Assembly: GCA_021825585.1 (NCBI GenBank) | Contig: JAKAGT010000003.1 | Span: forward strand, 62,001-126,000 | From: Bacteroidota bacterium | GTDB lineage: Bacteria; Bacteroidota; Ignavibacteria; Kryptoniales; JAKASW01 | Direction: 5' to 3' | Length of the DNA: 64,000 nucleotides | In this document: positions 1-64,000 of the stretch, piece after piece | Position numbering within the stretch: position 1 is the first letter of the stretch | How the letters are laid out: each line of letters begins with the position of its first letter | Made by a program: the position numbers and the translations under genes | Notes under the pieces: generated by a model | Database searches by the model: none | The model's input: only the letters and a program-made list of their open reading frames with translations | Told to the model about the DNA's origin: nothing

Positions 1-1
1 A

Positions 2-685
<684 letters not shown>

Positions 686-770
686 TTTTCCGGCAGCCCG
701 CCAACGGTCAAATCTGTTAAACGAGCTCCCACGTCGAAGTTGCATCACTCCGATGCGATTTCGGCGCGGG

Positions 771-792
771 ACCGCGGGCCGCGGTTTTCTTC
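771..792 (+). terminator. Probable terminator after gap
   Basis: A 6-bp stem ACCGCG/CGCGGT with a 3-nt loop is followed by TTTCTTC. A weaker hairpin (GCATC-ACTCC-GATGC, 742-756) precedes it. The position between gap and the next gene fits transcription termination. Confidence 0.5.
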
Positions 793-820
793 ATCCTGAG
801 TATTTTGTTGAAAGGGAAGA

Positions 821-1492
821 TTGAACTTCTTTCTTGTAGCTGCATTTGTCTTGTCTCTCCATCCGAACCGTGTCCCTGATAGTTATACTCCTCATGAGCT
901 TTTCGAGAAGTGCAAGGACCGCGCGGCCCGGATCGATAGTACGTTGAACAAAATGAATATCCGGTTCATCCAGTCGGTGGAGATGAGATCGAGGACCGGA
1001 ACGGCAGACAGCCTTGCGTTTGAGATTACCTCCGATCACGGCAGGCTCACAAGGCGCCTTTTGTTCAGTAGTGTTCCGAATGGTGGCAGGTTTAACGGCG
1101 GTTACGATGCATTCGACCGTATGTTCCACTTGTCCGACTACTTCTCAGGGAGGGGGAAGGTCCTGTCTTCATGCGATTTCGGTAAGTCGTCCTGCGGGAA
1201 ATGTCTCGGCATCAGATTCACACTTTCAAGTCCTTCCGATCCCACAGATCCGCTAAGTACAGTATCCGCTTCGGTGGATGCGTCGGACTTCACCCCGGTT
1301 CACATTGAAGAGCATCTTAAAGGACTTCCACTCGGCGTTGAGTTCGAGGACAATGTGGATGTCGCTTACAACAACGATTTGAAAGTCTATTTTCCGAATA
1401 AGATAGTGATGCAGGTGTACGGGACGCTGTTCTTCCTCAAAGGCGAAGTTGCAGTCATCACGATCAGGAATGGAGATCTGCAGAGAATATGA
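821..1492 (+). CDS. Putative exported protein of unknown function
   Basis: A 223-residue protein that starts at TTG 821, close behind AAAGGGAAGA. The first 13 residues are hydrophobic, as in a short signal peptide ([14 protein letters not shown]). The rest alternates short polar and hydrophobic strands and looks beta-rich; three cysteines are close together ([13 protein letters not shown], around residues 120-130). I do not recognise the family. It lies between gap and pgk, ending 94 bases before pgk. No function can be assigned. The non-ATG start is the least certain part of the model. Confidence 0.6.
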
Positions 1493-1586
1493 GGCACGTG
1501 GCATCTCTCGTCCGAGGTTTCTCTTTGTGGGCATAGGATCAATCAGAATAATTGTTGAACAATCAGATTTCAAACTGGAGCAGGAA

Positions 1587-2795
1587 ATGGATACAACATT
1601 TAACAAGAAGACTGTCGACGATATTAGTCTAAAGGGCAAGAAAGTATTGGTGCGGGTCGATTTCAATGTCCCGCTTGATGAGAATAAGAATATCACCGAT
1701 GATAACCGCATTGTGGAGTCTCTCCCGACGATTAAGAAGATACTTGCAGATGGCGGTACACCGATTCTAATGAGTCATCTTGGACGGCCGAAGGGGAAAC
1801 CGAAGCCTGAGTTCTCGCTGTCGCCTGTCGCAAAGAGGCTGGGTGAGTTCCTGTCCGCGAAGGTTGTGATGACACCAGATTGTATAGGGGCAGAGACCGG
1901 AAAACTGGCCGGAGCGGCGAAACCGGGAGATGTGGTCCTTTTGGAGAACCTTCGATTCCACGCGGAAGAAGAGGCAAACGACACCAATTTTGCGAAGGAG
2001 CTCGCATCGCTAGGGGATGTCTATGTTAACGATGCATTCGGAAGCGCACACCGCGCCCACGCATCCACCGAAGGCGTGGCTCATTTTCTGAAGCCGGCCG
2101 TGGCAGGTTACCTGATGAAGAAGGAGCTTAAATATCTTTCACAGGCGGTGGGGAATCCGAACCGCCCATATGTGGCGATCATCGGCGGAGCAAAAATTTC
2201 CGGAAAGATCGACGTCATCAATAATCTTCTGGGTAAAGTGGATGTACTCATTATCGGTGGCGGAATGATGTTTACGTTTCTTAAGGCCATAGGCAAAGAG
2301 ATCGGCAACTCGATTCTGGAAGCCGACAAGGTAGCACTTGCAAAGGAGCTTCTCGACAAAACCAATTCCGGAAAGGCAAAGTTGCTCCTGCCGGTCGATT
2401 GCGTCGTTGCTGAAAAGTTCGAGAATAGTGCCCCGAAGAAGACGGTTAGTGTCGACGGGATCCCGCAAAACTGGGTCGGCATGGACATCGGTCCCAAGAG
2501 CGTCGAGCTCTTCCGCAATGAGATTGTGAAGGCAAAAACGGTCGTCTGGAACGGGCCGATGGGTGTCTTCGAAATGGAGAATTTCCAGGCCGGGACGCGG
2601 GCTGTTGCAGAAGCGCTTGTGGAAGCGACGAAACAAGGTGCCTCGACTATTGTCGGGGGTGGCGATTCGGCCGCAGCCATTGCCAAGTTCGGACTTGAGG
2701 ACGGAGTCTCACATGTTTCAACCGGCGGAGGCGCTTCGCTCGAATTCCTCGAAGGAAAAATACTGCCCGGGGTTGCAGCACTCGACAATAAGTGA
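1587..2795 (+). CDS. pgk: Phosphoglycerate kinase
   Basis: Transfers phosphate between 1,3-bisphosphoglycerate and ADP in glycolysis. The protein is 402 residues, normal for bacterial PGK. The substrate-binding N-terminus [12 protein letters not shown] and the segment SHLGRPKG are present, as are the nucleotide-binding C-terminal segments [17 protein letters not shown] and [13 protein letters not shown]. The frame stays open upstream to 1449, but homology begins only near ATG 1587, which follows a GGAGCAGGA ribosome-binding region, so that start is preferred. Confidence 0.97.
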
Positions 2796-2865
2796 GTAAC
2801 TTATTCGGCAGGTCCAAACGGGAAACAGATGGAGGAGTCAGATTGTTTAGGAAAAGAAGTGCACT

Positions 2866-3798
2866 ATGAGCTATTACACAAATTATTCGGGTTATTACAC
2901 TCCTCCATCTAGTTTCAGATTCTTCCCAAAGGGGATGAAGTTTCTTCTCATCTCTACGACCGCAGTCTGGCTGTTTCAGCTTTTTCTTCAGCTGGGGATT
3001 CGTTTCGGAAATGTATACATCTATAACGTCTTCTTCAGGCTCTTCGCGCTGTATCCACTAGGCCAGGGATTTCTTGTCTGGCAGTTGGTGACGTATCTGT
3101 TCCTGCACGGGGGGTTCTTTCATATCTTTTTCAATATGCTTGCGCTCTGGTTCTTCGGTGTCGAGCTCGAGCATGTTTGGGGGACTCGCAGGTTTCTCAT
3201 TTATTACTTCTTGTGCGGAATTGGCGCCGGACTGTCAAATATATTCCTGACGCCTCTCTTCACCGTGCCCGCCCCGACGATTGGTGCTTCGGGAGCTATT
3301 TACGGCGTACTGATAGCATTCGGAATGCTTTTTCCTGATGCTCCGGTTTTCATCTATTTTCTCTTCCCAATAAAAGCGAAGTATTTTGTGGCGATATTTA
3401 TCGCCATCGAGCTGTTCTACGGCGTCACAGGTACCGGGGCCGGCGTTGCTCATTTTGCCCACCTTGGCGGCGCGTTTGTCGGGTTTGTGTATCTGATGTT
3501 GTACCGACGATCGATCCCGGGAGCGAGTGGCATCTCCGACTTTGCGAGCAGAACCTGGGGTAATCTCCGCAGCAGACTTCAGTACAGAAGAAGCTACGGC
3601 AGGAAAAGTGTGATCACGGATGCACGATTTACGGAAATAAACAGGGGGCCTGCGGCGAGGGATACGAGGCAGGATAAGGGGGACTTCGACCAGAACAAGC
3701 TTGATGAAATCCTGGATAAGATCAGCGCGTCAGGTTATGACTCACTGACGGAAGAGGAAAAGAGGATTTTGTTCAATGCGAGCAAGAAGCTAAATTAA
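2866..3798 (+). CDS. Rhomboid-family intramembrane serine protease
   Basis: A 310-residue polytopic membrane protein. It has a hydrophobic helix at about residues 23-45, then the rhomboid core: HGGFFHIFFNMLALWFFG (loop 1 and helix 2), GASGAIYG with the catalytic serine near residue 140, and the catalytic-histidine helix AHFAHLGGAFVGF near residues 193-205. The cytoplasmic tail of about 95 residues ends in a short helical segment (KLDEILDKISASGYDSLTEE), a tail often seen on rhomboids of the FCB group. Substrate unknown. It sits 70 bases after pgk and may share its transcript. Confidence 0.93.
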   Translation: MSYYTNYSGYYTPPSSFRFFPKGMKFLLISTTAVWLFQLFLQLGIRFGNVYIYNVFFRLFALYPLGQGFLVWQLVTYLFLHGGFFHIFFNMLALWFFGVELEHVWGTRRFLIYYFLCGIGAGLSNIFLTPLFTVPAPTIGASGAIYGVLIAFGMLFPDAPVFIYFLFPIKAKYFVAIFIAIELFYGVTGTGAGVAHFAHLGGAFVGFVYLMLYRRSIPGASGISDFASRTWGNLRSRLQYRRSYGRKSVITDARFTEINRGPAARDTRQDKGDFDQNKLDEILDKISASGYDSLTEEEKRILFNASKKLN

Positions 3799-3907
3799 TA
3801 CCAGGCGTTCCACCCGGGTTTGAAGCCACGCTGACTGCTGCAGTTGAGGTTATGAGTTTCAGGTGACGTTAGGTAAGTAAGGAAGCACGAATAGGAAAGA
3901 GAATAAG

Positions 3908-5101
3908 ATGATCAACCTTCCCGTAGTTTCTCCAGCTTCGCAACCAGAGAAGCCAGATTCACAAAACATTGGAAATATGGACATAAATGGATCGGACCCG
4001 GCAGGACTTCAAACAGCGGAACAGCTCGCCCCGGTAAAATTCCCGCCCCGTCAATCGCGCAGAGTCTACATCGGAAATGTGCCGGTCGGGGGCGGAGCTC
4101 CCATCTCTGTCCAGACAATGACCAAAACAAAGACTTCGGATGTCAACGCGACAGTGAAGCAAATACTCCAGGCGGCAGAGGCGGGCTGTGACATCGTTAG
4201 AGTGACGGTCAATGACAAAGAGGCTGCAGCGGCCATCGGGGAAATAGTCAAACAATCGCCGTTACCCGTGGTTGCAGATATCCATTTCAATCATGTCTTT
4301 GCGCTGAGGGCCCTCGAAGGCGGTGTGGCAAAAGTGCGGCTGAACCCGGGCAATATCGGAAGTGTGGACAGGATCCGCCAGGTACTGAGTCTTGCAAGAG
4401 AACGAAGAGCGCCTATAAGAATCGGCGTGAATTCGGGCTCGTTGGAAAAAGACATACTTGAGAAGCACGGTTATCCGACTGCGGAGGCGCTTTATGAGAG
4501 TGCGATGCGCCACGCGGGCATCTGTGAGGAAAACGACTTCCACGATGTGATCATCTCCGTCAAATCGACCGACGTCAGGCTGATGATAGAGGCTTACAGG
4601 CTGATAGCTCAACGTACCGATTACCCGTTGCATCTCGGAGTTACGGAAGCGGGCCCGACACGCATCGGAACAATCAAGTCCTCCATAGGTATCGGAACTC
4701 TTCTTTCCGAAGGCATAGGCGACACGATAAGGGTCTCTCTCACAGACGACCCGGTCAAGGAAGTGGAGGTAGGGAAAGAGATCCTGCGCTCGCTCGGTCT
4801 CGCAACGCGCAACGTTGAGCTCATAGCATGTCCCACCTGTGGCAGACTCGAAGTCGATTTGTTTTCGATTACTCAACAGCTCGAGGAGAGATTGTCCGGC
4901 GTCAAGAAGCCCGTGAAAATTGCCATCCTGGGATGCGTGGTCAATGGACCCGGCGAGGCAAGCGAGGCAGATATAGGCGTTGCCTGTGGAAAGGGCGTCG
5001 GTATATTATACAGGAAAGGTGAAGTGATACGCCGTGTCAAGGAAGAGGAAATTGTGGACGCTGTGGTCGAGGAAGTAGGAAAATATCAACCTCAAGACTA
5101 A
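3908..5101 (+). CDS. ispG: 4-hydroxy-3-methylbut-2-enyl diphosphate synthase
   Basis: Iron-sulfur enzyme of the non-mevalonate (MEP) isoprenoid pathway that converts 2-C-methyl-erythritol-2,4-cyclodiphosphate to HMBPP. The protein is 397 residues. Core motifs include SVQTMTKTKTSDV, PVVADIHFNH, KVRLNPGNIG and GVTEAGPT. The cluster-binding cysteines are in CPTCGR (about residue 307) and CVVNGPGE (about residue 343). The first 45 or so residues before RRVYIGNV are longer than usual and low in conservation, so a later start (Met at 3977) is possible. The next gene follows 7 bases after the stop, suggesting co-transcription. Confidence 0.96.
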   Translation: MINLPVVSPASQPEKPDSQNIGNMDINGSDPAGLQTAEQLAPVKFPPRQSRRVYIGNVPVGGGAPISVQTMTKTKTSDVNATVKQILQAAEAGCDIVRVTVNDKEAAAAIGEIVKQSPLPVVADIHFNHVFALRALEGGVAKVRLNPGNIGSVDRIRQVLSLARERRAPIRIGVNSGSLEKDILEKHGYPTAEALYESAMRHAGICEENDFHDVIISVKSTDVRLMIEAYRLIAQRTDYPLHLGVTEAGPTRIGTIKSSIGIGTLLSEGIGDTIRVSLTDDPVKEVEVGKEILRSLGLATRNVELIACPTCGRLEVDLFSITQQLEERLSGVKKPVKIAILGCVVNGPGEASEADIGVACGKGVGILYRKGEVIRRVKEEEIVDAVVEEVGKYQPQD

Positions 5102-5108
5102 GAGGTAA

Positions 5109-5453
5109 ATGAGCTGCATATTTTGCCAAATAGTTGATGGTAAGGCAAAAGCCGATTTCGTTCTCAATGACGGTGATGTGTTCGCCATAAGGGATGTGCA
5201 CCCTGTCGCTCCGACTCATATATTGATTATTCCCAAGAAACACGTCAGGAGCCTGTTGGAACTAGACGGCGCTGACGATTCTCAATTGATTTCAAAGATG
5301 GTTGCAACTGCGGTAGATGTAGCGAGGCGCATAGATCTGGATGAACGCGGCTTCAGGCTTGTGTGGAATTGTCGATCCGACGGTGGGCAGACGGTTGATC
5401 ATGTCCATCTTCATCTTCTGGGCGGCCGGCAAATGAAATGGCCTCCGGGGTGA
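5109..5453 (+). CDS. HIT-family nucleotide hydrolase (HinT type)
   Basis: A 114-residue histidine-triad protein. The N-terminus CIFCQIVDG and the C-terminal triad HVHLHLLGGRQM, with the nucleophilic histidine, are those of the HinT branch, which hydrolyses purine nucleoside phosphoramidates such as AMP-lysine. Zinc-like N-terminal cysteines (CIFC) are present. It starts 7 bases after ispG and is followed 7 bases later by a small membrane protein, so the three are probably one operon. The physiological substrate cannot be read from sequence. Confidence 0.93.
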   Translation: MSCIFCQIVDGKAKADFVLNDGDVFAIRDVHPVAPTHILIIPKKHVRSLLELDGADDSQLISKMVATAVDVARRIDLDERGFRLVWNCRSDGGQTVDHVHLHLLGGRQMKWPPG

Positions 5454-5460
5454 ATGAGAA

Positions 5461-5763
5461 ATGTCCCGAATGATTTTCCTGGCCTGGTTCGCACCCCTGC
5501 TCTTCATGCTGGTTGCGTTCTACGTGCTTTTCAACAGCGGGGCGCCAATGGCAGCTAAGATCGTTTTTACTGCCGTTCCCGTTGCAATCTGGATCCTGGG
5601 CGGATTTGCCATCCACAGAGAATATCGCGAACGCAACGAAGAGAAGATAAGACAGGACGAGGTGCTCAACGAAGCGAAGCGCATTCTGGACGACTTCGCC
5701 GGCAATCGCAAGCACCCCGACACCGGACGCGACCGGAGTCACCAGGAAGAGCGGCATGATTAA
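5461..5763 (+). CDS. Small membrane protein of unknown function
   Basis: A 100-residue protein with two hydrophobic segments (about residues 4-25 and 32-50) followed by a charged helical tail (HREYRERNEEKIRQDEVLNEAKRILDDF). The tail is probably cytoplasmic. It begins 7 bases after the HIT gene stop, which supports expression as the third gene of the ispG-HIT unit. No family recognised. The spacing and membrane pattern suggest a real gene, but function is unknown. Confidence 0.65.
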   Translation: MSRMIFLAWFAPLLFMLVAFYVLFNSGAPMAAKIVFTAVPVAIWILGGFAIHREYRERNEEKIRQDEVLNEAKRILDDFAGNRKHPDTGRDRSHQEERHD

Positions 5764-5982
5764 TCCTTTCGCTAAATAGCCGGGAGCGTCACAATTTCTA
5801 CAGTGGCTGCATTGAATCAGGTATGCCGCAGGCAAAAGAGGAAATTCTGCAAGCCGTGGATTTTGCACCTTGAACGAATGCGCCGTGAGCCTCGGTCTTA
5901 GCGAGTTTCATTACGTTCCTCCCGCATCGAATCGATCATCAACCAACCGAAGACACTTCATCGCCTTAAAGTGGAGCAGCCA

Positions 5983-7083
5983 ATGAGCGTTTTTAATTTG
6001 TTACTGGAATATTGGTACCTTGCAGTTCTGTATGAGGTCCTTTGTGCGAGCTTGTCCACCTTCCTGGCACGCTCGAAGGGAAGAGATCAGGGAATCTGGT
6101 TTTTATGGGGGCTGGTCCTGGGTGTCGTCGGCCTCGCGCTGATTCTTGCGATGAAGAAACTGCCTGAAGAGGCTGCTGCAAAGAACAACCTTCTGCTCGA
6201 TTCTGAGAATTATCTGAGGAGCGGCTGGCGCGCATTACTTTTTATTGTGACCGTTGTTGTCCTCTATTACCTGTCTGCAGTACTTTCCGAGCTCACCCGT
6301 GCCGTCCCTTCCCAGTCGCTGTTCTTCCTTTTCTACATCGACGTGGCATTGTCCACCTTCCTTATGTTGAGATTCATCGACAAGAGACGTTTCGCTTCTG
6401 TTGGAATTCCTTATCATGGGAACGTGCTCAAAGAAACCCTTCTGGGCATATTGATTGGAGCATTGATGATCGGCGCCGTCGGCGGCTTCGAGTTCCTGAT
6501 CGGCGCCGTCAAACTGAATCTCAGGCCCGGTCTCAGTTTCACCCTGCTGGCAAGGAATTTTGGACTTAGCTTTCTGTTCTTCGCCTACTTTGCTGCGGGA
6601 GAGGAACTCCTGTTCCGCGGTTATCCTTACCAGGCGCTGATTGAAGGGATGGGGGCCATAGGTGGCACAATCTTCATGGGCGTTATATTTGGCTTGATGC
6701 ATGTCTCTAATCCCAATGCCGGGGTCATCTCAACTGCAAATACGATACTCGCCGGTGTGTGGCTTAGCGTCGCATATCTGAAGACGAGGACACTCTACTT
6801 CCCATTTGGTATGCACTTCGCCTGGAATTTTGTGCAGAGCTTCATCCTTTCACTACCTGTGAGCGGTCTCCTAACTAACCGGACGATTTTTGTCCCGACC
6901 GACTACGGTCCCGATTGGCTCACGGGCGGTCGATACGGACCTGAGGCTGGAGTCGGTACCACCGTCATCTTGCTGGTTGTCCTTGTGTATTTCCTGCTCG
7001 ATAAGCGAATAAAGCCGGCATATGATTATGCGAAATACAAGGACCGACTTTTATCGAAGAATGAGGTTTCGAGAGCCGCGTGA
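5983..7083 (+). CDS. CPBP-family intramembrane metalloprotease
   Basis: A 366-residue membrane protein with about eight hydrophobic helices and the conserved motifs of the CPBP (CAAX protease and bacteriocin-processing) family: EELLFRG (motif 1), FGLMHVSNPN (motif 2, metal-binding His) and FGMHFAWNF (motif 3). The ATG at 5983 is preferred over the GTG at 5971 because GGAG at 5972-5975 then sits 7 bases upstream. The gene stands alone, with about 200 bases before it and a gene-poor region after it. Members process prenylated or small peptide substrates or act in immunity; the role here is unknown. Confidence 0.9.
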   Translation: MSVFNLLLEYWYLAVLYEVLCASLSTFLARSKGRDQGIWFLWGLVLGVVGLALILAMKKLPEEAAAKNNLLLDSENYLRSGWRALLFIVTVVVLYYLSAVLSELTRAVPSQSLFFLFYIDVALSTFLMLRFIDKRRFASVGIPYHGNVLKETLLGILIGALMIGAVGGFEFLIGAVKLNLRPGLSFTLLARNFGLSFLFFAYFAAGEELLFRGYPYQALIEGMGAIGGTIFMGVIFGLMHVSNPNAGVISTANTILAGVWLSVAYLKTRTLYFPFGMHFAWNFVQSFILSLPVSGLLTNRTIFVPTDYGPDWLTGGRYGPEAGVGTTVILLVVLVYFLLDKRIKPAYDYAKYKDRLLSKNEVSRAA

Positions 7084-7100
7084 ACCTTTCACGGTTTTTG
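7079..7100 (+). terminator. Terminator overlapping the CPBP gene stop codon
   Basis: A 6-bp stem CGTGAA/TTCACG with loop CCT is followed directly by GTTTTTG. The hairpin begins inside the last codons of the CPBP gene. Confidence 0.55.
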
Positions 7101-7985
7101 TCGGCAGCTCCGCTTGAGCGATCTGTCGGACCTGATTCCCCATCGACACTCAACTCCGATTTTCGGTAAGAATCGCTGCGTCTGCTAATGACGATTATCC
7201 TGGAATCTTTCTGCGTGAAGTAAATCCATCGCGCGCAATTATCCATCGAACGGGCGCACTGAATTTCCCGGCAAGATGTAAATCTCCGAATGTACTGAAT
7301 TGTTCTCCTGCTCCAAGGAAGCGATGAATTTATGAGGCGTTGAGCTGAACTATTCAGGGGATTCAATTAATCTGTCCCAGAAGTTCTATCTGGATTGCGG
7401 ATTCCCCTCAAATTTTTTTCGACCCGGGAACTGTGAGTCGAATGCACGCGTTCCATATATGAAACTTACCAACATGAGGTTGGTGGTTATGGTGCCAGTG
7501 TGGTTGCGCCCACTGCCCAGCGCTCATTTCAACCGTTGCCTGTTCTGTTCTGAAATTTGCTTGCCATGAACGGGAAGACGTTTGAAACCCCGCAAGTCCT
7601 GCACACGGAACGATCCCTGATCTGCTGGTTCCAAAAATTGCGAAGTACCAACATTTAGAAGCAGTCTATGATAGTCGTAGTACCTTATGAGAAGGGGCTG
7701 AGTGTTGTTCTTGGGGCATTAGAGGTGCGATTAAGAATGTATCGCTCTGCGCCGCTACTCCATTCAGATTGCTCAGCGGGCTCGCCTTCAAATCCTCATA
7801 TATCTTCGCGATTAAAATATCCAATCTGTCATTCGCTTAATCTAAAGTCCGAACGTCGAATTGCAACACGCAATGAAGTTGTTCCATTAGTTCCATACGT
7901 CACTATGTAACAAACCATCAAACCAACGCTTCCGAGATGGATATCCAGGAGCAGAAGAACCTTAAAATCTTATGGAGGCAATTTT
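7101..7985. other. Gene-poor region upstream of decayed SusC
   Basis: No convincing coding region is visible on either strand. There is one perfect small hairpin (ACCAAC-ATGAG-GTTGGT, 7468-7484) and another inverted pair CAGTG/CACTG (7496-7515). A ribosome-binding site (GGAGG, about 7974-7978) before ATG 7986 belongs to the decayed SusC gene, so the promoter of that locus was probably here, but I could not identify it with confidence. Confidence 0.4.
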
Positions 7986-9777
7986 ATGAGAAGACAATCG
8001 CTTGTGCTCTCCGGGTTGAACGACCTGGCATCAGGCCTGCGCGGCACGGCTCCGGGTGTGTACGTATCACAATCGAGCGGCGACCCGGGGTCTGCGACGA
8101 GGATAGTCCTTCGCGGCGCCCGTTCTCTACAGAACAACAACGAGCCGTTGATTGTGATCGACGGTGAACCCGTTTTCAGTGGAACGGTAGGCAGCCTTAA
8201 CTCAAACAACAGTTCGGGAAACACAATCGGTGCCAACAACGTCAGCGGAACGTCAGCAATGTCTGTTCTCGATTTGATTAACCCGAGCGACATCGCCTCA
8301 ATGAACGTGTACGAGGGGCCTTCCGCGGCCGCAATATGGGGTTCAAGAGCGGCGAATGGTGTCATAGTCATCACGACGAAAGGGGGAGCCTTTACTCCGG
8401 GGAGGAGGGTGAATATCTCTATCAGGAACAGCGTTCAGTACAACAGCATTCTAAGGGAGATGCCTCTGCAGTCTATGTTGGCCAGGGAGTAAACGGCGAT
8501 TGGTACTACTACGCCAGCCAGTTTGGTAGTGTTGCCGGTATCTGGAGTTGGGGTGACAAGATCTCGCTCAGGCCGGGAGGTGCGGACGTCCATCTCAACA
8601 ATAATCCTTTTTTCACGATGTATCAGGACCCGACAACTATATCACTCAATGAGCTTCTCGGATCTGCATCGATTGCCTATGACCCTGCGGACTGGTTGGA
8701 TTTCACGTACAGGGCAGGTGTCGACTACGAGACTGACCGGGACAACACCCTCCTCGGTTACTATGATGTGAATGCGCCGCAAGGTCAACTCATCAGGAAT
8801 TGGAACAACGATTATCAGGTGAATACTGATCTGCAGGGGAGAGCCAGCCACAAATTTTCGGAGAATTTCACCGCAAATCTACTACTGGGATTCCACCTCG
8901 ATCAGATACAGTACAACAACAATGCGATAATCGGAACCACATTCATAAATCCCAACGGGCCCCCATCAATTTCAAATGATGCGACTTATGTTCCCGGCGA
9001 TGTGAAGCAGATCATAAGAGACGCCGCTTCCTATGGGCAGTTGAGCGTAAATTTCTTCAGACAATTGTACGTCAATTTCGCCGGAAGAGATGAGAGCTCC
9101 TCCACTTACGGTCCCAACGTACCATCGCTTTTCTTCTATCCGGCTGTCAATGCGGCATGGGAATTCACTAAGCTTCCGCTCTTCAAGAACAACTCGATAC
9201 TCAACTTCGGAAAAGTAAGAGCCGCTTACGGACAAGCAGCTGACCAGCCGCCCGTTTACTCAACTGCAACCTACTACACGCTGAATCCTATAATCGGCAA
9301 CGGCTTCGGACCCGAAATCGGACTTCAATACTATTACAACTCTTCGACCGGAATCGGCGGTGCGCTGATCGGTGCTCCCATCACAAACGACCCGATTTCC
9401 GGCCTGGGGACGGAAGGCAATCCTAATCTGGGTCCGGAAAAGACCTCGGAGTTCGAATAGGGCCAGTAATAGTAGACGAAACTTACTACTATGATGGACC
9501 AGGTTCCGGATTCACAGGTCCATCCCAGCAATTCATCGAGAACGGCAGCTACGTAAGCCTGAGTCAGCTCTCTTTGGGATACACTTTTCCAATGACATCG
9601 CTTGGTTTCCAGAGTCTGCAAGTCACCCTCATCGGACGCAGTTTGGCGCTGTGGACGAAGTACACCGGGATAGACCCGGGAGTCAATCTCACCGGGCCAA
9701 CCAACGGTCAGGGTCTGGATTACTTCAATAACCCGACTGTCCGGACCTGGATTTTGTCACTCTCGCTTAATTACTGA
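7986..9777 (+). pseudogene. Decayed SusC-type TonB-dependent outer-membrane transporter
   Basis: SusC/RagA proteins import oligosaccharides with a SusD partner and are about 1,000 residues; this locus encodes under 600 in pieces. The original start survives (RBS, then MRRQSLVLS), but the sequence jumps straight into the plug domain (LRGTAPGVYVSQSSG, then the plug segment LVIDGEP and GSRAANGVIVITTK). So the signal peptide, carboxypeptidase-like domain and TonB box are gone. A 1-nt loss near 8470 shifts the frame between MPLQS and YVGQGVNGDW. Near 9455-9463 the frame shifts again and a large part of the barrel is missing between GNPNLGPEKTSEFE and VIVDETYYYDGPG. The C-terminus WTKYTGIDPGVN to the final LSLNY is intact. 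Not functional as it stands. Confidence 0.85.
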
Positions 9778-9791
9778 TGAAAGGGACTAAC

Positions 9792-10842
9792 ATGAAGAAT
9801 CTAAGGAAGAATCTCGTGCTGCTCGCGGCGCTCGGCATGACCGTTGCGATTGCGGGTTGTACATCTTTTACAAAAGGGTATTCGGTGAATCCGTTGGCCC
9901 CTTCCACCACGGGAACTGCTCAGTTGTTTGTCGGCTCGGAAGGAGCTTTTGATGAATTCATGGAAGGATTTCCCTCCCAGATTTCGACGGTCTGGGCGCA
10001 GCAGATTACCGGTTCGACAGCCCAATTCAGCGGATACAATAATTATCTTACCACTTCGCTGGACTATTCCAACGATTGGGCTACCGCGTATAGCACAGTG
10101 CTATATGACCTCAAGCTGACCGAACAACGTAATTAGCTGGGCCCAACAGGGAATAACCGACGTATCAGGAGCACAGGACCTAATGTTTCTCCACACCGGC
10201 GGCGTTGCCCACGGCGACATGAACCTCTGGTATTCATTCGGTAACCTGGACCGTCCCGGCGACGTGAGTGCAGCTTCAAGCTTCCTGGTTCCGATGCTCG
10301 AGGCTTATAATATGGGCCAACAACTCACCTTCTACTTTGATACGTCCGCAAGCGACTTAAACTACAGCAGCGGGTTCTCGTCTACAGCCTCTTTTCCTAT
10401 CTTCAGGGCGTCTGAAGCTAACCTGTTGATTGCTGAGGCGTACGCGCGGGAAGGCAACCTCGGTAGCGCGCTTACATATTTGAACAATGCAATTCAGTAC
10501 AATGACAATATGTATAGCGACAGCGTAGCCGCTTATGCGCCGGCAGACCCGGCAGTGAGCACTCAAAGCGCCATGCTGCAGACGATATTCAACGAGGAGT
10601 ATATGTCCCTGTTCCCCGAGATTGAAGCCTTCACTTTCCTGAGAAGGGTCGACTACGATATAAAGTACACCACGAACGGAACAACGGTGCAATTGACGCC
10701 GACGACCGGTAAGGAGTTTCCACAGAGGCTGCTCTACCCGTCAACCGAGGTGGAGGCTAACCCGAACACTCCTCCGCAGACCGTCTCCGACTTATTCAAA
10801 GCAACTTCGGTTAATAGCGCCCCGGCCCTGAATAATCCGTGA
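9792..10842 (+). pseudogene. Decayed SusD-type surface glycan-binding lipoprotein
   Basis: Partner gene of the decayed SusC. The N-terminal piece (9792-10136) keeps a lipoprotein signal (LGMTVAIAGC) and a SusD-like start. Around base 10125 the frame changes: the + frame continues upstream of 10183 as ISWAQQGITDVSGAQD, then LNYSSGFSSTASFPIFRASEANLLIAEAYAR in two parts and a SusD C-terminus ending at 10842. The joined product would be about 355 residues, against 450-600 for the family, so an internal piece, probably the TPR-rich middle, is also deleted. The start at 9792 has GGGA 6 bases upstream; a second in-frame ATG overlaps the SusC stop at 9777. Confidence 0.82.
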
Positions 10843-10869
10843 CTTGAAAAGGTCTGATCCACACATCTA

Positions 10870-10898
10870 TCCCCCTCTCTTTCCATAAGAGAGGGGGA
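10870..10898. terminator. Hairpin between convergent genes
   Basis: A near-perfect 12-bp stem TCCCCCTCTCTT/AAGAGAGGGGGA closes a 5-nt loop. It lies between the SusD remnant (+) and the lipoprotein gene (-), the usual position of a bidirectional terminator. There is no strong T-run on either side. Confidence 0.55.
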
Positions 10899-10951
10899 AT
10901 AGAAGTGGTAAATTCCTTTGCTCGTGAGCGATGAACGACTGGCGTATTCCG

Positions 10952-11824
10952 CTATTGCGCAGTTTGTTGTTGAGAGTCCGAGGCCAAATTGACCCTGAGC
11001 CAGAAATTGATCTGTTTCGGCGGCTCCGGTCTTTGAATGCGTCTGTTTCCGTACTCTCCGCGGCCCTGACCAGGATAGCCTTCTCCGCCGCCTTCCATCC
11101 CACCGGGATATTCGCCCCCTTCACCGCCAGGCATGCCTTCTCCGTCTTCGCCGCGCCCGTATCCGCCGCCTCTTCCCGCAAACGAAGGCATCTGAAATTT
11201 GCCGCCCTCGAACTGCACCCCGATCTGATTCCCCTTCGGGTTAATCGCGTACGGATCGTCCGGAGACGAATGCAGAGGTACTCGCAGCTCATAGATCAGT
11301 CCTTCTCCGGCGTGGTGAAGCTGCAACTGAATTCCCCTGAGTTCGGCAATCGACATTCTCACGGGACCGTTCTTGTTTGCCCCCAGAATCTCGAGTTGAT
11401 CGGGATTGATAGCCAGGAAACTCCTGCTCATATCGCCGTCCGTGCCGTTGTTATTATTATCACTGGACTGCCGGTTGACCCTTCCTTCTTCTCTCCTCGC
11501 AAGCGGGAAATGTATTCCGAATGTCTCGTGCGATCCGCCGGAAGGATCGAACCAGACCGTCATGCCGAGCCCGAGAATCTGGAATGTCTGCTGGCGATCC
11601 GTGGTCTTCAAAATCATATACAGATACTTGCTATTATTTTGGAGACCGACTGTCAGTTTTGCATCGGGGATGTAAAACATCGTGTCGCCCCAGTCTTTGT
11701 CATTTCCATCAACGACTATCTTGTGGCCGTCCCAGGCACTCTTGACAAGAAGCATACTTGTGCAGCCGCTGAACAAGAGGGCTCCAAGGACGACTAGAAA
11801 GGGGATATACCTAAGTGATTTCAT
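10952..11824 (-). CDS. Lipoprotein with CBM9-like fold, glycine-rich C-terminus
   Basis: A 290-residue lipoprotein and the only minus-strand gene. The signal peptide ends in the lipobox LLFSGC. Residues about 35-235 contain a pattern typical of CBM9-like beta-sandwich domains (IVVDGNDKDWGD, then YLYMILKTTDRQ, MTVWFDPSGG, YELRVPL). A low-complexity Gly/Glu/Tyr segment follows (about 200-260: GRGGGYGRGEDGEG). AGGAG lies 7 bases before the start on the minus strand. A 288-codon + strand ORF covers the same bases but has no signal or family features and is its shadow. It may bind glycan at the outer membrane; no partner gene is adjacent. Confidence 0.8.
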   Translation of the reverse strand: MKSLRYIPFLVVLGALLFSGCTSMLLVKSAWDGHKIVVDGNDKDWGDTMFYIPDAKLTVGLQNNSKYLYMILKTTDRQQTFQILGLGMTVWFDPSGGSHETFGIHFPLARREEGRVNRQSSDNNNNGTDGDMSRSFLAINPDQLEILGANKNGPVRMSIAELRGIQLQLHHAGEGLIYELRVPLHSSPDDPYAINPKGNQIGVQFEGGKFQMPSFAGRGGGYGRGEDGEGMPGGEGGEYPGGMEGGGEGYPGQGRGEYGNRRIQRPEPPKQINFWLRVNLASDSQQQTAQ

Positions 11825-12195
11825 GCGAAAGCTCCTTTTGTGGAATACTGGGAGTCATACCTTACATATTAACCTTTTTTTTGACCGAAAAATAACACCC
11901 ACGGTTTAATCCTGATGAACTATGCAAGTGCCACGCCTCCTTGAAGACGAATCAAACTGTACGGAAGTTCACTCCCGTTCGGATGAAGCCTCTGCGGCCC
12001 GTCCGCATGGAGTCTGTTTTGGGAGATTGACTCGTTATGAAACTCAAGCGGTGCGCACCTCATCGGCAACAGCCCGACGATAAATCACTTCGCATCGGGG
12101 TTTCTTATTGAAAGAGAAAGCGTTGCACAAGTTTGGACTTCTTTTGTGTATAGAGTACATTTTTAAATTCATCGAAAAGCTCAAGGAGATCTACA
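11825..12195. promoter_or_regulatory. Divergent intergenic region with candidate promoter
   Basis: Region of 371 bases between the divergent lipoprotein (-) and S10 peptidase (+) genes. On the + strand, TTGGAC (12133-12138), a 17-base spacer and TACATT (12156-12161) make a plausible sigma-70-type promoter for the peptidase, followed by AAGGAG before ATG 12196. The minus-strand promoter was not resolved. Confidence 0.4.
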
Positions 12196-13737
12196 ATGCC
12201 CAAATACTTCTCGGTTTTCATTCTGGCTTTCTTTTTTGCGATTTCATCCTACGCAGCACAAGAGAAGCCTTCGGAAAGCGATACGGCTTCCCTGGAGGTG
12301 CCCAAGCCCGTTCAGGTCGTAACACACCACACGATAACTATAGACGGACAGCAGATCCACTACACAGCCACAACGGGTACGATGCTGCTGAGGGATGGAA
12401 ACGATCATCCCATAGCACTCTTCGGGTTCACCGCCTATACGAAGGACGGCGTAACCGATCCGGGCACACGGCCAATCACGTTCGCATACAACGGCGGGCC
12501 GGGATCTTCATCCATTTGGCTGCATATGGGCGCGTTGGGTCCGAAGCGTGTCGTCCTTGATGACCCACACGCGATGCCTCCGGCGCCTTATAAGATGGAA
12601 GATAACCCTTACTCGATACTGGATGTCAGCGACCTTGTGATGATTGATCCGGTAGGAACAGGTTTCAGCCGTCCGGTCGGAAAGGCGAAAGGGTCGGATT
12701 TCTGGGGTGTTGACCAGGACGTGAAATCGGTAAGCGAGTTCATATTCCAATATATCCGTGCCAATAATCGATGGAATTCGCCGAAGTTCCTTTTTGGGGA
12801 AAGCTACGGCACGACGCGTTCGGCTGGTGTCGCAGACTACCTATTCGAGCGGATGGGGATTCAAGTGAACGGAGTGATTTTCCTATCGACGGTATGGAAC
12901 TTCGAGACGCTCGCCTTCGCTCCCGGGAATGACCTCCCTTACATACTCTATCTTCCGACATACGCAGCGGTCGCCTGGTATCATAATGCGCTTCCTTCCA
13001 AGCCGGCGGATCTTCCGTTATTTCTGGAGAGAGTCAGGAAGTTTGCCAGAGACGAGTACGCCAATGCGCTTTTCAAAGGGTCATCCATCGACAGCAGCGA
13101 ATTCAGCGATGTCCTGAGCAAGCTTTACAAATATACCGGTATATCCGAATCATACTGGAGGAAAGCCGATCTAAGGCTGAGTGAACCGCAATTTGCAGAT
13201 GAGCTGCTGCGCGGACGAGGCGAGACTGTGGGACGGCTCGACTCCAGATACACCGGCCCCACTTCGGATCTTATCAGTGAATATGCGAACTATGATCCTC
13301 AGAGTACCACGATAAGTCCGGCGTTCATTACCGATTTTCTCAGCTATCTTCACAACGACCTTAAATTCCCCACTGACATGACATATCACATAGACGCTTA
13401 CGGCACGAAGGGATTCAAGTGGGATTGGAACCAGGCAGGCCGGCGTGAATTTGGTTTCCGCAATCCTAACGTGGCGCCGGACCTTGCCGACGTGTTATCG
13501 AGGGATCCGTACCTGAATATCCTTATGCTGAACGGCTACTTCGACTTAGCGACTCCTTTCTATGCGACCGAGTACACGATCGATCACCTTGGGAGCAATA
13601 TCCCGAATCTGAAGGACCGTGTGCACTTGAAGTATTTCCAGTCCGGACATATGGTGTACGTGAATTCGAAGGTGCTTCCTCAGTTTAAATCCGACGTGGC
13701 CAAGTTCATAGAATCAATGGTCCATCCTCAGAAGTAG
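12196..13737 (+). CDS. Secreted S10-family serine carboxypeptidase
   Basis: A 513-residue exported alpha/beta-hydrolase that removes C-terminal residues from peptides. A signal peptide occupies residues 1-20 (VFILAFFFAISSYAA). The family motifs are present: the oxyanion-hole region TFAYNGGPGSSS (about 95-106), the nucleophile GESYGTTR (Ser about 202), the catalytic Asp in NGYFDLATP (about 450) and the His in FQSGHMVYV (about 484). Bacterial members usually act in the periplasm. The gene stands alone and is followed by a 9-bp hairpin. Confidence 0.93.
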   Translation: MPKYFSVFILAFFFAISSYAAQEKPSESDTASLEVPKPVQVVTHHTITIDGQQIHYTATTGTMLLRDGNDHPIALFGFTAYTKDGVTDPGTRPITFAYNGGPGSSSIWLHMGALGPKRVVLDDPHAMPPAPYKMEDNPYSILDVSDLVMIDPVGTGFSRPVGKAKGSDFWGVDQDVKSVSEFIFQYIRANNRWNSPKFLFGESYGTTRSAGVADYLFERMGIQVNGVIFLSTVWNFETLAFAPGNDLPYILYLPTYAAVAWYHNALPSKPADLPLFLERVRKFARDEYANALFKGSSIDSSEFSDVLSKLYKYTGISESYWRKADLRLSEPQFADELLRGRGETVGRLDSRYTGPTSDLISEYANYDPQSTTISPAFITDFLSYLHNDLKFPTDMTYHIDAYGTKGFKWDWNQAGRREFGFRNPNVAPDLADVLSRDPYLNILMLNGYFDLATPFYATEYTIDHLGSNIPNLKDRVHLKYFQSGHMVYVNSKVLPQFKSDVAKFIESMVHPQK

Positions 13738-13765
13738 GGAAGACCTCCTGGTTTCAAGAGATGCG

Positions 13766-13796
13766 TTGGGAGCCGTCCGAGCGGGATGGCTCCCAA
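13766..13796 (+). terminator. Hairpin downstream of S10 peptidase
   Basis: Perfect 9-bp stem TTGGGAGCC/GGCTCCCAA with a 13-nt loop, 29 bases after the stop codon. There is no T-run, so it may terminate weakly or stabilise the mRNA 3' end. Confidence 0.4.
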
Positions 13797-13883
13797 AAGG
13801 ATGTGAAGCCCTGGATACTAATGTAGTGCCTCTTCAGAGGGACCTTTCGACGATCCCACAGGGAAGACGATGGAGAAATATTT

Positions 13884-14522
13884 ATGAAGGATCTTTTAGT
13901 CCTCGCGAAGAGGAAAACAAGCGACATTACCTTCGAAGGTAAACTGGAACAATGGCATCACGCGAACCGGGTAGACTTCGATGATGGTGCGGCGTTTCCC
14001 GAAAGGCGGAGCGCTTTAGTCTACGTGCTTTGGGATGAAAAGTATCTCTATATCGCGTTTGACGTCCGGAGGAAGAACCCTCGCGCGAAGGTAACGGAGC
14101 GTGACGGTCATGGCTTGTGGTTCGATGACGGTATCGAATTCCTGATAGACGCGAAAAATGACAAAGGGACGTTGTTCATGCCGGATGACATCGCTTACCA
14201 CGTCAACATACTCGACGCTGTGTTCGACGACAGAGGAACGGGAGGTCCGAAGCAGGACGTATCGTGGAACGGGAATGCGATTCACAAAATGAACCTCAAG
14301 ACTGAGAAGAACGGTGAGGTAACCGGCTACTTCTGCGAGGTTGCTGTGCCGTGGGAAGAACTGGGCGTGGCTCCGGTTGAGGGTGTCACCGTTGTGGGAA
14401 TCGACTTCTGCGTCAACGGGATCGATGACATGACGGGGGCATACCATTATTTTGACTGGGCCGGGTTGAAGTTGTTCCATTATCCTGACGGGTTCGGCGA
14501 ACTCAAGCTGGTAGGGGCTTAA
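13884..14522 (+). CDS. CBM9-like sugar-binding-fold protein without signal peptide
   Basis: A 212-residue protein that appears to be a single CBM9-like beta-sandwich. Recognisable elements are FEGKLEQWHHANRVDFD, VLWDEKYLYIAFDVRRKNP, WFDDGIEFLIDAKND, YFCEVAVPWEELG and the closing YHYFDWAGLKLFHYPDGFGELKL. CBM9 modules usually bind reducing ends of glycans as part of secreted enzymes. A free-standing copy with no signal peptide is unusual, so it may act in the cytoplasm or be recruited to another process. GGAG lies 9 bases before the start. It precedes the antiterminator gene by 114 bases. Confidence 0.75.
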   Translation: MKDLLVLAKRKTSDITFEGKLEQWHHANRVDFDDGAAFPERRSALVYVLWDEKYLYIAFDVRRKNPRAKVTERDGHGLWFDDGIEFLIDAKNDKGTLFMPDDIAYHVNILDAVFDDRGTGGPKQDVSWNGNAIHKMNLKTEKNGEVTGYFCEVAVPWEELGVAPVEGVTVVGIDFCVNGIDDMTGAYHYFDWAGLKLFHYPDGFGELKLVGA

Positions 14523-14636
14523 ATCTGTGGAAGAATATCGAAGAGACTCAAGAGCGGTATGGCAGGCTCAAGATCAGTTTAGTATTTTCCAGAGGAGTGT
14601 CATGACAAATGGCGGTTTTATTGAAAGAGAGGACTA

Positions 14637-15158
14637 ATGAGTGAAGTACCAGGTGCCTGGGAACAAAGGAAGTGGCACGTCATATATATCAAAGCACGAC
14701 ACGAGAAAGCCGTTTATGAGGAACTGGTCAAGCGTGGCGTGGACTCCTACCTTCCTTTGAAAAAGGAACTGCATCAGTGGAGCGACAGGAAGAAATGGGT
14801 AGAGGTGCCGCTATTCAGCTCCTATGTATTCATCAATATAGAACCCGGAGAAAAACAGCAGGTATATCTTTCGGATGCGTTTGTGAGGTTCGTGACAATG
14901 AACGGAAAGCCGAGTATCGTTCCTGATTGGCAGATTGAATACATACGAAAAGTGTCGTCCTTGTATCCGGAAACGTTGAATGTGTTTGATACAGGCAACG
15001 TCGGTAAACGGGGAGTTATCATTTCAGGGCCCCTTTCGGGTATGAGGGGCGAGATAATCGATGTAATGAACGAGCATTGGTTCATGGTGCGAATCGAAGG
15101 CCTTGAGAAAGTTCTCGGAGTGAAAGTCCCCGCCTCAATATTCCAGCCGGGCAGCTGA
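14637..15158 (+). CDS. UpxY-type NusG-like transcription antiterminator
   Basis: A 173-residue specialised NusG paralogue. The NGN domain (about residues 8-105) contains WHVIYIKARHEKAVYEELVK, the segment SYLPLKKELHQWSDRKKW and VPLFSSYVFINIEPGE; a KOW-like C-terminal domain follows (GPLSGMRGEIIDV). Such proteins (UpxY, RfaH, LoaP) bind RNA polymerase early on long operons and suppress termination. In Bacteroides they head capsule loci, but none is visible here. What follows is a 590-nt structured non-coding region and then a long glycan catabolic gene cluster, the obvious candidate target. Confidence 0.9.
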   Translation: MSEVPGAWEQRKWHVIYIKARHEKAVYEELVKRGVDSYLPLKKELHQWSDRKKWVEVPLFSSYVFINIEPGEKQQVYLSDAFVRFVTMNGKPSIVPDWQIEYIRKVSSLYPETLNVFDTGNVGKRGVIISGPLSGMRGEIIDVMNEHWFMVRIEGLEKVLGVKVPASIFQPGS

Positions 15159-15167
15159 TAATGTGTC

Positions 15168-15276
15168 CGGCGGCTTCCGCCGTTCATGTCCCAGGCCCAC
15201 CGGCGTGGGTCGGCAGCCGCCGAATTCTTCAATCCTGACCATGTGTCCTCGTGGGCCTGCCTGGGTGACCACATGG
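15168..15276. repeat. Nested palindromes after the antiterminator gene
   Basis: The 110 bases contain CGGCGG-CTT-CCGCCG (15168-15182), CCCAC-CGGC-GTGGG (15196-15209) and CCATGTG/CACATGG (15239-15245 with 15270-15276). CCCAGGCCCAC (15190-15200) also pairs imperfectly with GTGGGCCTGCCTGGG (15251-15265). The whole segment could fold into one branched structure. It may be a terminator or a recruitment site for the antiterminator; no T-run is present. Confidence 0.5.
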
Positions 15277-15291
15277 CCCCTGTTGTGATGT

Positions 15292-15301
15292 CCCCCCCCC
15301 C
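15292..15301. repeat. Homopolymer tract of ten cytosines
   Basis: Uninterrupted C10 lying 34 bases upstream of the -35 element of the next promoter. Tracts of this length are prone to slippage and to sequencing error. Confidence 0.8.
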
Positions 15302-15335
15302 TCGAAATTTACTTCAAATCCCGCACGCGAAACTC

Positions 15336-15364
15336 TTGACTAAATAACCCGAATAAAGTAAAAT
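15336..15364 (+). promoter_or_regulatory. Sigma-70-type promoter for the GH47 cluster
   Basis: TTGACT (15336-15341), a 17-base spacer and TAAAAT (15359-15364). The octamer CTCTTGAC at the -35 region is repeated exactly upstream of the TonB receptor (28973-28980). Predicted transcription start is about 15371, giving a leader of about 377 nt before ATG 15748. Confidence 0.65.
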
Positions 15365-15370
15365 ACCAAA

Positions 15371-15409
15371 GACAAAACAGCATTTCCTTAGTAAAACATG
15401 CGTTTGTTT
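15371..15409 (+). promoter_or_regulatory. Conserved initial-transcribed element, probable operator, copy 1
   Basis: Contains AAAACAG, then TTAGTAAAAC and GCGTTT. The same elements occur in the same order at 29011-29043, at the same distance (31 bases from TTGAC to GAnAAAACAG). The second half resembles a LacI-family operator with arms GTAAAAC and GCGTTT, here separated by two extra bases. Confidence 0.55.
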
Positions 15410-15747
15410 TTGATGACGCTGGTGATTTGATTGGAGTTCGTTGGTCGGCCCTCTGAGTAGCGTGTGATAGGTTCTGATCTTCGTGAGTAAATCCAAGTTT
15501 TACCCTTGGCAGGCGGAGAACGTCGCTATGCGTTTTTGGAAGTAGCTGTGCCCGGCCGATACTGCATTTGATGCCGTCGTCTTAAGGCTGCATGTTCGAG
15601 TCTTCCCGCTATGTTGTGGGACTGAGATGGCGAAGCTGTCTACAGCTTGCTGCCCGAACAAATCACCGGAACCCAACCTCATACTTGTCGACTCCACAGA
15701 TCTTCCGCACAGTTAATCCTAAATTCCGAATGATAATAGGGAAACAG

Positions 15748-17112
15748 ATGGCACGTGTCGTTGCCCGTCTTTCGCTTCCAGCTCTTCTTATGCTGGTACA
15801 GTTCGCGACAGCGTCAGGGCAGACAACCGTAGGCATTGACAAGGTTAAGCTTGCTGCTGAAGTGCGCGAACAGTTCATCCATACGTGGCACGGTTATGAG
15901 AAATATGCGTGGGGCCATGACGGACTCAGGCCGCTTTCCGATAGTTGTTACGACTGGTATGGCACTCCGTTCTACATCACGGCAGTGGACGGACTCGATA
16001 CGATGATTCTGATGGGGTTGAAGCAAGAGGCCGACAGCACGCGGACCTACATAGACCGCCATCTGTCGTTTGACAAGGACGTTTATGTCAAGACTTTCGA
16101 GTTCAATATCCGTCTTCTCGGCGGGCTTCTCTCGTCATATCAGCTGACGGGCGACAAGAGGCTTCTCGAACTCGCAGAAGATCTGGGGATGCGCCTTCTT
16201 CCGGCCTTCAACTCGCCTACGGGAATGCCGTACGAGTACGTCAACCTAAAGACCGGTGCCGTCCGCGGTCGAATAAACAATCCTGCTGGAATCGGCACGT
16301 ACCTTATCGAGTTTGGGGCGCTGAGTAAGTTGACCGGAAAAAACATTTTTTATCGGACGGCAAAGAATGCAATTGTCCAGGTGTATGACCGTCGATCCAA
16401 GATCGGTTTGGTCGGTTCTTCAATCGATGTGGATACGGGGAAGTGGCTGAAGACCAACAGCAGTATCGGCGCAGGTATCGACTCGTACCTCGAGTATCTT
16501 TTGAAAGGCTGGCGTCTCTTCGGAGACAGGGATTGCGAGCGAATGTGGAAGACCAGCATTGAGGCTGTGAACAAATATCTCGCCGACACTACTTCGTCGG
16601 GGTTTTGGTACGGCAGTGCGGACATGAATACCGGCCGGAGAACCTCGACTGTCTTCGACGCGCTGGCTGCGTTCTTTCCGGCGGAGCTCGCCCTTTCAGG
16701 TGATCTTCCCAGGGCCGAGAAGCTCGAGGATTCGTGTTATAAGATGTGGAACCTATATGGCATCGAACCGGATGACCTGAACTATGCGACAATGAGCGTG
16801 GTTAGCCCCAAATACTATCTGAATCCGGAAATCATGGAGTCGGCCTACTACCTTTACGAGTATACACACGACAAGAAATATCTGCTGATGGGGAAGACGT
16901 TCCTCGATGATTTGGTCAAATATTGCCGTGCCGGGTCCGGCTTTGCCGAACTTAAAAACGTTGTCACGAAGAGAAAGATGGATGTGATGGAGACTTACTT
17001 TACTGCTGAAACGCTGAAGTATCTATATTTGCTCTTTGCGCCGTCCAGCACACTTGATTTCCACAAAGTAATTTTCAACACCGAAGCTCACCCAATTAGA
17101 AGAACCTGGTAG
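15748..17112 (+). CDS. GH47-family alpha-mannosidase, exported
   Basis: A 454-residue protein related to class I alpha-1,2-mannosidases (GH47), inverting calcium-dependent enzymes with an (alpha/alpha)7 barrel. Visible hallmarks are FIHTWHGYEKYAWGHDGLRP at the start of the domain, WYGTPFYITAVDGLDTMILMG, the segment KTFEFNIRLLGGLLSSYQLTG, STVFDALAAFFPAEL and the terminal NTEAHPI, whose Thr binds calcium in the family. Start 15748 is chosen because AGGG lies 6 bases upstream and a signal peptide follows (LSLPALLMLVQFATASG). GH47 is common in eukaryotic N-glycan processing and uncommon in bacteria. First gene of the 15-29 kb glycan cluster. Confidence 0.88.
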   Translation: MARVVARLSLPALLMLVQFATASGQTTVGIDKVKLAAEVREQFIHTWHGYEKYAWGHDGLRPLSDSCYDWYGTPFYITAVDGLDTMILMGLKQEADSTRTYIDRHLSFDKDVYVKTFEFNIRLLGGLLSSYQLTGDKRLLELAEDLGMRLLPAFNSPTGMPYEYVNLKTGAVRGRINNPAGIGTYLIEFGALSKLTGKNIFYRTAKNAIVQVYDRRSKIGLVGSSIDVDTGKWLKTNSSIGAGIDSYLEYLLKGWRLFGDRDCERMWKTSIEAVNKYLADTTSSGFWYGSADMNTGRRTSTVFDALAAFFPAELALSGDLPRAEKLEDSCYKMWNLYGIEPDDLNYATMSVVSPKYYLNPEIMESAYYLYEYTHDKKYLLMGKTFLDDLVKYCRAGSGFAELKNVVTKRKMDVMETYFTAETLKYLYLLFAPSSTLDFHKVIFNTEAHPIRRTW

Positions 17113-17234
17113 TCCTCGTGTACTTAAAGGCTGCTGTGGAATCTCACTGTCGGAAATCATAAGTTACCAGTGCCATTTAGCATGTACCAGATAGAGGCAA
17201 CCTTCTTGAAGACTTCAAGTCCGGAAGTTTCCAA

Positions 17235-18029
17235 ATGAGCCAGACATCCCCCGTCGTTATCATTACCGGTGCCAGTCGAGGGATCGGACGCGGCATCTCT
17301 CTTCTTGCGGCTGATCACGGCCTGTCCGTCGCTGTCAATTTTGTGAACGATTCTGACGCCGCTGAGGAAACGGTCGAGATGTGCAAACGCAATAAGAAAG
17401 AGGACTCTCAGAAGTTCATTCCGATTCGCGCCGATGTGAGTACGCCGGATGGAAGAGCCGTCCTGGTGGAGGAAACGCTGAGCAAGTTTTCGAGAATAGA
17501 CGCGCTTGTCAATAATGCGGGCCGCGGCCCAAAGATACGTGTTGACATCACGAAAATGACTCTCGAGTCGTATGAAGACGTGATGCGGATCAACCTTGAA
17601 GGACCATTGTTTCTTACCCAATCTGTCGTGAATTTCTGGCTCGCAGAAAAAGTGAAATCGTTTCTCCCCGGAGGATTCAAGGTTCTATTCATCTCATCGA
17701 TGTCGGCGTATACGGCATCGGTCGACAGGGGGGAGTACTGCATTTCCAAGGCGGGACTTTCCATGGTTACGAAACTCTGGGCCGTCAGACTCGCGGACGC
17801 CGGGATCCAGGTGTTTGAGATCAGGCCGGGCATAATCGAGACAGAGATGACGAAGGGCGTCAAGGGGAAGTACGATCCGTTGATTTCAAGCGGCGTCGTT
17901 CCGCAGAAACGCTGGGGCAAACCGGAAGATGTCGGTCTTGCAGTATGCTCAATACTTCTTGGACATTTTCCTTTTTCTACCGGAGAGGTTGTCAACATCG
18001 ACGGCGGATTTCATTTACAAAGGCTCTGA
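17235..18029 (+). CDS. Short-chain dehydrogenase/reductase
   Basis: A 264-residue cytoplasmic NAD(P)-dependent oxidoreductase. It has the nucleotide-binding motif TGASRGIGRG (about residues 11-20), NNAG (about 94-97), a catalytic Ser in FISSMSAY and the YxxxK dyad as YCISK (about 170), and ends in STGEVVNIDGGFHL, typical of 3-oxoacyl-ACP-reductase-like SDRs. It is followed within 6 bases by the GH88 gene, so a role in oxidising or reducing the released uronate or a keto-sugar is more likely than fatty acid synthesis. The substrate is unknown. GGAAG lies 7 bases before the start. Confidence 0.9.
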   Translation: MSQTSPVVIITGASRGIGRGISLLAADHGLSVAVNFVNDSDAAEETVEMCKRNKKEDSQKFIPIRADVSTPDGRAVLVEETLSKFSRIDALVNNAGRGPKIRVDITKMTLESYEDVMRINLEGPLFLTQSVVNFWLAEKVKSFLPGGFKVLFISSMSAYTASVDRGEYCISKAGLSMVTKLWAVRLADAGIQVFEIRPGIIETEMTKGVKGKYDPLISSGVVPQKRWGKPEDVGLAVCSILLGHFPFSTGEVVNIDGGFHLQRL

Positions 18030-18034
18030 TCGAA

Positions 18035-19420
18035 ATGATCCTAATCAACGAGGGAATGACTCCCGGAGCTCTTAAGGGGCAAATCGAAACCCTCTTTTCA
18101 ATTTCGGAACGGAAGATCGTTGAACTCAACTCGAAGTGGGATGCAGGCAACGGCTCTCCGGTTTTTACGAGGGCGGGCATTTACACGTCGAGAGGATGGA
18201 CGGACTGGACAAAGGGATTCCAGATTGGGATGGCATTGCTTCAATATGATTTCAGCGAAGTCTCTTCCTTCCTTGATATTGGAAGGAACCGGACGATCGA
18301 GCACATGCCGGTCCATCTTACGAACCTCGGCGTTCATGATCACGGGTTCAACATTGTCAGCACGTATGGCAACCTCCTGAGGCTCATGTCCGAGGGAAGG
18401 ATGAAGTACAGCGAGAGAGAGGCAGACCTGTACAAAGTCGCGCTCAAAGTAAGCGGAGCAGTTCAAGCCGCAAGGTGGACGCGACTCAACGACGAGCTTG
18501 GATACATTTATTCTTTCAACGGGCCTCATTCTCTGTTTGCCGACACAATTCGCAGCTTGCGTTCTCTCGCGGTTGCCTACCAGCTTGGGCACACATTGAT
18601 CGTGGAGCAGGACAAGAAGGTCAGTTTGCTCGAACGTCTTCTGCAGCATGCCGAGACGACCGCCCGGTATATAGTGTATTTCGGGGAAGGCCGGGACATC
18701 TACGACAAGCCCGGACGCGTGGCTCACGAGGCGATCTTCAACACAGATTCCTGCACATTCCGCTGCCCGAGCACACAGCAAGGCTACTCGCCCTTCTCAA
18801 CCTGGACAAGAGGGCTGGCATGGATCATTCTGGGGTATATCGAGGAACTCGAGTTCATAGACAATCTGGAAGAGTCCGCACTCGAGCAGTATGGCGGGAA
18901 GAAGAAAATTGCAGAACGATTTCTCAGGACTGCACAAACGGTCGTCGATTTTTATATACAGAACGTTCCGATCGACGGGATACCATATTGGGATACGGGT
19001 GCGCCAGGGCTGAGTCAGTTGGGAGATTACCTGAACCGGCCGGCAGATCCTTATAATGAGCATGAACCCGTCGACAGTTCGGCCGCAGTGATAGCGGCGC
19101 AAGGGCTCGTTCGGCTAGGCAACTACTTGAAAATGAAAAACGACATCGATAGCGGGAACAGATATCTCCAGGCGGGGCTGACCATAGCTTCTAATCTTTT
19201 CTCAGAACCGTATCTGTCTACAGATCCGAACCACCAGGGACTGATCCTTCACTCCGTTTATCACCGGCCGAACGGCTGGGACTACATCCAGTCGGGCAGA
19301 AAGATACCGTTCGGCGAGTCATCAATGTGGGGCGATTATCATGCCCTTGAACTCGGACTTCTGATACATCGTATGGCCGAGAGGAAACCACACCTAACGT
19401 TCTTTCCTGTTGAACGGTGA
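18035..19420 (+). CDS. GH88-type unsaturated glucuronyl hydrolase, cytoplasmic
   Basis: A 461-residue (alpha/alpha)6 enzyme without signal peptide. GH88 enzymes hydrolyse delta-4,5-unsaturated uronic acids left at the non-reducing end after polysaccharide lyase cleavage. Visible family segments are LGVHDHGFNIVSTYGNLLRL, NTDSCTFRCPSTQQGYSPF followed by STWTRGLAWIILGY, the segment PYWDTGAPG with DSSAAVIAAQGL, and the C-terminal SSMWGDYHALELGLLIHRM. The frame is open upstream, but ATG 18035, just after the SDR stop, fits the domain start. It implies that uronate oligosaccharides made by a lyase reach the cytoplasm. Confidence 0.87.
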   Translation: MILINEGMTPGALKGQIETLFSISERKIVELNSKWDAGNGSPVFTRAGIYTSRGWTDWTKGFQIGMALLQYDFSEVSSFLDIGRNRTIEHMPVHLTNLGVHDHGFNIVSTYGNLLRLMSEGRMKYSEREADLYKVALKVSGAVQAARWTRLNDELGYIYSFNGPHSLFADTIRSLRSLAVAYQLGHTLIVEQDKKVSLLERLLQHAETTARYIVYFGEGRDIYDKPGRVAHEAIFNTDSCTFRCPSTQQGYSPFSTWTRGLAWIILGYIEELEFIDNLEESALEQYGGKKKIAERFLRTAQTVVDFYIQNVPIDGIPYWDTGAPGLSQLGDYLNRPADPYNEHEPVDSSAAVIAAQGLVRLGNYLKMKNDIDSGNRYLQAGLTIASNLFSEPYLSTDPNHQGLILHSVYHRPNGWDYIQSGRKIPFGESSMWGDYHALELGLLIHRMAERKPHLTFFPVER

Positions 19421-19473
19421 GATTTGATTTTCTCTTCAGTTGTTAACACACGACAAAATTTATGGAGATACTC

Positions 19474-21309
19474 ATGAACCTGGCGTTGCTTGTTCTTCTT
19501 CCGCTCCTAAGTCTCGGCGGACATACCGGAGCGGTTTCGCAGAGTTTTACCCAAAAATATGATGCAGGGTATAACAAGAGAGCGGACTTTTTCCTTTCGC
19601 TGTATGACACACTTAAGAGTCCGGATTATTATTCCTGCGCAATAAAGTATGCGCGTCATGTGGACCTCGAGACGGCGAACAAGAATGCGCTTCTGCTCCT
19701 GAAGCATCCGACTGGGGACATGTTCTGGATGGTGGCGGTCATGGACATGTACCTGCACGGAAAGGACGACATGTCGCCAGCGGTGAAGGATGCGATCAGG
19801 CATGCGTGGAAGACATATACGCCGTATCGAGGTGACACGGAGAACCACTGGCTGCAATACCACTCGATGCTCTTCCTTGCATCAGAGCAATGGCCGAATC
19901 TGCCTGGAAGCGACTGGTACAATGGCCGGAGTTCGGAGACGAATCTGCGGGACTCGAAGGATTTTCTACTTTCATGGATGAAGGAGACGACGACGATCGG
20001 TTCCGGGGAATTTGATTCGCCTGATTACTTTCCGGAGTATTTCAATCCGCTTGTGCTGCTTGCGGAGTACGCGAAGGATCCTGAGATAAAGCAGATGGCG
20101 AAGATGATGTGCGACTACTACCTGGCGGAATTTGCGACGGAGAGCCTTGACGGACAATTTGTCGGAGGTTACAGCCGCGTGTACGAGCCAGCCGTCTATG
20201 AACCTTCGAAATCAAACGTGAATGCGTATGCCTATCTTTACTTCGATCAGGGAGCCGCGATACATTCCGGCTGGGTGTCGATCGCCGCACTCTCGAATTA
20301 CCGCCCGCCGAGAATTATTTACGAGATAGCTCACGACCGCAGGCATCCATATGTCCACACAGAAATAAAGAGAGTCAGAAACATCATCCGGTATGGTCGT
20401 GAAAGAAATCCAAAAGTATTCAAATACGACTATATCGCCGGGGACTATGCAATCGGTTCGATCCAGGGTGGGATACTCCAGCCGATTCAGCAGCATACAT
20501 GGGGTCTCTTCTTAAAACATGGCAGGCCATACACGACTATCTTCAGCATTCATCCATACTGGTCAGGATTGGAACTCGGGCTTTTCTTCCCCGAGGAGCG
20601 AAAGACCATGATAGCCAGTGTCGCAGCATCGAAAGGTACCTACAACAACCCTAACAAGTGGACTTCCAGCTCTCCTTTCGAGAGGACCTTTCAACATAGG
20701 AATACGATAATTGTTTTGTACGATATTGCGTCGGGTACTAATACCGGGTACATAGACGGATTTTTTCCCAAGACTCTGGATACTCTGTTCACTGATAATG
20801 CGGGGTGGATTGTTGCCAGGGCCGGTGATACGTACATCGGTTGGTACCCGTTGCAGCCATACGAATGGATTAACGTGAATGTGAATTCCGAGAAGCCGTT
20901 CGAAGTGCTTCCGCCGCTTCAGCAGAATCAGTGGAACCTTAAGGGTACGTATCTCATGCTGCGGAGCAAGAAGCTGCAAAACGGGCTGGTGCTCGAGGCA
21001 AGAGACAAGTCGCAGGTTGGTTCATTCAATCACTTCCTGAGCCTGCTTAGGAAGCACAAACCTGTTGCTGACCTGAAGCCGAATCACGTTTCCGTCAGTT
21101 ATCGGACTCTTGAAGGCGAGAAGATGAATTTCACGTTTCCCGATGCCCGCGAGTTGAATGGCAGGAAATTGGACCTAATGGCTTACCGGTACTACAAGGG
21201 GCCATTTCTTAACTCTGCATACGGCAGTCAGGTTGTAACGCTGACGTGCAGGGGAGAGAGAATGGTTTTGAACTTCATGAAGCTTACGATATCCGGAAAC
21301 GGAGACTGA
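19474..21309 (+). CDS. Exported (alpha/alpha)6-type enzyme, candidate polysaccharide lyase or hydrolase
   Basis: A 611-residue protein with a signal peptide (MNLALLVLLPLLSLGGHTGA). GGAG at 19464-19467 lies 6 bases before ATG 19474, which decides the start. The first 350 residues are helical with spaced aromatic and acidic motifs (DTENHWLQYHSMLFLASE, TIGSGEFDSPDY, GGYSRVYEPAVYEPS). The C-terminal third looks beta-rich (KTLDTLF, ARAGDTYIGWYPL, NGLVLEARDKSQVGSF). This toroid-plus-beta-sandwich layout is shared by several lyase families (for example heparinase II/III, PL8), but I cannot match a named family. It lies directly after GH88 and has a tandem paralogue downstream. A lyase role is inference. 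Confidence 0.7.
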   Translation: MNLALLVLLPLLSLGGHTGAVSQSFTQKYDAGYNKRADFFLSLYDTLKSPDYYSCAIKYARHVDLETANKNALLLLKHPTGDMFWMVAVMDMYLHGKDDMSPAVKDAIRHAWKTYTPYRGDTENHWLQYHSMLFLASEQWPNLPGSDWYNGRSSETNLRDSKDFLLSWMKETTTIGSGEFDSPDYFPEYFNPLVLLAEYAKDPEIKQMAKMMCDYYLAEFATESLDGQFVGGYSRVYEPAVYEPSKSNVNAYAYLYFDQGAAIHSGWVSIAALSNYRPPRIIYEIAHDRRHPYVHTEIKRVRNIIRYGRERNPKVFKYDYIAGDYAIGSIQGGILQPIQQHTWGLFLKHGRPYTTIFSIHPYWSGLELGLFFPEERKTMIASVAASKGTYNNPNKWTSSSPFERTFQHRNTIIVLYDIASGTNTGYIDGFFPKTLDTLFTDNAGWIVARAGDTYIGWYPLQPYEWINVNVNSEKPFEVLPPLQQNQWNLKGTYLMLRSKKLQNGLVLEARDKSQVGSFNHFLSLLRKHKPVADLKPNHVSVSYRTLEGEKMNFTFPDARELNGRKLDLMAYRYYKGPFLNSAYGSQVVTLTCRGERMVLNFMKLTISGNGD

Positions 21310-21471
21310 GACAACAGTTTCGCCCCGGATGTGAGGTTGAAGATTTCGGCGGATCGGGCCGGGACGATTTATACCGAATCAATCAACTGAAGCCGGGATG
21401 GCAGTGCTATCCAGGAGTCTTTCTTTTTCCGAATTATTTCCTAACGCAAAACAAGTCTGAAAGAGATACAC

Positions 21472-23243
21472 GTGAACCTGGGATTACTTATCCTTCTTCC
21501 GTTCCTGAATCTGGGGATACACCCCGGAGCGGCATCGCGAATTCAGAAGGAGAATTACGATGCAGGATTCGAAAAGAGGGCGGAATTTATCCTATCAGAA
21601 TATGACACGATGAAGAGTCCGGATTACTACTCCTGCGCAGTGAAGTACGCCAGGCATGTGGATCTGGAGACTGCAGATAAGAACGCACTTCTTCTTCTGA
21701 AGCATCCGGCGGGGGACATGTTCTGGATGATGGAAGTTATGAGCATGTACCTGCATGGGAAGGACGACATGTCTCCTGCAGTTCGTCGGGCGGTTCGGAA
21801 CTCGTGGAAGACGTACACTCCGTACCGCGGGGACACAGAAAATCACTGGGTGCAATATCACACGGCGCTCTTTCTGGCTTCCGAGCAGTGGCCGAACCTC
21901 CCCGGGAGCGATTGGTTCAATGGAAGAAGTTCCAAGGCGAACCTGGAAGATGCGAAGAGTTTTCTCCTATCATGGATGAAGGAGACGACCACTATAGGTT
22001 CGGGCGAGTTTGATTCTCCCGACTATTATCAGGTCTATCTGAACCCGATGCTTCTCCTTGCGGAATACTCCAGGGATCCGCAGATCAAGCAGATGGGGAA
22101 GATGATGGCCGATTATCTCCTCGCGGAGTTCGCGGCCGAAAACCTGGATGGTCAATTTGTCGGCGGCTACAGCCGCGTATATGAGCCGGCAGTTTATGAG
22201 CCTTCCCGGTCTAATTTTTATCCATACGCGTATCTTTACTTCGGCCTGGGCCATGAGATGCATTCGGGGATGGCGACAGTCGCCGCCTTGTCGAACTACA
22301 GGCTGCCGGAAATAATTTACCGCATAGCTCATGATCGCAGGACGCCTTACGTTCACACGGAGATAAAGAGGGTCCGCAATATCTTAAGGTATGGAAAAGT
22401 ACGGAACCCGAAAGTCTTCAAGTATGACTATATCGCGAGAGATTACGCTATCGGCTCGATCCAGGGCGGGTTTCTTCAGCCGATACAGCAGCACACGTGG
22501 GGATTGTTCTTTACGCATGGTTACCCTTACACGACCGTCTTCAGCATAGAGCCTTACTGGTCGGGATGGGAGCTTGCTAGATTTTTCCCTGAAGAGCGAC
22601 TGGCGCTCATCGGTGGCGTCATATCGTCCAACAAAGGTACGTACAACAGGCCGAACAAGTGGACGGGCAGCTCTCCCTACGAGCGCACATTCCAGCACAA
22701 GAACACACTCATAGTGTTGTACAACATTCCTCCGGGCAAGCACACGGAACATGTGGACGGATTTTTTCCGAAGACACTCGATACTCTTATGAGTGACTGG
22801 CATGGCTGGATAGTTGGAAAGGCGGGACGGCTTACTTCGGCTCGTATCCTTTGCGGCCGTATCAGTGGATGGATAAGGGGTTCTACACCGAGCTTTCCAG
22901 TCATGATTCTCAGAACGGGCTGGTACTTGAAGCAAGAGACAAGTCACAAGTCGGCTCTTTCGACAAATTCCTGAGACTATTGAGTGAACACAAGCCTGAT
23001 GTCGACCTGAATCCGAAGCACGTTGCGGTGACTTACGTGACTCTGAATGGCGAGAAGATGCACTTTGTGTTCCCGGACATTCGGGCGTTGAACGGCAAGA
23101 GAGTGAATCTGATGGATTACGAGTATTACAAGGGCCCGTTCCTCGATTCTTCATACGGGAGCCAGGTTGTGAGGATCACCTGTCGCGGTTTAGAGATGGT
23201 TCTCAACTTCAAGAAATTTACAATTACAGGGAACGGAGAATAA
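21472..23243 (+). pseudogene. Tandem paralogue of the preceding enzyme, frameshifted
   Basis: Closely similar to the protein at 19474 over its whole length (shared DTENHW, FLASEQWPNLPGSDW, TIGSGEFDSPDYY, EIKRVRNI, GSIQGG, FDGFFPKTLDTL-like segments). The start is GTG 21472, supported by alignment of the signal peptides (MNLGLLILLP against MNLALLVLLP). Near 22823-22828 one base is missing in the run GGCGGGACGG: the frame passes from GWIVGKAG into nonsense and stops at 22974, while the true continuation GTAYFGSYPLRPYQWMDKG runs in the next frame to 23243. About 22 residues present in the first copy are also absent here (between PYQW and QNGLVLEARDKSQ). Recent decay or a sequencing error are both possible. 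Confidence 0.8.
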
Positions 23244-23345
23244 TAGACTGACACGGAGGTACGGAGCGGCTTTCGGATCGGATGACCAGTTGAAGTATTG
23301 CGGTGCGTTTGCAAAATTAAAAAAATGAAAACGCAGGACATTTAA

Positions 23346-24494
23346 ATGACAGACCAAAGAACATTCTCTACTACTATGACATCAAGGGAGCGGATATTGA
23401 CGGCGATGCGGCGTGGACAGCCGGACCGCGTTCCAGTAATTCCGGATATTTCAAATATGGTTCCCTGCCGTCTCATCGGCAAACCATACTGGGATATATA
23501 CCTTCATGAAGACCCACCGCTGAGTGATGCGTATATCAATGCTGTGAAGCACTACGGCATGGACGGGTGGTATATCTACGACAACCTGACTATGAAAGAG
23601 GAACCGAAGTGGACCGAGCAGATTATCGACAAGAGCGACGATGAAATCAAGGCGAGAAGGTTCGTCGATACGCCGTTCGGGAGACTCGAGGAAATAATGG
23701 CATACCCGGTGAAGGATCCGCCCTGGCGGCTTGAAGGTATGATAAAGGATATAGCGGCCGATTTCCCGAAACTGAAGTGGTACATGGATCAGAAACCTCT
23801 CAACGATACGTGTGCGGATAAGAAGAAAGTGGGTGATTGGGGGATCTTCGGACTCGCGATAGAGACCTTCATGGGCTTCTGGGTAACAATCAGGGATGGA
23901 GGATCGATGCAGGCCGTAATGGATTTTGCCGAACAGCCGGAAATGATGGCTCGAATAAGAGATTACTATCTTGAGTATGTTGACCGTGTTACGCATATAG
24001 CTTTGCGGGACCGGCCCGACGAAATTTTGATTCAGGGATCGGCTTCATCCCTCAGTCTGAGTTCGCCCAGGATTTACAGGAACTTTGACCTTCCCCTGAT
24101 AAAGCTGATCTCTTCCTTGTGCAAAAAGGAGGACCTGATATGCCATCAGCACACGTGCGGGAAATCACGGTTAATCGTCGAGATAAATTATAATGAAACG
24201 GATATCGGCGTGATGGAGCCGCTTGAGCGAGCGCCCGGCGGGGACGTCGATCTTGCAGAGGTAAAAGCGAAGTTTGGCGACAAGTTCTGCCTGAAAGGCA
24301 ACGTCAACACTTTCGAGACCATGCTGAACGGCACGGTTAAGGACGTCGAGGCCGAAGCCAAGTGGTGCATAGACGCCGCGGCGAAGGGGGGAGGTTTCAT
24401 ACTCTCTACCGGAGACCAGTGTGGACGCGATACGCCGGATGACAACCTGTTCGCTTTGGTCGAGACGGCCAAGAACTACGGCAAGTATGCCTGA
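23346..24494 (+). CDS. URO-D-family corrinoid/thiol methyltransferase-like protein (MtaA/CmuA type)
   Basis: A 382-residue TIM-barrel protein of the uroporphyrinogen decarboxylase superfamily. The start reads TSRERILTAMRRGQPDRVP, typical of non-heme members that move methyl groups between corrinoid proteins and thiols. The zinc-ligand pattern is present: HTCGK (about residue 268) and a later Cys in STGDQCGRDTP (about 357). True HemE proteins lack this H-x-C...C pattern. An alternative start is the Met at 23376. It sits between the tandem enzymes and the Gfo/Idh gene, the first sign in this window of methyl chemistry inside a glycan cluster. Confidence 0.82.
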   Translation: MTDQRTFSTTMTSRERILTAMRRGQPDRVPVIPDISNMVPCRLIGKPYWDIYLHEDPPLSDAYINAVKHYGMDGWYIYDNLTMKEEPKWTEQIIDKSDDEIKARRFVDTPFGRLEEIMAYPVKDPPWRLEGMIKDIAADFPKLKWYMDQKPLNDTCADKKKVGDWGIFGLAIETFMGFWVTIRDGGSMQAVMDFAEQPEMMARIRDYYLEYVDRVTHIALRDRPDEILIQGSASSLSLSSPRIYRNFDLPLIKLISSLCKKEDLICHQHTCGKSRLIVEINYNETDIGVMEPLERAPGGDVDLAEVKAKFGDKFCLKGNVNTFETMLNGTVKDVEAEAKWCIDAAAKGGGFILSTGDQCGRDTPDDNLFALVETAKNYGKYA

Positions 24495-24544
24495 AGCCCT
24501 GTTCTAAACCATAGTCACCGAAGAGCAAAGAGTTTCCACCCTGT

Positions 24545-24633
24545 CAATTGTCTAATTCGGGAGGCATACTAGCGCCTGTCGGATTGGCGTCGACAATTGC
24601 GTCGGAACCGGGAGCACCGGTTCAGATGCTCCC
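24545..24633. other. Inverted repeats upstream of the Gfo/Idh operon
   Basis: CAATTGTC (24545-24552) is complementary to GACAATTG (24592-24599), and GGGAGCA (24610-24616) to TGCTCCC (24627-24633). They lie in the 193-base gap after the URO-D gene and could be a terminator or leader structure. No promoter was identified. Confidence 0.4.
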
Positions 24634-24687
24634 ACTTACAGAACAATAACCAAACAATCGAAAACGGAAAGCAGAAAATAGATTCAT

Positions 24688-25704
24688 ATGGAAAAGATTC
24701 GAATTGGAATCATCGGATGCGGCTTAGCGAGTACTTGGCATCTGGATTACCTGATTGGAGATGAACGTGTCGAAGTTGTCGCGTTGACAGATGTCAACCC
24801 CGATAATGTCGCCGCAGCCTTGAAAAAATTGCCTGCCGACAAGAGAGCAGGTGTTGGACAATATGAAGATTACAATGAAATGTTGAAGAAGACCGAGCTC
24901 GATGCGGCATTCGTCCTTACGCCGCACAAGTATCACTACGACCAGGTTAAAGCGTCTCTCGAACATGGCCTTCACGTCCTAGTGGAGAAGCCTCTGACCG
25001 TCTCGTCGGCTGAGTCCGAAGAACTGGTGAAGCTGGCGGACCAGAAAAAGCGCGTCCTGATAGTCGCTTACCAGTATCCTGGAAGGGGCGCCGTCAAGTA
25101 TGTTCACAATGCGGTTAAGTCCGGAGAACTCGGCAACATCCTCTACTTCAATGCGATGCTCGGTCTGCACTGGCACAAGCTGGCGATGGGGTGGAGAAGG
25201 GATCCGAAAATTTCCGAGGGAGGCGTGCTGGTCGACAGCGGCAGCCATTTGGTCGACCTTGTATTACACCTGACGGGTGCTGATGTCGAAGAAATATCGG
25301 CCTTTGCGGACAACGACGGACAGAATGTCGATGTTTTTACCTCGGCACTCGTTCGCTTCGGAGAGGGGCGTACGGGCCTCCTGTCAGCCGTCGGAGGCGG
25401 GCCTTTCTTGCTCGATATTACGATCATCGGAGACAAGGGCGCGATAACGATGCGCGACCTGGAAGCCATAACCCATGTCGACGAGAAGGACTTCATTGGC
25501 GAAATAGGGACGTACCATCAGCACAACAAGTACTCCGCCGACAAGATGCCGCGTGAGACGCTTCCTGCCGGGGAATTTGTGGATGCGGTTTCGTCCGGAA
25601 ATCTTTCGGCTTCCAACGGCAGCCGCGCGGTGAAAGTTGCCAAGTTTACCGATGCCGCATACAAATCCGTCCGAACTAAGAAACCAGTAACACTAACCGA
25701 GTGA
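24688..25704 (+). CDS. Gfo/Idh/MocA-family oxidoreductase
   Basis: A 338-residue cytoplasmic NAD(P)-dependent sugar or polyol dehydrogenase. The N-terminal Rossmann fold reads RIGIIGCGLAS with the acidic residue in ALTDVNPDN, and the family motif EKPL occurs in LHVLVEKPLTVSSAES (about residue 95). The C-terminal beta-sheet domain includes SEGGVLVDSGSHLVDLVLHL with the usual catalytic histidine region. The substrate is unknown, but it is 9 bases from a sugar isomerase gene and in the same operon as a large hydrolase-like protein, so a monosaccharide or its acid is likely. Confidence 0.92.
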   Translation: MEKIRIGIIGCGLASTWHLDYLIGDERVEVVALTDVNPDNVAAALKKLPADKRAGVGQYEDYNEMLKKTELDAAFVLTPHKYHYDQVKASLEHGLHVLVEKPLTVSSAESEELVKLADQKKRVLIVAYQYPGRGAVKYVHNAVKSGELGNILYFNAMLGLHWHKLAMGWRRDPKISEGGVLVDSGSHLVDLVLHLTGADVEEISAFADNDGQNVDVFTSALVRFGEGRTGLLSAVGGGPFLLDITIIGDKGAITMRDLEAITHVDEKDFIGEIGTYHQHNKYSADKMPRETLPAGEFVDAVSSGNLSASNGSRAVKVAKFTDAAYKSVRTKKPVTLTE

Positions 25705-25713
25705 GGGCGGAAT

Positions 25714-26538
25714 ATGAAACTTGGCATCTCGATTGAATTGTACAAGATGAGCGAGCTTGAGGAGAAAGTAGCCGCCGCGGCCGCGTGTGGATTCAAGAAC
25801 TGCCAGATGTTTCTTCGAGAAGTCGAGGTGACTGAAAAAAACGTCGGACGGGTTTCGGAAGTCTGCAAGTCCAACGGCTTGAAAATCGGACCGGTCGGTG
25901 CGTATGCCAATCCGCTGCGTCCCGAAGTAATAACGATGGGATGTAATATGGCGAAGGCGAAGCGCATTATAGAGCTCCTCCCCATGTTCGGGAGCAATGA
26001 AATTGCAATGTGGAGCGGCAGCTACGCCGAAGACGTCCTCGCTTACAGTGAAGGCAATTATGAAAAGGCGGCGATCCAAAAGCTCGCCCGCACATCGGAA
26101 GAAATACTAAAGCTTCTCGAGAGTGTGAACGGTACCCTGATATTTGAGACATACTATACACAGGTCCTTCGTGATGTTTCCTCGGTGCAGGCATTGTTGA
26201 ACCTGGTGAAATCCGACCGCTTGAAAGTGATAATAGACCCGCCCAACTATATTTCGCCCGAAGAGTATCCGAAAAGGCAGGAAAAAATGATCGAGCTGGT
26301 CGACCGGCTTCACACGAATATCGGAGCAGTGCACTTCAAGGACTTCAGGCTTCTGGAGGGCGGGAAATGGGACTATCCGGGCCCGGGTGGAGGAATCATG
26401 GACTATACGCTGTTGATGCAGAAACTGAAGGAACACGATTATCGGTCCTGGGGGATAATTGAGCATGTCACCCCAGCCGAGTATGCATCGGCGAAGTCGT
26501 TCGTAGAATCACACATAACAGCAGTGGGGGCATGGTAA
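25714..26538 (+). CDS. Sugar phosphate isomerase/epimerase family protein
   Basis: A 274-residue TIM-barrel protein of the AP-endonuclease-2-like xylose isomerase superfamily. Metal-binding positions are visible: Glu in TLIFETYYTQ (about residue 147), Asp in VIIDPPNY (about 175), His in AVHFKDFRL (about 208) and Glu in WGIIEHV (about 250). Such enzymes isomerise or epimerise free sugars and keto-sugars, often together with Gfo/Idh dehydrogenases as here. Its stop overlaps the start of the next gene by 7 bases, which indicates translational coupling. Confidence 0.9.
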   Translation: MKLGISIELYKMSELEEKVAAAAACGFKNCQMFLREVEVTEKNVGRVSEVCKSNGLKIGPVGAYANPLRPEVITMGCNMAKAKRIIELLPMFGSNEIAMWSGSYAEDVLAYSEGNYEKAAIQKLARTSEEILKLLESVNGTLIFETYYTQVLRDVSSVQALLNLVKSDRLKVIIDPPNYISPEEYPKRQEKMIELVDRLHTNIGAVHFKDFRLLEGGKWDYPGPGGGIMDYTLLMQKLKEHDYRSWGIIEHVTPAEYASAKSFVESHITAVGAW

Positions 26539-26540
26539 TC

Positions 26541-28874
26541 ATGAAGTTGCGCGAGGCGTTGAAGCAGGCTAAATCCATCATAGCACTCTCGCCAGATGTG
26601 AGAGTCACGGATACTGTGTGCAAAGAGCTGTTGAGAGGCAATCCCAATGCCCGGTACCTGTCGTCCAGCCCGGGCGGTGGACAAGAACCCCCGTATATCA
26701 GAGTCGGGGTTTTGAGCTCCGAATCTGCGTTGAAAGAAAACAACGTGAAGCCGGCAGGTAATTCCGAATGGGGATTCATTAGAACCGACGGAAGTTCCAA
26801 CGTCGAGATCTACGCCAGTGCCCCAGGCTTTCTTTATTTTGCCTTCTCACGGTTGACTGAAGACCTGTCCGATGAAAGTACCGACAGGTTCAAGGACGGT
26901 ATGTTCCTGCACAGAACATTCGTGAACCAGCGGCCCCTTTACGATTTGTTCCTGACGCAGCATGCTCGAAGCGTCGAAGGCTTCGATCGCCCTTCTTACT
27001 TCAGGACGCTCGCACGCCTCGGTTTCACCAATGCGGAAGTGAACGGGCTCGCCTTTCCGGTGCCGCTCGGAAAGGGGCCGAAGGACGAAGTATACACGCG
27101 TTTTTATACGTATTGCCCCTCGTTGGACCAGTTCGTCTCGAGCAAGCTGATTGCAGGCACCTATGATGACGAATACCTCCAGGCGAACCTGAATTACCTC
27201 CGGACAAATGCGGATCTCGCGGAGAAATACGGTCTCACTCCCGGGATTGTCTGTTTCGAGCCGCGATCTGTACCCGAATCGCTCATACAAAGGTACCCGA
27301 TGCTACGCGGGGCGAGGGTGGATCACCCAATGCGGAGTTTCGAGCCGCGCTACAATTTATCTATCGGGCACCCCGTCGTAAGAGATCATTACGCAGAGAT
27401 GATGGCCAACCTGATGAAGGCCGTGCCCAATCTGGGATACATGTCCATCTGGGCCAACGACAGCGGCGCAGGATTCGAGTATACTAACTCTCTTTACGTC
27501 GGGAGAAACGGCGGGGGGTATATTGTGCGCGAGTGGCTCGGCGATACGGAGGTGGAAGTCGCAGCAGCCCACAATATCGTTCGCTTCATGAAGCTTCTCC
27601 GTGATGCAGCCAGAAAGTCAAATCCAAAATTCCGCGTGCTGCTCCGGATGGAGCCGTTCTGGGTGGAGCACGAGCACATAATGAGCAGACTTGACGAGGG
27701 ACTCGATCTTGAGGTGTCCTCGCTTCAAGGGAAGGGGTGGGGGCTTTCTTACGAGCACCCGAAATTCAAGGAGCAGGTGCAGATACATACTACGGCACTC
27801 CATAATAAGTTCGACGCCAAAGAGAAGCCCCATATCGATGTCCTTGCGAAAAGAGGAATTAACGCGGATGTGGTCAGCGCTCCGGGAATTATTTGGAACC
27901 ATGAGCCCTTGATAGGGATAACATTCCCGTATCTGGTTCATGAGAAACTGGCAGACATGCAAAGGGCCGGTGTGAAAAACAACGGAGTCCTGGGAGGGGC
28001 GGTGCCGGAGGAATTCGCTCCGTACAACATCAACCAGGAAGTTATCCGCGCCTTCCAGTCCGACCACGAAATGGATCTGGGGGAACTTCTTGCCAGGAAG
28101 GCGGAGGAGTGGGCCGGAAATGCCGCACCAAGCGCGTTGGAAGTCTGGAGGACTGTAGATGATGCTGTCCGGGCGTTCCCAATTCCTATGTGGATCTACT
28201 CGGCATGGGGTGTCTGGTACAGATTGGCTGTCAGGCCGATCGTGCCGAATATTGACGCCGTACCGGAGAAGGAGCGGCGTTATTACGAGAAGTTCCTCCT
28301 GGCGACGCCGCACAACCGATGCAGGGTAGATTTCAGATATGATGTAGGATTCGATCTCCTTGCTCCTGACAGGGCATGGCGCGCATTCGACTTCATGGAT
28401 AAGAACGTCATCCCCCCGATTGACAAGGCAATGGCACTTCTCGTGGAGGCCAGAAACGACGCAAGTGGAGCCGGGCCGGTGGAATTTATCGAGGATCAGT
28501 TGGAGAGGGTGAAAGGGCTGAGATCATGGATGCTTACGCAGCGGAACGTGACTGCCTGGGTGGCAGGAGTTCACACTTATCTGGAAACTTCGGATCCTGT
28601 GAGAAGAACCGAAAGCAGGAAGGTCCTTCACGACATGGTTCTTTCTGAAATCCGGAACGCCGAAGATCTCCTCGGCCTGTGGAATTCATCGAAGAGGAAG
28701 TGGATGATCCTTTCGGCAGTCGGTGAAACTACGTTTATCTATTACAGGAATTTCGGGGAGTTGTTGAAAAGAAAGATCGCTCTTATGAAGGGGCATGAAA
28801 ACGACGAGCCATACGTCGATCCTGACTACCAGTGGAGGCTATCGACGTTTGATTTCTCCGGGAGCGATGTTTGA
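26541..28874 (+). CDS. Large GH20/GH67-like putative glycoside hydrolase, cytoplasmic
   Basis: A 777-residue protein without signal peptide. The N-terminal 110 residues look like the alpha/beta domain that precedes the barrel in GH20, GH67 and GH84 enzymes (YIRVGVLSSESALK, VEIYASAPGFLYFAFSRL). The middle resembles a TIM barrel (GFTNAEVNGLAFPVP, RGARVDHPMRSFEPRYNLS, YMSIWANDSGAGFEYTN, FRVLLRMEPFW). The C-terminal 200 residues are helical. A paralogue with a signal peptide lies at 42304. I cannot assign a named family; WANDSGAGFE is the most conserved acidic stretch. The ATG at 26532 overlaps the previous stop; the one at 26541 is equally plausible. Confidence 0.7.
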   Translation: MKLREALKQAKSIIALSPDVRVTDTVCKELLRGNPNARYLSSSPGGGQEPPYIRVGVLSSESALKENNVKPAGNSEWGFIRTDGSSNVEIYASAPGFLYFAFSRLTEDLSDESTDRFKDGMFLHRTFVNQRPLYDLFLTQHARSVEGFDRPSYFRTLARLGFTNAEVNGLAFPVPLGKGPKDEVYTRFYTYCPSLDQFVSSKLIAGTYDDEYLQANLNYLRTNADLAEKYGLTPGIVCFEPRSVPESLIQRYPMLRGARVDHPMRSFEPRYNLSIGHPVVRDHYAEMMANLMKAVPNLGYMSIWANDSGAGFEYTNSLYVGRNGGGYIVREWLGDTEVEVAAAHNIVRFMKLLRDAARKSNPKFRVLLRMEPFWVEHEHIMSRLDEGLDLEVSSLQGKGWGLSYEHPKFKEQVQIHTTALHNKFDAKEKPHIDVLAKRGINADVVSAPGIIWNHEPLIGITFPYLVHEKLADMQRAGVKNNGVLGGAVPEEFAPYNINQEVIRAFQSDHEMDLGELLARKAEEWAGNAAPSALEVWRTVDDAVRAFPIPMWIYSAWGVWYRLAVRPIVPNIDAVPEKERRYYEKFLLATPHNRCRVDFRYDVGFDLLAPDRAWRAFDFMDKNVIPPIDKAMALLVEARNDASGAGPVEFIEDQLERVKGLRSWMLTQRNVTAWVAGVHTYLETSDPVRRTESRKVLHDMVLSEIRNAEDLLGLWNSSKRKWMILSAVGETTFIYYRNFGELLKRKIALMKGHENDEPYVDPDYQWRLSTFDFSGSDV

Positions 28875-28975
28875 GCGGCCCCTGACCGAACGGCTCAGGT
28901 CCGCACGCGGCAGACCCCGGTCGTGGTTCGGGAGAGCGCCGCGCGGCAAAATGCGAAAAAGTAGGATGTCGCCTC

Positions 28976-29004
28976 TTGACAAACATTTTTAAATGTAGTA
29001 ACAT
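28976..29004 (+). promoter_or_regulatory. Sigma-70-type promoter for the receptor triad
   Basis: TTGACA (28976-28981), a 17-base spacer and TAACAT (28999-29004). It shares CTCTTGAC and the exact spacing with the promoter at 15336. Predicted start is about 29011, giving a leader of about 564 nt. Confidence 0.68.
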
Positions 29005-29010
29005 AGCAGA

Positions 29011-29045
29011 GATAAAACAGAGTTTTATTAGTAAAACGCGTTTAC
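29011..29045 (+). promoter_or_regulatory. Conserved initial-transcribed element, probable operator, copy 2
   Basis: GATAAAACAG, then TTAGTAAAAC merging into AAACGCGTTT (29034-29043), a perfect 10-bp palindrome with the central CG typical of LacI-family operators. Placed at about +1 to +35 it would block transcription when a repressor is bound. It matches copy 1 at 15371-15409. Confidence 0.58.
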
Positions 29046-29251
29046 CGTTTGGTTCCGGAGCACGAATTGATACGATTAAACCTAATGTGGTGCTTGGCTT
29101 GAAATTCTACCAGAGTCTGTCTGTAGCCCTCTTAAGAGTCGTTGTAATTATCCTATCATACAAAAATTCTCCTCCAAACCTGATCAACATCACTGAGCCT
29201 TTCATGCTCGGATACTTAAAGAACAATAAAATAAACTTCTTGTCTTTGTAC

Positions 29252-29297
29252 CGGTTCAGGACGTCACGAATCTGAACCGTTTATGTCTTATTCGTGA
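29252..29297 (+). promoter_or_regulatory. Predicted H-type pseudoknot or alternative hairpins in the leader
   Basis: CGGTTCAG (29252-29259) pairs with CTGAACCG (29272-29279). TCACGAAT (29264-29271) pairs with ATTCGTGA (29290-29297). The 5' arm of the second stem lies in the loop of the first and abuts its 3' arm, giving 8+8 bp with connecting loops of 4 and 10 nt. That is classical pseudoknot geometry; alternatively the two hairpins exclude each other. Confidence 0.6.
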
Positions 29298-29574
29298 TCA
29301 CATATGCGTGTTTCGCAATGTGAGTGAGGTGGCAAAGCTGTGCCACGGAATTGAAACACTGGAATTTCTGATTGAAGCGTTGTGTTATCAGCGGCAACTC
29401 GAGATTCAATGGTTACTCCGAAACCAAATAGTGATTCTTTTTAATGAGAGGAAAGCGAGGTGATTCTTTTCTACGACCATTCCACAAAACAACTTACGTC
29501 CGTGAAGAGATGTGAGTTACCAACTATCATGAAGATTAGGTCAACATCAAGCTCATCAAATAAGGAGGACCCTT

Positions 29575-32538
29575 ATGAGGCGCTTTTTTATGACATTGTA
29601 CGCATTAGTAGCGCTTGCCATGGTGACAACGACCGCATTCGCGGCCAGTGGTAAACTTACGGGCAAGGTGGTTGATGCGAAGACTGGCGAGCCGATTGTC
29701 GGCGCCAGCGTAAGCATCAACGGCACACAACTAGGCGCGGCAGTGGATATTGATGGTATCTACAATATTTTGAACATCCCGCCCGGGACTTATGGTGTCA
29801 CCGTAACAGGCATCGGTTATACGAAGACAACTGTGCGGGGGGTAGTAATAAACACAAACCTTACCACTTATCAGAATTTCAGCGTTGAGCCGGCGTCGGT
29901 GGGTCTGCCCGAAGTCGTCGTTGAAGCTCCGAAAAAGGTAATTGATATTACACAGACGACCGGTCGATCCATTATGACCTCCGGACAAATTCAAGCGCTT
30001 CCGGCAGCCAACCTGAAGGAGATCATGGCTACCTCCCCGAGTGCGTTCAATGGATATGTCCGAGGCGGCAAAAGATTTGAAACTGCATACATAGTGGATG
30101 GAATCGACCTTTCGAACATGACGTTCGAACAGGCTAATGCAGCAAACGGACTCTTTACTTCCTACCTGGGCGTCAATCTCAGTTTCAGACAGAACGGGAA
30201 TCTGGCCGATATCGGCTCGGACGCTCTGCAGGAAGTGTCAGTGAATACTTCGTCCGATCTTCAGTACGCGCCGGCAAGCGCCGGTGTCGTCAACATGACC
30301 TTGAAGGAAGGTACTGGCAGGATCACCGGACAGGCCACCGTGAAGTATGCCTCCTCCCTCAATGCCGCGGGTTCGAACGTTTACACCGGGATCCTCCCGG
30401 ACGGAACGACGCCGCAGTCGAAGTACATTGACGAAAAAGCGGCACTGAACGCGAGCGGCAACACTTCCAAGGCTGACCGGTATACATGGACACCAGGCGA
30501 ATACTGGTACGGCAACAAGCCTACAACAAACGCGCAATTCAACGTCGGCGGCGGAATTACGAAGAACCTCGGCTTCATGGTTGACGCAAAATATATCAAC
30601 AGCTACGGTATGTATCCGAACGATTTCAACCGTTCGTTGGATGCGACAGCCACGGTCGATTGGTCAATCAACCCTACCTTGAAGTTGACTGGAATAGGCA
30701 TCCTTTCAGACCAGGGCTACTTCCTCGGCTGGAGGAACAGCATGTACAACGAGAATTTCAAGTTCTTTCTCCAGGGTGTTCCCAGATATGCGATGGGTAC
30801 TGCAGCAGCAAGCTTGAAGCTGACCAACACCATTTCGAGCAAGACCTACTACAACGCGCAATTCTCCTATACAGACAGTCCTGATGAAGTTGGTTTCATT
30901 ACCAACAACGGACAGATCAATCCAATCGGAGCCACGACGGGCAATTTCATCACGTTTTCGACTCCTGATCAGTTGAAGCAGTACATCAGCGACATTAATC
31001 TCTCGAAGTTTTTCTCGTTGGTTCCGCAGAACGAGACGCCGTCCGAAGCGTCATTTCCTTCGAGCGGTCCGTACAAGCTGTCGAGACCTGGCGCGTATTA
31101 CGAAAACCAGGACGTACAGCAGTATAACCTGAGAGCCGACATCAACAGCCAGGTCAATTCTCACCACCTGCTGAGCGGCGGCTTCAACATCCAGATGTAC
31201 AACTATCACAACCTGCGAAGGTTTTCCCCGAGCGGTTACCTCGACACGGAGGATTATACGGTCCATCCGAAAGAGTACGGCGCTTATATCCAGGACAGGA
31301 TGAACTACTCCGGACTGATCGTCAACGCCGGCTTGCGGGTTGACGGCTGGGATGCAGGCGCAAAGGGCATCAATAACTTCTTTGCTCCCTACACGCTCGT
31401 CCCGGACAGTGAAGTGTTCGGCGGAGTCAATCCGAACGGGACCCCCGAAGTCGTTCATTTCAACAACATGGTTGTGAACCGGACCAAGCCCATACCCGTG
31501 AAATGGCTCTTTGAGCCACAGATCGGAATTTCTCATCCGATTTCCGACCGGGCTTCGATGTACTATTCGTTCTCCAGAACGATGCAGCCGCTTCCGTTCT
31601 CGGCTCTGTACGGAATCTCGTATTCTGAATTCCACACTTCTCTTCCGAATGTTACCGAAGTCGGCCAGGACCCGATGCAGTCCACAAACTATGAGATGGG
31701 GCTGCAATATGCCGTCTCGACTTACTTTGGAATCAATCTGAGCGCCTACTACAGGACGATTCAGAACTACAATCAGATGGCTTATGAGATTGTCCCGAGA
31801 GCAGGAATCGCGTCGACTTACTACCTGTACTTTTACGGCGGCAACGCCGATGCGCGAGGTGTTGAGTTGACATTGAGAAGCAACGCCCTGCCGCTCTCAC
31901 ACTCACTCAGCTTGACCGGAGTCGTAACGTATTCCTACAGCTATGTCAGAGCCCTCGTCGGCGGTACTCCGCTGCGCGGCCAGAACAATTTCGCGTTCTT
32001 CACAACTGCAGGAGACAGCGCAAAGTATGCCGGTGGCCTTCCGTTCGCCAACGCAAACTATATGGCGGGATTCGAACAGGCAGTTCTAGGGTCAAATTCT
32101 TCCAGCTTCGGCGGGTATGACAGACCCAACCGGCTGACACTGATACTCAATTTCGACTGGATGAGGCCTTTCAGTTCCGTTCCGGTGGACTTCCATCTTA
32201 ATACCTTCACCACCTACGAAAGTGGATTCCTCTATCCTATTACCATCGCTGATCCGAGGTCGAGGGAAATCGGAACCGCTCCCTTCAACCTCAGGACCGA
32301 TATGCGGTTTGAAGCGGACTTCAAAGCGGGCGTCTTGAGAATCGCTCCGTTCGTTGAAGTGCTCAATCTCTTCAACAGACTAAATGTCATGGCTTACGAC
32401 AACAGTACCCAGGGACAGATCCTGTGGGAGGAAAAAGGTATCCCGACAGGTCCCTACGGACAAGTCGTATTGCCTGACGGTACAAGCGTCTATGACATAG
32501 GCCGCACAGTTTACTTTGGCGTGTCTGTTGATTTCTGA
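29575..32538 (+). CDS. TonB-dependent outer-membrane receptor with N-terminal carboxypeptidase-like domain
   Basis: A 987-residue outer-membrane transporter. It has a signal peptide (residues 1-23), then a CarboxypepD_reg-like beta domain (about 25-110: GKLTGKVVDAKTGEPIVGAS), a plug domain (about 120-240: VEAPKKVIDITQTTG, YIVDGIDLSN) and a 22-strand-type barrel ending in VYFGVSVDF with the usual C-terminal aromatic. It is not followed by a SusD gene; instead come a type IX-like cargo protein and a PorV-family protein. AAGGAGG sits 7 bases before the start. The ligand is probably an oligosaccharide given the context, but this is inference. Confidence 0.93.
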   Translation: MRRFFMTLYALVALAMVTTTAFAASGKLTGKVVDAKTGEPIVGASVSINGTQLGAAVDIDGIYNILNIPPGTYGVTVTGIGYTKTTVRGVVINTNLTTYQNFSVEPASVGLPEVVVEAPKKVIDITQTTGRSIMTSGQIQALPAANLKEIMATSPSAFNGYVRGGKRFETAYIVDGIDLSNMTFEQANAANGLFTSYLGVNLSFRQNGNLADIGSDALQEVSVNTSSDLQYAPASAGVVNMTLKEGTGRITGQATVKYASSLNAAGSNVYTGILPDGTTPQSKYIDEKAALNASGNTSKADRYTWTPGEYWYGNKPTTNAQFNVGGGITKNLGFMVDAKYINSYGMYPNDFNRSLDATATVDWSINPTLKLTGIGILSDQGYFLGWRNSMYNENFKFFLQGVPRYAMGTAAASLKLTNTISSKTYYNAQFSYTDSPDEVGFITNNGQINPIGATTGNFITFSTPDQLKQYISDINLSKFFSLVPQNETPSEASFPSSGPYKLSRPGAYYENQDVQQYNLRADINSQVNSHHLLSGGFNIQMYNYHNLRRFSPSGYLDTEDYTVHPKEYGAYIQDRMNYSGLIVNAGLRVDGWDAGAKGINNFFAPYTLVPDSEVFGGVNPNGTPEVVHFNNMVVNRTKPIPVKWLFEPQIGISHPISDRASMYYSFSRTMQPLPFSALYGISYSEFHTSLPNVTEVGQDPMQSTNYEMGLQYAVSTYFGINLSAYYRTIQNYNQMAYEIVPRAGIASTYYLYFYGGNADARGVELTLRSNALPLSHSLSLTGVVTYSYSYVRALVGGTPLRGQNNFAFFTTAGDSAKYAGGLPFANANYMAGFEQAVLGSNSSSFGGYDRPNRLTLILNFDWMRPFSSVPVDFHLNTFTTYESGFLYPITIADPRSREIGTAPFNLRTDMRFEADFKAGVLRIAPFVEVLNLFNRLNVMAYDNSTQGQILWEEKGIPTGPYGQVVLPDGTSVYDIGRTVYFGVSVDF

Positions 32539-32580
32539 TGCTTCATTCTGCAACGAAAATATTATTTAGGAGATAAGAAT

Positions 32581-35076
32581 ATGCGGAAGCTTTTATTCAT
32601 GAGTCTGTGTATAAGCTTTGTGGCATCTGTTTCCTATGGGCAGGTGAGAATACGAGATAGAGCACTTGCTTTACAGACACCACCTGCTGTAGTTAACAAT
32701 GTTTTTCCAAACACAGCCGAAATGATAGCAGGAAACCTGTGGGACTCGTTCATGCCGGGAAACACAGGGGTTACCTATTACGAACAGGCGAACAACCCGA
32801 GTAGGGTGTTCGATCTGGTAGATGGCGGAAACTTCGACAGAAACTGGACGGTACCAACTTTCATGTGGCCGGGCGGTTTCCCGTTTCATTATTGCTGGGA
32901 CGATGAGTACAACTGCGTAGAATGTGCTCCGAACATAAATCCGACAAGGCAATTGAGCTCCAGTCAGGATTACGCCACGATGATATATACTTCAACGATT
33001 GATTCTCTCTGGCAGGCCCGTCTCGGAATGCACTCGTATGTCCTGGGCCCAATGTGGATCAACCCGGATGGCACTCCCGATCCGAACGGCACAAACCGGT
33101 ATGCGCTCTATTACGAATCTGGTTTTCCGACCAACCTCGGTGTCTGGGTGACATTTCGCGCGATTGAATACACGCAGCCATGGGATAATTTCAACGACTT
33201 CATAATTATCGGATTCACCTTCAAGAACTACGGCCTACTGGATGTCAAGGCTGATGGAGTCCCAACCTCCACAACTAACAAGATTCAAGCCCTTACACTT
33301 GGCTGGTTCTTCAGTGACGTGGGTGCTCTTCAGTCGAGCACCGGCGGCGGCAGAGGACCAGGCTGGGGCAATTCCCGTATGTCCGGTTACATTGCCGACA
33401 ACGATCCGAACGGTAATCCGTGGGATACGCAAGTTGACTATGCAGGCGTTAACCCGGCCAACTATCCGAGCTATCCGGGTCCGAACTCAAGCGTTCCGGC
33501 CGGAAAGCATGACATCGGCTTCAATTCTTCGGTCTACGGAAACTATACCGATGTCTGGCAAGGGAGGACCTGGCTTGGCGTTAAGGCGGATTCGCTTGGT
33601 CTCTATTCCGATCCTGATGCGCAGACGATTTACGGCACTGACGGCGTCGGAATTGGACCGCAGCGCGGCTGGTACACCTCATCCGGTACGGGCGTGGGAG
33701 GCCTTGAAAATCAGCTCGATGCAGCCTCCATGCACGATATCTTCATGGGCGAGTTTTACCAGGACGGCGGCAAGAGCGGCGATGCCAGCAAGCTCAACCT
33801 TGCTCCGAACTCGAACTTTTTCCAGTCCGGAACCTCAGGCGATCCTTTGACCTTCGTTCCGAAATCAAACCCTGGACAACCGAACGGAGACATGAAGAGC
33901 CAGACCAATCCGCTGGTTAACGTTTGGGAACCCGGATGGACGAAGGGCTACACTGCAACGACGAACTTTGATGGCGATTCTTTCGTGGGATGCGGTCCAT
34001 TTGCGATTCCCGTCGGAAAGTCGATAACTGTAGTCGGTGCAGAGTACGCCGGTTTCAGATTAGCTGGTCTGGAGAGCTCTCTGGAAGCAGCACGTTACGC
34101 ATGGGAAAACGGAGGAGTCCCCGTCGCACCGGGTGCACCCGACATGACCACCAAGATCACCTCGCCCGACAACAAGATAATGGTCGAGTGGAGCAAATCG
34201 TCCGGCGAAACCAACCCGAATTTCGGTGGTTACAAGATTTACCGCGCGAGCGCTTTCCCACAGTTCAGCTCCATACAAGAAGGCTATGGCCTGACAACGA
34301 TGCAGCATTATATGGACCAGATGACGGTCGGTCCGATTGACACGACTAAATATGCTGATCCGATCAACCCCAATTTCGACGCCACGAGTGAACTCAAGCC
34401 GATGCAGGCTGGCTACTGGGGTCCCTGGCAGATAATGGCAGTGATCCCCAAGGATTCACTTCAGGCTTATACTCATCCGGATGGGAACTACACATACGCA
34501 TTCAAGGATAATTCACTTGATGTGTTGCTTGGATTCTCATACTGGTACTACGTTTCGGCGTATTACACCTTACCCTCGCCACTGACGATAAACGGGCAGA
34601 CCACGAGCCATCTTGAGTCAGGCAGGGTAAACGAGAACGGTGCGACCGGCCTGTGGGAGGGAACCTTCCCGTGGGCGACGCAGAACAGCTTCTACCCGAC
34701 GTCGGTAGCCGGTCAGAAAGCGATCGGTGCGACGATAGTCGTTCAGTCTCCGCCCATCAGCACTCAGTCACTTTCAAATGGCACAGTGCATGTCGGAGTA
34801 AAACCGAATCCGTATAAGAAAGAAGCGTTCTTCGACGTTGGTCTGGAGCACAAGATCATGTTCTTCAACCTGCCCAGCCAGTGTACGATTACCATTCTTG
34901 ACGTATCCGGACAGATTGTCGATCAGATACACTACACCTCGCCCAGCCCATCAAACGGTACGTTCTTCTGGGATATGTATTCCAAGGACGGGCAGGAAGT
35001 CGCCAACGGCCTGTACATCTACGTCGTACAGTACAGCGGTGGTCAGCAGACCGGATATTTCTCGATCTTAAGGTAA
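32581..35076 (+). CDS. Secreted protein with type IX-like C-terminal sorting domain
   Basis: An 831-residue protein with a signal peptide (MRKLLFMSLCISFVASVSYG) and AGGAG 7-8 bases before the start. The bulk is Gly, Asn, Pro and aromatic rich. Near residues 510-600 a fibronectin/Ig-like segment is visible (KITSPDNKIMVEWSKSSGE, then YKIYRAS). The last 90 residues form a FlgD-Ig or type IX sorting-like domain: VKPNPYKKEAF, ITILDVSGQIVDQIHY, WDMYSKDGQEVANGLYIYVV and a terminal GYFSILR. This suggests export across the outer membrane and surface attachment. It follows the receptor by 42 bases and precedes a PorV-family gene; function otherwise unknown, perhaps a surface glycan-binding protein. Confidence 0.8.
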   Translation: MRKLLFMSLCISFVASVSYGQVRIRDRALALQTPPAVVNNVFPNTAEMIAGNLWDSFMPGNTGVTYYEQANNPSRVFDLVDGGNFDRNWTVPTFMWPGGFPFHYCWDDEYNCVECAPNINPTRQLSSSQDYATMIYTSTIDSLWQARLGMHSYVLGPMWINPDGTPDPNGTNRYALYYESGFPTNLGVWVTFRAIEYTQPWDNFNDFIIIGFTFKNYGLLDVKADGVPTSTTNKIQALTLGWFFSDVGALQSSTGGGRGPGWGNSRMSGYIADNDPNGNPWDTQVDYAGVNPANYPSYPGPNSSVPAGKHDIGFNSSVYGNYTDVWQGRTWLGVKADSLGLYSDPDAQTIYGTDGVGIGPQRGWYTSSGTGVGGLENQLDAASMHDIFMGEFYQDGGKSGDASKLNLAPNSNFFQSGTSGDPLTFVPKSNPGQPNGDMKSQTNPLVNVWEPGWTKGYTATTNFDGDSFVGCGPFAIPVGKSITVVGAEYAGFRLAGLESSLEAARYAWENGGVPVAPGAPDMTTKITSPDNKIMVEWSKSSGETNPNFGGYKIYRASAFPQFSSIQEGYGLTTMQHYMDQMTVGPIDTTKYADPINPNFDATSELKPMQAGYWGPWQIMAVIPKDSLQAYTHPDGNYTYAFKDNSLDVLLGFSYWYYVSAYYTLPSPLTINGQTTSHLESGRVNENGATGLWEGTFPWATQNSFYPTSVAGQKAIGATIVVQSPPISTQSLSNGTVHVGVKPNPYKKEAFFDVGLEHKIMFFNLPSQCTITILDVSGQIVDQIHYTSPSPSNGTFFWDMYSKDGQEVANGLYIYVVQYSGGQQTGYFSILR

Positions 35077-35099
35077 CGCCAAACAGAGGAGTTTAAACT

Positions 35100-36104
35100 A
35101 TGAAAAAGTTAGCAGTAGTAACTCTGATGTCAATGCTGTACGCTGTGACGGGTTACGGTCAAGTCGCGAAATCCGGGCTCGACGCATTGGCATTTCTAAA
35201 CATCGGCATCGGTGCAAAGCAAGTCGCGCTTGGATCTGCTGCAACGACAATGAGCGGCGATCCGAACCAGATTTTCTGGAACCCGGCCGGTATTATCAAC
35301 AATTCATCAAAATTCGGAGCCAGTGTCTCTTACAACAACTGGCTTCTCGGCCTGAACCAGGAATCTGGAGTCATCACCTATAACATGGGTGAGTCCGGAA
35401 CGTTCGGAGTGGGCTTCACAAGCTTCGGGGTAAACAACATACCCGCAGACAGAGACCTGCTTCCTTCGAATCTGTCTTCTTTGCAGATTGACAACCAGAC
35501 CTCATCCACTTACAACTACCGGGACATGGCTTTGATTCTGTCCTATGCAAGGCAGGTGACGGACAAACTTACGCTGGGAATCAACGTGAAGTACCTGAAC
35601 GAATCGATAGACAACATGTCGGCAAACGCGTTCGCAATTGATCTGGGCTCTATCTACAACATTACAGACTTCTGGGATGTTGGAGCACGCCTGGACAATC
35701 TCGGGTCGGATATCAAGTACTATGATATTTCGTCCCCGATCCCGCTGACATTTTCAGTCGGTACTTCCGTCCACACTAACTTCTCCGACGCAGTCGGCGG
35801 AGCACTGGATGTCGATGTTGTCCAGCCACAGGATCTCGGCCAGCTGGTTTATACCGGAGTCGACGTGAATCTGATAAAGGTGTTCGACGTCAGAGCCGGG
35901 TACAAGTTCAACTACTCAGGCACGAAGGACGCAGGAAACTCACTGAGGGGACCCATCTCGACCACAATCGAGGGCTTCTCCGCAGGTGTAGGTGCAAACG
36001 TGAAACTTTCAAGCTACAACCTGAGGTTCGACTACTCCTTCACACAGATGAGCATTCTGAACAACGTACATCAGTTTACACTAAGCTTTAACTGGGGTAA
36101 ATAA
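35100..36104 (+). CDS. PorV/PorQ-family outer-membrane beta-barrel protein
   Basis: A 334-residue protein with a signal peptide (MKKLAVVTLMSMLYAVTGYG). The N-terminal domain pattern AFLNIGIGAKQVALGSAAT, DPNQIFWNPAGI and SVSYNNWL is diagnostic of the PorV/PorQ (UPF0164) family, whose members act with the type IX secretion system as shuttle or attachment partners for cargo with sorting domains. The rest is amphipathic beta-strand ending in HQFTLSFNWGK. It begins 23 bases after the putative cargo gene and is the last gene before a strong terminator, so receptor, cargo and PorV-like protein form one three-gene operon. Confidence 0.9.
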   Translation: MKKLAVVTLMSMLYAVTGYGQVAKSGLDALAFLNIGIGAKQVALGSAATTMSGDPNQIFWNPAGIINNSSKFGASVSYNNWLLGLNQESGVITYNMGESGTFGVGFTSFGVNNIPADRDLLPSNLSSLQIDNQTSSTYNYRDMALILSYARQVTDKLTLGINVKYLNESIDNMSANAFAIDLGSIYNITDFWDVGARLDNLGSDIKYYDISSPIPLTFSVGTSVHTNFSDAVGGALDVDVVQPQDLGQLVYTGVDVNLIKVFDVRAGYKFNYSGTKDAGNSLRGPISTTIEGFSAGVGANVKLSSYNLRFDYSFTQMSILNNVHQFTLSFNWGK

Positions 36105-36117
36105 ACAGCCAGCATAA

Positions 36118-36160
36118 AAAGTGCCCCGCCGCTCCTTGGCGGGGCACTTTAATTTCTTCA
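36118..36160 (+). terminator. Strong intrinsic terminator of the receptor operon
   Basis: A perfect 13-bp stem AAAGTGCCCCGCC/GGCGGGGCACTTT (36118-36130 with 36138-36150), 7-nt loop, followed by AATTTCTT. It lies 14 bases after the PorV-family stop codon. Confidence 0.88.
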
Positions 36161-36442
36161 GGCACAGTGAGTCAAGAGAAGGGGGCGGGCCGGTATGAGC
36201 ACTTATGGTCTTTGGGAACTCACTAAACGAGTTAGAGCTTGATCGGAGTATTTCATGTCAGCCCGTCGTTGGGACATCGAATCACGAACGTGACCGCCTT
36301 AGCACAGCAGTGACTCTTATTGGTTACCGACCAGGGAAACAAATCAATTAACCGATGGCCTCTTGATAGAATTGTCAAATCTATGTTTGCCGGAGCCCAA
36401 TCCGGACGTCTTATTCTCTGTTCAATTAAATCGAACCCTTAA
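36161..36442. promoter_or_regulatory. Intergenic region with a possible Bacteroidota-type -7 element
   Basis: About 280 bases with no gene. TATGTTTG (36382-36389) matches the Bacteroidota -7 consensus TAnnTTTG, with CTTG at 36362-36365 as a poorly spaced -33 candidate, about 55 bases before the TTG start at 36443. This is weak evidence for a promoter. Confidence 0.3.
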
Positions 36443-38827
36443 TTGAAGCGCAGAACATTTGTTAGAAATATCGGCCTGTCCGTCGCCGGATTGGCCCTTT
36501 ATCCCGGTGGGATAACCGAAGGGACATCGCTGAATGCGAAAAGGAAGAGGCGAGCTGAATTTAACGGGGGAGGGACACTTGTTGAGCACGGTCGACTCCG
36601 GCTCGCCTGGGAAGGTGGAGATGAGCCGCGCCTGCTTCTTATGGCGAGATGCGAAGGCGGGTGGAAAGAAATCTGTGAATTAGACTCGCTCGGACTTCTC
36701 GACGTACGCTTGTTTGCAACTCAGTTTCCGTTTCCGAGCGTTCGACCGAAGTGGGAAGTGGAAAGAGGGACCGATCACATCATGACTGTCTCAACGAAGG
36801 TAGGGGGACGCCTCTTCACTCACCGCATGGAAGTTCTTGACAACCCCGCCAGAGTTCGTGCCACTTCAGCTATGGACCTGCTCGGAGATGAGATGGTGGA
36901 ATGGTTCCAGGATCGCTGGGCCTTTGCTGGGGGCGCGCCGCTTGATTTTGCATGGACTCCTAACTTGCGGCCTGAGGGAGATCTGGTAGTAGGCGATCAC
37001 GTATTTAGGGCGCCTTCCACCATCCTTATCAAGAATGGTGCCTGGGCGGCTTTGATACCTGATCTTGATTCACTCGCGTCGGTCAAGAGAGAGCACACCA
37101 TGTCTGCCGACCTTGATCTGGAGGCAGAAGAACTGCCGGTATTTTCTTATGGATTGAAAGCCTATCAGCCTGTCTCACACACCTATTACCGGCACTGGGG
37201 ATCGATGTTGTTCGAACGCCCTGCAGGGACGGTCAATTACACGTACGAAATATTGGCCGGCGGGGATGGGAAAATCCCGGAAGTTACCCGCAAGGTTGCA
37301 TCTTACATCTGGAATAAGTACGCATCGAAATATGAAAAGAGCGTTCTCCCGCAGACCATACCTTTCAGTTCCTACGGCGACTACAGCTACCCGACCCTTT
37401 TTAATACCGGAGAATTTGAAGAGTTCGAAATCGACGGGAGGAAAAGCGGGGGCTTCAAGGCGCTTAATGACGGCGGTTACTTCAGGAGACCTGAGCATGT
37501 CCTGCTGAATCAGGCATGGTATAACAACATGCGAAGCAGTTACGGGCTTTACCACTTCGGAAGGAAATCCAATAACGGGTTGTGGCAGAAGCGCGCCGAG
37601 ATGATAAGGCGCTGGACGCTGTCGGCTCCGCAGAGTTATGGATTGTTTCCGGCGATGTATGACTTCGACAAACATGAATGGTGGGGATCTATCCCGCGCC
37701 TGAACGGCGGTCGCAACCGGATTGAATGCGTCAATGCCGCTTGGACATCGGTGTGGCTGCTCTGGTGGAGCAGGGACTTCGGTGCCGATGCTGCATCGAT
37801 GAATCACGTCAAACGACTCGCCGATTTCTTTGTAGAGGAGCAGCTTCCTTCCGGAGCAATACCGGCGTGGTTCGACATGTCACCTGACGGCACAAAACGG
37901 CCTGCGGCGGTGGAGACCTTGAAAGAGTCTGCAGAGACTGCCGGTTCAGCCATGCTCCTCGGAGAGCTGGCTGTTCGGGGAAACGAACCTAGGTACACCG
38001 AAGCGCTGAAGCGCGCGAGTAAATTTCTTATTAGAGAAGTCATCCCGGACATGAAGTATTGGGATTTCGAGACATTCTGGTCGTGCTCATGGAAACCCCT
38101 GGATATGAAGGATCCGCACACCGGTATACTCCCTCAGAACACGTTTTCAGCATACTGGACGGCGCATACGCTGCTGAGGGCGTATGAAGTCACAATGCAA
38201 AAAGAATATCTGGACAGTGCCGTGCAGGTCCTGGATGTCCTGAATTTTTACCAGCAGGTTTGGAATCCGTCGTGGCTCACGCTCTACGCATTCGGTGGTT
38301 TCGGCGTGATGAACACGGACGGTGAATGGAACGATGCCCGTCAGGCGGTGTTCGCACCGATATATCTTGATGCATACAAATTGACGGGTGAACCGGAGTA
38401 TTTCCGCCGTGGCATAGCAGCGCTTCGGGCATCCTTTACGTTGATGGCAGTACCTGAGAACAAAGAGGTGAGTCCTGACACCTGGAACGCGTTTCCACTC
38501 GGGCTTTGTCCGGAAAACTTTGCTCACGCCGGATACAACGGGACTTCTGCGCGGTCCGATTCCGATTGGGGCGAGGCCGGGGCTTTGTCGGCAGCGGCCC
38601 TTGTAGAGAATACGTATGGCGGCGCGTACGTGGACGTCGGGCGAGGACTCGGATTTGGCATCGATGGCTGTCAGGTGGTTTCGGTCGATAAGAAGAAAGA
38701 TGGCGTTCGGATTGAAGTGGCCGAATTGCTGGGACGTGACAGGAAGATACCAGTGGTTACAGACAGAGGTAGCAGACAGATTCTTTTGCTGCGAGCAAAC
38801 AGCTCTTCGAACGCATTTATCAGGTAA
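36443..38827 (+). CDS. Putative Tat-exported (alpha/alpha)6-type glycan-active enzyme
   Basis: A 794-residue protein starting at TTG 36443. The N-terminus KRRTFVRNIGLSVAGLALYPGG is a twin-arginine type signal. Residues about 40-280 look beta-rich (RLRLAWEGGDEPRLLLMARCE, VEWFQDRWAFAGGAPLDF). Residues 290-740 carry repeated helix pairs with aromatic and acidic residues, as in (alpha/alpha)6 glycosidases and lyases (YGLYHFGRKSNNGLW, ECVNAAWTSVWLLWWSRDFG, ETLKESAETAGSAMLLGEL, YWDFETFWSCSWKP). This beta-then-toroid order occurs in several hydrolase families, but no named family is recognised. First gene of the 36-64 kb cluster. Confidence 0.68.
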   Translation: MKRRTFVRNIGLSVAGLALYPGGITEGTSLNAKRKRRAEFNGGGTLVEHGRLRLAWEGGDEPRLLLMARCEGGWKEICELDSLGLLDVRLFATQFPFPSVRPKWEVERGTDHIMTVSTKVGGRLFTHRMEVLDNPARVRATSAMDLLGDEMVEWFQDRWAFAGGAPLDFAWTPNLRPEGDLVVGDHVFRAPSTILIKNGAWAALIPDLDSLASVKREHTMSADLDLEAEELPVFSYGLKAYQPVSHTYYRHWGSMLFERPAGTVNYTYEILAGGDGKIPEVTRKVASYIWNKYASKYEKSVLPQTIPFSSYGDYSYPTLFNTGEFEEFEIDGRKSGGFKALNDGGYFRRPEHVLLNQAWYNNMRSSYGLYHFGRKSNNGLWQKRAEMIRRWTLSAPQSYGLFPAMYDFDKHEWWGSIPRLNGGRNRIECVNAAWTSVWLLWWSRDFGADAASMNHVKRLADFFVEEQLPSGAIPAWFDMSPDGTKRPAAVETLKESAETAGSAMLLGELAVRGNEPRYTEALKRASKFLIREVIPDMKYWDFETFWSCSWKPLDMKDPHTGILPQNTFSAYWTAHTLLRAYEVTMQKEYLDSAVQVLDVLNFYQQVWNPSWLTLYAFGGFGVMNTDGEWNDARQAVFAPIYLDAYKLTGEPEYFRRGIAALRASFTLMAVPENKEVSPDTWNAFPLGLCPENFAHAGYNGTSARSDSDWGEAGALSAAALVENTYGGAYVDVGRGLGFGIDGCQVVSVDKKKDGVRIEVAELLGRDRKIPVVTDRGSRQILLLRANSSSNAFIR

Positions 38828-38869
38828 TCGAGTAGATTAAAAAGAGTTGAGAACAACGGGATTTTCCTT

Positions 38870-39925
38870 ATGACGAACGATCGCCTTGAAAGGGCTTTGG
38901 AGTGTTCCAATACGGACGACGTTCCGTTCATACCCGCGATATATGAACACAAGGCGTGGTTTGTAAATGAGACGCCGTCCAGGGTGGCCAGGGATGCCGA
39001 CTTACTTGCCAAAGCTATGGTTGCCGAATATGAGTCGGTTCAATCCGACGCACTCACGGTCGGTGTCGACGTGTACAACGTGGAGGCCGAGGCGTTAGGG
39101 TGTGAAGTGATATATTATGAAGGCGACGATACTTCGATACCGGCAATCAGCGCGGAGGGGGCCATATACTCTGAGGATGCAGACTTCAAATCGATGCGGC
39201 TCCCTGATCCGGAGAAAGACGGGCGAATGCCTGTCAATATTGAGGCGGCAAGGAGGGTTGTAGAGGCGCTCGGAAGTGAAGTGCCGATTCGGGGGGCGCT
39301 GTCCGGTCCGTTTTCGATGGCAGCGAACCTGGTCGGTCCGGAACGCCTTTTCATGTTGACGGTGACCAACCCACAGTTTGTCAAGGACCTGCTGATTTTC
39401 GCGGCGAACGTTGCAAAGCGGTATGGCGAGGCGTTTGTCAGGACGGGATGCGGCGTTGTCGTGTTTGATTCCCAGGCTTCGCCGGAGTTGTTGTCGCCGA
39501 AGATGTACCGCCAGTTTGTTCTGCCGCCCACACGGTTGCTGATTGATTACTTTCACAATTTGGGTGTGAAGCACGTACCTCTAATCATCGGAGGTAATAC
39601 GACTAAGATTCTGGACGCATACCTGAATAGCGGTGCCAACAACCTGTTATGTGATTTCTCTGCCGACGTACACAGCTTCGTTGTCGAATGTTCGAAATCA
39701 AAGAGGTCTTTTCGCAGGAACATCGACTCGTCGGACTTTCTTAATGTTTCAGCCGAAGATTTACGCAGGAGAACCCTGAAGGCCATCGATGAATCGGAGG
39801 GCTTTCCCGGATATGTCGTGGGAACCAGCGTCGTGCCATATGGAACGCCGCTGGAGAAACTGAAGGCAATTCGGGAAGCCGTGATCGAACACAGGTCAGG
39901 CGGGGCCGGAAGGCAATGTTCCTGA
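38870..39925 (+). CDS. URO-D-family protein lacking the zinc ligands
   Basis: A 351-residue uroporphyrinogen decarboxylase-superfamily protein (TNDRLERALECSNTDDVPFIP at the start, ALSGPFSMAANLVGPERLF, DSQASPELLSPKMYRQFVLP). In methyltransferase members the barrel carries LHxCGNT and a later GC; here the aligned positions read LIIGGNTTKIL (His to Ile, Cys to Gly, about residues 236-246) and GTSVVPYGTP (Cys to Ser, about 320). It therefore cannot bind the catalytic zinc in the canonical way. It sits 300 bases upstream of the corrinoid protein gene. It may have become a substrate-binding or accessory subunit; function uncertain. Confidence 0.75.
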   Translation: MTNDRLERALECSNTDDVPFIPAIYEHKAWFVNETPSRVARDADLLAKAMVAEYESVQSDALTVGVDVYNVEAEALGCEVIYYEGDDTSIPAISAEGAIYSEDADFKSMRLPDPEKDGRMPVNIEAARRVVEALGSEVPIRGALSGPFSMAANLVGPERLFMLTVTNPQFVKDLLIFAANVAKRYGEAFVRTGCGVVVFDSQASPELLSPKMYRQFVLPPTRLLIDYFHNLGVKHVPLIIGGNTTKILDAYLNSGANNLLCDFSADVHSFVVECSKSKRSFRRNIDSSDFLNVSAEDLRRRTLKAIDESEGFPGYVVGTSVVPYGTPLEKLKAIREAVIEHRSGGAGRQCS

Positions 39926-40226
39926 AAGTCGGGGCTGAAGATTTCCACATAGATTACATTGAAAATTAAATATCGGGAAGCGTAATTATGATGGTTGAAG
40001 TCATTTTGAACGTCTCTCCCGAGACGGACTCATCCGAGTTAAATCCGCACCTGGACTAACACATGAACTTGAGAAGAATGCTCTTGATACGAATCAGTAG
40101 TGCAGATTTATGCCGTTCAGTTCGAACCACACAGGCGAATCGGAATCGGTTGTGAATGTATTCGAGTGTCCGTTGGACTTTCTATTAACCACATTCCAAA
40201 AAGGATAACAACAGAGGTATAGAACC
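39926..40226. other. Intergenic region before the corrinoid protein gene
   Basis: No supported gene. A 23-codon ORF (39988-40059, MMVEVILNVSPETD start) is too short and unmatched to call. The region may contain the promoter for the mtaC-mtaB operon, but no element is clear; a run CCAAAAAGGATAACAACAGAGG precedes ATG 40227 and supplies the ribosome-binding site. Confidence 0.35.
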
Positions 40227-40865
40227 ATGGAAGAATTGGAGAAACTAGCACTGCTATTGGAAGAGGGAGACGTGCAAAGTGTCGCCAGCTTGACTCAGCA
40301 ATTGGTAGATTCCGGCATGTCGGCGCAGACAATACTGAACAATGGGCTCATCGTCGGGATGGGCGTAGTAGGTGAGAAAATGCGGACTGGAGAGATGTAT
40401 CTCCCCGAAGTATTGCAGTCGGCAACGGCAATGCACGCATCGTTGAAAATTCTCAAGCCGCTGCTTGCCCAGGGGGGAATACAGCCTTTGGGCAAAATAG
40501 TCATGGGTACAGTTAAGGGAGATGTGCACGACATCGGCAAGAATCTCGTGGGAATTCTCCTTCAAGGTGCGGGGTTCGAGATTCTGGATCTCGGCGTGAA
40601 CGTAGGTCCTGCAAAATTCGTCGACGCAATCAACCAGCACAATCCGTCATTGTTGGCAATTTCAGCTATGTTGACGACAACGATGTTAAACATGAAGACA
40701 ACAATCGAAGCGATCGGGTCAGCCGGTCTCCGCTCGAAGGTGAAGATAATCGTGGGCGGGGCCCCTGTGAGCCAGAAGTTTGCCGATGAAATCGGTGCCG
40801 ACGGATATGCCCAGAATGCAGTGAGAGCCGTCGACAAGGTGAAAGAAATGCTGACGATTGCGTGA
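40227..40865 (+). CDS. mtaC: MtaC-type corrinoid (B12-binding) methyl carrier protein
   Basis: A 212-residue cytoplasmic corrinoid protein. The N-terminal helical cap (about residues 1-85) includes GMGVVGEKMRTGEMYLPEVLQSA. The Rossmann-like B12 domain carries the cobalt-ligand motif DVHDIG (D99-x-H101-x-x-G104), SAMLTTTM (about 150) and the GG motif IIVGGAPVS (about 175). These proteins shuttle a methyl group from a substrate methyltransferase (MtaB) to an acceptor methyltransferase. The next gene, an MtaB homologue, starts 14 bases after its stop, which strongly supports the pairing. The substrate type, methanol or other O-methyl, follows from MtaB, not from this protein. Confidence 0.92.
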   Translation: MEELEKLALLLEEGDVQSVASLTQQLVDSGMSAQTILNNGLIVGMGVVGEKMRTGEMYLPEVLQSATAMHASLKILKPLLAQGGIQPLGKIVMGTVKGDVHDIGKNLVGILLQGAGFEILDLGVNVGPAKFVDAINQHNPSLLAISAMLTTTMLNMKTTIEAIGSAGLRSKVKIIVGGAPVSQKFADEIGADGYAQNAVRAVDKVKEMLTIA

Positions 40866-40879
40866 TAGGACGGGACACG

Positions 40880-42268
40880 ATGAATAACACAACGACGATA
40901 AATACATTTTCTAAGCTGGCGATAAAGAGCTCTTCTGAACTTATGTTTGGCAAGGCGCCGAAGCCGGCAAAGTGTGGCTTCAATCTCAATGTCGGCGGAG
41001 GACAGGTGTTCCCCGAAATTAACTTCACACTCCCGACAATGCTGATCGAAGAAAACACATGGCCGGCCGTAGTCGAGCAGTACCAGGAAATCGGCGAAAT
41101 GCTGGTCCGGTCGGCAAAGAGACTGCACCTTCCCGGATTGATGGTAGAGTTCGAGCTGCTTCCCCCCATGACCGAGAAACCCGAGTGGGGCGCGGAGATC
41201 ACGAACATTCTCCACATGGCATTGAAACGTGCCAATGACGAATACGGACTCCCTTGCGCTTTACGGGCCACTCCGACCGACATACGGGACGGGATCAGGC
41301 CGCCTGTCCTGCGATCGGGGAGGGAGTGGGAAGCACTTGCCGCCTCGATGGACAGGTGCGCTGCAGCCGGCGCGGACATCCTGTCAATCGAATCGGTCGG
41401 CGGGAAGGAAGTGAACGATGAGGCGATGCTCCATGGAGATGTGGCAGGGATGATTTTCGGACTCGGTGTGCTTGCGCCCAGAGACATGGAATTCTTGTGG
41501 GACGAGATAGTTAGAGTGTCCACGAAGCACAACATAGTTCCGGGCGGAGATTCCGCCTGCGGATTTGCAAACACGGCGATGCAGCTATCCTCACAGAGCA
41601 TGCTGCCCGAAGTTTTTGCGGCGGTGGTCAGGGCGGCAAGTACGGTACGGAGCCTCGTCGCGTATGAACGCGGAGCGTACGGGCCGTCGAAGGACTGCGC
41701 TTACGAAGGGCCGGTTATCAAGGCGATAACGGGCGCACCGATCGCAATGGAAGGAAAGTCCGCAAGCTGCGCTCACTTCAGCCCTGTCGGGAATGTTGCC
41801 GCTTCGATGTGCGACTTGTGGAGCAACGAGTCGGTGCAGAATGTAAGGCTTCTCTCCGGTTCGGCTCCCGAAGCGTTTATGGAATTGCTCGCTTACGATT
41901 GCAGGATTTTCAATAAGGCACTCGAAGGCGGGAGTGAGCAAGCGTATCAGAGTCTTCTTGTCGAATCGGACGTGCACCTGAGTCCGCAAGCACTTGTTCT
42001 TTCGCCCGAGTCGACCATGCGGATCGCATCGGCTATCGTAAGAGAGAAGTCGCATTACAGGATGACGGTAGCTGCCGCCCGTGAAGCGGTTTCAATTATT
42101 CGTGACTCCGTGAGGAGTGGAGAACTAAGCCTGAATAAGAAGGAAGCCACATGGCTCGATCGCGTCGACCGCGAGCTTGGGGTCCTTCCGCAGGATGAAG
42201 GGACGCTCATAGATTCGATGAGCGCCAACTACGGCCATCTCTATCTACCCGAGAGTTACGGCTTGTGA
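40880..42268 (+). CDS. mtaB: MtaB-type methanol:corrinoid methyltransferase
   Basis: A 462-residue TIM-barrel zinc enzyme that, in methanogens and acetogens, moves the methyl group of methanol to the cobalt of MtaC. Similarity to MtaB runs through the whole protein: FSKLAIKSSSELMFGKAPKP, EINFTLPTM, PEWGAEITNI, CALRATPTDIR, SIESVGGKE, SLVAYERGAYGPSKDC, ITGAPIAMEGKSASCAH and LWSNESV. The three zinc ligands of the family are present as Glu171 (IESVGGKE), Cys227 (GDSACGFANTAM) and Cys273 (SKDCAYE). The start at 40880 is chosen over GTG 40862, which overlaps the previous gene. The exact methyl donor here could be methanol or another methoxylated compound. Confidence 0.9.
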   Translation: MNNTTTINTFSKLAIKSSSELMFGKAPKPAKCGFNLNVGGGQVFPEINFTLPTMLIEENTWPAVVEQYQEIGEMLVRSAKRLHLPGLMVEFELLPPMTEKPEWGAEITNILHMALKRANDEYGLPCALRATPTDIRDGIRPPVLRSGREWEALAASMDRCAAAGADILSIESVGGKEVNDEAMLHGDVAGMIFGLGVLAPRDMEFLWDEIVRVSTKHNIVPGGDSACGFANTAMQLSSQSMLPEVFAAVVRAASTVRSLVAYERGAYGPSKDCAYEGPVIKAITGAPIAMEGKSASCAHFSPVGNVAASMCDLWSNESVQNVRLLSGSAPEAFMELLAYDCRIFNKALEGGSEQAYQSLLVESDVHLSPQALVLSPESTMRIASAIVREKSHYRMTVAAAREAVSIIRDSVRSGELSLNKKEATWLDRVDRELGVLPQDEGTLIDSMSANYGHLYLPESYGL

Positions 42269-42303
42269 AGACAAGAATTCGGCAAAAAAAAGGAGCTAGC
42301 TTG

Positions 42304-44637
42304 ATGAAGAAAAGTATCCTCGGAAATTGCCTGTTGGTTGCAGCGAGCATTCTTCTCGCCCTTGGAGTGGGAGCGGTTCACGCGTCTACTCTGGGTGAGG
42401 CGATGAAGAATGTGAAGATCATAGCCTATCCTGCAAACGGCAAGGAAGTAGACTATACTGTTTCAACAGCAATCATGCGCGAACTGGCGCCGCAGGCGCG
42501 GGTCGTCAAGTATCAAAACGCCGCATCCCTGGACAAGACGGGCATGTTTGTCGTTTCCGTTGCCGACGAGAACTTCGCGCCCGTTCCCACGAAGGACGAG
42601 CTGAAGACAACGGACCCGGACTGGATGTACTTCAAGATAGGCAAGGACGGTTCGGGCGAGCTTGTAGTCTCGAGCGAGCACCTTCTCTATGCGACGTATT
42701 GCCAGGTGAAACTCTGGAGAAATGAGAACATCGACAAGTTCGTGAACGGCAAAACGATGACCCCGGCATTCACGTGGTTGAGAAACTACAGCGACTTCCT
42801 CGTCGGTACCCGCCGCTACTCGCGCGGCTTCGTGCCCGCTGAATACGTGAAGCAGGCTGCGAGCGAGGGCTTCTCGCACATAACCGTGAACGGACTCGGA
42901 GTGCCTCATCCGTTCGATGAGGGCCCTCCTGGTGACAAGTATTCCGAGTTCTATGACTACACGCCCGATCTCGACCAGTTTGTGGCAAGCAAGCTCCTGA
43001 AGGGATATTACCCCCCGTATTACCTTACAGCAAACCTGAATTTTCTGAAACGCAATGCGAAGCTCGCGAAGGAATACGGCATGGCTCCCGGACTCGTAAT
43101 CTGCTCCCCGAGGACGATGCCAAAAGATTTCTGGAACAAGTATCCGTTTCTTCGCGGGGCGAGGGTCGACCATCCGCGCGAGAGCTACGAACCCAGATAC
43201 ACTCTGACCCTTGAACATCCGGCTGTGCAGGAATCCTACCGCGAACTAGTCGCGAACCTAATGAAGGCTGTGCCCGATCTGAGCTTCATCGAAATCTGGT
43301 CGAACGACAGCGGCTCCGGTTTCGAGTTCGCGAACAGGCTGTATCCCGGCCGAAACGGCGGTCCCTACCTGGTCCGGGAATGGAAAAGCGACGACTATGT
43401 CGCACAGAAAATGGCCGCGAATGTTGTGAACTATTATCATCTGATCCTCAATGAGGCTCGCAAATTCAACCCGAAATTCAGGGTTATAGTCGACCTCGGC
43501 TCGTTTACGCCTCTCGAGTTGAAATACATCATACCGGCGCTCGGTAAGGATCTGGATGTCGGTGATTGGTCGGGACAGTGGCAGGACCAGTTTTCCTTCA
43601 ACGACAAGTGGCAGAAGGAATGGGAAAAGGAAGGTTCACAGACGCAGCTATATCTCAGTGCCGCGAACGACAACTCCATCGGCGTTCCGTTCCCAAAGGT
43701 TGTCTATGATGAACTGGCACAGGCCTATAAAGGCGACTACCGGTACATCCTGAGCGAGACGATCCCGACCTCGCTCGTCCCGTACGACATCAACGGACAG
43801 GTGGTCAGAGCCTTCCAGATGGACCACGACCAGTCCCTGAACCTGATACTAGAGAATGTAGCCGACCGCTGGGTCGGCAAAGATGATGCTGCGACCCTGA
43901 TCGACGCCTGGATGTCCGCCGATTCTGCGGTAAGCGGGTTTCCTGCCGGAGTGCCGAACAGCACGTTTGGATTCCCGTGGTACAGGATGTGGGTGAGACC
44001 GTTCGTCCCCAACATCGGTGCGATACCTCAGAAGGAGCGGGCGTACTACGAAAAGTTTATGCTCACGACATTCAATAATCCTACAAGGGTCGATTTCAAT
44101 AACGACATGTTGTGGAATTTCCTGACCGTGGAGCAGGCAGCCGAGAAAAGGAAGGGCTTCGACGAGCATGTGATGCCGCAGATTGACCGGTCAATCCGAC
44201 TCGTGAAATCCGAATTGGCAAGGATACCCCGAAGTTCGCGTGCCGATACGGTCTTCACAGACCTGCTGGCAAATCTCGAAACGTACCGTTGCTACAGCGT
44301 GACGATGAGGGACATGGTTGCGTGGATTGAAGGCGTTCACGGATACCTCGAAGCGAAGACACCGGAGGCCAAGGCAGAATATCGCGCCAGGGTGAAGTCC
44401 TGCGTCGAAATGGAAATCCAGAATACCAAGGACTTGCTGAAGCTGTGGAACACCAGCCCGGTGGAGATTATGGGAGTGTCGACCGTCGGTGAAAACATGA
44501 ATACGTACGGCGAGAACTTCGGACATCTTCTCGAGAAGCGACTTTCGTTGATGGAGCAGCATGTGAACGATGTCCCGTACATCGATCCGAACTATATGTG
44601 GCGCATGCCGGAACATTATCCACCGATCAACGAATAA
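42304..44637 (+). CDS. Exported paralogue of the large GH20/GH67-like enzyme
   Basis: A 777-residue protein with a signal peptide (MKKSILGNCLLVAASILLAL, cleavage after VHA). It is collinear with the cytoplasmic protein at 26541: both contain YTPDLDQFVASKLL-like, YLTANLNFLKRNAKLA-like, RGARVDHPRESYEPRYTL-like, IWSNDSGSGFE, GRNGG, FRVIVDLGSF-like and the C-terminal KERAYYEKFML-like segments. The same architecture applies: N-terminal alpha/beta domain, barrel, helical C-terminus. AGGAG lies 8 bases before ATG 42304. It is placed directly after mtaB (36-base gap), tying the methyl genes to glycan breakdown. Substrate unknown. Confidence 0.72.
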   Translation: MKKSILGNCLLVAASILLALGVGAVHASTLGEAMKNVKIIAYPANGKEVDYTVSTAIMRELAPQARVVKYQNAASLDKTGMFVVSVADENFAPVPTKDELKTTDPDWMYFKIGKDGSGELVVSSEHLLYATYCQVKLWRNENIDKFVNGKTMTPAFTWLRNYSDFLVGTRRYSRGFVPAEYVKQAASEGFSHITVNGLGVPHPFDEGPPGDKYSEFYDYTPDLDQFVASKLLKGYYPPYYLTANLNFLKRNAKLAKEYGMAPGLVICSPRTMPKDFWNKYPFLRGARVDHPRESYEPRYTLTLEHPAVQESYRELVANLMKAVPDLSFIEIWSNDSGSGFEFANRLYPGRNGGPYLVREWKSDDYVAQKMAANVVNYYHLILNEARKFNPKFRVIVDLGSFTPLELKYIIPALGKDLDVGDWSGQWQDQFSFNDKWQKEWEKEGSQTQLYLSAANDNSIGVPFPKVVYDELAQAYKGDYRYILSETIPTSLVPYDINGQVVRAFQMDHDQSLNLILENVADRWVGKDDAATLIDAWMSADSAVSGFPAGVPNSTFGFPWYRMWVRPFVPNIGAIPQKERAYYEKFMLTTFNNPTRVDFNNDMLWNFLTVEQAAEKRKGFDEHVMPQIDRSIRLVKSELARIPRSSRADTVFTDLLANLETYRCYSVTMRDMVAWIEGVHGYLEAKTPEAKAEYRARVKSCVEMEIQNTKDLLKLWNTSPVEIMGVSTVGENMNTYGENFGHLLEKRLSLMEQHVNDVPYIDPNYMWRMPEHYPPINE

Positions 44638-44681
44638 GCAGTACAACACATTTTTTCTATATAAATTTCAGAGGAGGAGGG

Positions 44682-45701
44682 ATGGAGTCACCAATTTTGC
44701 CGACTACGTTTGTCGGAAGTTATTCGCTGCCGCATTGGGTCGACGCAGTACGTGATCTCGGTCAGGCAGGCAAGCTGACCGAAGCGCAGCTGGAGGAAGC
44801 GCATGACAATGCGGTGAAATCGTGCATCAAAGACCAGGAAGCAGCCGGACTCGACGTAATTACCGACGGTGAATTGCGGCGTGAGACAATGGTGTACTTC
44901 TTTTCAAAACGGATCCATGGTTTCGATAACACCGGAAGGATGAAAGCGATCGGTAACCTTGATCCAAACATTCAGATGCCTGATCCGGTTGTAGTCGATA
45001 AGGTCAAGCGCGCCGGAAGCATAGGAATAGCAGAGCACTTTTCATTCCTCAAGAAATATGCGGCATCTCATCCAAAGGTTACGATCACCGGTCCTCAAAT
45101 GCTGGCAAAGCGCGCGACAAACGAATACTATAAAGAAGAGAAACAGCTGGTATTTGATCTGGCCGATGTGTTAAACGCCGAGCTTAAGGAAACTATCGAC
45201 GCCGGGTGTGATTTTGTCCAGGTGGACGAGCCTGTCTGGGTCGGTTATCCGGAGGATATGCCGTGGCTTGTCGAAGCGTTCAACAGGATGGTCGATGGAG
45301 TTAAGGCTAAGATTGTCCTCCACGTTTGCTACGGCAATTACAAATTGAAGAAGCTATTCACGGGGACATACGCCGATCTCTTCCCGGAGATACTGAAGGT
45401 GAACGCTTCTCAGCTAAGTCTGGAGTTTGCCGTTACCGACATGGAGCCGCTGGAGCTCTTCAAGAAATACAAGACCGACAAGGAAGTTGCTGTCGGGGTG
45501 ATAGATGTGAAGGATGAATCGGTGGAGACGCCGGACGTAGTAGCATCCAGGATTCGCCGCGCGTTGAAAGTGATACCCAAGGAGAAGATGTGGATCAGTA
45601 CCGATTGCGGCATGAAGTTCATGCCCCGGGACCGCGCCTTCGGTAAACTGAAGGCAATGGTGGATGGGACGAGGATTGTCCGCAAAGAGCTGGGCGAATA
45701 A
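44682..45701 (+). CDS. MetE catalytic-domain-like methyltransferase (core MetE type)
   Basis: A 339-residue protein equivalent to the C-terminal catalytic domain of cobalamin-independent methionine synthase, without the N-terminal domain. Features: LPTTFVGSYSLPHWVDAVRD, the segment AGLDVITDGELRRE, PKVTITGPQML, DFVQVDEPVW and zinc ligands in LHVCYGN (His/Cys, about residue 212) and STDCGMKF (Cys, about 306). Short MetE-like proteins are known that take methyl groups from corrinoid carriers to make methionine or a related thioether. The very strong GAGGAGGAGGG just before ATG 44682 fixes the start. It is a plausible acceptor end for the mtaBC system. Confidence 0.86.
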   Translation: MESPILPTTFVGSYSLPHWVDAVRDLGQAGKLTEAQLEEAHDNAVKSCIKDQEAAGLDVITDGELRRETMVYFFSKRIHGFDNTGRMKAIGNLDPNIQMPDPVVVDKVKRAGSIGIAEHFSFLKKYAASHPKVTITGPQMLAKRATNEYYKEEKQLVFDLADVLNAELKETIDAGCDFVQVDEPVWVGYPEDMPWLVEAFNRMVDGVKAKIVLHVCYGNYKLKKLFTGTYADLFPEILKVNASQLSLEFAVTDMEPLELFKKYKTDKEVAVGVIDVKDESVETPDVVASRIRRALKVIPKEKMWISTDCGMKFMPRDRAFGKLKAMVDGTRIVRKELGE

Positions 45702-45729
45702 CGATCTGAAATGAACTGAGAACTATAGA

Positions 45730-47313
45730 ATGAATGAAATGTTTTTGAAGACCGGGAATGAGTCGCTCGATGCGCTCTTTCCACGGATTAAAGAATTCTT
45801 TGCGATGAACGCCGTCGACTACAACGTAATGGGGAAGAGAACCCACGGTTATCGTGATCCGGACGCACCCAGCATCTGGTTACGCGGTGTCGCGGACTCT
45901 CTGCGTGCCTACAAGTACTGGGAAAAGGATCTCAAGAGCATAATCGAGATATTCGCCGACACGCAGACGGCTGCAGGATGGTTGTACGACTATTTCACCA
46001 TGACTCCCGAAAAGGTGCCGTGCGAGAAAGAGAACTGGGCAAAATTTGTCCGCGTTCCGAATGAAGCCGACGTCGAGTTCAGGTTCGTGAAGGCGGTCTA
46101 CCAGGTTTGGCAGGCGACTGGGGACGATACCTGGCTGAGGAAAATGATCCCTGTCATGGAGCGGGCGCTGCAGTATATAGTCACCGATGCGTGGCGCTGG
46201 GACAAGAAGACCGGCCTCGTGAAGCGTTCATACACAATAGACACATGGGATTTCGATTACACCGCGGACCGCCACGAGTGGCTAAACTTCCAGCTGGATG
46301 AGAACACCTTCTGGGGAATAATGCACGGCGATAACTCGGGGTATTACGAAGCCTTTCTTCTGATGAGTTCGATGTACAAACAAGTGAAGAACGCTAAGGG
46401 CGCGAATTACTGGCGCGCTATTGCCTCGAGACTCAGGGCGAAGGCCAACAAGGTCTGTTTCAACGGGCGATTCTATACGCACCATGTGCCGCTGGTCCCT
46501 GTGAAGATTGACGGAGTCGACGAGAGCGAGCAGCTGAGCCTCAGCAACCCGATGGACATCAACCGTGGCCTGCCCACTCATGAGATGGCTGCGTCGATAA
46601 TAAGAGAATATCAGAGGCGTGCCGCGAAGGGTACCTCGTTTGCGGAGTGGTTCAGCATCGATCCGCCGTTCCCCGCGGGGGTCTTCGGCGACGACAAAAT
46701 CATAGAAGGCGCTTACAGCAATGGCGGTATAATGCCGCTTGTCGGAGGAGAACTCGCCAGGGCAGCCCTCGAGCATGGATTCGAGAAGTATGGCGTCGAT
46801 AATCTCCTCCGATATGCAGAACTGACGTCGGGCGGTGAATCGTTCCTCTGGTATTTTCCGGACGGAACGCACGCGACACTGGAAACGAGCACTAGCCCGG
46901 ACGCATCTCCCGGAGACACATGGGGATCCTCTGCGATGCTCTACGCGCTGGTCGAAGGCCTGGCAGGAATCGTCGATGCCGGGAAGCTGTACAAGACCGT
47001 CAGCCTGAGTCCCCGCTGGGAAGCTGCGGGGACGGACGAGGCGGCGATCCGCTGTACGTACGAAGCCTCCGGGAGTTCGTTTGAATATTCCTACGCCCAC
47101 GACAGGGCACAGAAGAAAATCGGGCTGGAAATCCCCGGTAAGTCGAATGTGGCTCTCCATCTTCTTCTCCCATCGGGCACAAGGGCCGAGTCAGTCAAGG
47201 TGAACCGGAAAAGCGTACGATTTACACGCAGCAGGGTAGAGGGAAGTCCGTATGTGGATGCCGCGCTAAGCATCGGCAAGAAGGCCGTCATCGAAGTTGG
47301 ATACGACAGTTGA
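45730..47313 (+). CDS. Cytoplasmic (alpha/alpha)6-type glycosidase, family not identified
   Basis: A 527-residue protein with no signal peptide. It has the helix-pair pattern of (alpha/alpha)6 glycosidases (IWLRGVADSLRAYKYWEKD, VEFRFVKAVYQVWQATGDD, HGDNSGYYEAFLLMSSMYK, EGAYSNGGIMPLVGGELARA) and a small beta-rich C-terminal domain (TYEASGSSFEYSYAHD). Acidic residues in WDFDYTADRHEW and DNSGYYEAF are candidates for catalysis. The overall shape recalls GH78, GH116 and glycogen-debranching-type enzymes, but I cannot choose among them. It follows the MetE-like gene by 28 bases. Confidence 0.68.
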   Translation: MNEMFLKTGNESLDALFPRIKEFFAMNAVDYNVMGKRTHGYRDPDAPSIWLRGVADSLRAYKYWEKDLKSIIEIFADTQTAAGWLYDYFTMTPEKVPCEKENWAKFVRVPNEADVEFRFVKAVYQVWQATGDDTWLRKMIPVMERALQYIVTDAWRWDKKTGLVKRSYTIDTWDFDYTADRHEWLNFQLDENTFWGIMHGDNSGYYEAFLLMSSMYKQVKNAKGANYWRAIASRLRAKANKVCFNGRFYTHHVPLVPVKIDGVDESEQLSLSNPMDINRGLPTHEMAASIIREYQRRAAKGTSFAEWFSIDPPFPAGVFGDDKIIEGAYSNGGIMPLVGGELARAALEHGFEKYGVDNLLRYAELTSGGESFLWYFPDGTHATLETSTSPDASPGDTWGSSAMLYALVEGLAGIVDAGKLYKTVSLSPRWEAAGTDEAAIRCTYEASGSSFEYSYAHDRAQKKIGLEIPGKSNVALHLLLPSGTRAESVKVNRKSVRFTRSRVEGSPYVDAALSIGKKAVIEVGYDS

Positions 47314-47344
47314 TCTATAAAAAGCTGGCTGGGGAATTAGTTTC

Positions 47345-49615
47345 ATGAAGCGACGGGATTTTGTATTTAAGTCGGCGCTGAGCGCCGTAGCTTTGACGCA
47401 GCTAAGGCTCTCTGCATTGCCGCAAATCTCAGCAAGGCCGGAGGCTGAAGGAACGCAACCGTCCGATGAGGCCGCGGATTCGTTGATTGAATCATGGACG
47501 AAGGAGGACCCTTCCAATCAGGGGATGAATACGGATTACATCTCCTTCCTTCCCGGCGTCGAATATTTCCTGATGGGAAACGGAGAGATTCAGGGAGTGG
47601 TCCAGTACTGCAAGGACAATAAAGTAGCTCCGGGAAGCTCATTCTTCGGCTTTACGATAATGAGTGCGGAGCATTTCACGCAAAAGTGGACAACCTTCCT
47701 CTACAGTGGCGGACGCGGCTTCGGAAACACGCTCGCGGCGATGGGCGTCGATGGCAATTTCTACGGGGTGAGCGAAAAGAATCTCAAGTCCATCGGGTGG
47801 AAATACATCGATGGTGTTCCCGTAGTAAGCGTTGTCTGGACAGAGAAGAACTGCGAGATGGAAGAACAGTTGTTCGTGCCAAGCGAAGGGCCGGTCATAT
47901 TTCGGCGGCTGCATGTCAGGAATCTCGACACCACGAGTCATAAGATAGGTGCCGGACTCACACTCTATCCCAACATCGCCCTGTTCGACGATGTATACAC
48001 CGACCCGAAGAAGAGAACGGCCAACGCAGAAGGATTCACCACACTGCGGATGTTCTGTTATGAGAAAGACATTCAGACCCTGGGCCGTTACACGGTGAGG
48101 GCCGACCAGGGAACGATTGCACCCGGCGCTGAGACGGAGGCGATGTTCGCGTACTATCTCGAAGGCGGCGGGTCGCTCCTGAAAAAGAAAGATATCAAAA
48201 CCATTTGGTCAGAGACGGTCGATTACTGGAAAAAGAGGAATTCGGTCTCCACGGGGAATGAGAGTCTCGACCGGGTGTGGAACCTATCGAAGACCGGGTT
48301 GAAGGCGCATGTCGCGAAGAACGGCAAGAGGGATTCCGGAATCTGGGAATATGGAATGGAATGGGTGAGGGACGACGTCATGGTTATGACGGCATTTCTC
48401 CAGAGCGGCTTCTTTCACGAGGCCAGGGTCCTCCTCGACAGGATGTTTACGAAGTTCGTAACCAATGACGGAAGGACAGTCGAATCGAGCCAGGTATTCC
48501 CGTTCCAATTCACAGAAATAGACCAGAACGGTGAACTTCTGTATGGTGCATGGGCATACATCTGTTGGACGGGCGATTATGCCACGGTGCAGAAATATTG
48601 GGAGAAGATCGTCCCCCTTGCCGAACTCCCGCTCCGTCCGTTCTTCTGGCAGAAGGATTCAGGCCTGCTCAGCAACACGAGAGAGTATTGGGAAAGGTCA
48701 GATTCATTCGGCGTGAAGCCAGGATATGAGCTGGCGTATCAATTCTGGGTCATATTCGGATTGGAAAAGGGGGCAGAGGTCGCCGCAAAATTGGGCCACC
48801 ACCGTTATGCGGCCAGGTGGGGCGCCGCATCGCGCAAGATAAAGGATGCCTTCCTCAACAATCCTAAGTTCAGATTGATCGAGGACGGACATTTCATCAA
48901 GCGGAGGACGCTGGATGGCGAGTGGCAGAAGACCATGATACCGCCTGACAGGAACAACATGCCAGCTGGCACGCCTATCGCGGTCGAGAAGACGCCGCTG
49001 ACTGAACCCGATGCGAGTGAAGTATTGCCTATTATGTACGACATGGTTGATCCGAAAAGCGAACTCGCATTGAAGACGCTGGATTGGGTCGAGCCGTTGT
49101 GGAATGAAAGATGGAAGATAGGAGGCTACGAGCGGTACAACAGTTCGAGCGAGCCGGAACCGCCCGGCCCGTGGCCGTTCGCTTCAATGTTCATTGCGGA
49201 GGCTTACTGGGAGGCGGAGAACTTTCAAAAGGGAATGCGCGTCATAGACTGGCTTGCCGGTATCAACGGCGGCCTCTCCGGCGGGTGGTTCGAGTATTAC
49301 CCGGAGGGGCACCCGACGGTCGGGATAATCGGCTGGAACTGGGCAGAGAACGTGCGCTTCATGGTCGACCATGTGATTGGAGTAAGACCGCAGCTGGAGA
49401 AGCTGGTTATCAGACCGCGGCTCGGCGCAGGAATCGATGCGGTTAAATCGCGTGTGAACGTCAGGGGTATGGGTCTGGATTTGATGCTTACCAAGTCGGG
49501 CAGCAGCGATTCAGCTTCGGTAAACAAGAAGAGTATCGAACTTCATGACGGGCAACTTGTGCTTCCCTACCTGCGAGGTGGTAATTTATCTATCGATATA
49601 AACATAAAAAAATGA
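47345..49615 (+). CDS. Tat-exported (alpha/alpha)6-type glycosidase
   Basis: A 756-residue protein with a twin-arginine-like signal (KRRDFVFKSALSAVALTQL). Residues about 50-300 form a beta-rich N-terminal domain (YFLMGNGEIQGVVQY, WTEKNCEMEEQLFVPSEG). Residues 310-690 are a toroid of helix pairs with IWEYGMEWVRDDVMVMTAFL, an arrangement seen in GH15, GH63 and GH94-like enzymes, and SGGWFEYYPEGHPTVGIIG near the end. The acidic pair in EWVRDD and the later GGWFEYYPEG are possible catalytic sites. Family not assigned. It lies between the cytoplasmic glycosidase and a URO-D methyltransferase, 31 and 39 bases away. Confidence 0.72.
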   Translation: MKRRDFVFKSALSAVALTQLRLSALPQISARPEAEGTQPSDEAADSLIESWTKEDPSNQGMNTDYISFLPGVEYFLMGNGEIQGVVQYCKDNKVAPGSSFFGFTIMSAEHFTQKWTTFLYSGGRGFGNTLAAMGVDGNFYGVSEKNLKSIGWKYIDGVPVVSVVWTEKNCEMEEQLFVPSEGPVIFRRLHVRNLDTTSHKIGAGLTLYPNIALFDDVYTDPKKRTANAEGFTTLRMFCYEKDIQTLGRYTVRADQGTIAPGAETEAMFAYYLEGGGSLLKKKDIKTIWSETVDYWKKRNSVSTGNESLDRVWNLSKTGLKAHVAKNGKRDSGIWEYGMEWVRDDVMVMTAFLQSGFFHEARVLLDRMFTKFVTNDGRTVESSQVFPFQFTEIDQNGELLYGAWAYICWTGDYATVQKYWEKIVPLAELPLRPFFWQKDSGLLSNTREYWERSDSFGVKPGYELAYQFWVIFGLEKGAEVAAKLGHHRYAARWGAASRKIKDAFLNNPKFRLIEDGHFIKRRTLDGEWQKTMIPPDRNNMPAGTPIAVEKTPLTEPDASEVLPIMYDMVDPKSELALKTLDWVEPLWNERWKIGGYERYNSSSEPEPPGPWPFASMFIAEAYWEAENFQKGMRVIDWLAGINGGLSGGWFEYYPEGHPTVGIIGWNWAENVRFMVDHVIGVRPQLEKLVIRPRLGAGIDAVKSRVNVRGMGLDLMLTKSGSSDSASVNKKSIELHDGQLVLPYLRGGNLSIDINIKK

Positions 49616-49654
49616 CAGATTAATGGCTATTCGAACCAATAAGGGGGGAATCCT

Positions 49655-50680
49655 ATGCGGTCGATAGATCGTGTTCGCAATGTTATTGCCGGGAGGCCGG
49701 TCGATCACCTGCCAGCACAGCCCATGCTTATGATGTTTGCCTCGAAGCATGCAGGCATAGAGTTTATCGATTACACGAAGGATGGTCGGCTCATGGCGGA
49801 AGCGCAGCTGAAGATCGTTGAAGACTACGATCTGGATTGCCTTCTGACCTGCTCGGATCCCGCCCGCGAAGTGATAGACATTGCGGGCGATGGATCGATT
49901 GACTGGTTCTCCGACCAGGGCCCGGCCATCAACGAGGAACGTGCCGCGTTGACTGATAAGTCCCGGCTGAAGACGTTCACGGTTCCGGATCCGATGGGCG
50001 GCGGAAGGATGCACGACCGCATTAAGAGTATCGAGATAATGTACCGGCATGTCCTTGGGGAAATCTCGATTGTAGGCTGGATCGAAGGCCCGCTGGCATT
50101 GGCGGCGGAGCTGCGCGGCATAAACAACATAATGCTGGATTTCATGCAGGACCCGCCTTTCGTCGACGACCTTCTTGACTTTTGCGCGGAGGTCGCTATT
50201 CGTTATGCTACACCGCAAATAGAGGCGGGCGCCGATACGATCGGGATGAGCGACGCGGCTGCAAGCGTCATCGGCCCGAAATTGTACGCAAGGTTCCTAC
50301 AGCCCCGACAGAAGCGGGTGCTTGCCGCCATCAAGGAAAAGCATCCGGCTGCTATTACACGTCTTCATATGTGCGGCAATACAGACGTGCTGATTCCAAA
50401 GATGAAAGAACTTCCGGTCGATATATTTGAGCTCGACTTTCCTGCCGACCTCGTCAAAGCCCGCGCCAATCTCGGACCCGATAAAATCATAAGTGGAAAT
50501 GTCTCGACCGTATACGATCTTCTGGAAGGCACTCCTGAGAGCGTGTACGAGGCGACGCGGAGGTGTCACGAGGTTAGCGGGAAGATGCATATTGTAAATT
50601 CAGGCTGCGAAGTCTCGCCGCTGACACCCCCGGAGAACCTGAAGGCGCTAATGCGTTATGCCAAGGAGCACCAACCATAA
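49655..50680 (+). CDS. URO-D-family methyltransferase with intact zinc motif (MtaA-like)
   Basis: A 341-residue URO-D-superfamily protein resembling MtaA, which passes the methyl group from a corrinoid carrier to a thiol. It has the early motif RSIDRVRNVIAGRPVDHLPA, EGPLALAAELRGINN, SDAAASVIGPKLYARFLQP, the zinc ligands in RLHMCGNTDVL (about residues 235-245) and SGCEVSPLTPPENL (about 316). Unlike the homologue at 38870, all three zinc ligands are kept, so this is the best candidate in the operon for the second methyltransferase partner of the mtaBC pair. GGGGG lies 6 bases before the start. Confidence 0.85.
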   Translation: MRSIDRVRNVIAGRPVDHLPAQPMLMMFASKHAGIEFIDYTKDGRLMAEAQLKIVEDYDLDCLLTCSDPAREVIDIAGDGSIDWFSDQGPAINEERAALTDKSRLKTFTVPDPMGGGRMHDRIKSIEIMYRHVLGEISIVGWIEGPLALAAELRGINNIMLDFMQDPPFVDDLLDFCAEVAIRYATPQIEAGADTIGMSDAAASVIGPKLYARFLQPRQKRVLAAIKEKHPAAITRLHMCGNTDVLIPKMKELPVDIFELDFPADLVKARANLGPDKIISGNVSTVYDLLEGTPESVYEATRRCHEVSGKMHIVNSGCEVSPLTPPENLKALMRYAKEHQP

Positions 50681-50747
50681 CACCTGCATATATTCGTGCG
50701 ATTAAAATAAAAATGACAACGCAAAACAAAGCCAGGAAGGGATGGTA

Positions 50748-52670
50748 ATGAAGTCCGTCAACTTTCTCGACTACTCTGTCGTAGCCGCGTATTTTCTTTT
50801 CATGCTCGGAATCGGTATCTACTACAGCCGGGTCAACAAGGGCGCAAAAGAGTTTTTTGCAGGTGGAAGCATGATCCCGTGGTGGATTTCGGGAATGACA
50901 TTGTACATCGGCAACTTCAGCGCCTGGACCTTCACCGGCGCGGCGGGATTCGCATACACGACCGGTCTGTTTGCCATATTGTACTTCGCGACATGGTCCA
51001 TATCGTATTTCGTCGGATCGCAATTGACTGCCGCCAAGTGGAGAAGAACCCGTTCTATCTCTCCTGTGGAGTATACATACACCCGCTTCAACATAACGAC
51101 TCAGCAATTTCTCGGCTGGGTAATGTCTGCCAACTACATATTGGCCGCCGGAGTACAGCTCGCGGCCACATGCGAGATATTCGCACCGGTTATGAGGCTC
51201 GACATTACGACTGTAATAGTGGTCATGGGGACCGTCATACTCCTGTACACATTCATGGGAGGTCTCTGGGCGGTGTCGATAACGGACGTGGTCCAGGGGG
51301 TCATATTGTTGAGCATCACTTTCATCGTGATGCCGCTCAGTCTTCATCTTGTCGGAGGGATTGGCGGACTTCTTAAGGCTCTTCCCGCGTTCAGCCTGCA
51401 GCATACTTACAACGGCCTGCACTACGATCCGAACTGGCTGGTGGGTGTCTTCATAATTATGTCGCTGGGTACGGCGGCCGGGCAGGCACAGAGGTTCTAC
51501 AGCGTGAAGAACGAGAGAGATGCAAAACGCGTCGGAAGAATGGCGGGCTTTCTCTTTCTGACTGTCCCGTTTGTTTTCGGCATTCCGCCTCTGGTCGCAA
51601 GAGTCATTTGGCCGAATCTCGCGCAGGTACCTTTCTTCAAGCCGTATGTCGGACATAATCCCCAGGACCTGGTGTTCGTCGGGCTTTGCCTCAAACTTCT
51701 TCCGAACGGCGTCATAGGCGTCTTCCTCGCCGCCATGCTGGCAGCCACTATGAGCGCGATGAGCACGGTGTACAACCTCGTGTCGTCTATACTCGCTCGC
51801 GACATATACCAGGGACTCATCGACAAGACGGCCAACGACCAGAAGCTCCTGAAGGTGGGCAGGATTTCATCGGCTTTGATCGGCATAGTCGTAATCATCG
51901 AGGCGGTGATTTTCGTGAAGAGTAAACTCGGCATATTCAATATGATGCAGGTCTTCTTCACGATGCTGAACGTCCCGGTTGTATTGCCGATTGCGTGCGG
52001 CTTACTCATTAGGAAAGCCTCGAAGTGGGCAGGCATCGCGGTTATCGTCTGGGGGCTCATCGTCGGGTTGACCACACGTTATGTCGTCGGATGGACGATG
52101 GGAGAACAGATTTATGCCCAGTTCTTCTCGACGTTGATTCTGTTTGCGTCATCTTACGGGCTCGGGCTTCTTTATAAGAAGAGCAGGAAGCAAACAGCCG
52201 CGCTATCGGCGCTTGTTACGGTAGCGTTCTTTGTCTTTTTCTTCCTAACGTCGATCTCCTCGGAAAACGGTATACTCCTGTCCCTGACTGGAATTTCTGC
52301 CATAGCGCTCGGCGTGAGTCTATATATATTCTCGAAGTTGTTCGCTTCTGAAAGCCCGGAGCAGAGAAGAGCTATCAACGAGTTTTTCAAGAAACTGGAT
52401 ACTCCGGTCGACGTGATGAAAGAAGTGTTCGGAGCCGGCAGGAAGCAGGTATCGACATTCCCCGTCGTCGGCGGAATCACCATGGTTATGGGAGTACTGA
52501 TAAGCCTGATATTCTTCTCCGGCGTGTCTCCGGAACAGCAGGCAATAGTCGGTATCCTGTCGGGCATCCTGGTCGTCTTTGGCAGTCTGATGTGGTTCTT
52601 TGGAAAGCGCTCGCAGGAGAAAGCGGAACAGCTTGCACTTAGCCTTCAGAAGTCTCAGGAGACCAAGTAG
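50748..52670 (+). CDS. Sodium:solute symporter (SSS family)
   Basis: A 640-residue inner-membrane transporter with 13 or more hydrophobic helices. Family motifs at the start are VVAAYFLFMLGIGIYYSR, the segment FFAGGSMIPWWISGMTLYIG and NFSAWTFTGAAGFAYTTG, the usual sodium-site region; further on, MLAATMSAMSTVYNLVSS and ARDIYQGLI. The C-terminus adds a linker (FFKKLDTPVDVMKEV) and two last helices. ATG 50748 is favoured because GGAAGG ends 7 bases upstream. It is probably the importer for the monosaccharide or uronate released by the neighbouring enzymes. Confidence 0.92.
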   Translation: MKSVNFLDYSVVAAYFLFMLGIGIYYSRVNKGAKEFFAGGSMIPWWISGMTLYIGNFSAWTFTGAAGFAYTTGLFAILYFATWSISYFVGSQLTAAKWRRTRSISPVEYTYTRFNITTQQFLGWVMSANYILAAGVQLAATCEIFAPVMRLDITTVIVVMGTVILLYTFMGGLWAVSITDVVQGVILLSITFIVMPLSLHLVGGIGGLLKALPAFSLQHTYNGLHYDPNWLVGVFIIMSLGTAAGQAQRFYSVKNERDAKRVGRMAGFLFLTVPFVFGIPPLVARVIWPNLAQVPFFKPYVGHNPQDLVFVGLCLKLLPNGVIGVFLAAMLAATMSAMSTVYNLVSSILARDIYQGLIDKTANDQKLLKVGRISSALIGIVVIIEAVIFVKSKLGIFNMMQVFFTMLNVPVVLPIACGLLIRKASKWAGIAVIVWGLIVGLTTRYVVGWTMGEQIYAQFFSTLILFASSYGLGLLYKKSRKQTAALSALVTVAFFVFFFLTSISSENGILLSLTGISAIALGVSLYIFSKLFASESPEQRRAINEFFKKLDTPVDVMKEVFGAGRKQVSTFPVVGGITMVMGVLISLIFFSGVSPEQQAIVGILSGILVVFGSLMWFFGKRSQEKAEQLALSLQKSQETK

Positions 52671-52703
52671 CAGGATGAAAACTAACAAATGCATGGGTAA
52701 TCG

Positions 52704-53606
52704 ATGAAGCTTGCACAACTTGAAGATGGCGGGAATAAACTCATAGGGCTCTGGCTTGGGGGATGCTGGATTAACTTGTCCGCCGCTATGAAGATTTATT
52801 CCGAGGCAGTCGAACGCCGAGATCGTCCTGAGGTACTGACAATAGATCAGCTTCTGCAGGAAAGGAAATTCGACATAGCCCTGTTGAAAGGAGTCAGCGA
52901 TTTCGTTTCGGCGCACAAACTGGCGGGATATTTTGCCGTGAGCCGAAGCGCGGCGGTCAAGTCGCCGGTCAGTCGGCCGGGGAAGATAGTTGCTCTCGGA
53001 AGGAATTACGTTTTGCACGCAAAGGAAGCGAGCCTCCCCGTTCCCAAAGAACCGATAATTTTTGTAAAAGCAGGTTCTTCCATAACCGGACCATTTGACC
53101 CCGTTGTGATACCGGGCGAATATGGAAGGGTCGACCATGAAGCGGAGCTCGGCGTAGTAATTGGGAAGCAGGCGACCAGGGTAAGGAAAAGGGATGCATT
53201 TCGATATGTCGCCGGATACACGATCGTCCAGGATATTTCGGCCCGCGACCTCCAGAACGCGGACCTTGCCGAAAATAACCCGTGGTTTCGGTCGAAGAGC
53301 TTCGACACATTTACCCCGATGGGGCCATGCCTGGTACTGACCGATGAGATCAAACCGCCGGTAAACCTGATGATCGAGTGCCGGGTGAACGGCAGGGTAA
53401 GGCAAAAGGCCAACACCCGTGAGATGGTCTTCGACATACCGACGGTGATAGAGTTCATCACGAAGCACATCACCCTTGAACCAGGAGACGTGATATCTAC
53501 GGGTACGCCTGAGGGCATCGGAGAGATCAAACCCGGAGACACCATCACGACACGGATCGCGAAGATCGGCGAAATGAAGAACAAAGTGCGCCCTATTTCA
53601 AGATGA
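52704..53606 (+). CDS. Fumarylacetoacetate hydrolase-family protein
   Basis: A 300-residue cytoplasmic protein. It has an N-terminal domain (about residues 1-90) and a FAH core with GKIVALGRNYVLHAKEA, HEAELGVVIGKQA (Glu metal ligands), YVAGYTIVQDISARDLQ, KSFDTFTPMGPCLVL and GDVISTGTPEGIGEI. Members hydrolyse C-C bonds of 2,4-diketo acids or hydrate keto-acids, for example 2,4-diketo-3-deoxy-fuconate in non-phosphorylative deoxysugar breakdown. Its stop overlaps the start of the enolase-superfamily gene by 4 bases (ATGA), so the two are translationally coupled and probably act in one pathway. Confidence 0.9.
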   Translation: MKLAQLEDGGNKLIGLWLGGCWINLSAAMKIYSEAVERRDRPEVLTIDQLLQERKFDIALLKGVSDFVSAHKLAGYFAVSRSAAVKSPVSRPGKIVALGRNYVLHAKEASLPVPKEPIIFVKAGSSITGPFDPVVIPGEYGRVDHEAELGVVIGKQATRVRKRDAFRYVAGYTIVQDISARDLQNADLAENNPWFRSKSFDTFTPMGPCLVLTDEIKPPVNLMIECRVNGRVRQKANTREMVFDIPTVIEFITKHITLEPGDVISTGTPEGIGEIKPGDTITTRIAKIGEMKNKVRPISR

Positions 53607-54700
53607 ATATAGAAAGAATCATCCTGACACACGTTCGGATCCCGCTCGAGGAGCCGTTCACGATTAGCAGCGGCTCGGTCTCGGAAAAGGACTGCATCGT
53701 AGTCGCCGTTCAATCGAACGGCGTTACGGGATACGGTGAAGCATCCCCGATGTCCGGCCCGTTTTATTCGGACGATACTCCCGAATCAACGTGGACGTAT
53801 CTCGTCGATGTCCTTGTTCCGGCCGTGATCAAGGAGCAGCCTCCAACCATCGGGCAACTGAACTTGTTGCTCGACAGGCTTGGCGGCACTCCTTTTGCGA
53901 GGGCAGGGATAGAGACCGCCGCCTGGGACCTCGAGGCAAGAGCGTCCGGCAATCATATCTCCGCCCTTCTTGGCGGCGGACGATCCGAAATCGAATCGGG
54001 CCTTGCTGTAGGGATATATCCGTCCATTGACATCCTGTTGAAGAGAATTGAAGTATATCTCAAAGAAGGATACAAGCGGCTCAAGATTAAGATTCAAAAG
54101 GGATGGGACGTTGTGCCGTTGCGCGCGGTCAGAAAGTCTTTCGGTGATGTGCCGCTGATGGTGGATGCGAATTGTGCTTACAATCGGGACGATATAGAGC
54201 ACCTGAAGCGGTTGGATGAATTCGGCTTGATGATGATAGAGCAGCCGCTGAAGAAGGACGATTTGGAAGGACACGCGTTTCTTCAAAAGGCAATAGAGAC
54301 GCCTGTCTGCCTAGACGAATCGGCAGATGATGTTCGCAGTGTTGAGCGTGCAATCGAACTCGGGAGCTGCAAGATCGTAAACATAAAGATCCAGCGAGTC
54401 GGCGGGCTGCAAAATGCCAGGACGATCCACGATCTATGTCATGAAAACGGGTTGCCCGTATGGGCGGGCACGATGCCGGAACTCGGGATAGGGGGAATAC
54501 ATGCACTTCATCTCTCGACCCTTCCCGGTTTTTCATATCCTACCGATGTTGAGTCTTCGGCGCGCTGGTTTACAGATGATATCGTGAGCCCGAGGCTAAG
54601 AGTGAACGACGGCGTGTTCAGGATTGCAGATTATTCTTCGTTTGACGTCGACGCTGAAGTCATACGTAAGCACAAAATCAGAGAGCAGGCCTTTACATGA
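53603..54700 (+). CDS. Enolase-superfamily enzyme (OSBS/N-acylamino-acid racemase or sugar-acid dehydratase type)
   Basis: A 365-residue enolase-superfamily protein of the muconate-cycloisomerase/OSBS branch. Catalytic and metal positions: KIKIQKGWD (K-x-K, about residue 157), MVDANCAY (Asp ligand, about 181), MIEQPL (Glu ligand, about 212), CLDESADD (Asp ligand, about 236), NIKIQRVGG (second Lys, about 260) and WAGTMPELGIG. By sequence it is nearest o-succinylbenzoate synthase or N-acylamino-acid racemase. No menaquinone genes are near, and coupling with a FAH-family gene suggests dehydration or racemisation of a sugar-derived acid. Specific function open. Confidence 0.82.
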   Translation: MNIERIILTHVRIPLEEPFTISSGSVSEKDCIVVAVQSNGVTGYGEASPMSGPFYSDDTPESTWTYLVDVLVPAVIKEQPPTIGQLNLLLDRLGGTPFARAGIETAAWDLEARASGNHISALLGGGRSEIESGLAVGIYPSIDILLKRIEVYLKEGYKRLKIKIQKGWDVVPLRAVRKSFGDVPLMVDANCAYNRDDIEHLKRLDEFGLMMIEQPLKKDDLEGHAFLQKAIETPVCLDESADDVRSVERAIELGSCKIVNIKIQRVGGLQNARTIHDLCHENGLPVWAGTMPELGIGGIHALHLSTLPGFSYPTDVESSARWFTDDIVSPRLRVNDGVFRIADYSSFDVDAEVIRKHKIREQAFT

Positions 54701-54716
54701 CCCCCGGTCACAATTG

Positions 54717-54745
54717 TTGACAGACCTGCCGTATCGCTATTCGAA
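54717..54745 (+). promoter_or_regulatory. Possible internal promoter
   Basis: TTGACA (54717-54722) followed after a 15-base spacer by TATTCG. It lies in an 82-base gap before the DHOD-like gene, the longest gap in this part of the operon apart from 58999-59102. The -10 element is poor. Confidence 0.28.
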
Positions 54746-54782
54746 AGAACAAAGCATCTTCTAATAATCAGGAAAAGGTCGA

Positions 54783-55811
54783 TTGAAACAGTTGAAAAGT
54801 GACGCATGCTTACCGACCGCATTTGCCGGGTTGAAATTGCGAAGCCCGCTTATCGTTGCGTCCGGGCCGGCAAGTCATGACGCGAAGCAGATCAGGCTCG
54901 CCGAAAGAAAAGGCGCCGGCGCCGTGGTATTGAAGACCGTCTGTTCGGAGAAGTATGATAACATGCGGTACTGGCCGCGGCCGCGCTACAAGCTGCTGGA
55001 TTGGGACAGGCAAATTAACGGCAGGTCGAAGCAGTTTACTCTCTATTCCTACGAACAGGGATACAGCGGCACTCTTCAGGCGTACTGGGATTTTGTCCGT
55101 GTCTGCAAAGAGAAGTCTGACATCGCGATCATCGGGAGTGCTTTTGCGGACGCAACGGCAGATTGGGTCGACCTTGCGACGCACATTGAAGAAAACGGAG
55201 CGGACGCCGTCGAGCTGGATATCTCCTCGCCTCACAGGCCTGGGAGCCTCGGATTTGAGACTACATTTGTCGAGGCGATCAAGTCTGTGGTGAACTCCGT
55301 CAAAATCCCCGTTTGGGTGAAGCTCGCGCCAGGGCCTGATGTGGTTAATCAAAGCGTTGCGGCCGAGCAGTGCGGCGCTGCCGCTGTGACACTGTGTAAC
55401 CGCATGCGGGGGATAGATGTCGACATCGAGAACCAGCGCCCGATACTGCACGGGTACTATGCCGGTATCGGAGGACCCTGGGCGAAGTATTACAACTTCA
55501 TGAACGTTGCCGAAACCGCCCGTGCCGTAAAGATACCCATAAGCGCGACCGGAGGAGTCATGAATGCGGAGGATGTCATCTCTTACGTTCTCCTCGGCGC
55601 GAGTACGATTCAGATACTCTCCGCCATAATGGTAAACGGCTGGGACGTGCTTATGGAAATTCATGCAGGGATACGCTCTTACATGGAAAGAAAGAGGATA
55701 ACCTCTCTGGAAGAAATTCGCGGAAAGGCTCTTAAGAAGATCGTGCGCTCCGATGAGATCGTGCGATGGAGTGGTGAACCTAAGAACGGGCCGCGCAATG
55801 AATGGGACTAA
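54783..55811 (+). CDS. Dihydroorotate dehydrogenase-like flavoprotein (PreA type)
   Basis: A 342-residue FMN-dependent TIM-barrel protein starting at TTG 54783. It resembles DHOD and the catalytic part of bacterial dihydropyrimidine dehydrogenase PreA: FAGLKLRSPLIVASGPASHD, KGAGAVVLKTVCSE, ADAVELDISSPH, IPVWVKLAPGPD, IPISATGGVMNAEDV and GASTIQILSAIMVNG. Its last codons overlap the next gene, a two-cluster ferredoxin, which matches the ferredoxin-like C-terminus of PreA split off as its own chain. It likely reduces or oxidises a C=C bond of a ring compound; the substrate is unknown. No pyrimidine genes are near. Confidence 0.85.
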   Translation: MKQLKSDACLPTAFAGLKLRSPLIVASGPASHDAKQIRLAERKGAGAVVLKTVCSEKYDNMRYWPRPRYKLLDWDRQINGRSKQFTLYSYEQGYSGTLQAYWDFVRVCKEKSDIAIIGSAFADATADWVDLATHIEENGADAVELDISSPHRPGSLGFETTFVEAIKSVVNSVKIPVWVKLAPGPDVVNQSVAAEQCGAAAVTLCNRMRGIDVDIENQRPILHGYYAGIGGPWAKYYNFMNVAETARAVKIPISATGGVMNAEDVISYVLLGASTIQILSAIMVNGWDVLMEIHAGIRSYMERKRITSLEEIRGKALKKIVRSDEIVRWSGEPKNGPRNEWD

Positions 55812-56124
55812 AAGAGAATACGTCGGGCTGAATCCGATGCCTCCTGATTTCGCGGCGATGTATCCTCCGATCGCATTCGTTGTCGAGGAATATTGCATCG
55901 GCTGCGACAGATGCATTCCGCTCTGTTTTTTCGATGCCCTGGAAATGATCGACAAGCCTGAGCACAAGTATAGGAGAGTTGCGCTGGTCGAGCCGAAACA
56001 CTGCACCGGCTGCGGGCTTTGTTTCGAGGCATGCCCCACAGATGCGTTCGTCTGGGTCCCCGACCGGTCGGACGAGCGTCATGCTTCGAAAGGAGAAGGT
56101 GATCTGGAAGACACGAATATATGA
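55798..56124 (+). CDS. Two-cluster 4Fe-4S ferredoxin-like protein
   Basis: A 108-residue protein with two 4Fe-4S motifs: CIGCDRCIPLCFFDAL (about residues 36-51) and CTGCGLCFEACPTDAF (about 70-85). The start at 55798 overlaps the DHOD-like stop by 14 bases; the longer frame from 55753 lies inside that gene and is unlikely. It probably forms a complex with the DHOD-like protein as electron carrier, as the C-terminal domain does in PreA. Its stop overlaps the cyclase start by 4 bases. Confidence 0.85.
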   Translation: MNGTKREYVGLNPMPPDFAAMYPPIAFVVEEYCIGCDRCIPLCFFDALEMIDKPEHKYRRVALVEPKHCTGCGLCFEACPTDAFVWVPDRSDERHASKGEGDLEDTNI

Positions 56125-56741
56125 AGATCATTGACCTTACGCATCCCATTACGGACGAGATTCCGGTTTACTTCCCCTGGCATCCCGCCACAAAGATCGA
56201 GCAGACCGCGACATATTCCGAGAACCAGTGCGTCGTCCACAGGTTGAGCATCGGCACACACAGCGGTACCCATGTCGATGCTCCGATGCACATCTTTGAA
56301 GGCATGCACGCGATAGACGAGTACGACTTGAACCTCTTCTACGCCGACGCTCAGGTGCTCGACTTCACCCCACGTGCCGACAGAGAAGCTATCACGAAAA
56401 TTGAGTTTGAGAAGAAGGACATCAAGGCCGGCGTGGGAGTGATTGTGAAGACCGGTTGGGATGTGAGGTTCGGGAGTCCGGATTATTACAAGACCTATCC
56501 TCCGATTGAAAACGAAGCAGCCGAGTATCTGGTGGAGAAGAAGATTCCTTTTCTTGCCTCCGATACCCCTTACACGCTGGATGTGCACAAAATTCTGCTG
56601 AAACATGGCATACCGCTTATTACAAACCTGAACAACACGTCGAGGCTTAAGACCGGGATTGTGAAGCTCATTACCGCGCCGCTTCCTATAAAAGGAGCCG
56701 ACGGCTCACCCGCCCGCGTCCTCGCGTTGAGCGAGTCTTGA
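56121..56741 (+). CDS. Cyclase-family metal hydrolase (kynurenine formamidase-like)
   Basis: A 206-residue protein with DLTHPITDEIPVYF at the start and the metal-binding motif HSGTHVDAPMHIFEG (about residues 52-66). These zinc- or manganese-dependent enzymes open amide, lactam or lactone bonds in ring compounds (kynurenine formamidase, isatin hydrolase). The 4-base overlap with the ferredoxin gene makes DHOD-like, ferredoxin and cyclase a tightly coupled trio: redox change of a ring, then hydrolysis. The substrate cannot be inferred. Confidence 0.88.
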   Translation: MKIIDLTHPITDEIPVYFPWHPATKIEQTATYSENQCVVHRLSIGTHSGTHVDAPMHIFEGMHAIDEYDLNLFYADAQVLDFTPRADREAITKIEFEKKDIKAGVGVIVKTGWDVRFGSPDYYKTYPPIENEAAEYLVEKKIPFLASDTPYTLDVHKILLKHGIPLITNLNNTSRLKTGIVKLITAPLPIKGADGSPARVLALSES

Positions 56742-56789
56742 TACAAGTAACAAATCACTAGAGAAGTAAGAAAAAAACAGGAGTAAAAG

Positions 56790-58421
56790 ATGAAGGCCAG
56801 TAAATCAATGTCGAAGAGAATCTTCATGTATTCTCTTCTTGCCGCTGTCGGGCTGTTCATAGCCCGGGGGCCGGCAATGGCGAAAGAAGAAGCAAAGACG
56901 ATCCATTGCTACGTTATGAACGTGGCAGGCGACTGGAAGATTACAGGCGATCTGCCGAGGGAGGCATTAGTCATCAGCCTTCAGGGCCTGGTGAACAGGA
57001 CGGGTCCAAACCTGTACCTGCTGTACGGCAGCGATTACGATTATCACAATGTACAGGCACTCTTGGATTATTATCACAAAGACCACGGCGTCGATTATAC
57101 GATGATCAAATCCATCCCGGATGCTTTGGTGAAATTCAGGAAGTACGTGAAGGGGTACATCGTCTACGACCAGAAGATCAGGGATTCAATCGTCCTTTCC
57201 TTCACCGTAGCCGGAATTGAGGACGGAGTCGTCGTAGCACCGGACCAGGTACCGATGATGAAGAAGCTCGGCTTCAAGGAGCTTGCCAATTTTGAGGGCA
57301 AGTTCGAAAACATGGACACCACGCAGATATACCAGTGGGCTTATGACCATTACTGGAACAAGTGTTCCCACAAGGAAATGATTTACATGGGCGGTGTGGA
57401 AGGCAACTATATGAAACCGGGCATTGCGGACCTGGGAATTGCCAATCGCGCATTCTTCTTCGATCTGTCCACTGACCCCAACACGGGCGGCACCCAGTAC
57501 CAACTCGCCAAGAAGCTCTACAGCAAGATGAAGCCGTTTTCTTTTATCTTCGGCTGGCATTCATATATGAAGGATACAGAACATACGTCCGTGACGCTGG
57601 CTTCGCATTACGCCCTTCGCGTCGAGGGGCTGAATACGCTTCCGAACATGAGCTTTCACCGCTGGATCAAGCTGCCTCCCGGTTACAAGTTCCAGGCGCA
57701 CCATGCCGATCTCAAGAACCTGAAGCTTGAAAAGAAGATATATGTTTCTTTCATACAGAGCGACGGCCTGGGAATCGGCGCATGGTTGAAGCCGGGGCGC
57801 GGGAAGATTCCGTACACCTGGGAAGTGAACATGTACTGGTACCATTATGCGCCGGCTATCCTTCAGTATTACTATTCGCAGGCCACCCCTAATGACGAGT
57901 TCATCGGCACGCTCGGTGGACCCAGCTATATGTATCCTAAGGCGATCCCCGACAAATACCGACCCACGGCGATCAAGATGGCTGCAAAGCTCATCAAGGA
58001 CCTCGATATAAACATGTTTGAGATCTTCGATGCCTCCGACTCGCTGACCAGGGACTTGCCGAAGAATATCGTGGATGAATACTTCAAGTACATGCCGAAC
58101 GCGATCGGCTTCGTCAACGGGTACGGTCCGGCTCATACTTTTGCCACCAAAGACGGAAGGCCTTTCATGTCTTTCGACTACTACCTCCCGCCGACGCGGA
58201 CGGTGAAGGAAGCAGACGCGGATCTTGAGGAATTAGCTAAGATGAATCCCAAACGGCCCTACTTCATCTGCTTCCACGTGCGCGAATACACTGACGTGCA
58301 GGGAGTAATGAACATAATGAAGCCACTAGGTCCGGAGTTCAAGATCGTGCCCTTGGATGTGTTCCTTAAGCTCGCCGGTATGGACCCGACTTTCAAAACG
58401 CAATATCAGTTCACTCGATAA
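56790..58421 (+). CDS. GxGYxYP-domain putative glycoside hydrolase, exported
   Basis: A 543-residue protein with a signal peptide (IFMYSLLAAVGLFIARGPAMA). It matches the GxGYxYP-domain family: an N-terminal part with EALVISLQGLVNRTGPNLYL (about residue 50), a barrel-like middle with IYVSFIQSDGLGIGAW, the naming motif seen as GGPSYMYP (about residues 374-381), and a C-terminal part (PYFICFHVREYTDVQGV). The family has been proposed to be glycoside hydrolases because it occurs with polysaccharide genes; activity is not established. AGGAG lies 7 bases before the start. Confidence 0.85.
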   Translation: MKASKSMSKRIFMYSLLAAVGLFIARGPAMAKEEAKTIHCYVMNVAGDWKITGDLPREALVISLQGLVNRTGPNLYLLYGSDYDYHNVQALLDYYHKDHGVDYTMIKSIPDALVKFRKYVKGYIVYDQKIRDSIVLSFTVAGIEDGVVVAPDQVPMMKKLGFKELANFEGKFENMDTTQIYQWAYDHYWNKCSHKEMIYMGGVEGNYMKPGIADLGIANRAFFFDLSTDPNTGGTQYQLAKKLYSKMKPFSFIFGWHSYMKDTEHTSVTLASHYALRVEGLNTLPNMSFHRWIKLPPGYKFQAHHADLKNLKLEKKIYVSFIQSDGLGIGAWLKPGRGKIPYTWEVNMYWYHYAPAILQYYYSQATPNDEFIGTLGGPSYMYPKAIPDKYRPTAIKMAAKLIKDLDINMFEIFDASDSLTRDLPKNIVDEYFKYMPNAIGFVNGYGPAHTFATKDGRPFMSFDYYLPPTRTVKEADADLEELAKMNPKRPYFICFHVREYTDVQGVMNIMKPLGPEFKIVPLDVFLKLAGMDPTFKTQYQFTR

Positions 58422-58438
58422 ATTCTGAAGGTTTGAAA

Positions 58439-58999
58439 ATGAAAAAGTATTTAATCCATAGTTGGATGATAATGGCTGCGTTTCTCGTTGCAGCCTCGCT
58501 GCCCTCTGTCAGCAGAGCCCAGAGCTTTGCAGGCAACTGGAATTATGATAACAAGGCCAGCAAGAATGTCGGTGCTTTCTTCGAATCAGGTGAAATGCGC
58601 TACATGCTCAAAATCGTATCCGAGGGAAACGGAAAAATGGTGATCGACCACCGTACCGGTACGGAAGCAGGCTGGAACACAAAAAAGCTCAACTTAGACC
58701 TCAACGGTCCTGAAACTACGTCGACATTCCCGAGAGGCGACCTCTACAGGTTCAGTTTCGAAGCGGTTGCAATCGGTCCGGATCAGACCATCAGAGCAAA
58801 GGCAGTCCAGGGCAGCAATAAGTCGGAATTTGACGTTACGCTGCATTATACCGTTCTGGTGTCCCAGGGAACATATAATATCGTACAGCACGATCACTAC
58901 CAGCTGTCACCTGATGGTAAGACGCTGACAGTTACCGAGACGCGGAATTCCAGAGTAGAAGACGAGCCGGCGGTGTACGTCTTTCAAAGAGCAAATTGA
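58439..58999 (+). CDS. Small exported protein, tandem copy 1
   Basis: A 186-residue protein with a signal peptide ending in SRAQS. The mature part begins FAGNWNYDNKASKN and consists of alternating strands (MVIDHRTGT, KLNLDLNGPETTSTFPRGDL, RAKAVQGSNKSEF, HDHYQLSPDGKTLTVTETRN), consistent with a small beta-barrel of lipocalin type. The next gene encodes a clear paralogue. GAAGG lies 7 bases before ATG 58439. Function unknown; such proteins may bind small hydrophobic ligands or glycan. Confidence 0.7.
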   Translation: MKKYLIHSWMIMAAFLVAASLPSVSRAQSFAGNWNYDNKASKNVGAFFESGEMRYMLKIVSEGNGKMVIDHRTGTEAGWNTKKLNLDLNGPETTSTFPRGDLYRFSFEAVAIGPDQTIRAKAVQGSNKSEFDVTLHYTVLVSQGTYNIVQHDHYQLSPDGKTLTVTETRNSRVEDEPAVYVFQRAN

Positions 59000-59024
59000 A
59001 TCTCGAAGAATGATTCTCCTTCAT

Positions 59025-59052
59025 TCGCCCGGGGAAGATATTCCCCGGGCGA
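59025..59052 (+). terminator. Strong hairpin between the tandem small genes
   Basis: A perfect 12-bp stem TCGCCCGGGGAA/TTCCCCGGGCGA with loop GATA. No clear T-run follows, so it may be an attenuator, a processing site or a partial terminator inside the operon. Confidence 0.5.
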
Positions 59053-59101
59053 GTTATCATTCATAGCTTTCACGTAACGCGATAAACTCATAGGCTGTAA
59101 A

Positions 59102-59653
59102 ATGAAACAGATGATTACTTGCGCTTGGATGTTTATGGTTTCCGCTCTCCTGGTTGTCTCGCTGCCCAGATCAAGCAGCGCCCAGGGCTTTGCAGGCACC
59201 TGGAACCTCGACTGGGCAAAGAGCAGGAACGCCGATTTCTTTGATCAGAGGAGTATCGTCCTGAAAATCATGCCGCAGAATGGCAACAAGATGACAATTG
59301 AGCAGTCCACTACCACTGAGTACGCCACTGTGGAGGGGATAACGAACGTCGACCTGAACGGCCCCGAGACAACATCTAAATGGGCAATGGGCGACTTGCC
59401 GTATTACGGCTACGAAGCCGTCGCGATCGGACATGATCAATCCGTCGGAACAAAAGCCGTGCAGGGAGACGACAAATCATCATTTGAGCTGACCTTCACT
59501 ATTCCCGTCGTCGTTTCTCAAGGCACATGCACAGTCATTATGCACAGCCTGTACAAATTATCCCCTGACGGAAAGACACTGACGGTGACCACCACAAGGA
59601 ACACGAGGGAAAATGGGGGTCCTGTTGTCTACGTCTTCCGGAAGGTAGATTGA
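59102..59653 (+). CDS. Small exported protein, tandem copy 2
   Basis: A 183-residue paralogue of the protein at 58439. Shared features are the signal peptide ending SSAQG, FAGTWNLDWAKSRN, DLNGPETTSKW, EAVAIGHDQS, TKAVQGDDKSSFELTF, VSQGT and YKLSPDGKTLTVTTTRN. The two copies differ mainly in the first half of the mature part. A hairpin separates them. Function unknown. Confidence 0.7.
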   Translation: MKQMITCAWMFMVSALLVVSLPRSSSAQGFAGTWNLDWAKSRNADFFDQRSIVLKIMPQNGNKMTIEQSTTTEYATVEGITNVDLNGPETTSKWAMGDLPYYGYEAVAIGHDQSVGTKAVQGDDKSSFELTFTIPVVVSQGTCTVIMHSLYKLSPDGKTLTVTTTRNTRENGGPVVYVFRKVD

Positions 59654-59678
59654 GCCGGAAGATCGGATTCGATCAGAC

Positions 59679-60803
59679 ATGATTGATATTGTCAAACTCC
59701 TCGAAGAACTCGTTGCGATCCCGAGCATGAATAGTATGGGAAGCGGACGCGCCGGATTTGAATTTACAGAAAGTAATTTGGCCGACTTTCTAGTCTCTCT
59801 TCTCCGGAAGAACGGAATAGACTGCGAGGGCTTTGAGGCGGCGCCAGGCCGCAGGAATGTGGCGGGACTTGTGGACGTCGGAGTTGAGAAGACACTCATG
59901 CTCGAGGCCCACCTGGACACCGTCCCGGTTGATAATATGGAGATCGGGCCGTTCAAGCCGACGGTGTCGGGCAACCGGCTTTACGGGCGCGGCTCGTGCG
60001 ATACCAAGGCATCCCTGGCAGTCTTCTTCGGAACAGCGGTGAACCTTCTGCTTAGCAAGCGAAAGCTGAAGTACAACCTGCTGCTTCTTGGTACTTGCGA
60101 TGAGGAGTACGGTTTCACAGGCGCCCAGGCGGCGGTGCAGCGGGGAATCAGGGCGGACTTTGGCATAATTGGTGAGCCTACGCGCCTGAGGATTGTGAGG
60201 GCACATAAAGGCGTGATGAGGTGGAAGGTGAAAGCGTCGGGGAAGGCATCTCATTCGGCATACCCGGAGCTTGGAGAGAATGCAATTTACACGATGGCCG
60301 AAGCCGTGAACCGTATCGCGTTGTATGCGTCGCGGCTGCGAAGTGAATCCCCCCACGAGCTCCTCGGCTCGCCATCATTAAGTGTCGGTGTAATCCGCGG
60401 CGGTCACACGGTAAACATCGTCCCGGATTCCTGCACAATTGAGATAGACAGGCGGCTGATACCCGGAGAGGCGAAGGAGTCTGTCATGGATGCGGTTGCT
60501 TCGATTCTCCGCGGCCTGCCTGGTATAGAAGTAGAGGAACCCTACCTGGTCGCCCCATCGGTGAACGTGGCGCCATCCTCGGAGATTGTATCGATCCTTT
60601 CCACGGCAGTGAAGGATGTCCTTGGGGATGTTGTAGTGGAAGGAGCGAATTACGCAACCGACGCAGGCGTGTTCAATAGCGCAGGCTTGCCGTGCGTCGT
60701 ATTCGGGCCGGGCGACATCGCCGACGCTCACACTTCCCGTGAATCTGTGGAGCTTACTCAGGTAGAAGCGGCAACAAGAGTTATCGAGAGGCTGCTATGT
60801 TGA
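59679..60803 (+). CDS. M20-family metallopeptidase/deacylase (ArgE/DapE-like)
   Basis: A 374-residue cytoplasmic two-metal hydrolase. Motifs are MLEAHLDTVPVDN (first His ligand and catalytic Asp, about residue 75), GRGSCDTKASLAVFF (bridging Asp, about 107), GTCDEEYGFTGA (catalytic Glu pair, about 140), a dimerisation domain from about 175, and the final His in ADAHTSRESVEL. Family members remove acyl groups from amino acids or cleave small peptides. It ends with a 7-base overlap on the GH172 gene. A role in deacylating an N-acylated sugar or amino acid is possible but not shown. Confidence 0.88.
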   Translation: MIDIVKLLEELVAIPSMNSMGSGRAGFEFTESNLADFLVSLLRKNGIDCEGFEAAPGRRNVAGLVDVGVEKTLMLEAHLDTVPVDNMEIGPFKPTVSGNRLYGRGSCDTKASLAVFFGTAVNLLLSKRKLKYNLLLLGTCDEEYGFTGAQAAVQRGIRADFGIIGEPTRLRIVRAHKGVMRWKVKASGKASHSAYPELGENAIYTMAEAVNRIALYASRLRSESPHELLGSPSLSVGVIRGGHTVNIVPDSCTIEIDRRLIPGEAKESVMDAVASILRGLPGIEVEEPYLVAPSVNVAPSSEIVSILSTAVKDVLGDVVVEGANYATDAGVFNSAGLPCVVFGPGDIADAHTSRESVELTQVEAATRVIERLLC

Positions 60804-63259
60804 AGACTGCATTTATCACAGTGGTTCTAATCCTGGCTGGATCGTTCGCGTGCGCTGCCAAAGAACCGGCGGGGCTTAACGTGCGCGACCTCGCGCACCT
60901 CGAATGGCTGATGTACAAACAACCCGGCCAGACCCTTGAAATCTCAAGCTATGACAGGTCCGGAGGAAATGACGACGGCTATTCGGGGAAATACTCTTAT
61001 TTGAGGATTGACAGGAACGGCGAATACGTCGTCATGGAGTCGCACAAGCCGGGCGCGATCGTGCAGATTTGGTTCACCGACCTGTCGACAGCCGGGCATA
61101 TCCATTTCTATTTCGATGGAGCCAAACATCCGCAGATAGACCTTGACATACACGACTTCTTCAGCGGGAAACATTATCCGTTCGTCACGCCGTTTGTCTA
61201 CAATGATACCCTATCGTCGGGCGGTTTCGTCTGTTTCCTCCCGATGCCTTACCATAAATCGTGCAAGATTACCACAACCGGAATCGCCCGATATTACCAT
61301 ATTATCTACCGGGTATTCAGGTCCGGGGCAGGCATAACTACATTTTCCCTTCCGTTAAACGCGGCAGCCAGGGAGGAATTAGCCTCCACAGGCCGGATTC
61401 TTGATAATGTCGGCACTTCGACTCCAAAGGCCGGTTTTCGGGAAACGATGATACCGGCGGGGGCCACAAAAACGATATGGTCTGCGGAAGGGAGGAGATA
61501 CATCAAGTCACTGTTTCTCCATTCAAGCGACATGTCGGCCGGGGTGCTGAAGAGACTCGTGTTAAGAATTTACTGGGACGGAGCGAAGGAGCCGTCGGTC
61601 GAGTCGCCGCTTCTCGACTTCTTCGGCAACGGTTTCAGGGCTGTATCTTACACTTCGCTGTGCACGGGATACTCAAACGGAGATTTCTATTCCGGCTTCC
61701 CGATGCCTTTCAAGCACTCGGCGAAAATTGAAATTGAAAATGGGAATGGGCAGGCCGTTAAGGTCGGAAGCGATGTAGAGATTGAGAATCTTCCTGCCCG
61801 AAATGAATCAAACTTGTTGTACTTCCACTCGCAATTTCAGCAGGATACGACGGTTGAAAATATTCCCGTGACGATTCTCGAGACTAAAGGGACGGGCCAT
61901 TTTGTCGGAACGCGTCAAACCATGCAGTCATTTCCGGGAAAAATATATAACCGGGACAGCGAAGGATCGCGGATCGATTACCTTGAAGGGGATGAGACGG
62001 TGTACGTCAACGGAGACTCCGCGTTCAGCTGGCACGGGACCGGTACCGAAGACTATTATGACGGGGGATGGTATTTCAGGTATGGTCCGTTCCATCTTCC
62101 ATTCAACGGATGTCTGGAAAAAATCCCGTTAGCCGGGAGCATTTCCGCATACAGGTTCCAGATAACCGATATGATACCATTCAAGAGTCAATTCAAGATG
62201 TTCATCGAGCACGGCGCTGAGAATACCCGGCCCGGTGTGTACTATTCTACAGTTGCATACTGGTACCAGTCTACTCCGGAAAGCGACGCTTACCGGACAT
62301 TGGATCCGGCAAAGCTCTCGGTTCCGATGAGGATAGTCTGGAAACAGAAGGGGGTCGACTATCTCGCCGATAATATGCAAGACTTGGTTCCGCATGACGG
62401 AAAGTTGACTGTCATGCCATGGAGTGAGAGCTCGCCCAGCTGGAAGGGAATCTCGGACGTTGCATTCAGGCCGGAGGGCAGAGATGCTTCGCTGGGCATC
62501 GTCCTCCATCCGCCGATTTCGGGCGAGTATTCAATAGACCTGCAGTATTCGGTGCAACCAAGCGGAGGTAAGTTCGAGACAAGGTTGGGCGGTGCGGTAC
62601 TTTCTCCCATGGTGGACACATACGCCCCCGATTTTACGCCGGGGGAGAATGTGCGCATCCTCGCTCACCTGAAAGAGGGAGCCGACACGTTAATGGCGTC
62701 GTCTGTCGGGAAGGACGAGCGTTCAGAAGGGAACCGGTTCCTTTTCACCTCGTACAACCTCAGGCCTGAACCGGAAGGACATTTTGTCACGGAATGGAAA
62801 GTGGTCGGCCCCTTCAATGATTCCGGCTTTGTTTATAATGACTTACTGTTAGGACCCGAAAGGGATTTCCAACTCAAAGATACCTTCATCGGGGAAGGCG
62901 GCAAGAGCATCTCATGGGAAACTGCCGGCGCGGATTCTAATGGGGCGGTAAATCTTGTTAACATGTTCAAGCCGCACGAGTACACGATAGCCTATGCGGG
63001 CACCAGGGTGTTTTCGCCTGCCGAGCAAAAGCTGTATCTCTTTGCGGGTTCAGATGACGGCATCAGAATATTCGTTAACGGGAAAGCCGTTTGGACTCAC
63101 TTCGTCACCCGCGGCCTTGTGAAGGATGAAGACCGCGTGCTTGTCACGCTTCAGAAAGGCTGGAATACCCTGACACTCGAGATTACGCAGGGAATAGGGG
63201 ACTGGGCATTTGCCTTGAGGATTCCGGACTATCCAGGTAAGAAATTGGAATTGCATTAG
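60797..63259 (+). CDS. DUF2961/GH172-family enzyme with C-terminal beta-sandwich
   Basis: An 820-residue exported protein (signal peptide ILAGSFACAA). Residues about 25-470 match DUF2961, now GH172, which includes difructose-dianhydride synthase and arabinofuranosidase-type enzymes: SSYDRSGGNDDGYSGKYSYL, GAIVQIWFTD, PMPYHKSCKI, FVGTRQTMQ, and SWHGTGTEDYYDGGWYF (about 409-425), which holds acidic residues of the active site. A second lobe and a C-terminal PA14-like sandwich (about 660-820: WKVVGPFNDSGF, YLFAGSDDGIRIFVNGKAVW) follow and may bind glycan. Family assignment good, substrate unknown. Confidence 0.87.
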   Translation: MLKTAFITVVLILAGSFACAAKEPAGLNVRDLAHLEWLMYKQPGQTLEISSYDRSGGNDDGYSGKYSYLRIDRNGEYVVMESHKPGAIVQIWFTDLSTAGHIHFYFDGAKHPQIDLDIHDFFSGKHYPFVTPFVYNDTLSSGGFVCFLPMPYHKSCKITTTGIARYYHIIYRVFRSGAGITTFSLPLNAAAREELASTGRILDNVGTSTPKAGFRETMIPAGATKTIWSAEGRRYIKSLFLHSSDMSAGVLKRLVLRIYWDGAKEPSVESPLLDFFGNGFRAVSYTSLCTGYSNGDFYSGFPMPFKHSAKIEIENGNGQAVKVGSDVEIENLPARNESNLLYFHSQFQQDTTVENIPVTILETKGTGHFVGTRQTMQSFPGKIYNRDSEGSRIDYLEGDETVYVNGDSAFSWHGTGTEDYYDGGWYFRYGPFHLPFNGCLEKIPLAGSISAYRFQITDMIPFKSQFKMFIEHGAENTRPGVYYSTVAYWYQSTPESDAYRTLDPAKLSVPMRIVWKQKGVDYLADNMQDLVPHDGKLTVMPWSESSPSWKGISDVAFRPEGRDASLGIVLHPPISGEYSIDLQYSVQPSGGKFETRLGGAVLSPMVDTYAPDFTPGENVRILAHLKEGADTLMASSVGKDERSEGNRFLFTSYNLRPEPEGHFVTEWKVVGPFNDSGFVYNDLLLGPERDFQLKDTFIGEGGKSISWETAGADSNGAVNLVNMFKPHEYTIAYAGTRVFSPAEQKLYLFAGSDDGIRIFVNGKAVWTHFVTRGLVKDEDRVLVTLQKGWNTLTLEITQGIGDWAFALRIPDYPGKKLELH

Positions 63260-63329
63260 AATTGAGATATATGCTGCGACATATCGCTGCTAATAGTCAA
63301 ACCTCGTTAAAACTGCTTAGCATCTACAA

Positions 63330-64000
63330 ATGAACAAAACGTACTACGTCATATTGCTGGTAGTGTCGGCCTCGATGTGCCGGTCGCTGATTCCGCAGCC
63401 CTGTCATGCACAGACGAAGCTGCATGCTGCCAACGCTCAGTCAACGCGGAATGAATCGCCTGCTCTCGTGCCTTCCGGTGACGGAGGCGTAATCGTCTTA
63501 TGGCGGTCGGTCATGGCACGGGGTTGCACCATATCTGCACAGAAGTTCGATAAGCACGGCAAGGAAGTCTGGAAAAATGGAGGCGTGGATATCTGCACGC
63601 AGCCGACGAATGACGCGAACTTCTCGGCAGTAACGGACACACGAGGCGGGGTGATAGTGTTCTGGGAGGACACACGGGGAGGGAAGTATGCCTCCGACAT
63701 CTATGCGCAGAGGCTGGATGCCAGCGGAAGGCCGGTCTGGGAAAGCGGCGGTGTGCCGGTCTGCACTGCAAGGCACCAGCAGCTGTTTCCTCATGCTGTC
63801 GTCGACCAACATGGCGGTGCTTATGCGTTCTGGACAGACTACCGGAATGGGAACGCCGACATTTACGGCTGCCATACCGATTCGAATGGAAAGGTAATTC
63901 GGAAGTTTGCAGTCTGCACAGAGAGCGAGGACCAGATGCATCTTTCCGTCGCGGCGTCCCCTTCCGGCGGTGCCTGTGTTGTCTGGGTCGACCATCGCTA
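63330..64000 (+). CDS. Exported beta-propeller-like repeat protein, 3' end outside window
   Basis: The frame opens at ATG 63330 and runs off the end of the window without a stop. A signal peptide is present (YYVILLVVSASMCRSL, then CHA). The mature part shows repeats of about 56 residues: each contains a GGVIVLWRS or GGVIVFWEDTR or GGAYAFWTDYR strand, then IYAQRLDASGRPVW, and ends with a cysteine (GVDICTQ, GVPVCTA, FAVCTES). Such repeats form bladed propellers in secreted proteins of this phylum, often with a type IX sorting domain at the missing C-terminus. The ribosome-binding site is weak. Confidence 0.8.
   Translation, partial: MNKTYYVILLVVSASMCRSLIPQPCHAQTKLHAANAQSTRNESPALVPSGDGGVIVLWRSVMARGCTISAQKFDKHGKEVWKNGGVDICTQPTNDANFSAVTDTRGGVIVFWEDTRGGKYASDIYAQRLDASGRPVWESGGVPVCTARHQQLFPHAVVDQHGGAYAFWTDYRNGNADIYGCHTDSNGKVIRKFAVCTESEDQMHLSVAASPSGGACVVWVDHR

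Follow-up and report, generated by a model that had tools for sequence, protein, structure and literature searches.

The window analysed in our study, a stretch of 64,000 nucleotides, belongs to a Kryptoniota/Ignavibacteria-like genome with heme-copper oxidases, in which COX1 was found. One string of genes on its forward strand comprises mtaC, mtaB, a core-MetE gene and a gene for an MtaA-like URO-D protein with a zinc motif; glycosidase-like genes and the gene of an SGLT-type symporter belong to it as well. An MT1, a corrinoid protein and an MT2-type gene, the three components of a corrinoid methyltransferase system, are found in this single cluster. The MtaC-like corrinoid protein (40227..40865, 212 amino acids) consists of a B12-binding_2 and a B12-binding domain (PF02607 and PF02310) and carries the cobalamin-histidine motif DVHDIG. 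The DxHxxG pattern is kept in all 72 of the 72 MtaC-profile matches. The top NCBIfam models for this protein were MtgC_2 and pyl_corrinoid, every one below its cut-off. Exactly 14 bases separate the mtaC stop codon from ATG 40880 of the MtaB-like zinc methyltransferase (40880..42268), for which the mechanical open reading frame begins at GTG 40862. This arrangement, including the zinc ligands Glu171, Cys227 and Cys273 of MtaB, had been described in an earlier note on this DNA and was confirmed.

MtaB matched PF12176 with E=5e-157 and 524 bits (cut-off 25 bits) and the solved MtaB of Methanosarcina barkeri (2I2X) with E=2.4e-90. Its zinc ligands Glu171, Cys227 and Cys273 (ATG numbering) align with Glu164, Cys220 and Cys269 of the latter and are invariant across 83 bacterial relatives. 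The methanol-MtaB equivalog model (NF040651) was not reached, with 429.7 bits against a cut-off of 720. Moreover, at the zinc-neighbouring positions (T85F, Q89P, D219A, Q222F, N273G and D297S) at least 95% of the 83 relatives deviate from M. barkeri MtaB; the reference of this pocket comparison is one archaeal enzyme, the methanol-specific M. barkeri MtaB, and the differences may reflect evolutionary distance rather than substrate.

The core methionine synthase-like protein (44682..45701, 339 amino acids, PF01717) comprises the MetE catalytic domain only and keeps the zinc residues HVC...E...C. Its likely start is ATG 44682, with the ribosome binding site GGAGGAGGG, rather than the mechanical start at 44598. 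The nearest solved structure was the MesD protein 3RPD (E=4e-48) and the closest family model PRK04326, with 334 of 406 bits. The MtaA-like URO-D methyltransferase (49655..50680, PF01208) has an intact HxC...C zinc motif (HMC...C), and its best solved match was the methylcobalamin:CoM methyltransferase 4AY7 (E=3e-24); with 155 of 235 bits it did not reach the cut-off of the MtaA subfamily models (NF040654/TIGR01463). The earlier note had placed both proteins in the same tight string as mtaBC. A further URO-D superfamily protein (38870..39925, PF01208), which the earlier note had overlooked, lies immediately 5' of mtaC. In this protein IIGGNT replaces HxCG and the late cysteine is absent. Its zinc ligands are missing in ten loci, where it is a conserved partner upstream of mtaC. 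The closest model was TIGR01463 (MtaA/CmuA) with a score under the cut-off, and the predicted structure (pLDDT 86) had 4AY8/4AY7 as top fold match (TM 0.82).

Directly after mtaB follows the gene of a predicted exported alpha-uronidase-like glycosidase, here GHx (42304..44637), with a hydrophobic signal-like N-terminus. Sequence searches found neither a Pfam family nor a PDB match for it. Foldseek with the GHx model (pLDDT 71) returned GH138 (E=3e-12), GH67 (E=8e-12) and GH115 (E=5e-9) at the top of its list, with TM values of 0.4-0.5. These closest folds are the GH138 galacturonidase and the GH67/GH115 glucuronidases, and one of these structures was determined with 4-O-methylglucuronate. The GHx model resembles alpha-uronidases, and GHx is a candidate for an undescribed uronidase-like family; its specificity is unproven, because GH20 and GH84 appear in the same Foldseek list. 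Two further glycosidase-like genes lie between the core-MetE and MtaA-like genes. One encodes an (alpha/alpha)-barrel glycosidase-like protein (45730..47313) with no evident signal peptide and a weak GH127 match (E=0.004), the family of which also lies near GHx in the genomes G004, G099 and G126. The other encodes a predicted exported glucoamylase/trehalase-like glycosidase (47345..49615) with a Tat-like KRRDF start, which matched the oligosaccharide amylase model TIGR01577 with E=2e-12, far under the model cut-off. Sequence searches found no solved homologues for either product. All three glycosidase-like genes proposed earlier are present and the first is backed by its fold, but the other two have weak matches only and none of the three exceeds a Pfam cut-off. 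The sugar-type symporter reported directly after the string (50742..52670) was confirmed as an SSF protein (PF00474) of the SGLT/SiaT branch, with SGLT2, SiaT and SGLT1 as closest solved relatives.

In our class sample, GHx was present in 9 of 10 MtaB-bearing genomes versus 11 of 187 MtaB-less ones (Fisher p=2e-9) and, by genus, in 7 of 7 with MtaB versus 5 of 99 without (p=3e-8); since the genomes are related, these p values are optimistic. The neighbours were mapped by searching stop-to-stop frames with profiles; a map from greedy open reading frames is distorted by antisense frames in high-GC genomes. The GHx-linked loci share the order mtaC-mtaB-GHx, a search for which the earlier note had suggested, and the MtaB proteins encoded there group in one supported clade (100/94). 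In ignavibacterial relatives the loci additionally encode a heparinase II/III-type lyase, a galactokinase and kinases of the ROK and PfkB families. An MtaB-like gene lacking glycan genes in all relatives had been named as evidence against a glycan role; the relatives do have glycan genes. At the gene level, the glycan link of MtaBC is real. Of the claim that MtaBC is dedicated to glycan catabolism, the embedding in and co-inheritance with a glycan-breakdown locus held, but its methanol source was weakened.

The MtaBC type is a methanol-using methyltransferase pair of methanogens. As in M. barkeri MtaBC/MtaA (2I2X), we found a full-length MtaB family protein with Glu/Cys/Cys zinc ligands, an adjacent DxHxxG corrinoid protein and an MtaA-like URO-D protein. 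In contrast, MtaB, MtaC and MtaA all fall below equivalog cut-offs here, zinc-adjacent residues are changed, core-MetE and glycosidases belong to the string, RamA/RACo was not found and the host is a respiring bacterium. The view of MtaBC as a system of methanogens and acetogens is not the whole picture, as mtaB of Acidobacteriota and other phyla outside acetogens has already been reported as methanol methylotrophy (PMC10805028). The MtaB family found here also includes Acidobacteriota MtaB, some of them from fen and bog MAGs of the same kind, and in its accessible text that account includes neither a glycan cluster nor an acceptor. The core methionine synthases MesA-D likewise have a single MetE catalytic domain with H/C/E/C zinc residues, and a methylcobamide-type donor is expected for MesA-C; the accessible parts of these studies predict MtrA, CoFeSP or MesX as partners and do not mention a linkage to MtaBC or glycosidases (PMC7857596, PMC7005905). 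URO-D O-demethylases and CdmB also remove methyl groups from ethers or halides in a corrinoid-dependent manner, and some are zinc-less. However, they belong to another MT1 family, act on aromatic ethers or halomethanes and occur in acetogens, where an activating enzyme is present and tetrahydrofolate accepts the methyl group (PMC13222342). Type 1 mlp gene clusters share several MtaA-like proteins and a corrinoid protein with our locus. They are defined by Mlp2 and Mlp3 with a Ram/RACE activator, methyl-sulfur or selenium compounds have been proposed for them, and MtaB is no part of them as described, whereas our genome is RACo-less (PMC10418091).

Our preferred, still tentative explanation is a three-component corrinoid methyltransferase module which serves glycan breakdown by taking O-methyl groups off methylated sugars. 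The genes with their zinc and B12 motifs, their linkage and their co-inheritance with GHx are established, and we infer which way the methyl group moves, that its source is a methyl sugar and what accepts it. Extracellular GHx and its partner glycosidases would release sugars from a uronic-acid-bearing polysaccharide and the SGLT-type symporter would take them up. The ignavibacterial GHx versions seem to lack a signal peptide and would therefore work in the cytosol alongside MtaB. MtaB, perhaps aided by the zinc-less URO-D protein, would transfer the O-methyl group of the methylated sugar to Co(I) of MtaC; the likeliest sugar is a uronic acid or hexose that carries a methyl ether. Core-MetE would then pass the methyl group from methyl-MtaC to homocysteine, yielding methionine, or the MtaA-like URO-D protein would pass it to a thiol. 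Homocysteine, proposed earlier as acceptor, is plausible in view of core-MetE here and of PF02574 homocysteine methyltransferases, unrelated to core-MetE, beside MtaBC in G015, Verrucomicrobiota, Acidobacteriota and Armatimonadota. No MtaB with a sugar substrate is known, which counts against this explanation. So do the GHx of genome G099, with no C1 gene nearby, and the many acidobacterial MtaB copies that have neither GHx nor MtaC nor any obvious glycan gene in their vicinity. A further problem is reactivation, as it is unexplained how MtaC would stay Co(I) in respiring cells. The RACo/RamA activator (PF14574 profile) was absent from the own genome and from the MtaB-bearing congeners G065 and G078, and a search of the own genome with a RACo of a neighbouring phylum was empty; RACo is present in 5 of the 10 MtaB genomes of the class. 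A missing corrinoid reductive activator, along with missing B12 uptake or synthesis, had been named beforehand as a counter-argument, and with regard to the activator half of it applies: RACo is missing, yet the genome encodes one half of a MetH, including the B12-binding and reactivation domains. The own genome lacks the stand-alone MetH-reactivation-like protein that is found next to MtaB in Calditrichota, Planctomycetota and other groups.

It is rather unlikely that MtaB has kept its substrate and salvages methanol from methyl-esterified uronans to feed methionine and C1 pools. The full PF12176 match with all zinc ligands would fit, as would acidobacterial mtaB, assigned to methanol and transcribed in peat according to the accessible text (PMC10805028), and pectinesterase was found in 6 of the 10 MtaB genomes of the class. 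However, methanol as MtaB substrate is not supported, because the own genome has no pectinesterase, MtaB stays far under the equivalog cut-off and the zinc-adjacent residues differ uniformly. Pectin methylesterase as methanol source was also rejected in the relatives, where the esterase and MtaB are far apart or on separate contigs and never adjacent. The zinc-less URO-D protein could instead be a sugar-specific MT1 like CdmB, MtvB and OdmB, with MtaB as a second, methanol-type entry sharing MtaC. Zinc-free URO-D MT1 enzymes exist (PMC13222342), the protein is conserved immediately 5' of mtaC in most GHx-type loci, and GHx is linked to URO-D with no nearby MtaB in G149, G124 and the G002 GHx locus. 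Nevertheless, we regard this as improbable, as the protein is nearest to MtaA/CmuA rather than to O-demethylases and its top matches include no solved MT1 relative. We give even less credence to the C1 genes being passengers, with glycan and methyltransferase clusters as neighbours that have no common substrate and a methyl donor of the kind suggested for mlp clusters, such as a methylated amine or methylated sulfur compound. The G099 locus, MtaB without GHx outside the class and the best, yet below-cut-off, scores of the corrinoid protein to glycine-betaine MtgC models would agree with it, but the strong co-inheritance of MtaB and GHx over seven genera and the repeated, differing C1 partners of GHx argue against it. 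One such partner is a core-MetE in G126, a genome in which MtaB was not found; it is 70% identical to the core-MetE described here, and its gene directly adjoins GHx.

Many methyl ethers occur in plant and algal polysaccharides, e.g. the 4-O-methylglucuronic acid of xylan. The sugar demethylation that we found described in the literature is oxidative. A P450 demethylates 6-O-methyl-D-galactose in an oxygen-dependent reaction which releases formaldehyde (PMC10033563); the logical step from O-methyl sugar to free sugar in glycan use is the same, and no corrinoid takes part. Our literature search found no paper in which methyl sugars are demethylated anaerobically or with a corrinoid. With more reserve than for the module itself, we consider it possible that an O-methyl-sugar corrinoid route exists in oxygen-respiring bacteria, with GHx-centred glycan loci, exchangeable methyl modules (MtaBC, zinc or zinc-less URO-D, core-MetE) and methyl groups going straight to methionine, in the RACo-less own genome perhaps with MetH-like reactivation. 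If demethylation by this module were true, it would explain methyl-ether clearance by microbes lacking oxygenases and link the methyl groups of sugars directly to methionine synthesis. Bacterial MtaB, which peat carbon models currently interpret as methanol methylotrophy, would gain a different substrate.

Besides, the window contains a second GHx group (23346-28874), not noticed before, with a URO-D protein of its own. It starts with a URO-D methyltransferase-like gene (23346..24494, forward strand, HTCG...GDQC motif), followed by Gfo/Idh, a sugar epimerase-like TIM barrel and GHx2 (26532..28874, forward strand), which is 37% identical to the first copy. The genome has six URO-D genes, three of them inside the window. 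URO-D, Gfo/Idh and GHx also occur together in G124, a genome from which MtaB is absent.

The genes that the earlier note had assigned to a methanol-type MtaBC system within a polysaccharide degradation cluster are all present on the plus strand of this part of contig C50 (bases 62001-126000; genome 4.97 Mb), with family matches far beyond chance (PF12176 E=5e-157). The gap between mtaC (40227-40865) and mtaB (40880-42268) is 14 bases with the mtaB ATG at 40880, and numbering from this ATG places the zinc ligands at Glu171, Cys227 and Cys273. The core-MetE gene, which encodes the MetE catalytic domain only, most likely starts at 44682 (to 45701), and the MtaA zinc motif HxC...C was confirmed in the URO-D protein at 49655-50680. 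The MtaB locus has its nearest named relatives in Candidatus Kryptoniota, in Ignavibacteria and in unclassified Bacteroidota MAGs.

Moreover, the locus is tied to a conserved, alpha-uronidase-like glycosidase family of 780 aa, termed GHx (in this locus exported; 42304-44637). In the comparison of gene order that the earlier note had suggested, GHx lies immediately 3' of mtaB in the window's genus and in most of its nearest relatives, and the MtaB genes linked to GHx form one supported clade. In the class sample GHx occurs in 9/10 genomes with MtaB compared to 11/187 without, and in 7/7 genera with MtaB compared to 5/99 without, p-values for this co-occurrence being inflated by shared ancestry. 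GHx has no sequence relative in Pfam or PDB. Its structural model (mean pLDDT 71, uneven) matched best the folds of GH138 galacturonidase and of GH67 and GH115 glucuronidases, with GH20 and GH84 also listed; GHx is a candidate new glycoside hydrolase family with a predicted fold near GH138/GH67/GH115. Members were found in G065, G078, G124, G149, G013, G004, G173 and other genomes. A second group in the window (23346-28874; GHx at 26532-28874) is headed by another URO-D gene. At GHx loci without MtaB nearby a URO-D gene is still close in G149, G124 and the second locus of G002, and in G126 GHx adjoins a core-MetE 70% identical to ours; G099 carries GHx without any C1 partner nearby.

The genome has six URO-D genes, three of which fall within 27 kb in the window; a fourth, judged by its score, is presumably HemE. 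An additional part of the locus is the URO-D gene directly upstream of mtaC (38870-39925). In its product and in nine relatives (L026, L027, L028, L030, L032, L033, L035, L037, L081) other residues stand in place of the zinc ligands (IIGGNT; no late Cys), while the remainder is highly conserved, including YEHKAWF, DVYNVEAEA and FRRN. MtaBC or GHx is nearby at every locus seen, and this subfamily is undescribed as far as the literature searched shows.

Scanning one genome per species yielded 209 relatives. The 80 fetched belong to Ignavibacteriota, Bacteroidota, Acidobacteriota, Planctomycetota, Verrucomicrobiota, Fidelibacterota (Neomarinimicrobiota), Calditrichota, Armatimonadota, Sumerlaeota and Methylomirabilota. 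Flanks of 3 kb or more on both sides of MtaB were available for 52 loci; in these, MtaC lies within 4 kb in 34 (31 on the same strand), URO-D in 30, the corrinoid reductive activator RACo in 10 and GHx in 10. Several phyla share the string MtaC, MtaB, DUF1638, RACo, sometimes with a PF02574 homocysteine methyltransferase added. GH2 genes adjoin MtaB in Ignavibacteriota, Fidelibacterota and Acidobacteriota, and GH10, GH13 or sugar-binding protein genes are near it in the first two. A second, decaying MtaB copy with in-frame stops (L025, G078:C40:222-845) also has a GH2 gene alongside. Some MtaB genes of Acidobacteriota and Planctomycetota have neither MtaC nor RACo in their fetched flanks; those of many Bryobacterales loci and of L062 have intact zinc ligands, and L062 is from the named isolate Aquisphaera insulae JC669, a possible test organism. 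The enzymes themselves are of known kinds. PMC10805028 describes mtaB-type genes in a range of peat phyla, with expression in Acidobacteriota, and interprets them as methanol use; bacterial mtaB per se is thus already known. What stands of the claim of an undescribed system is the arrangement and its co-inheritance with a glycosidase family, undescribed in the literature searched.

MtaB would transfer the substrate methyl group to Co(I)-MtaC, from which core-MetE would pass it to homocysteine; alternatively, the MtaA-like URO-D would pass it to a thiol. Methylcobamides are the methyl donors of core methionine synthases (PMC7857596, PMC7005905). Homocysteine methyltransferases of two unrelated families accompany MtaBC in different phyla, which adds weight to homocysteine as the acceptor. 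RACo, an activator of the kind that the earlier note had proposed to check for, is absent from the genome and from both MtaB-bearing congeners; in the class it occurs in 5/10 MtaB genomes, beside MtaB in one (G015). Half of a MetH, with the B12-binding and the reactivation domain, is encoded in the genome, which therefore in principle has cobalamin chemistry and SAM-dependent reactivation at its disposal. In several relatives MtaB is paired with a stand-alone protein of 200-250 residues weakly matching the MetH reactivation domain, about 1-2 kb past the MtaB start (L087, L088, L077, L078, L084, L086, L099) and sometimes with no RACo nearby. Possibly these proteins reactivate the corrinoid of MtaC in a SAM-dependent manner, and MetH-type reactivation may take the place of RACo.

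As to the substrate, we tentatively favour the methyl ether of a sugar, at somewhat below even chances, as suggested by the uronidase-like GHx and by the lyase and kinases of relatives: ignavibacterial loci carry an extra heparinase II/III-type lyase (Pfam Hepar_II_III_N barely above cut-off; 4FNV E=0.008) and ROK, PfkB and galactokinase-type genes. Methanol, to which the identity of the MtaB family points, appears less likely. Pectinesterases occur elsewhere in the genome in 6/10 of those with MtaB, which speaks for methanol. Their absence from our own genome argues for the sugar ether, as do the residues adjoining the zinc ligands, which differ uniformly from those of M. barkeri MtaB.

In the class sample each of the ten genomes with MtaB has heme-copper oxidase genes, and therefore these bacteria look like respiring organisms, neither methanogens nor typical acetogens. 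The window also holds a strong match to GH47-type class I alpha-mannosidases (15592-17112; PF01532 E=8e-118), here in a bacterium. 3' of the symporter (50742-52670) lie genes for a FAH hydrolase, an NSAR/OSBS-type enolase-superfamily protein (TIGR01928 score over cut-off), a DHOdh-like protein, a cyclase, a GxGYxYP protein and an M20 peptidase (52704-60803); the M20 and enolase-type genes were seen again in GHx loci of relatives.
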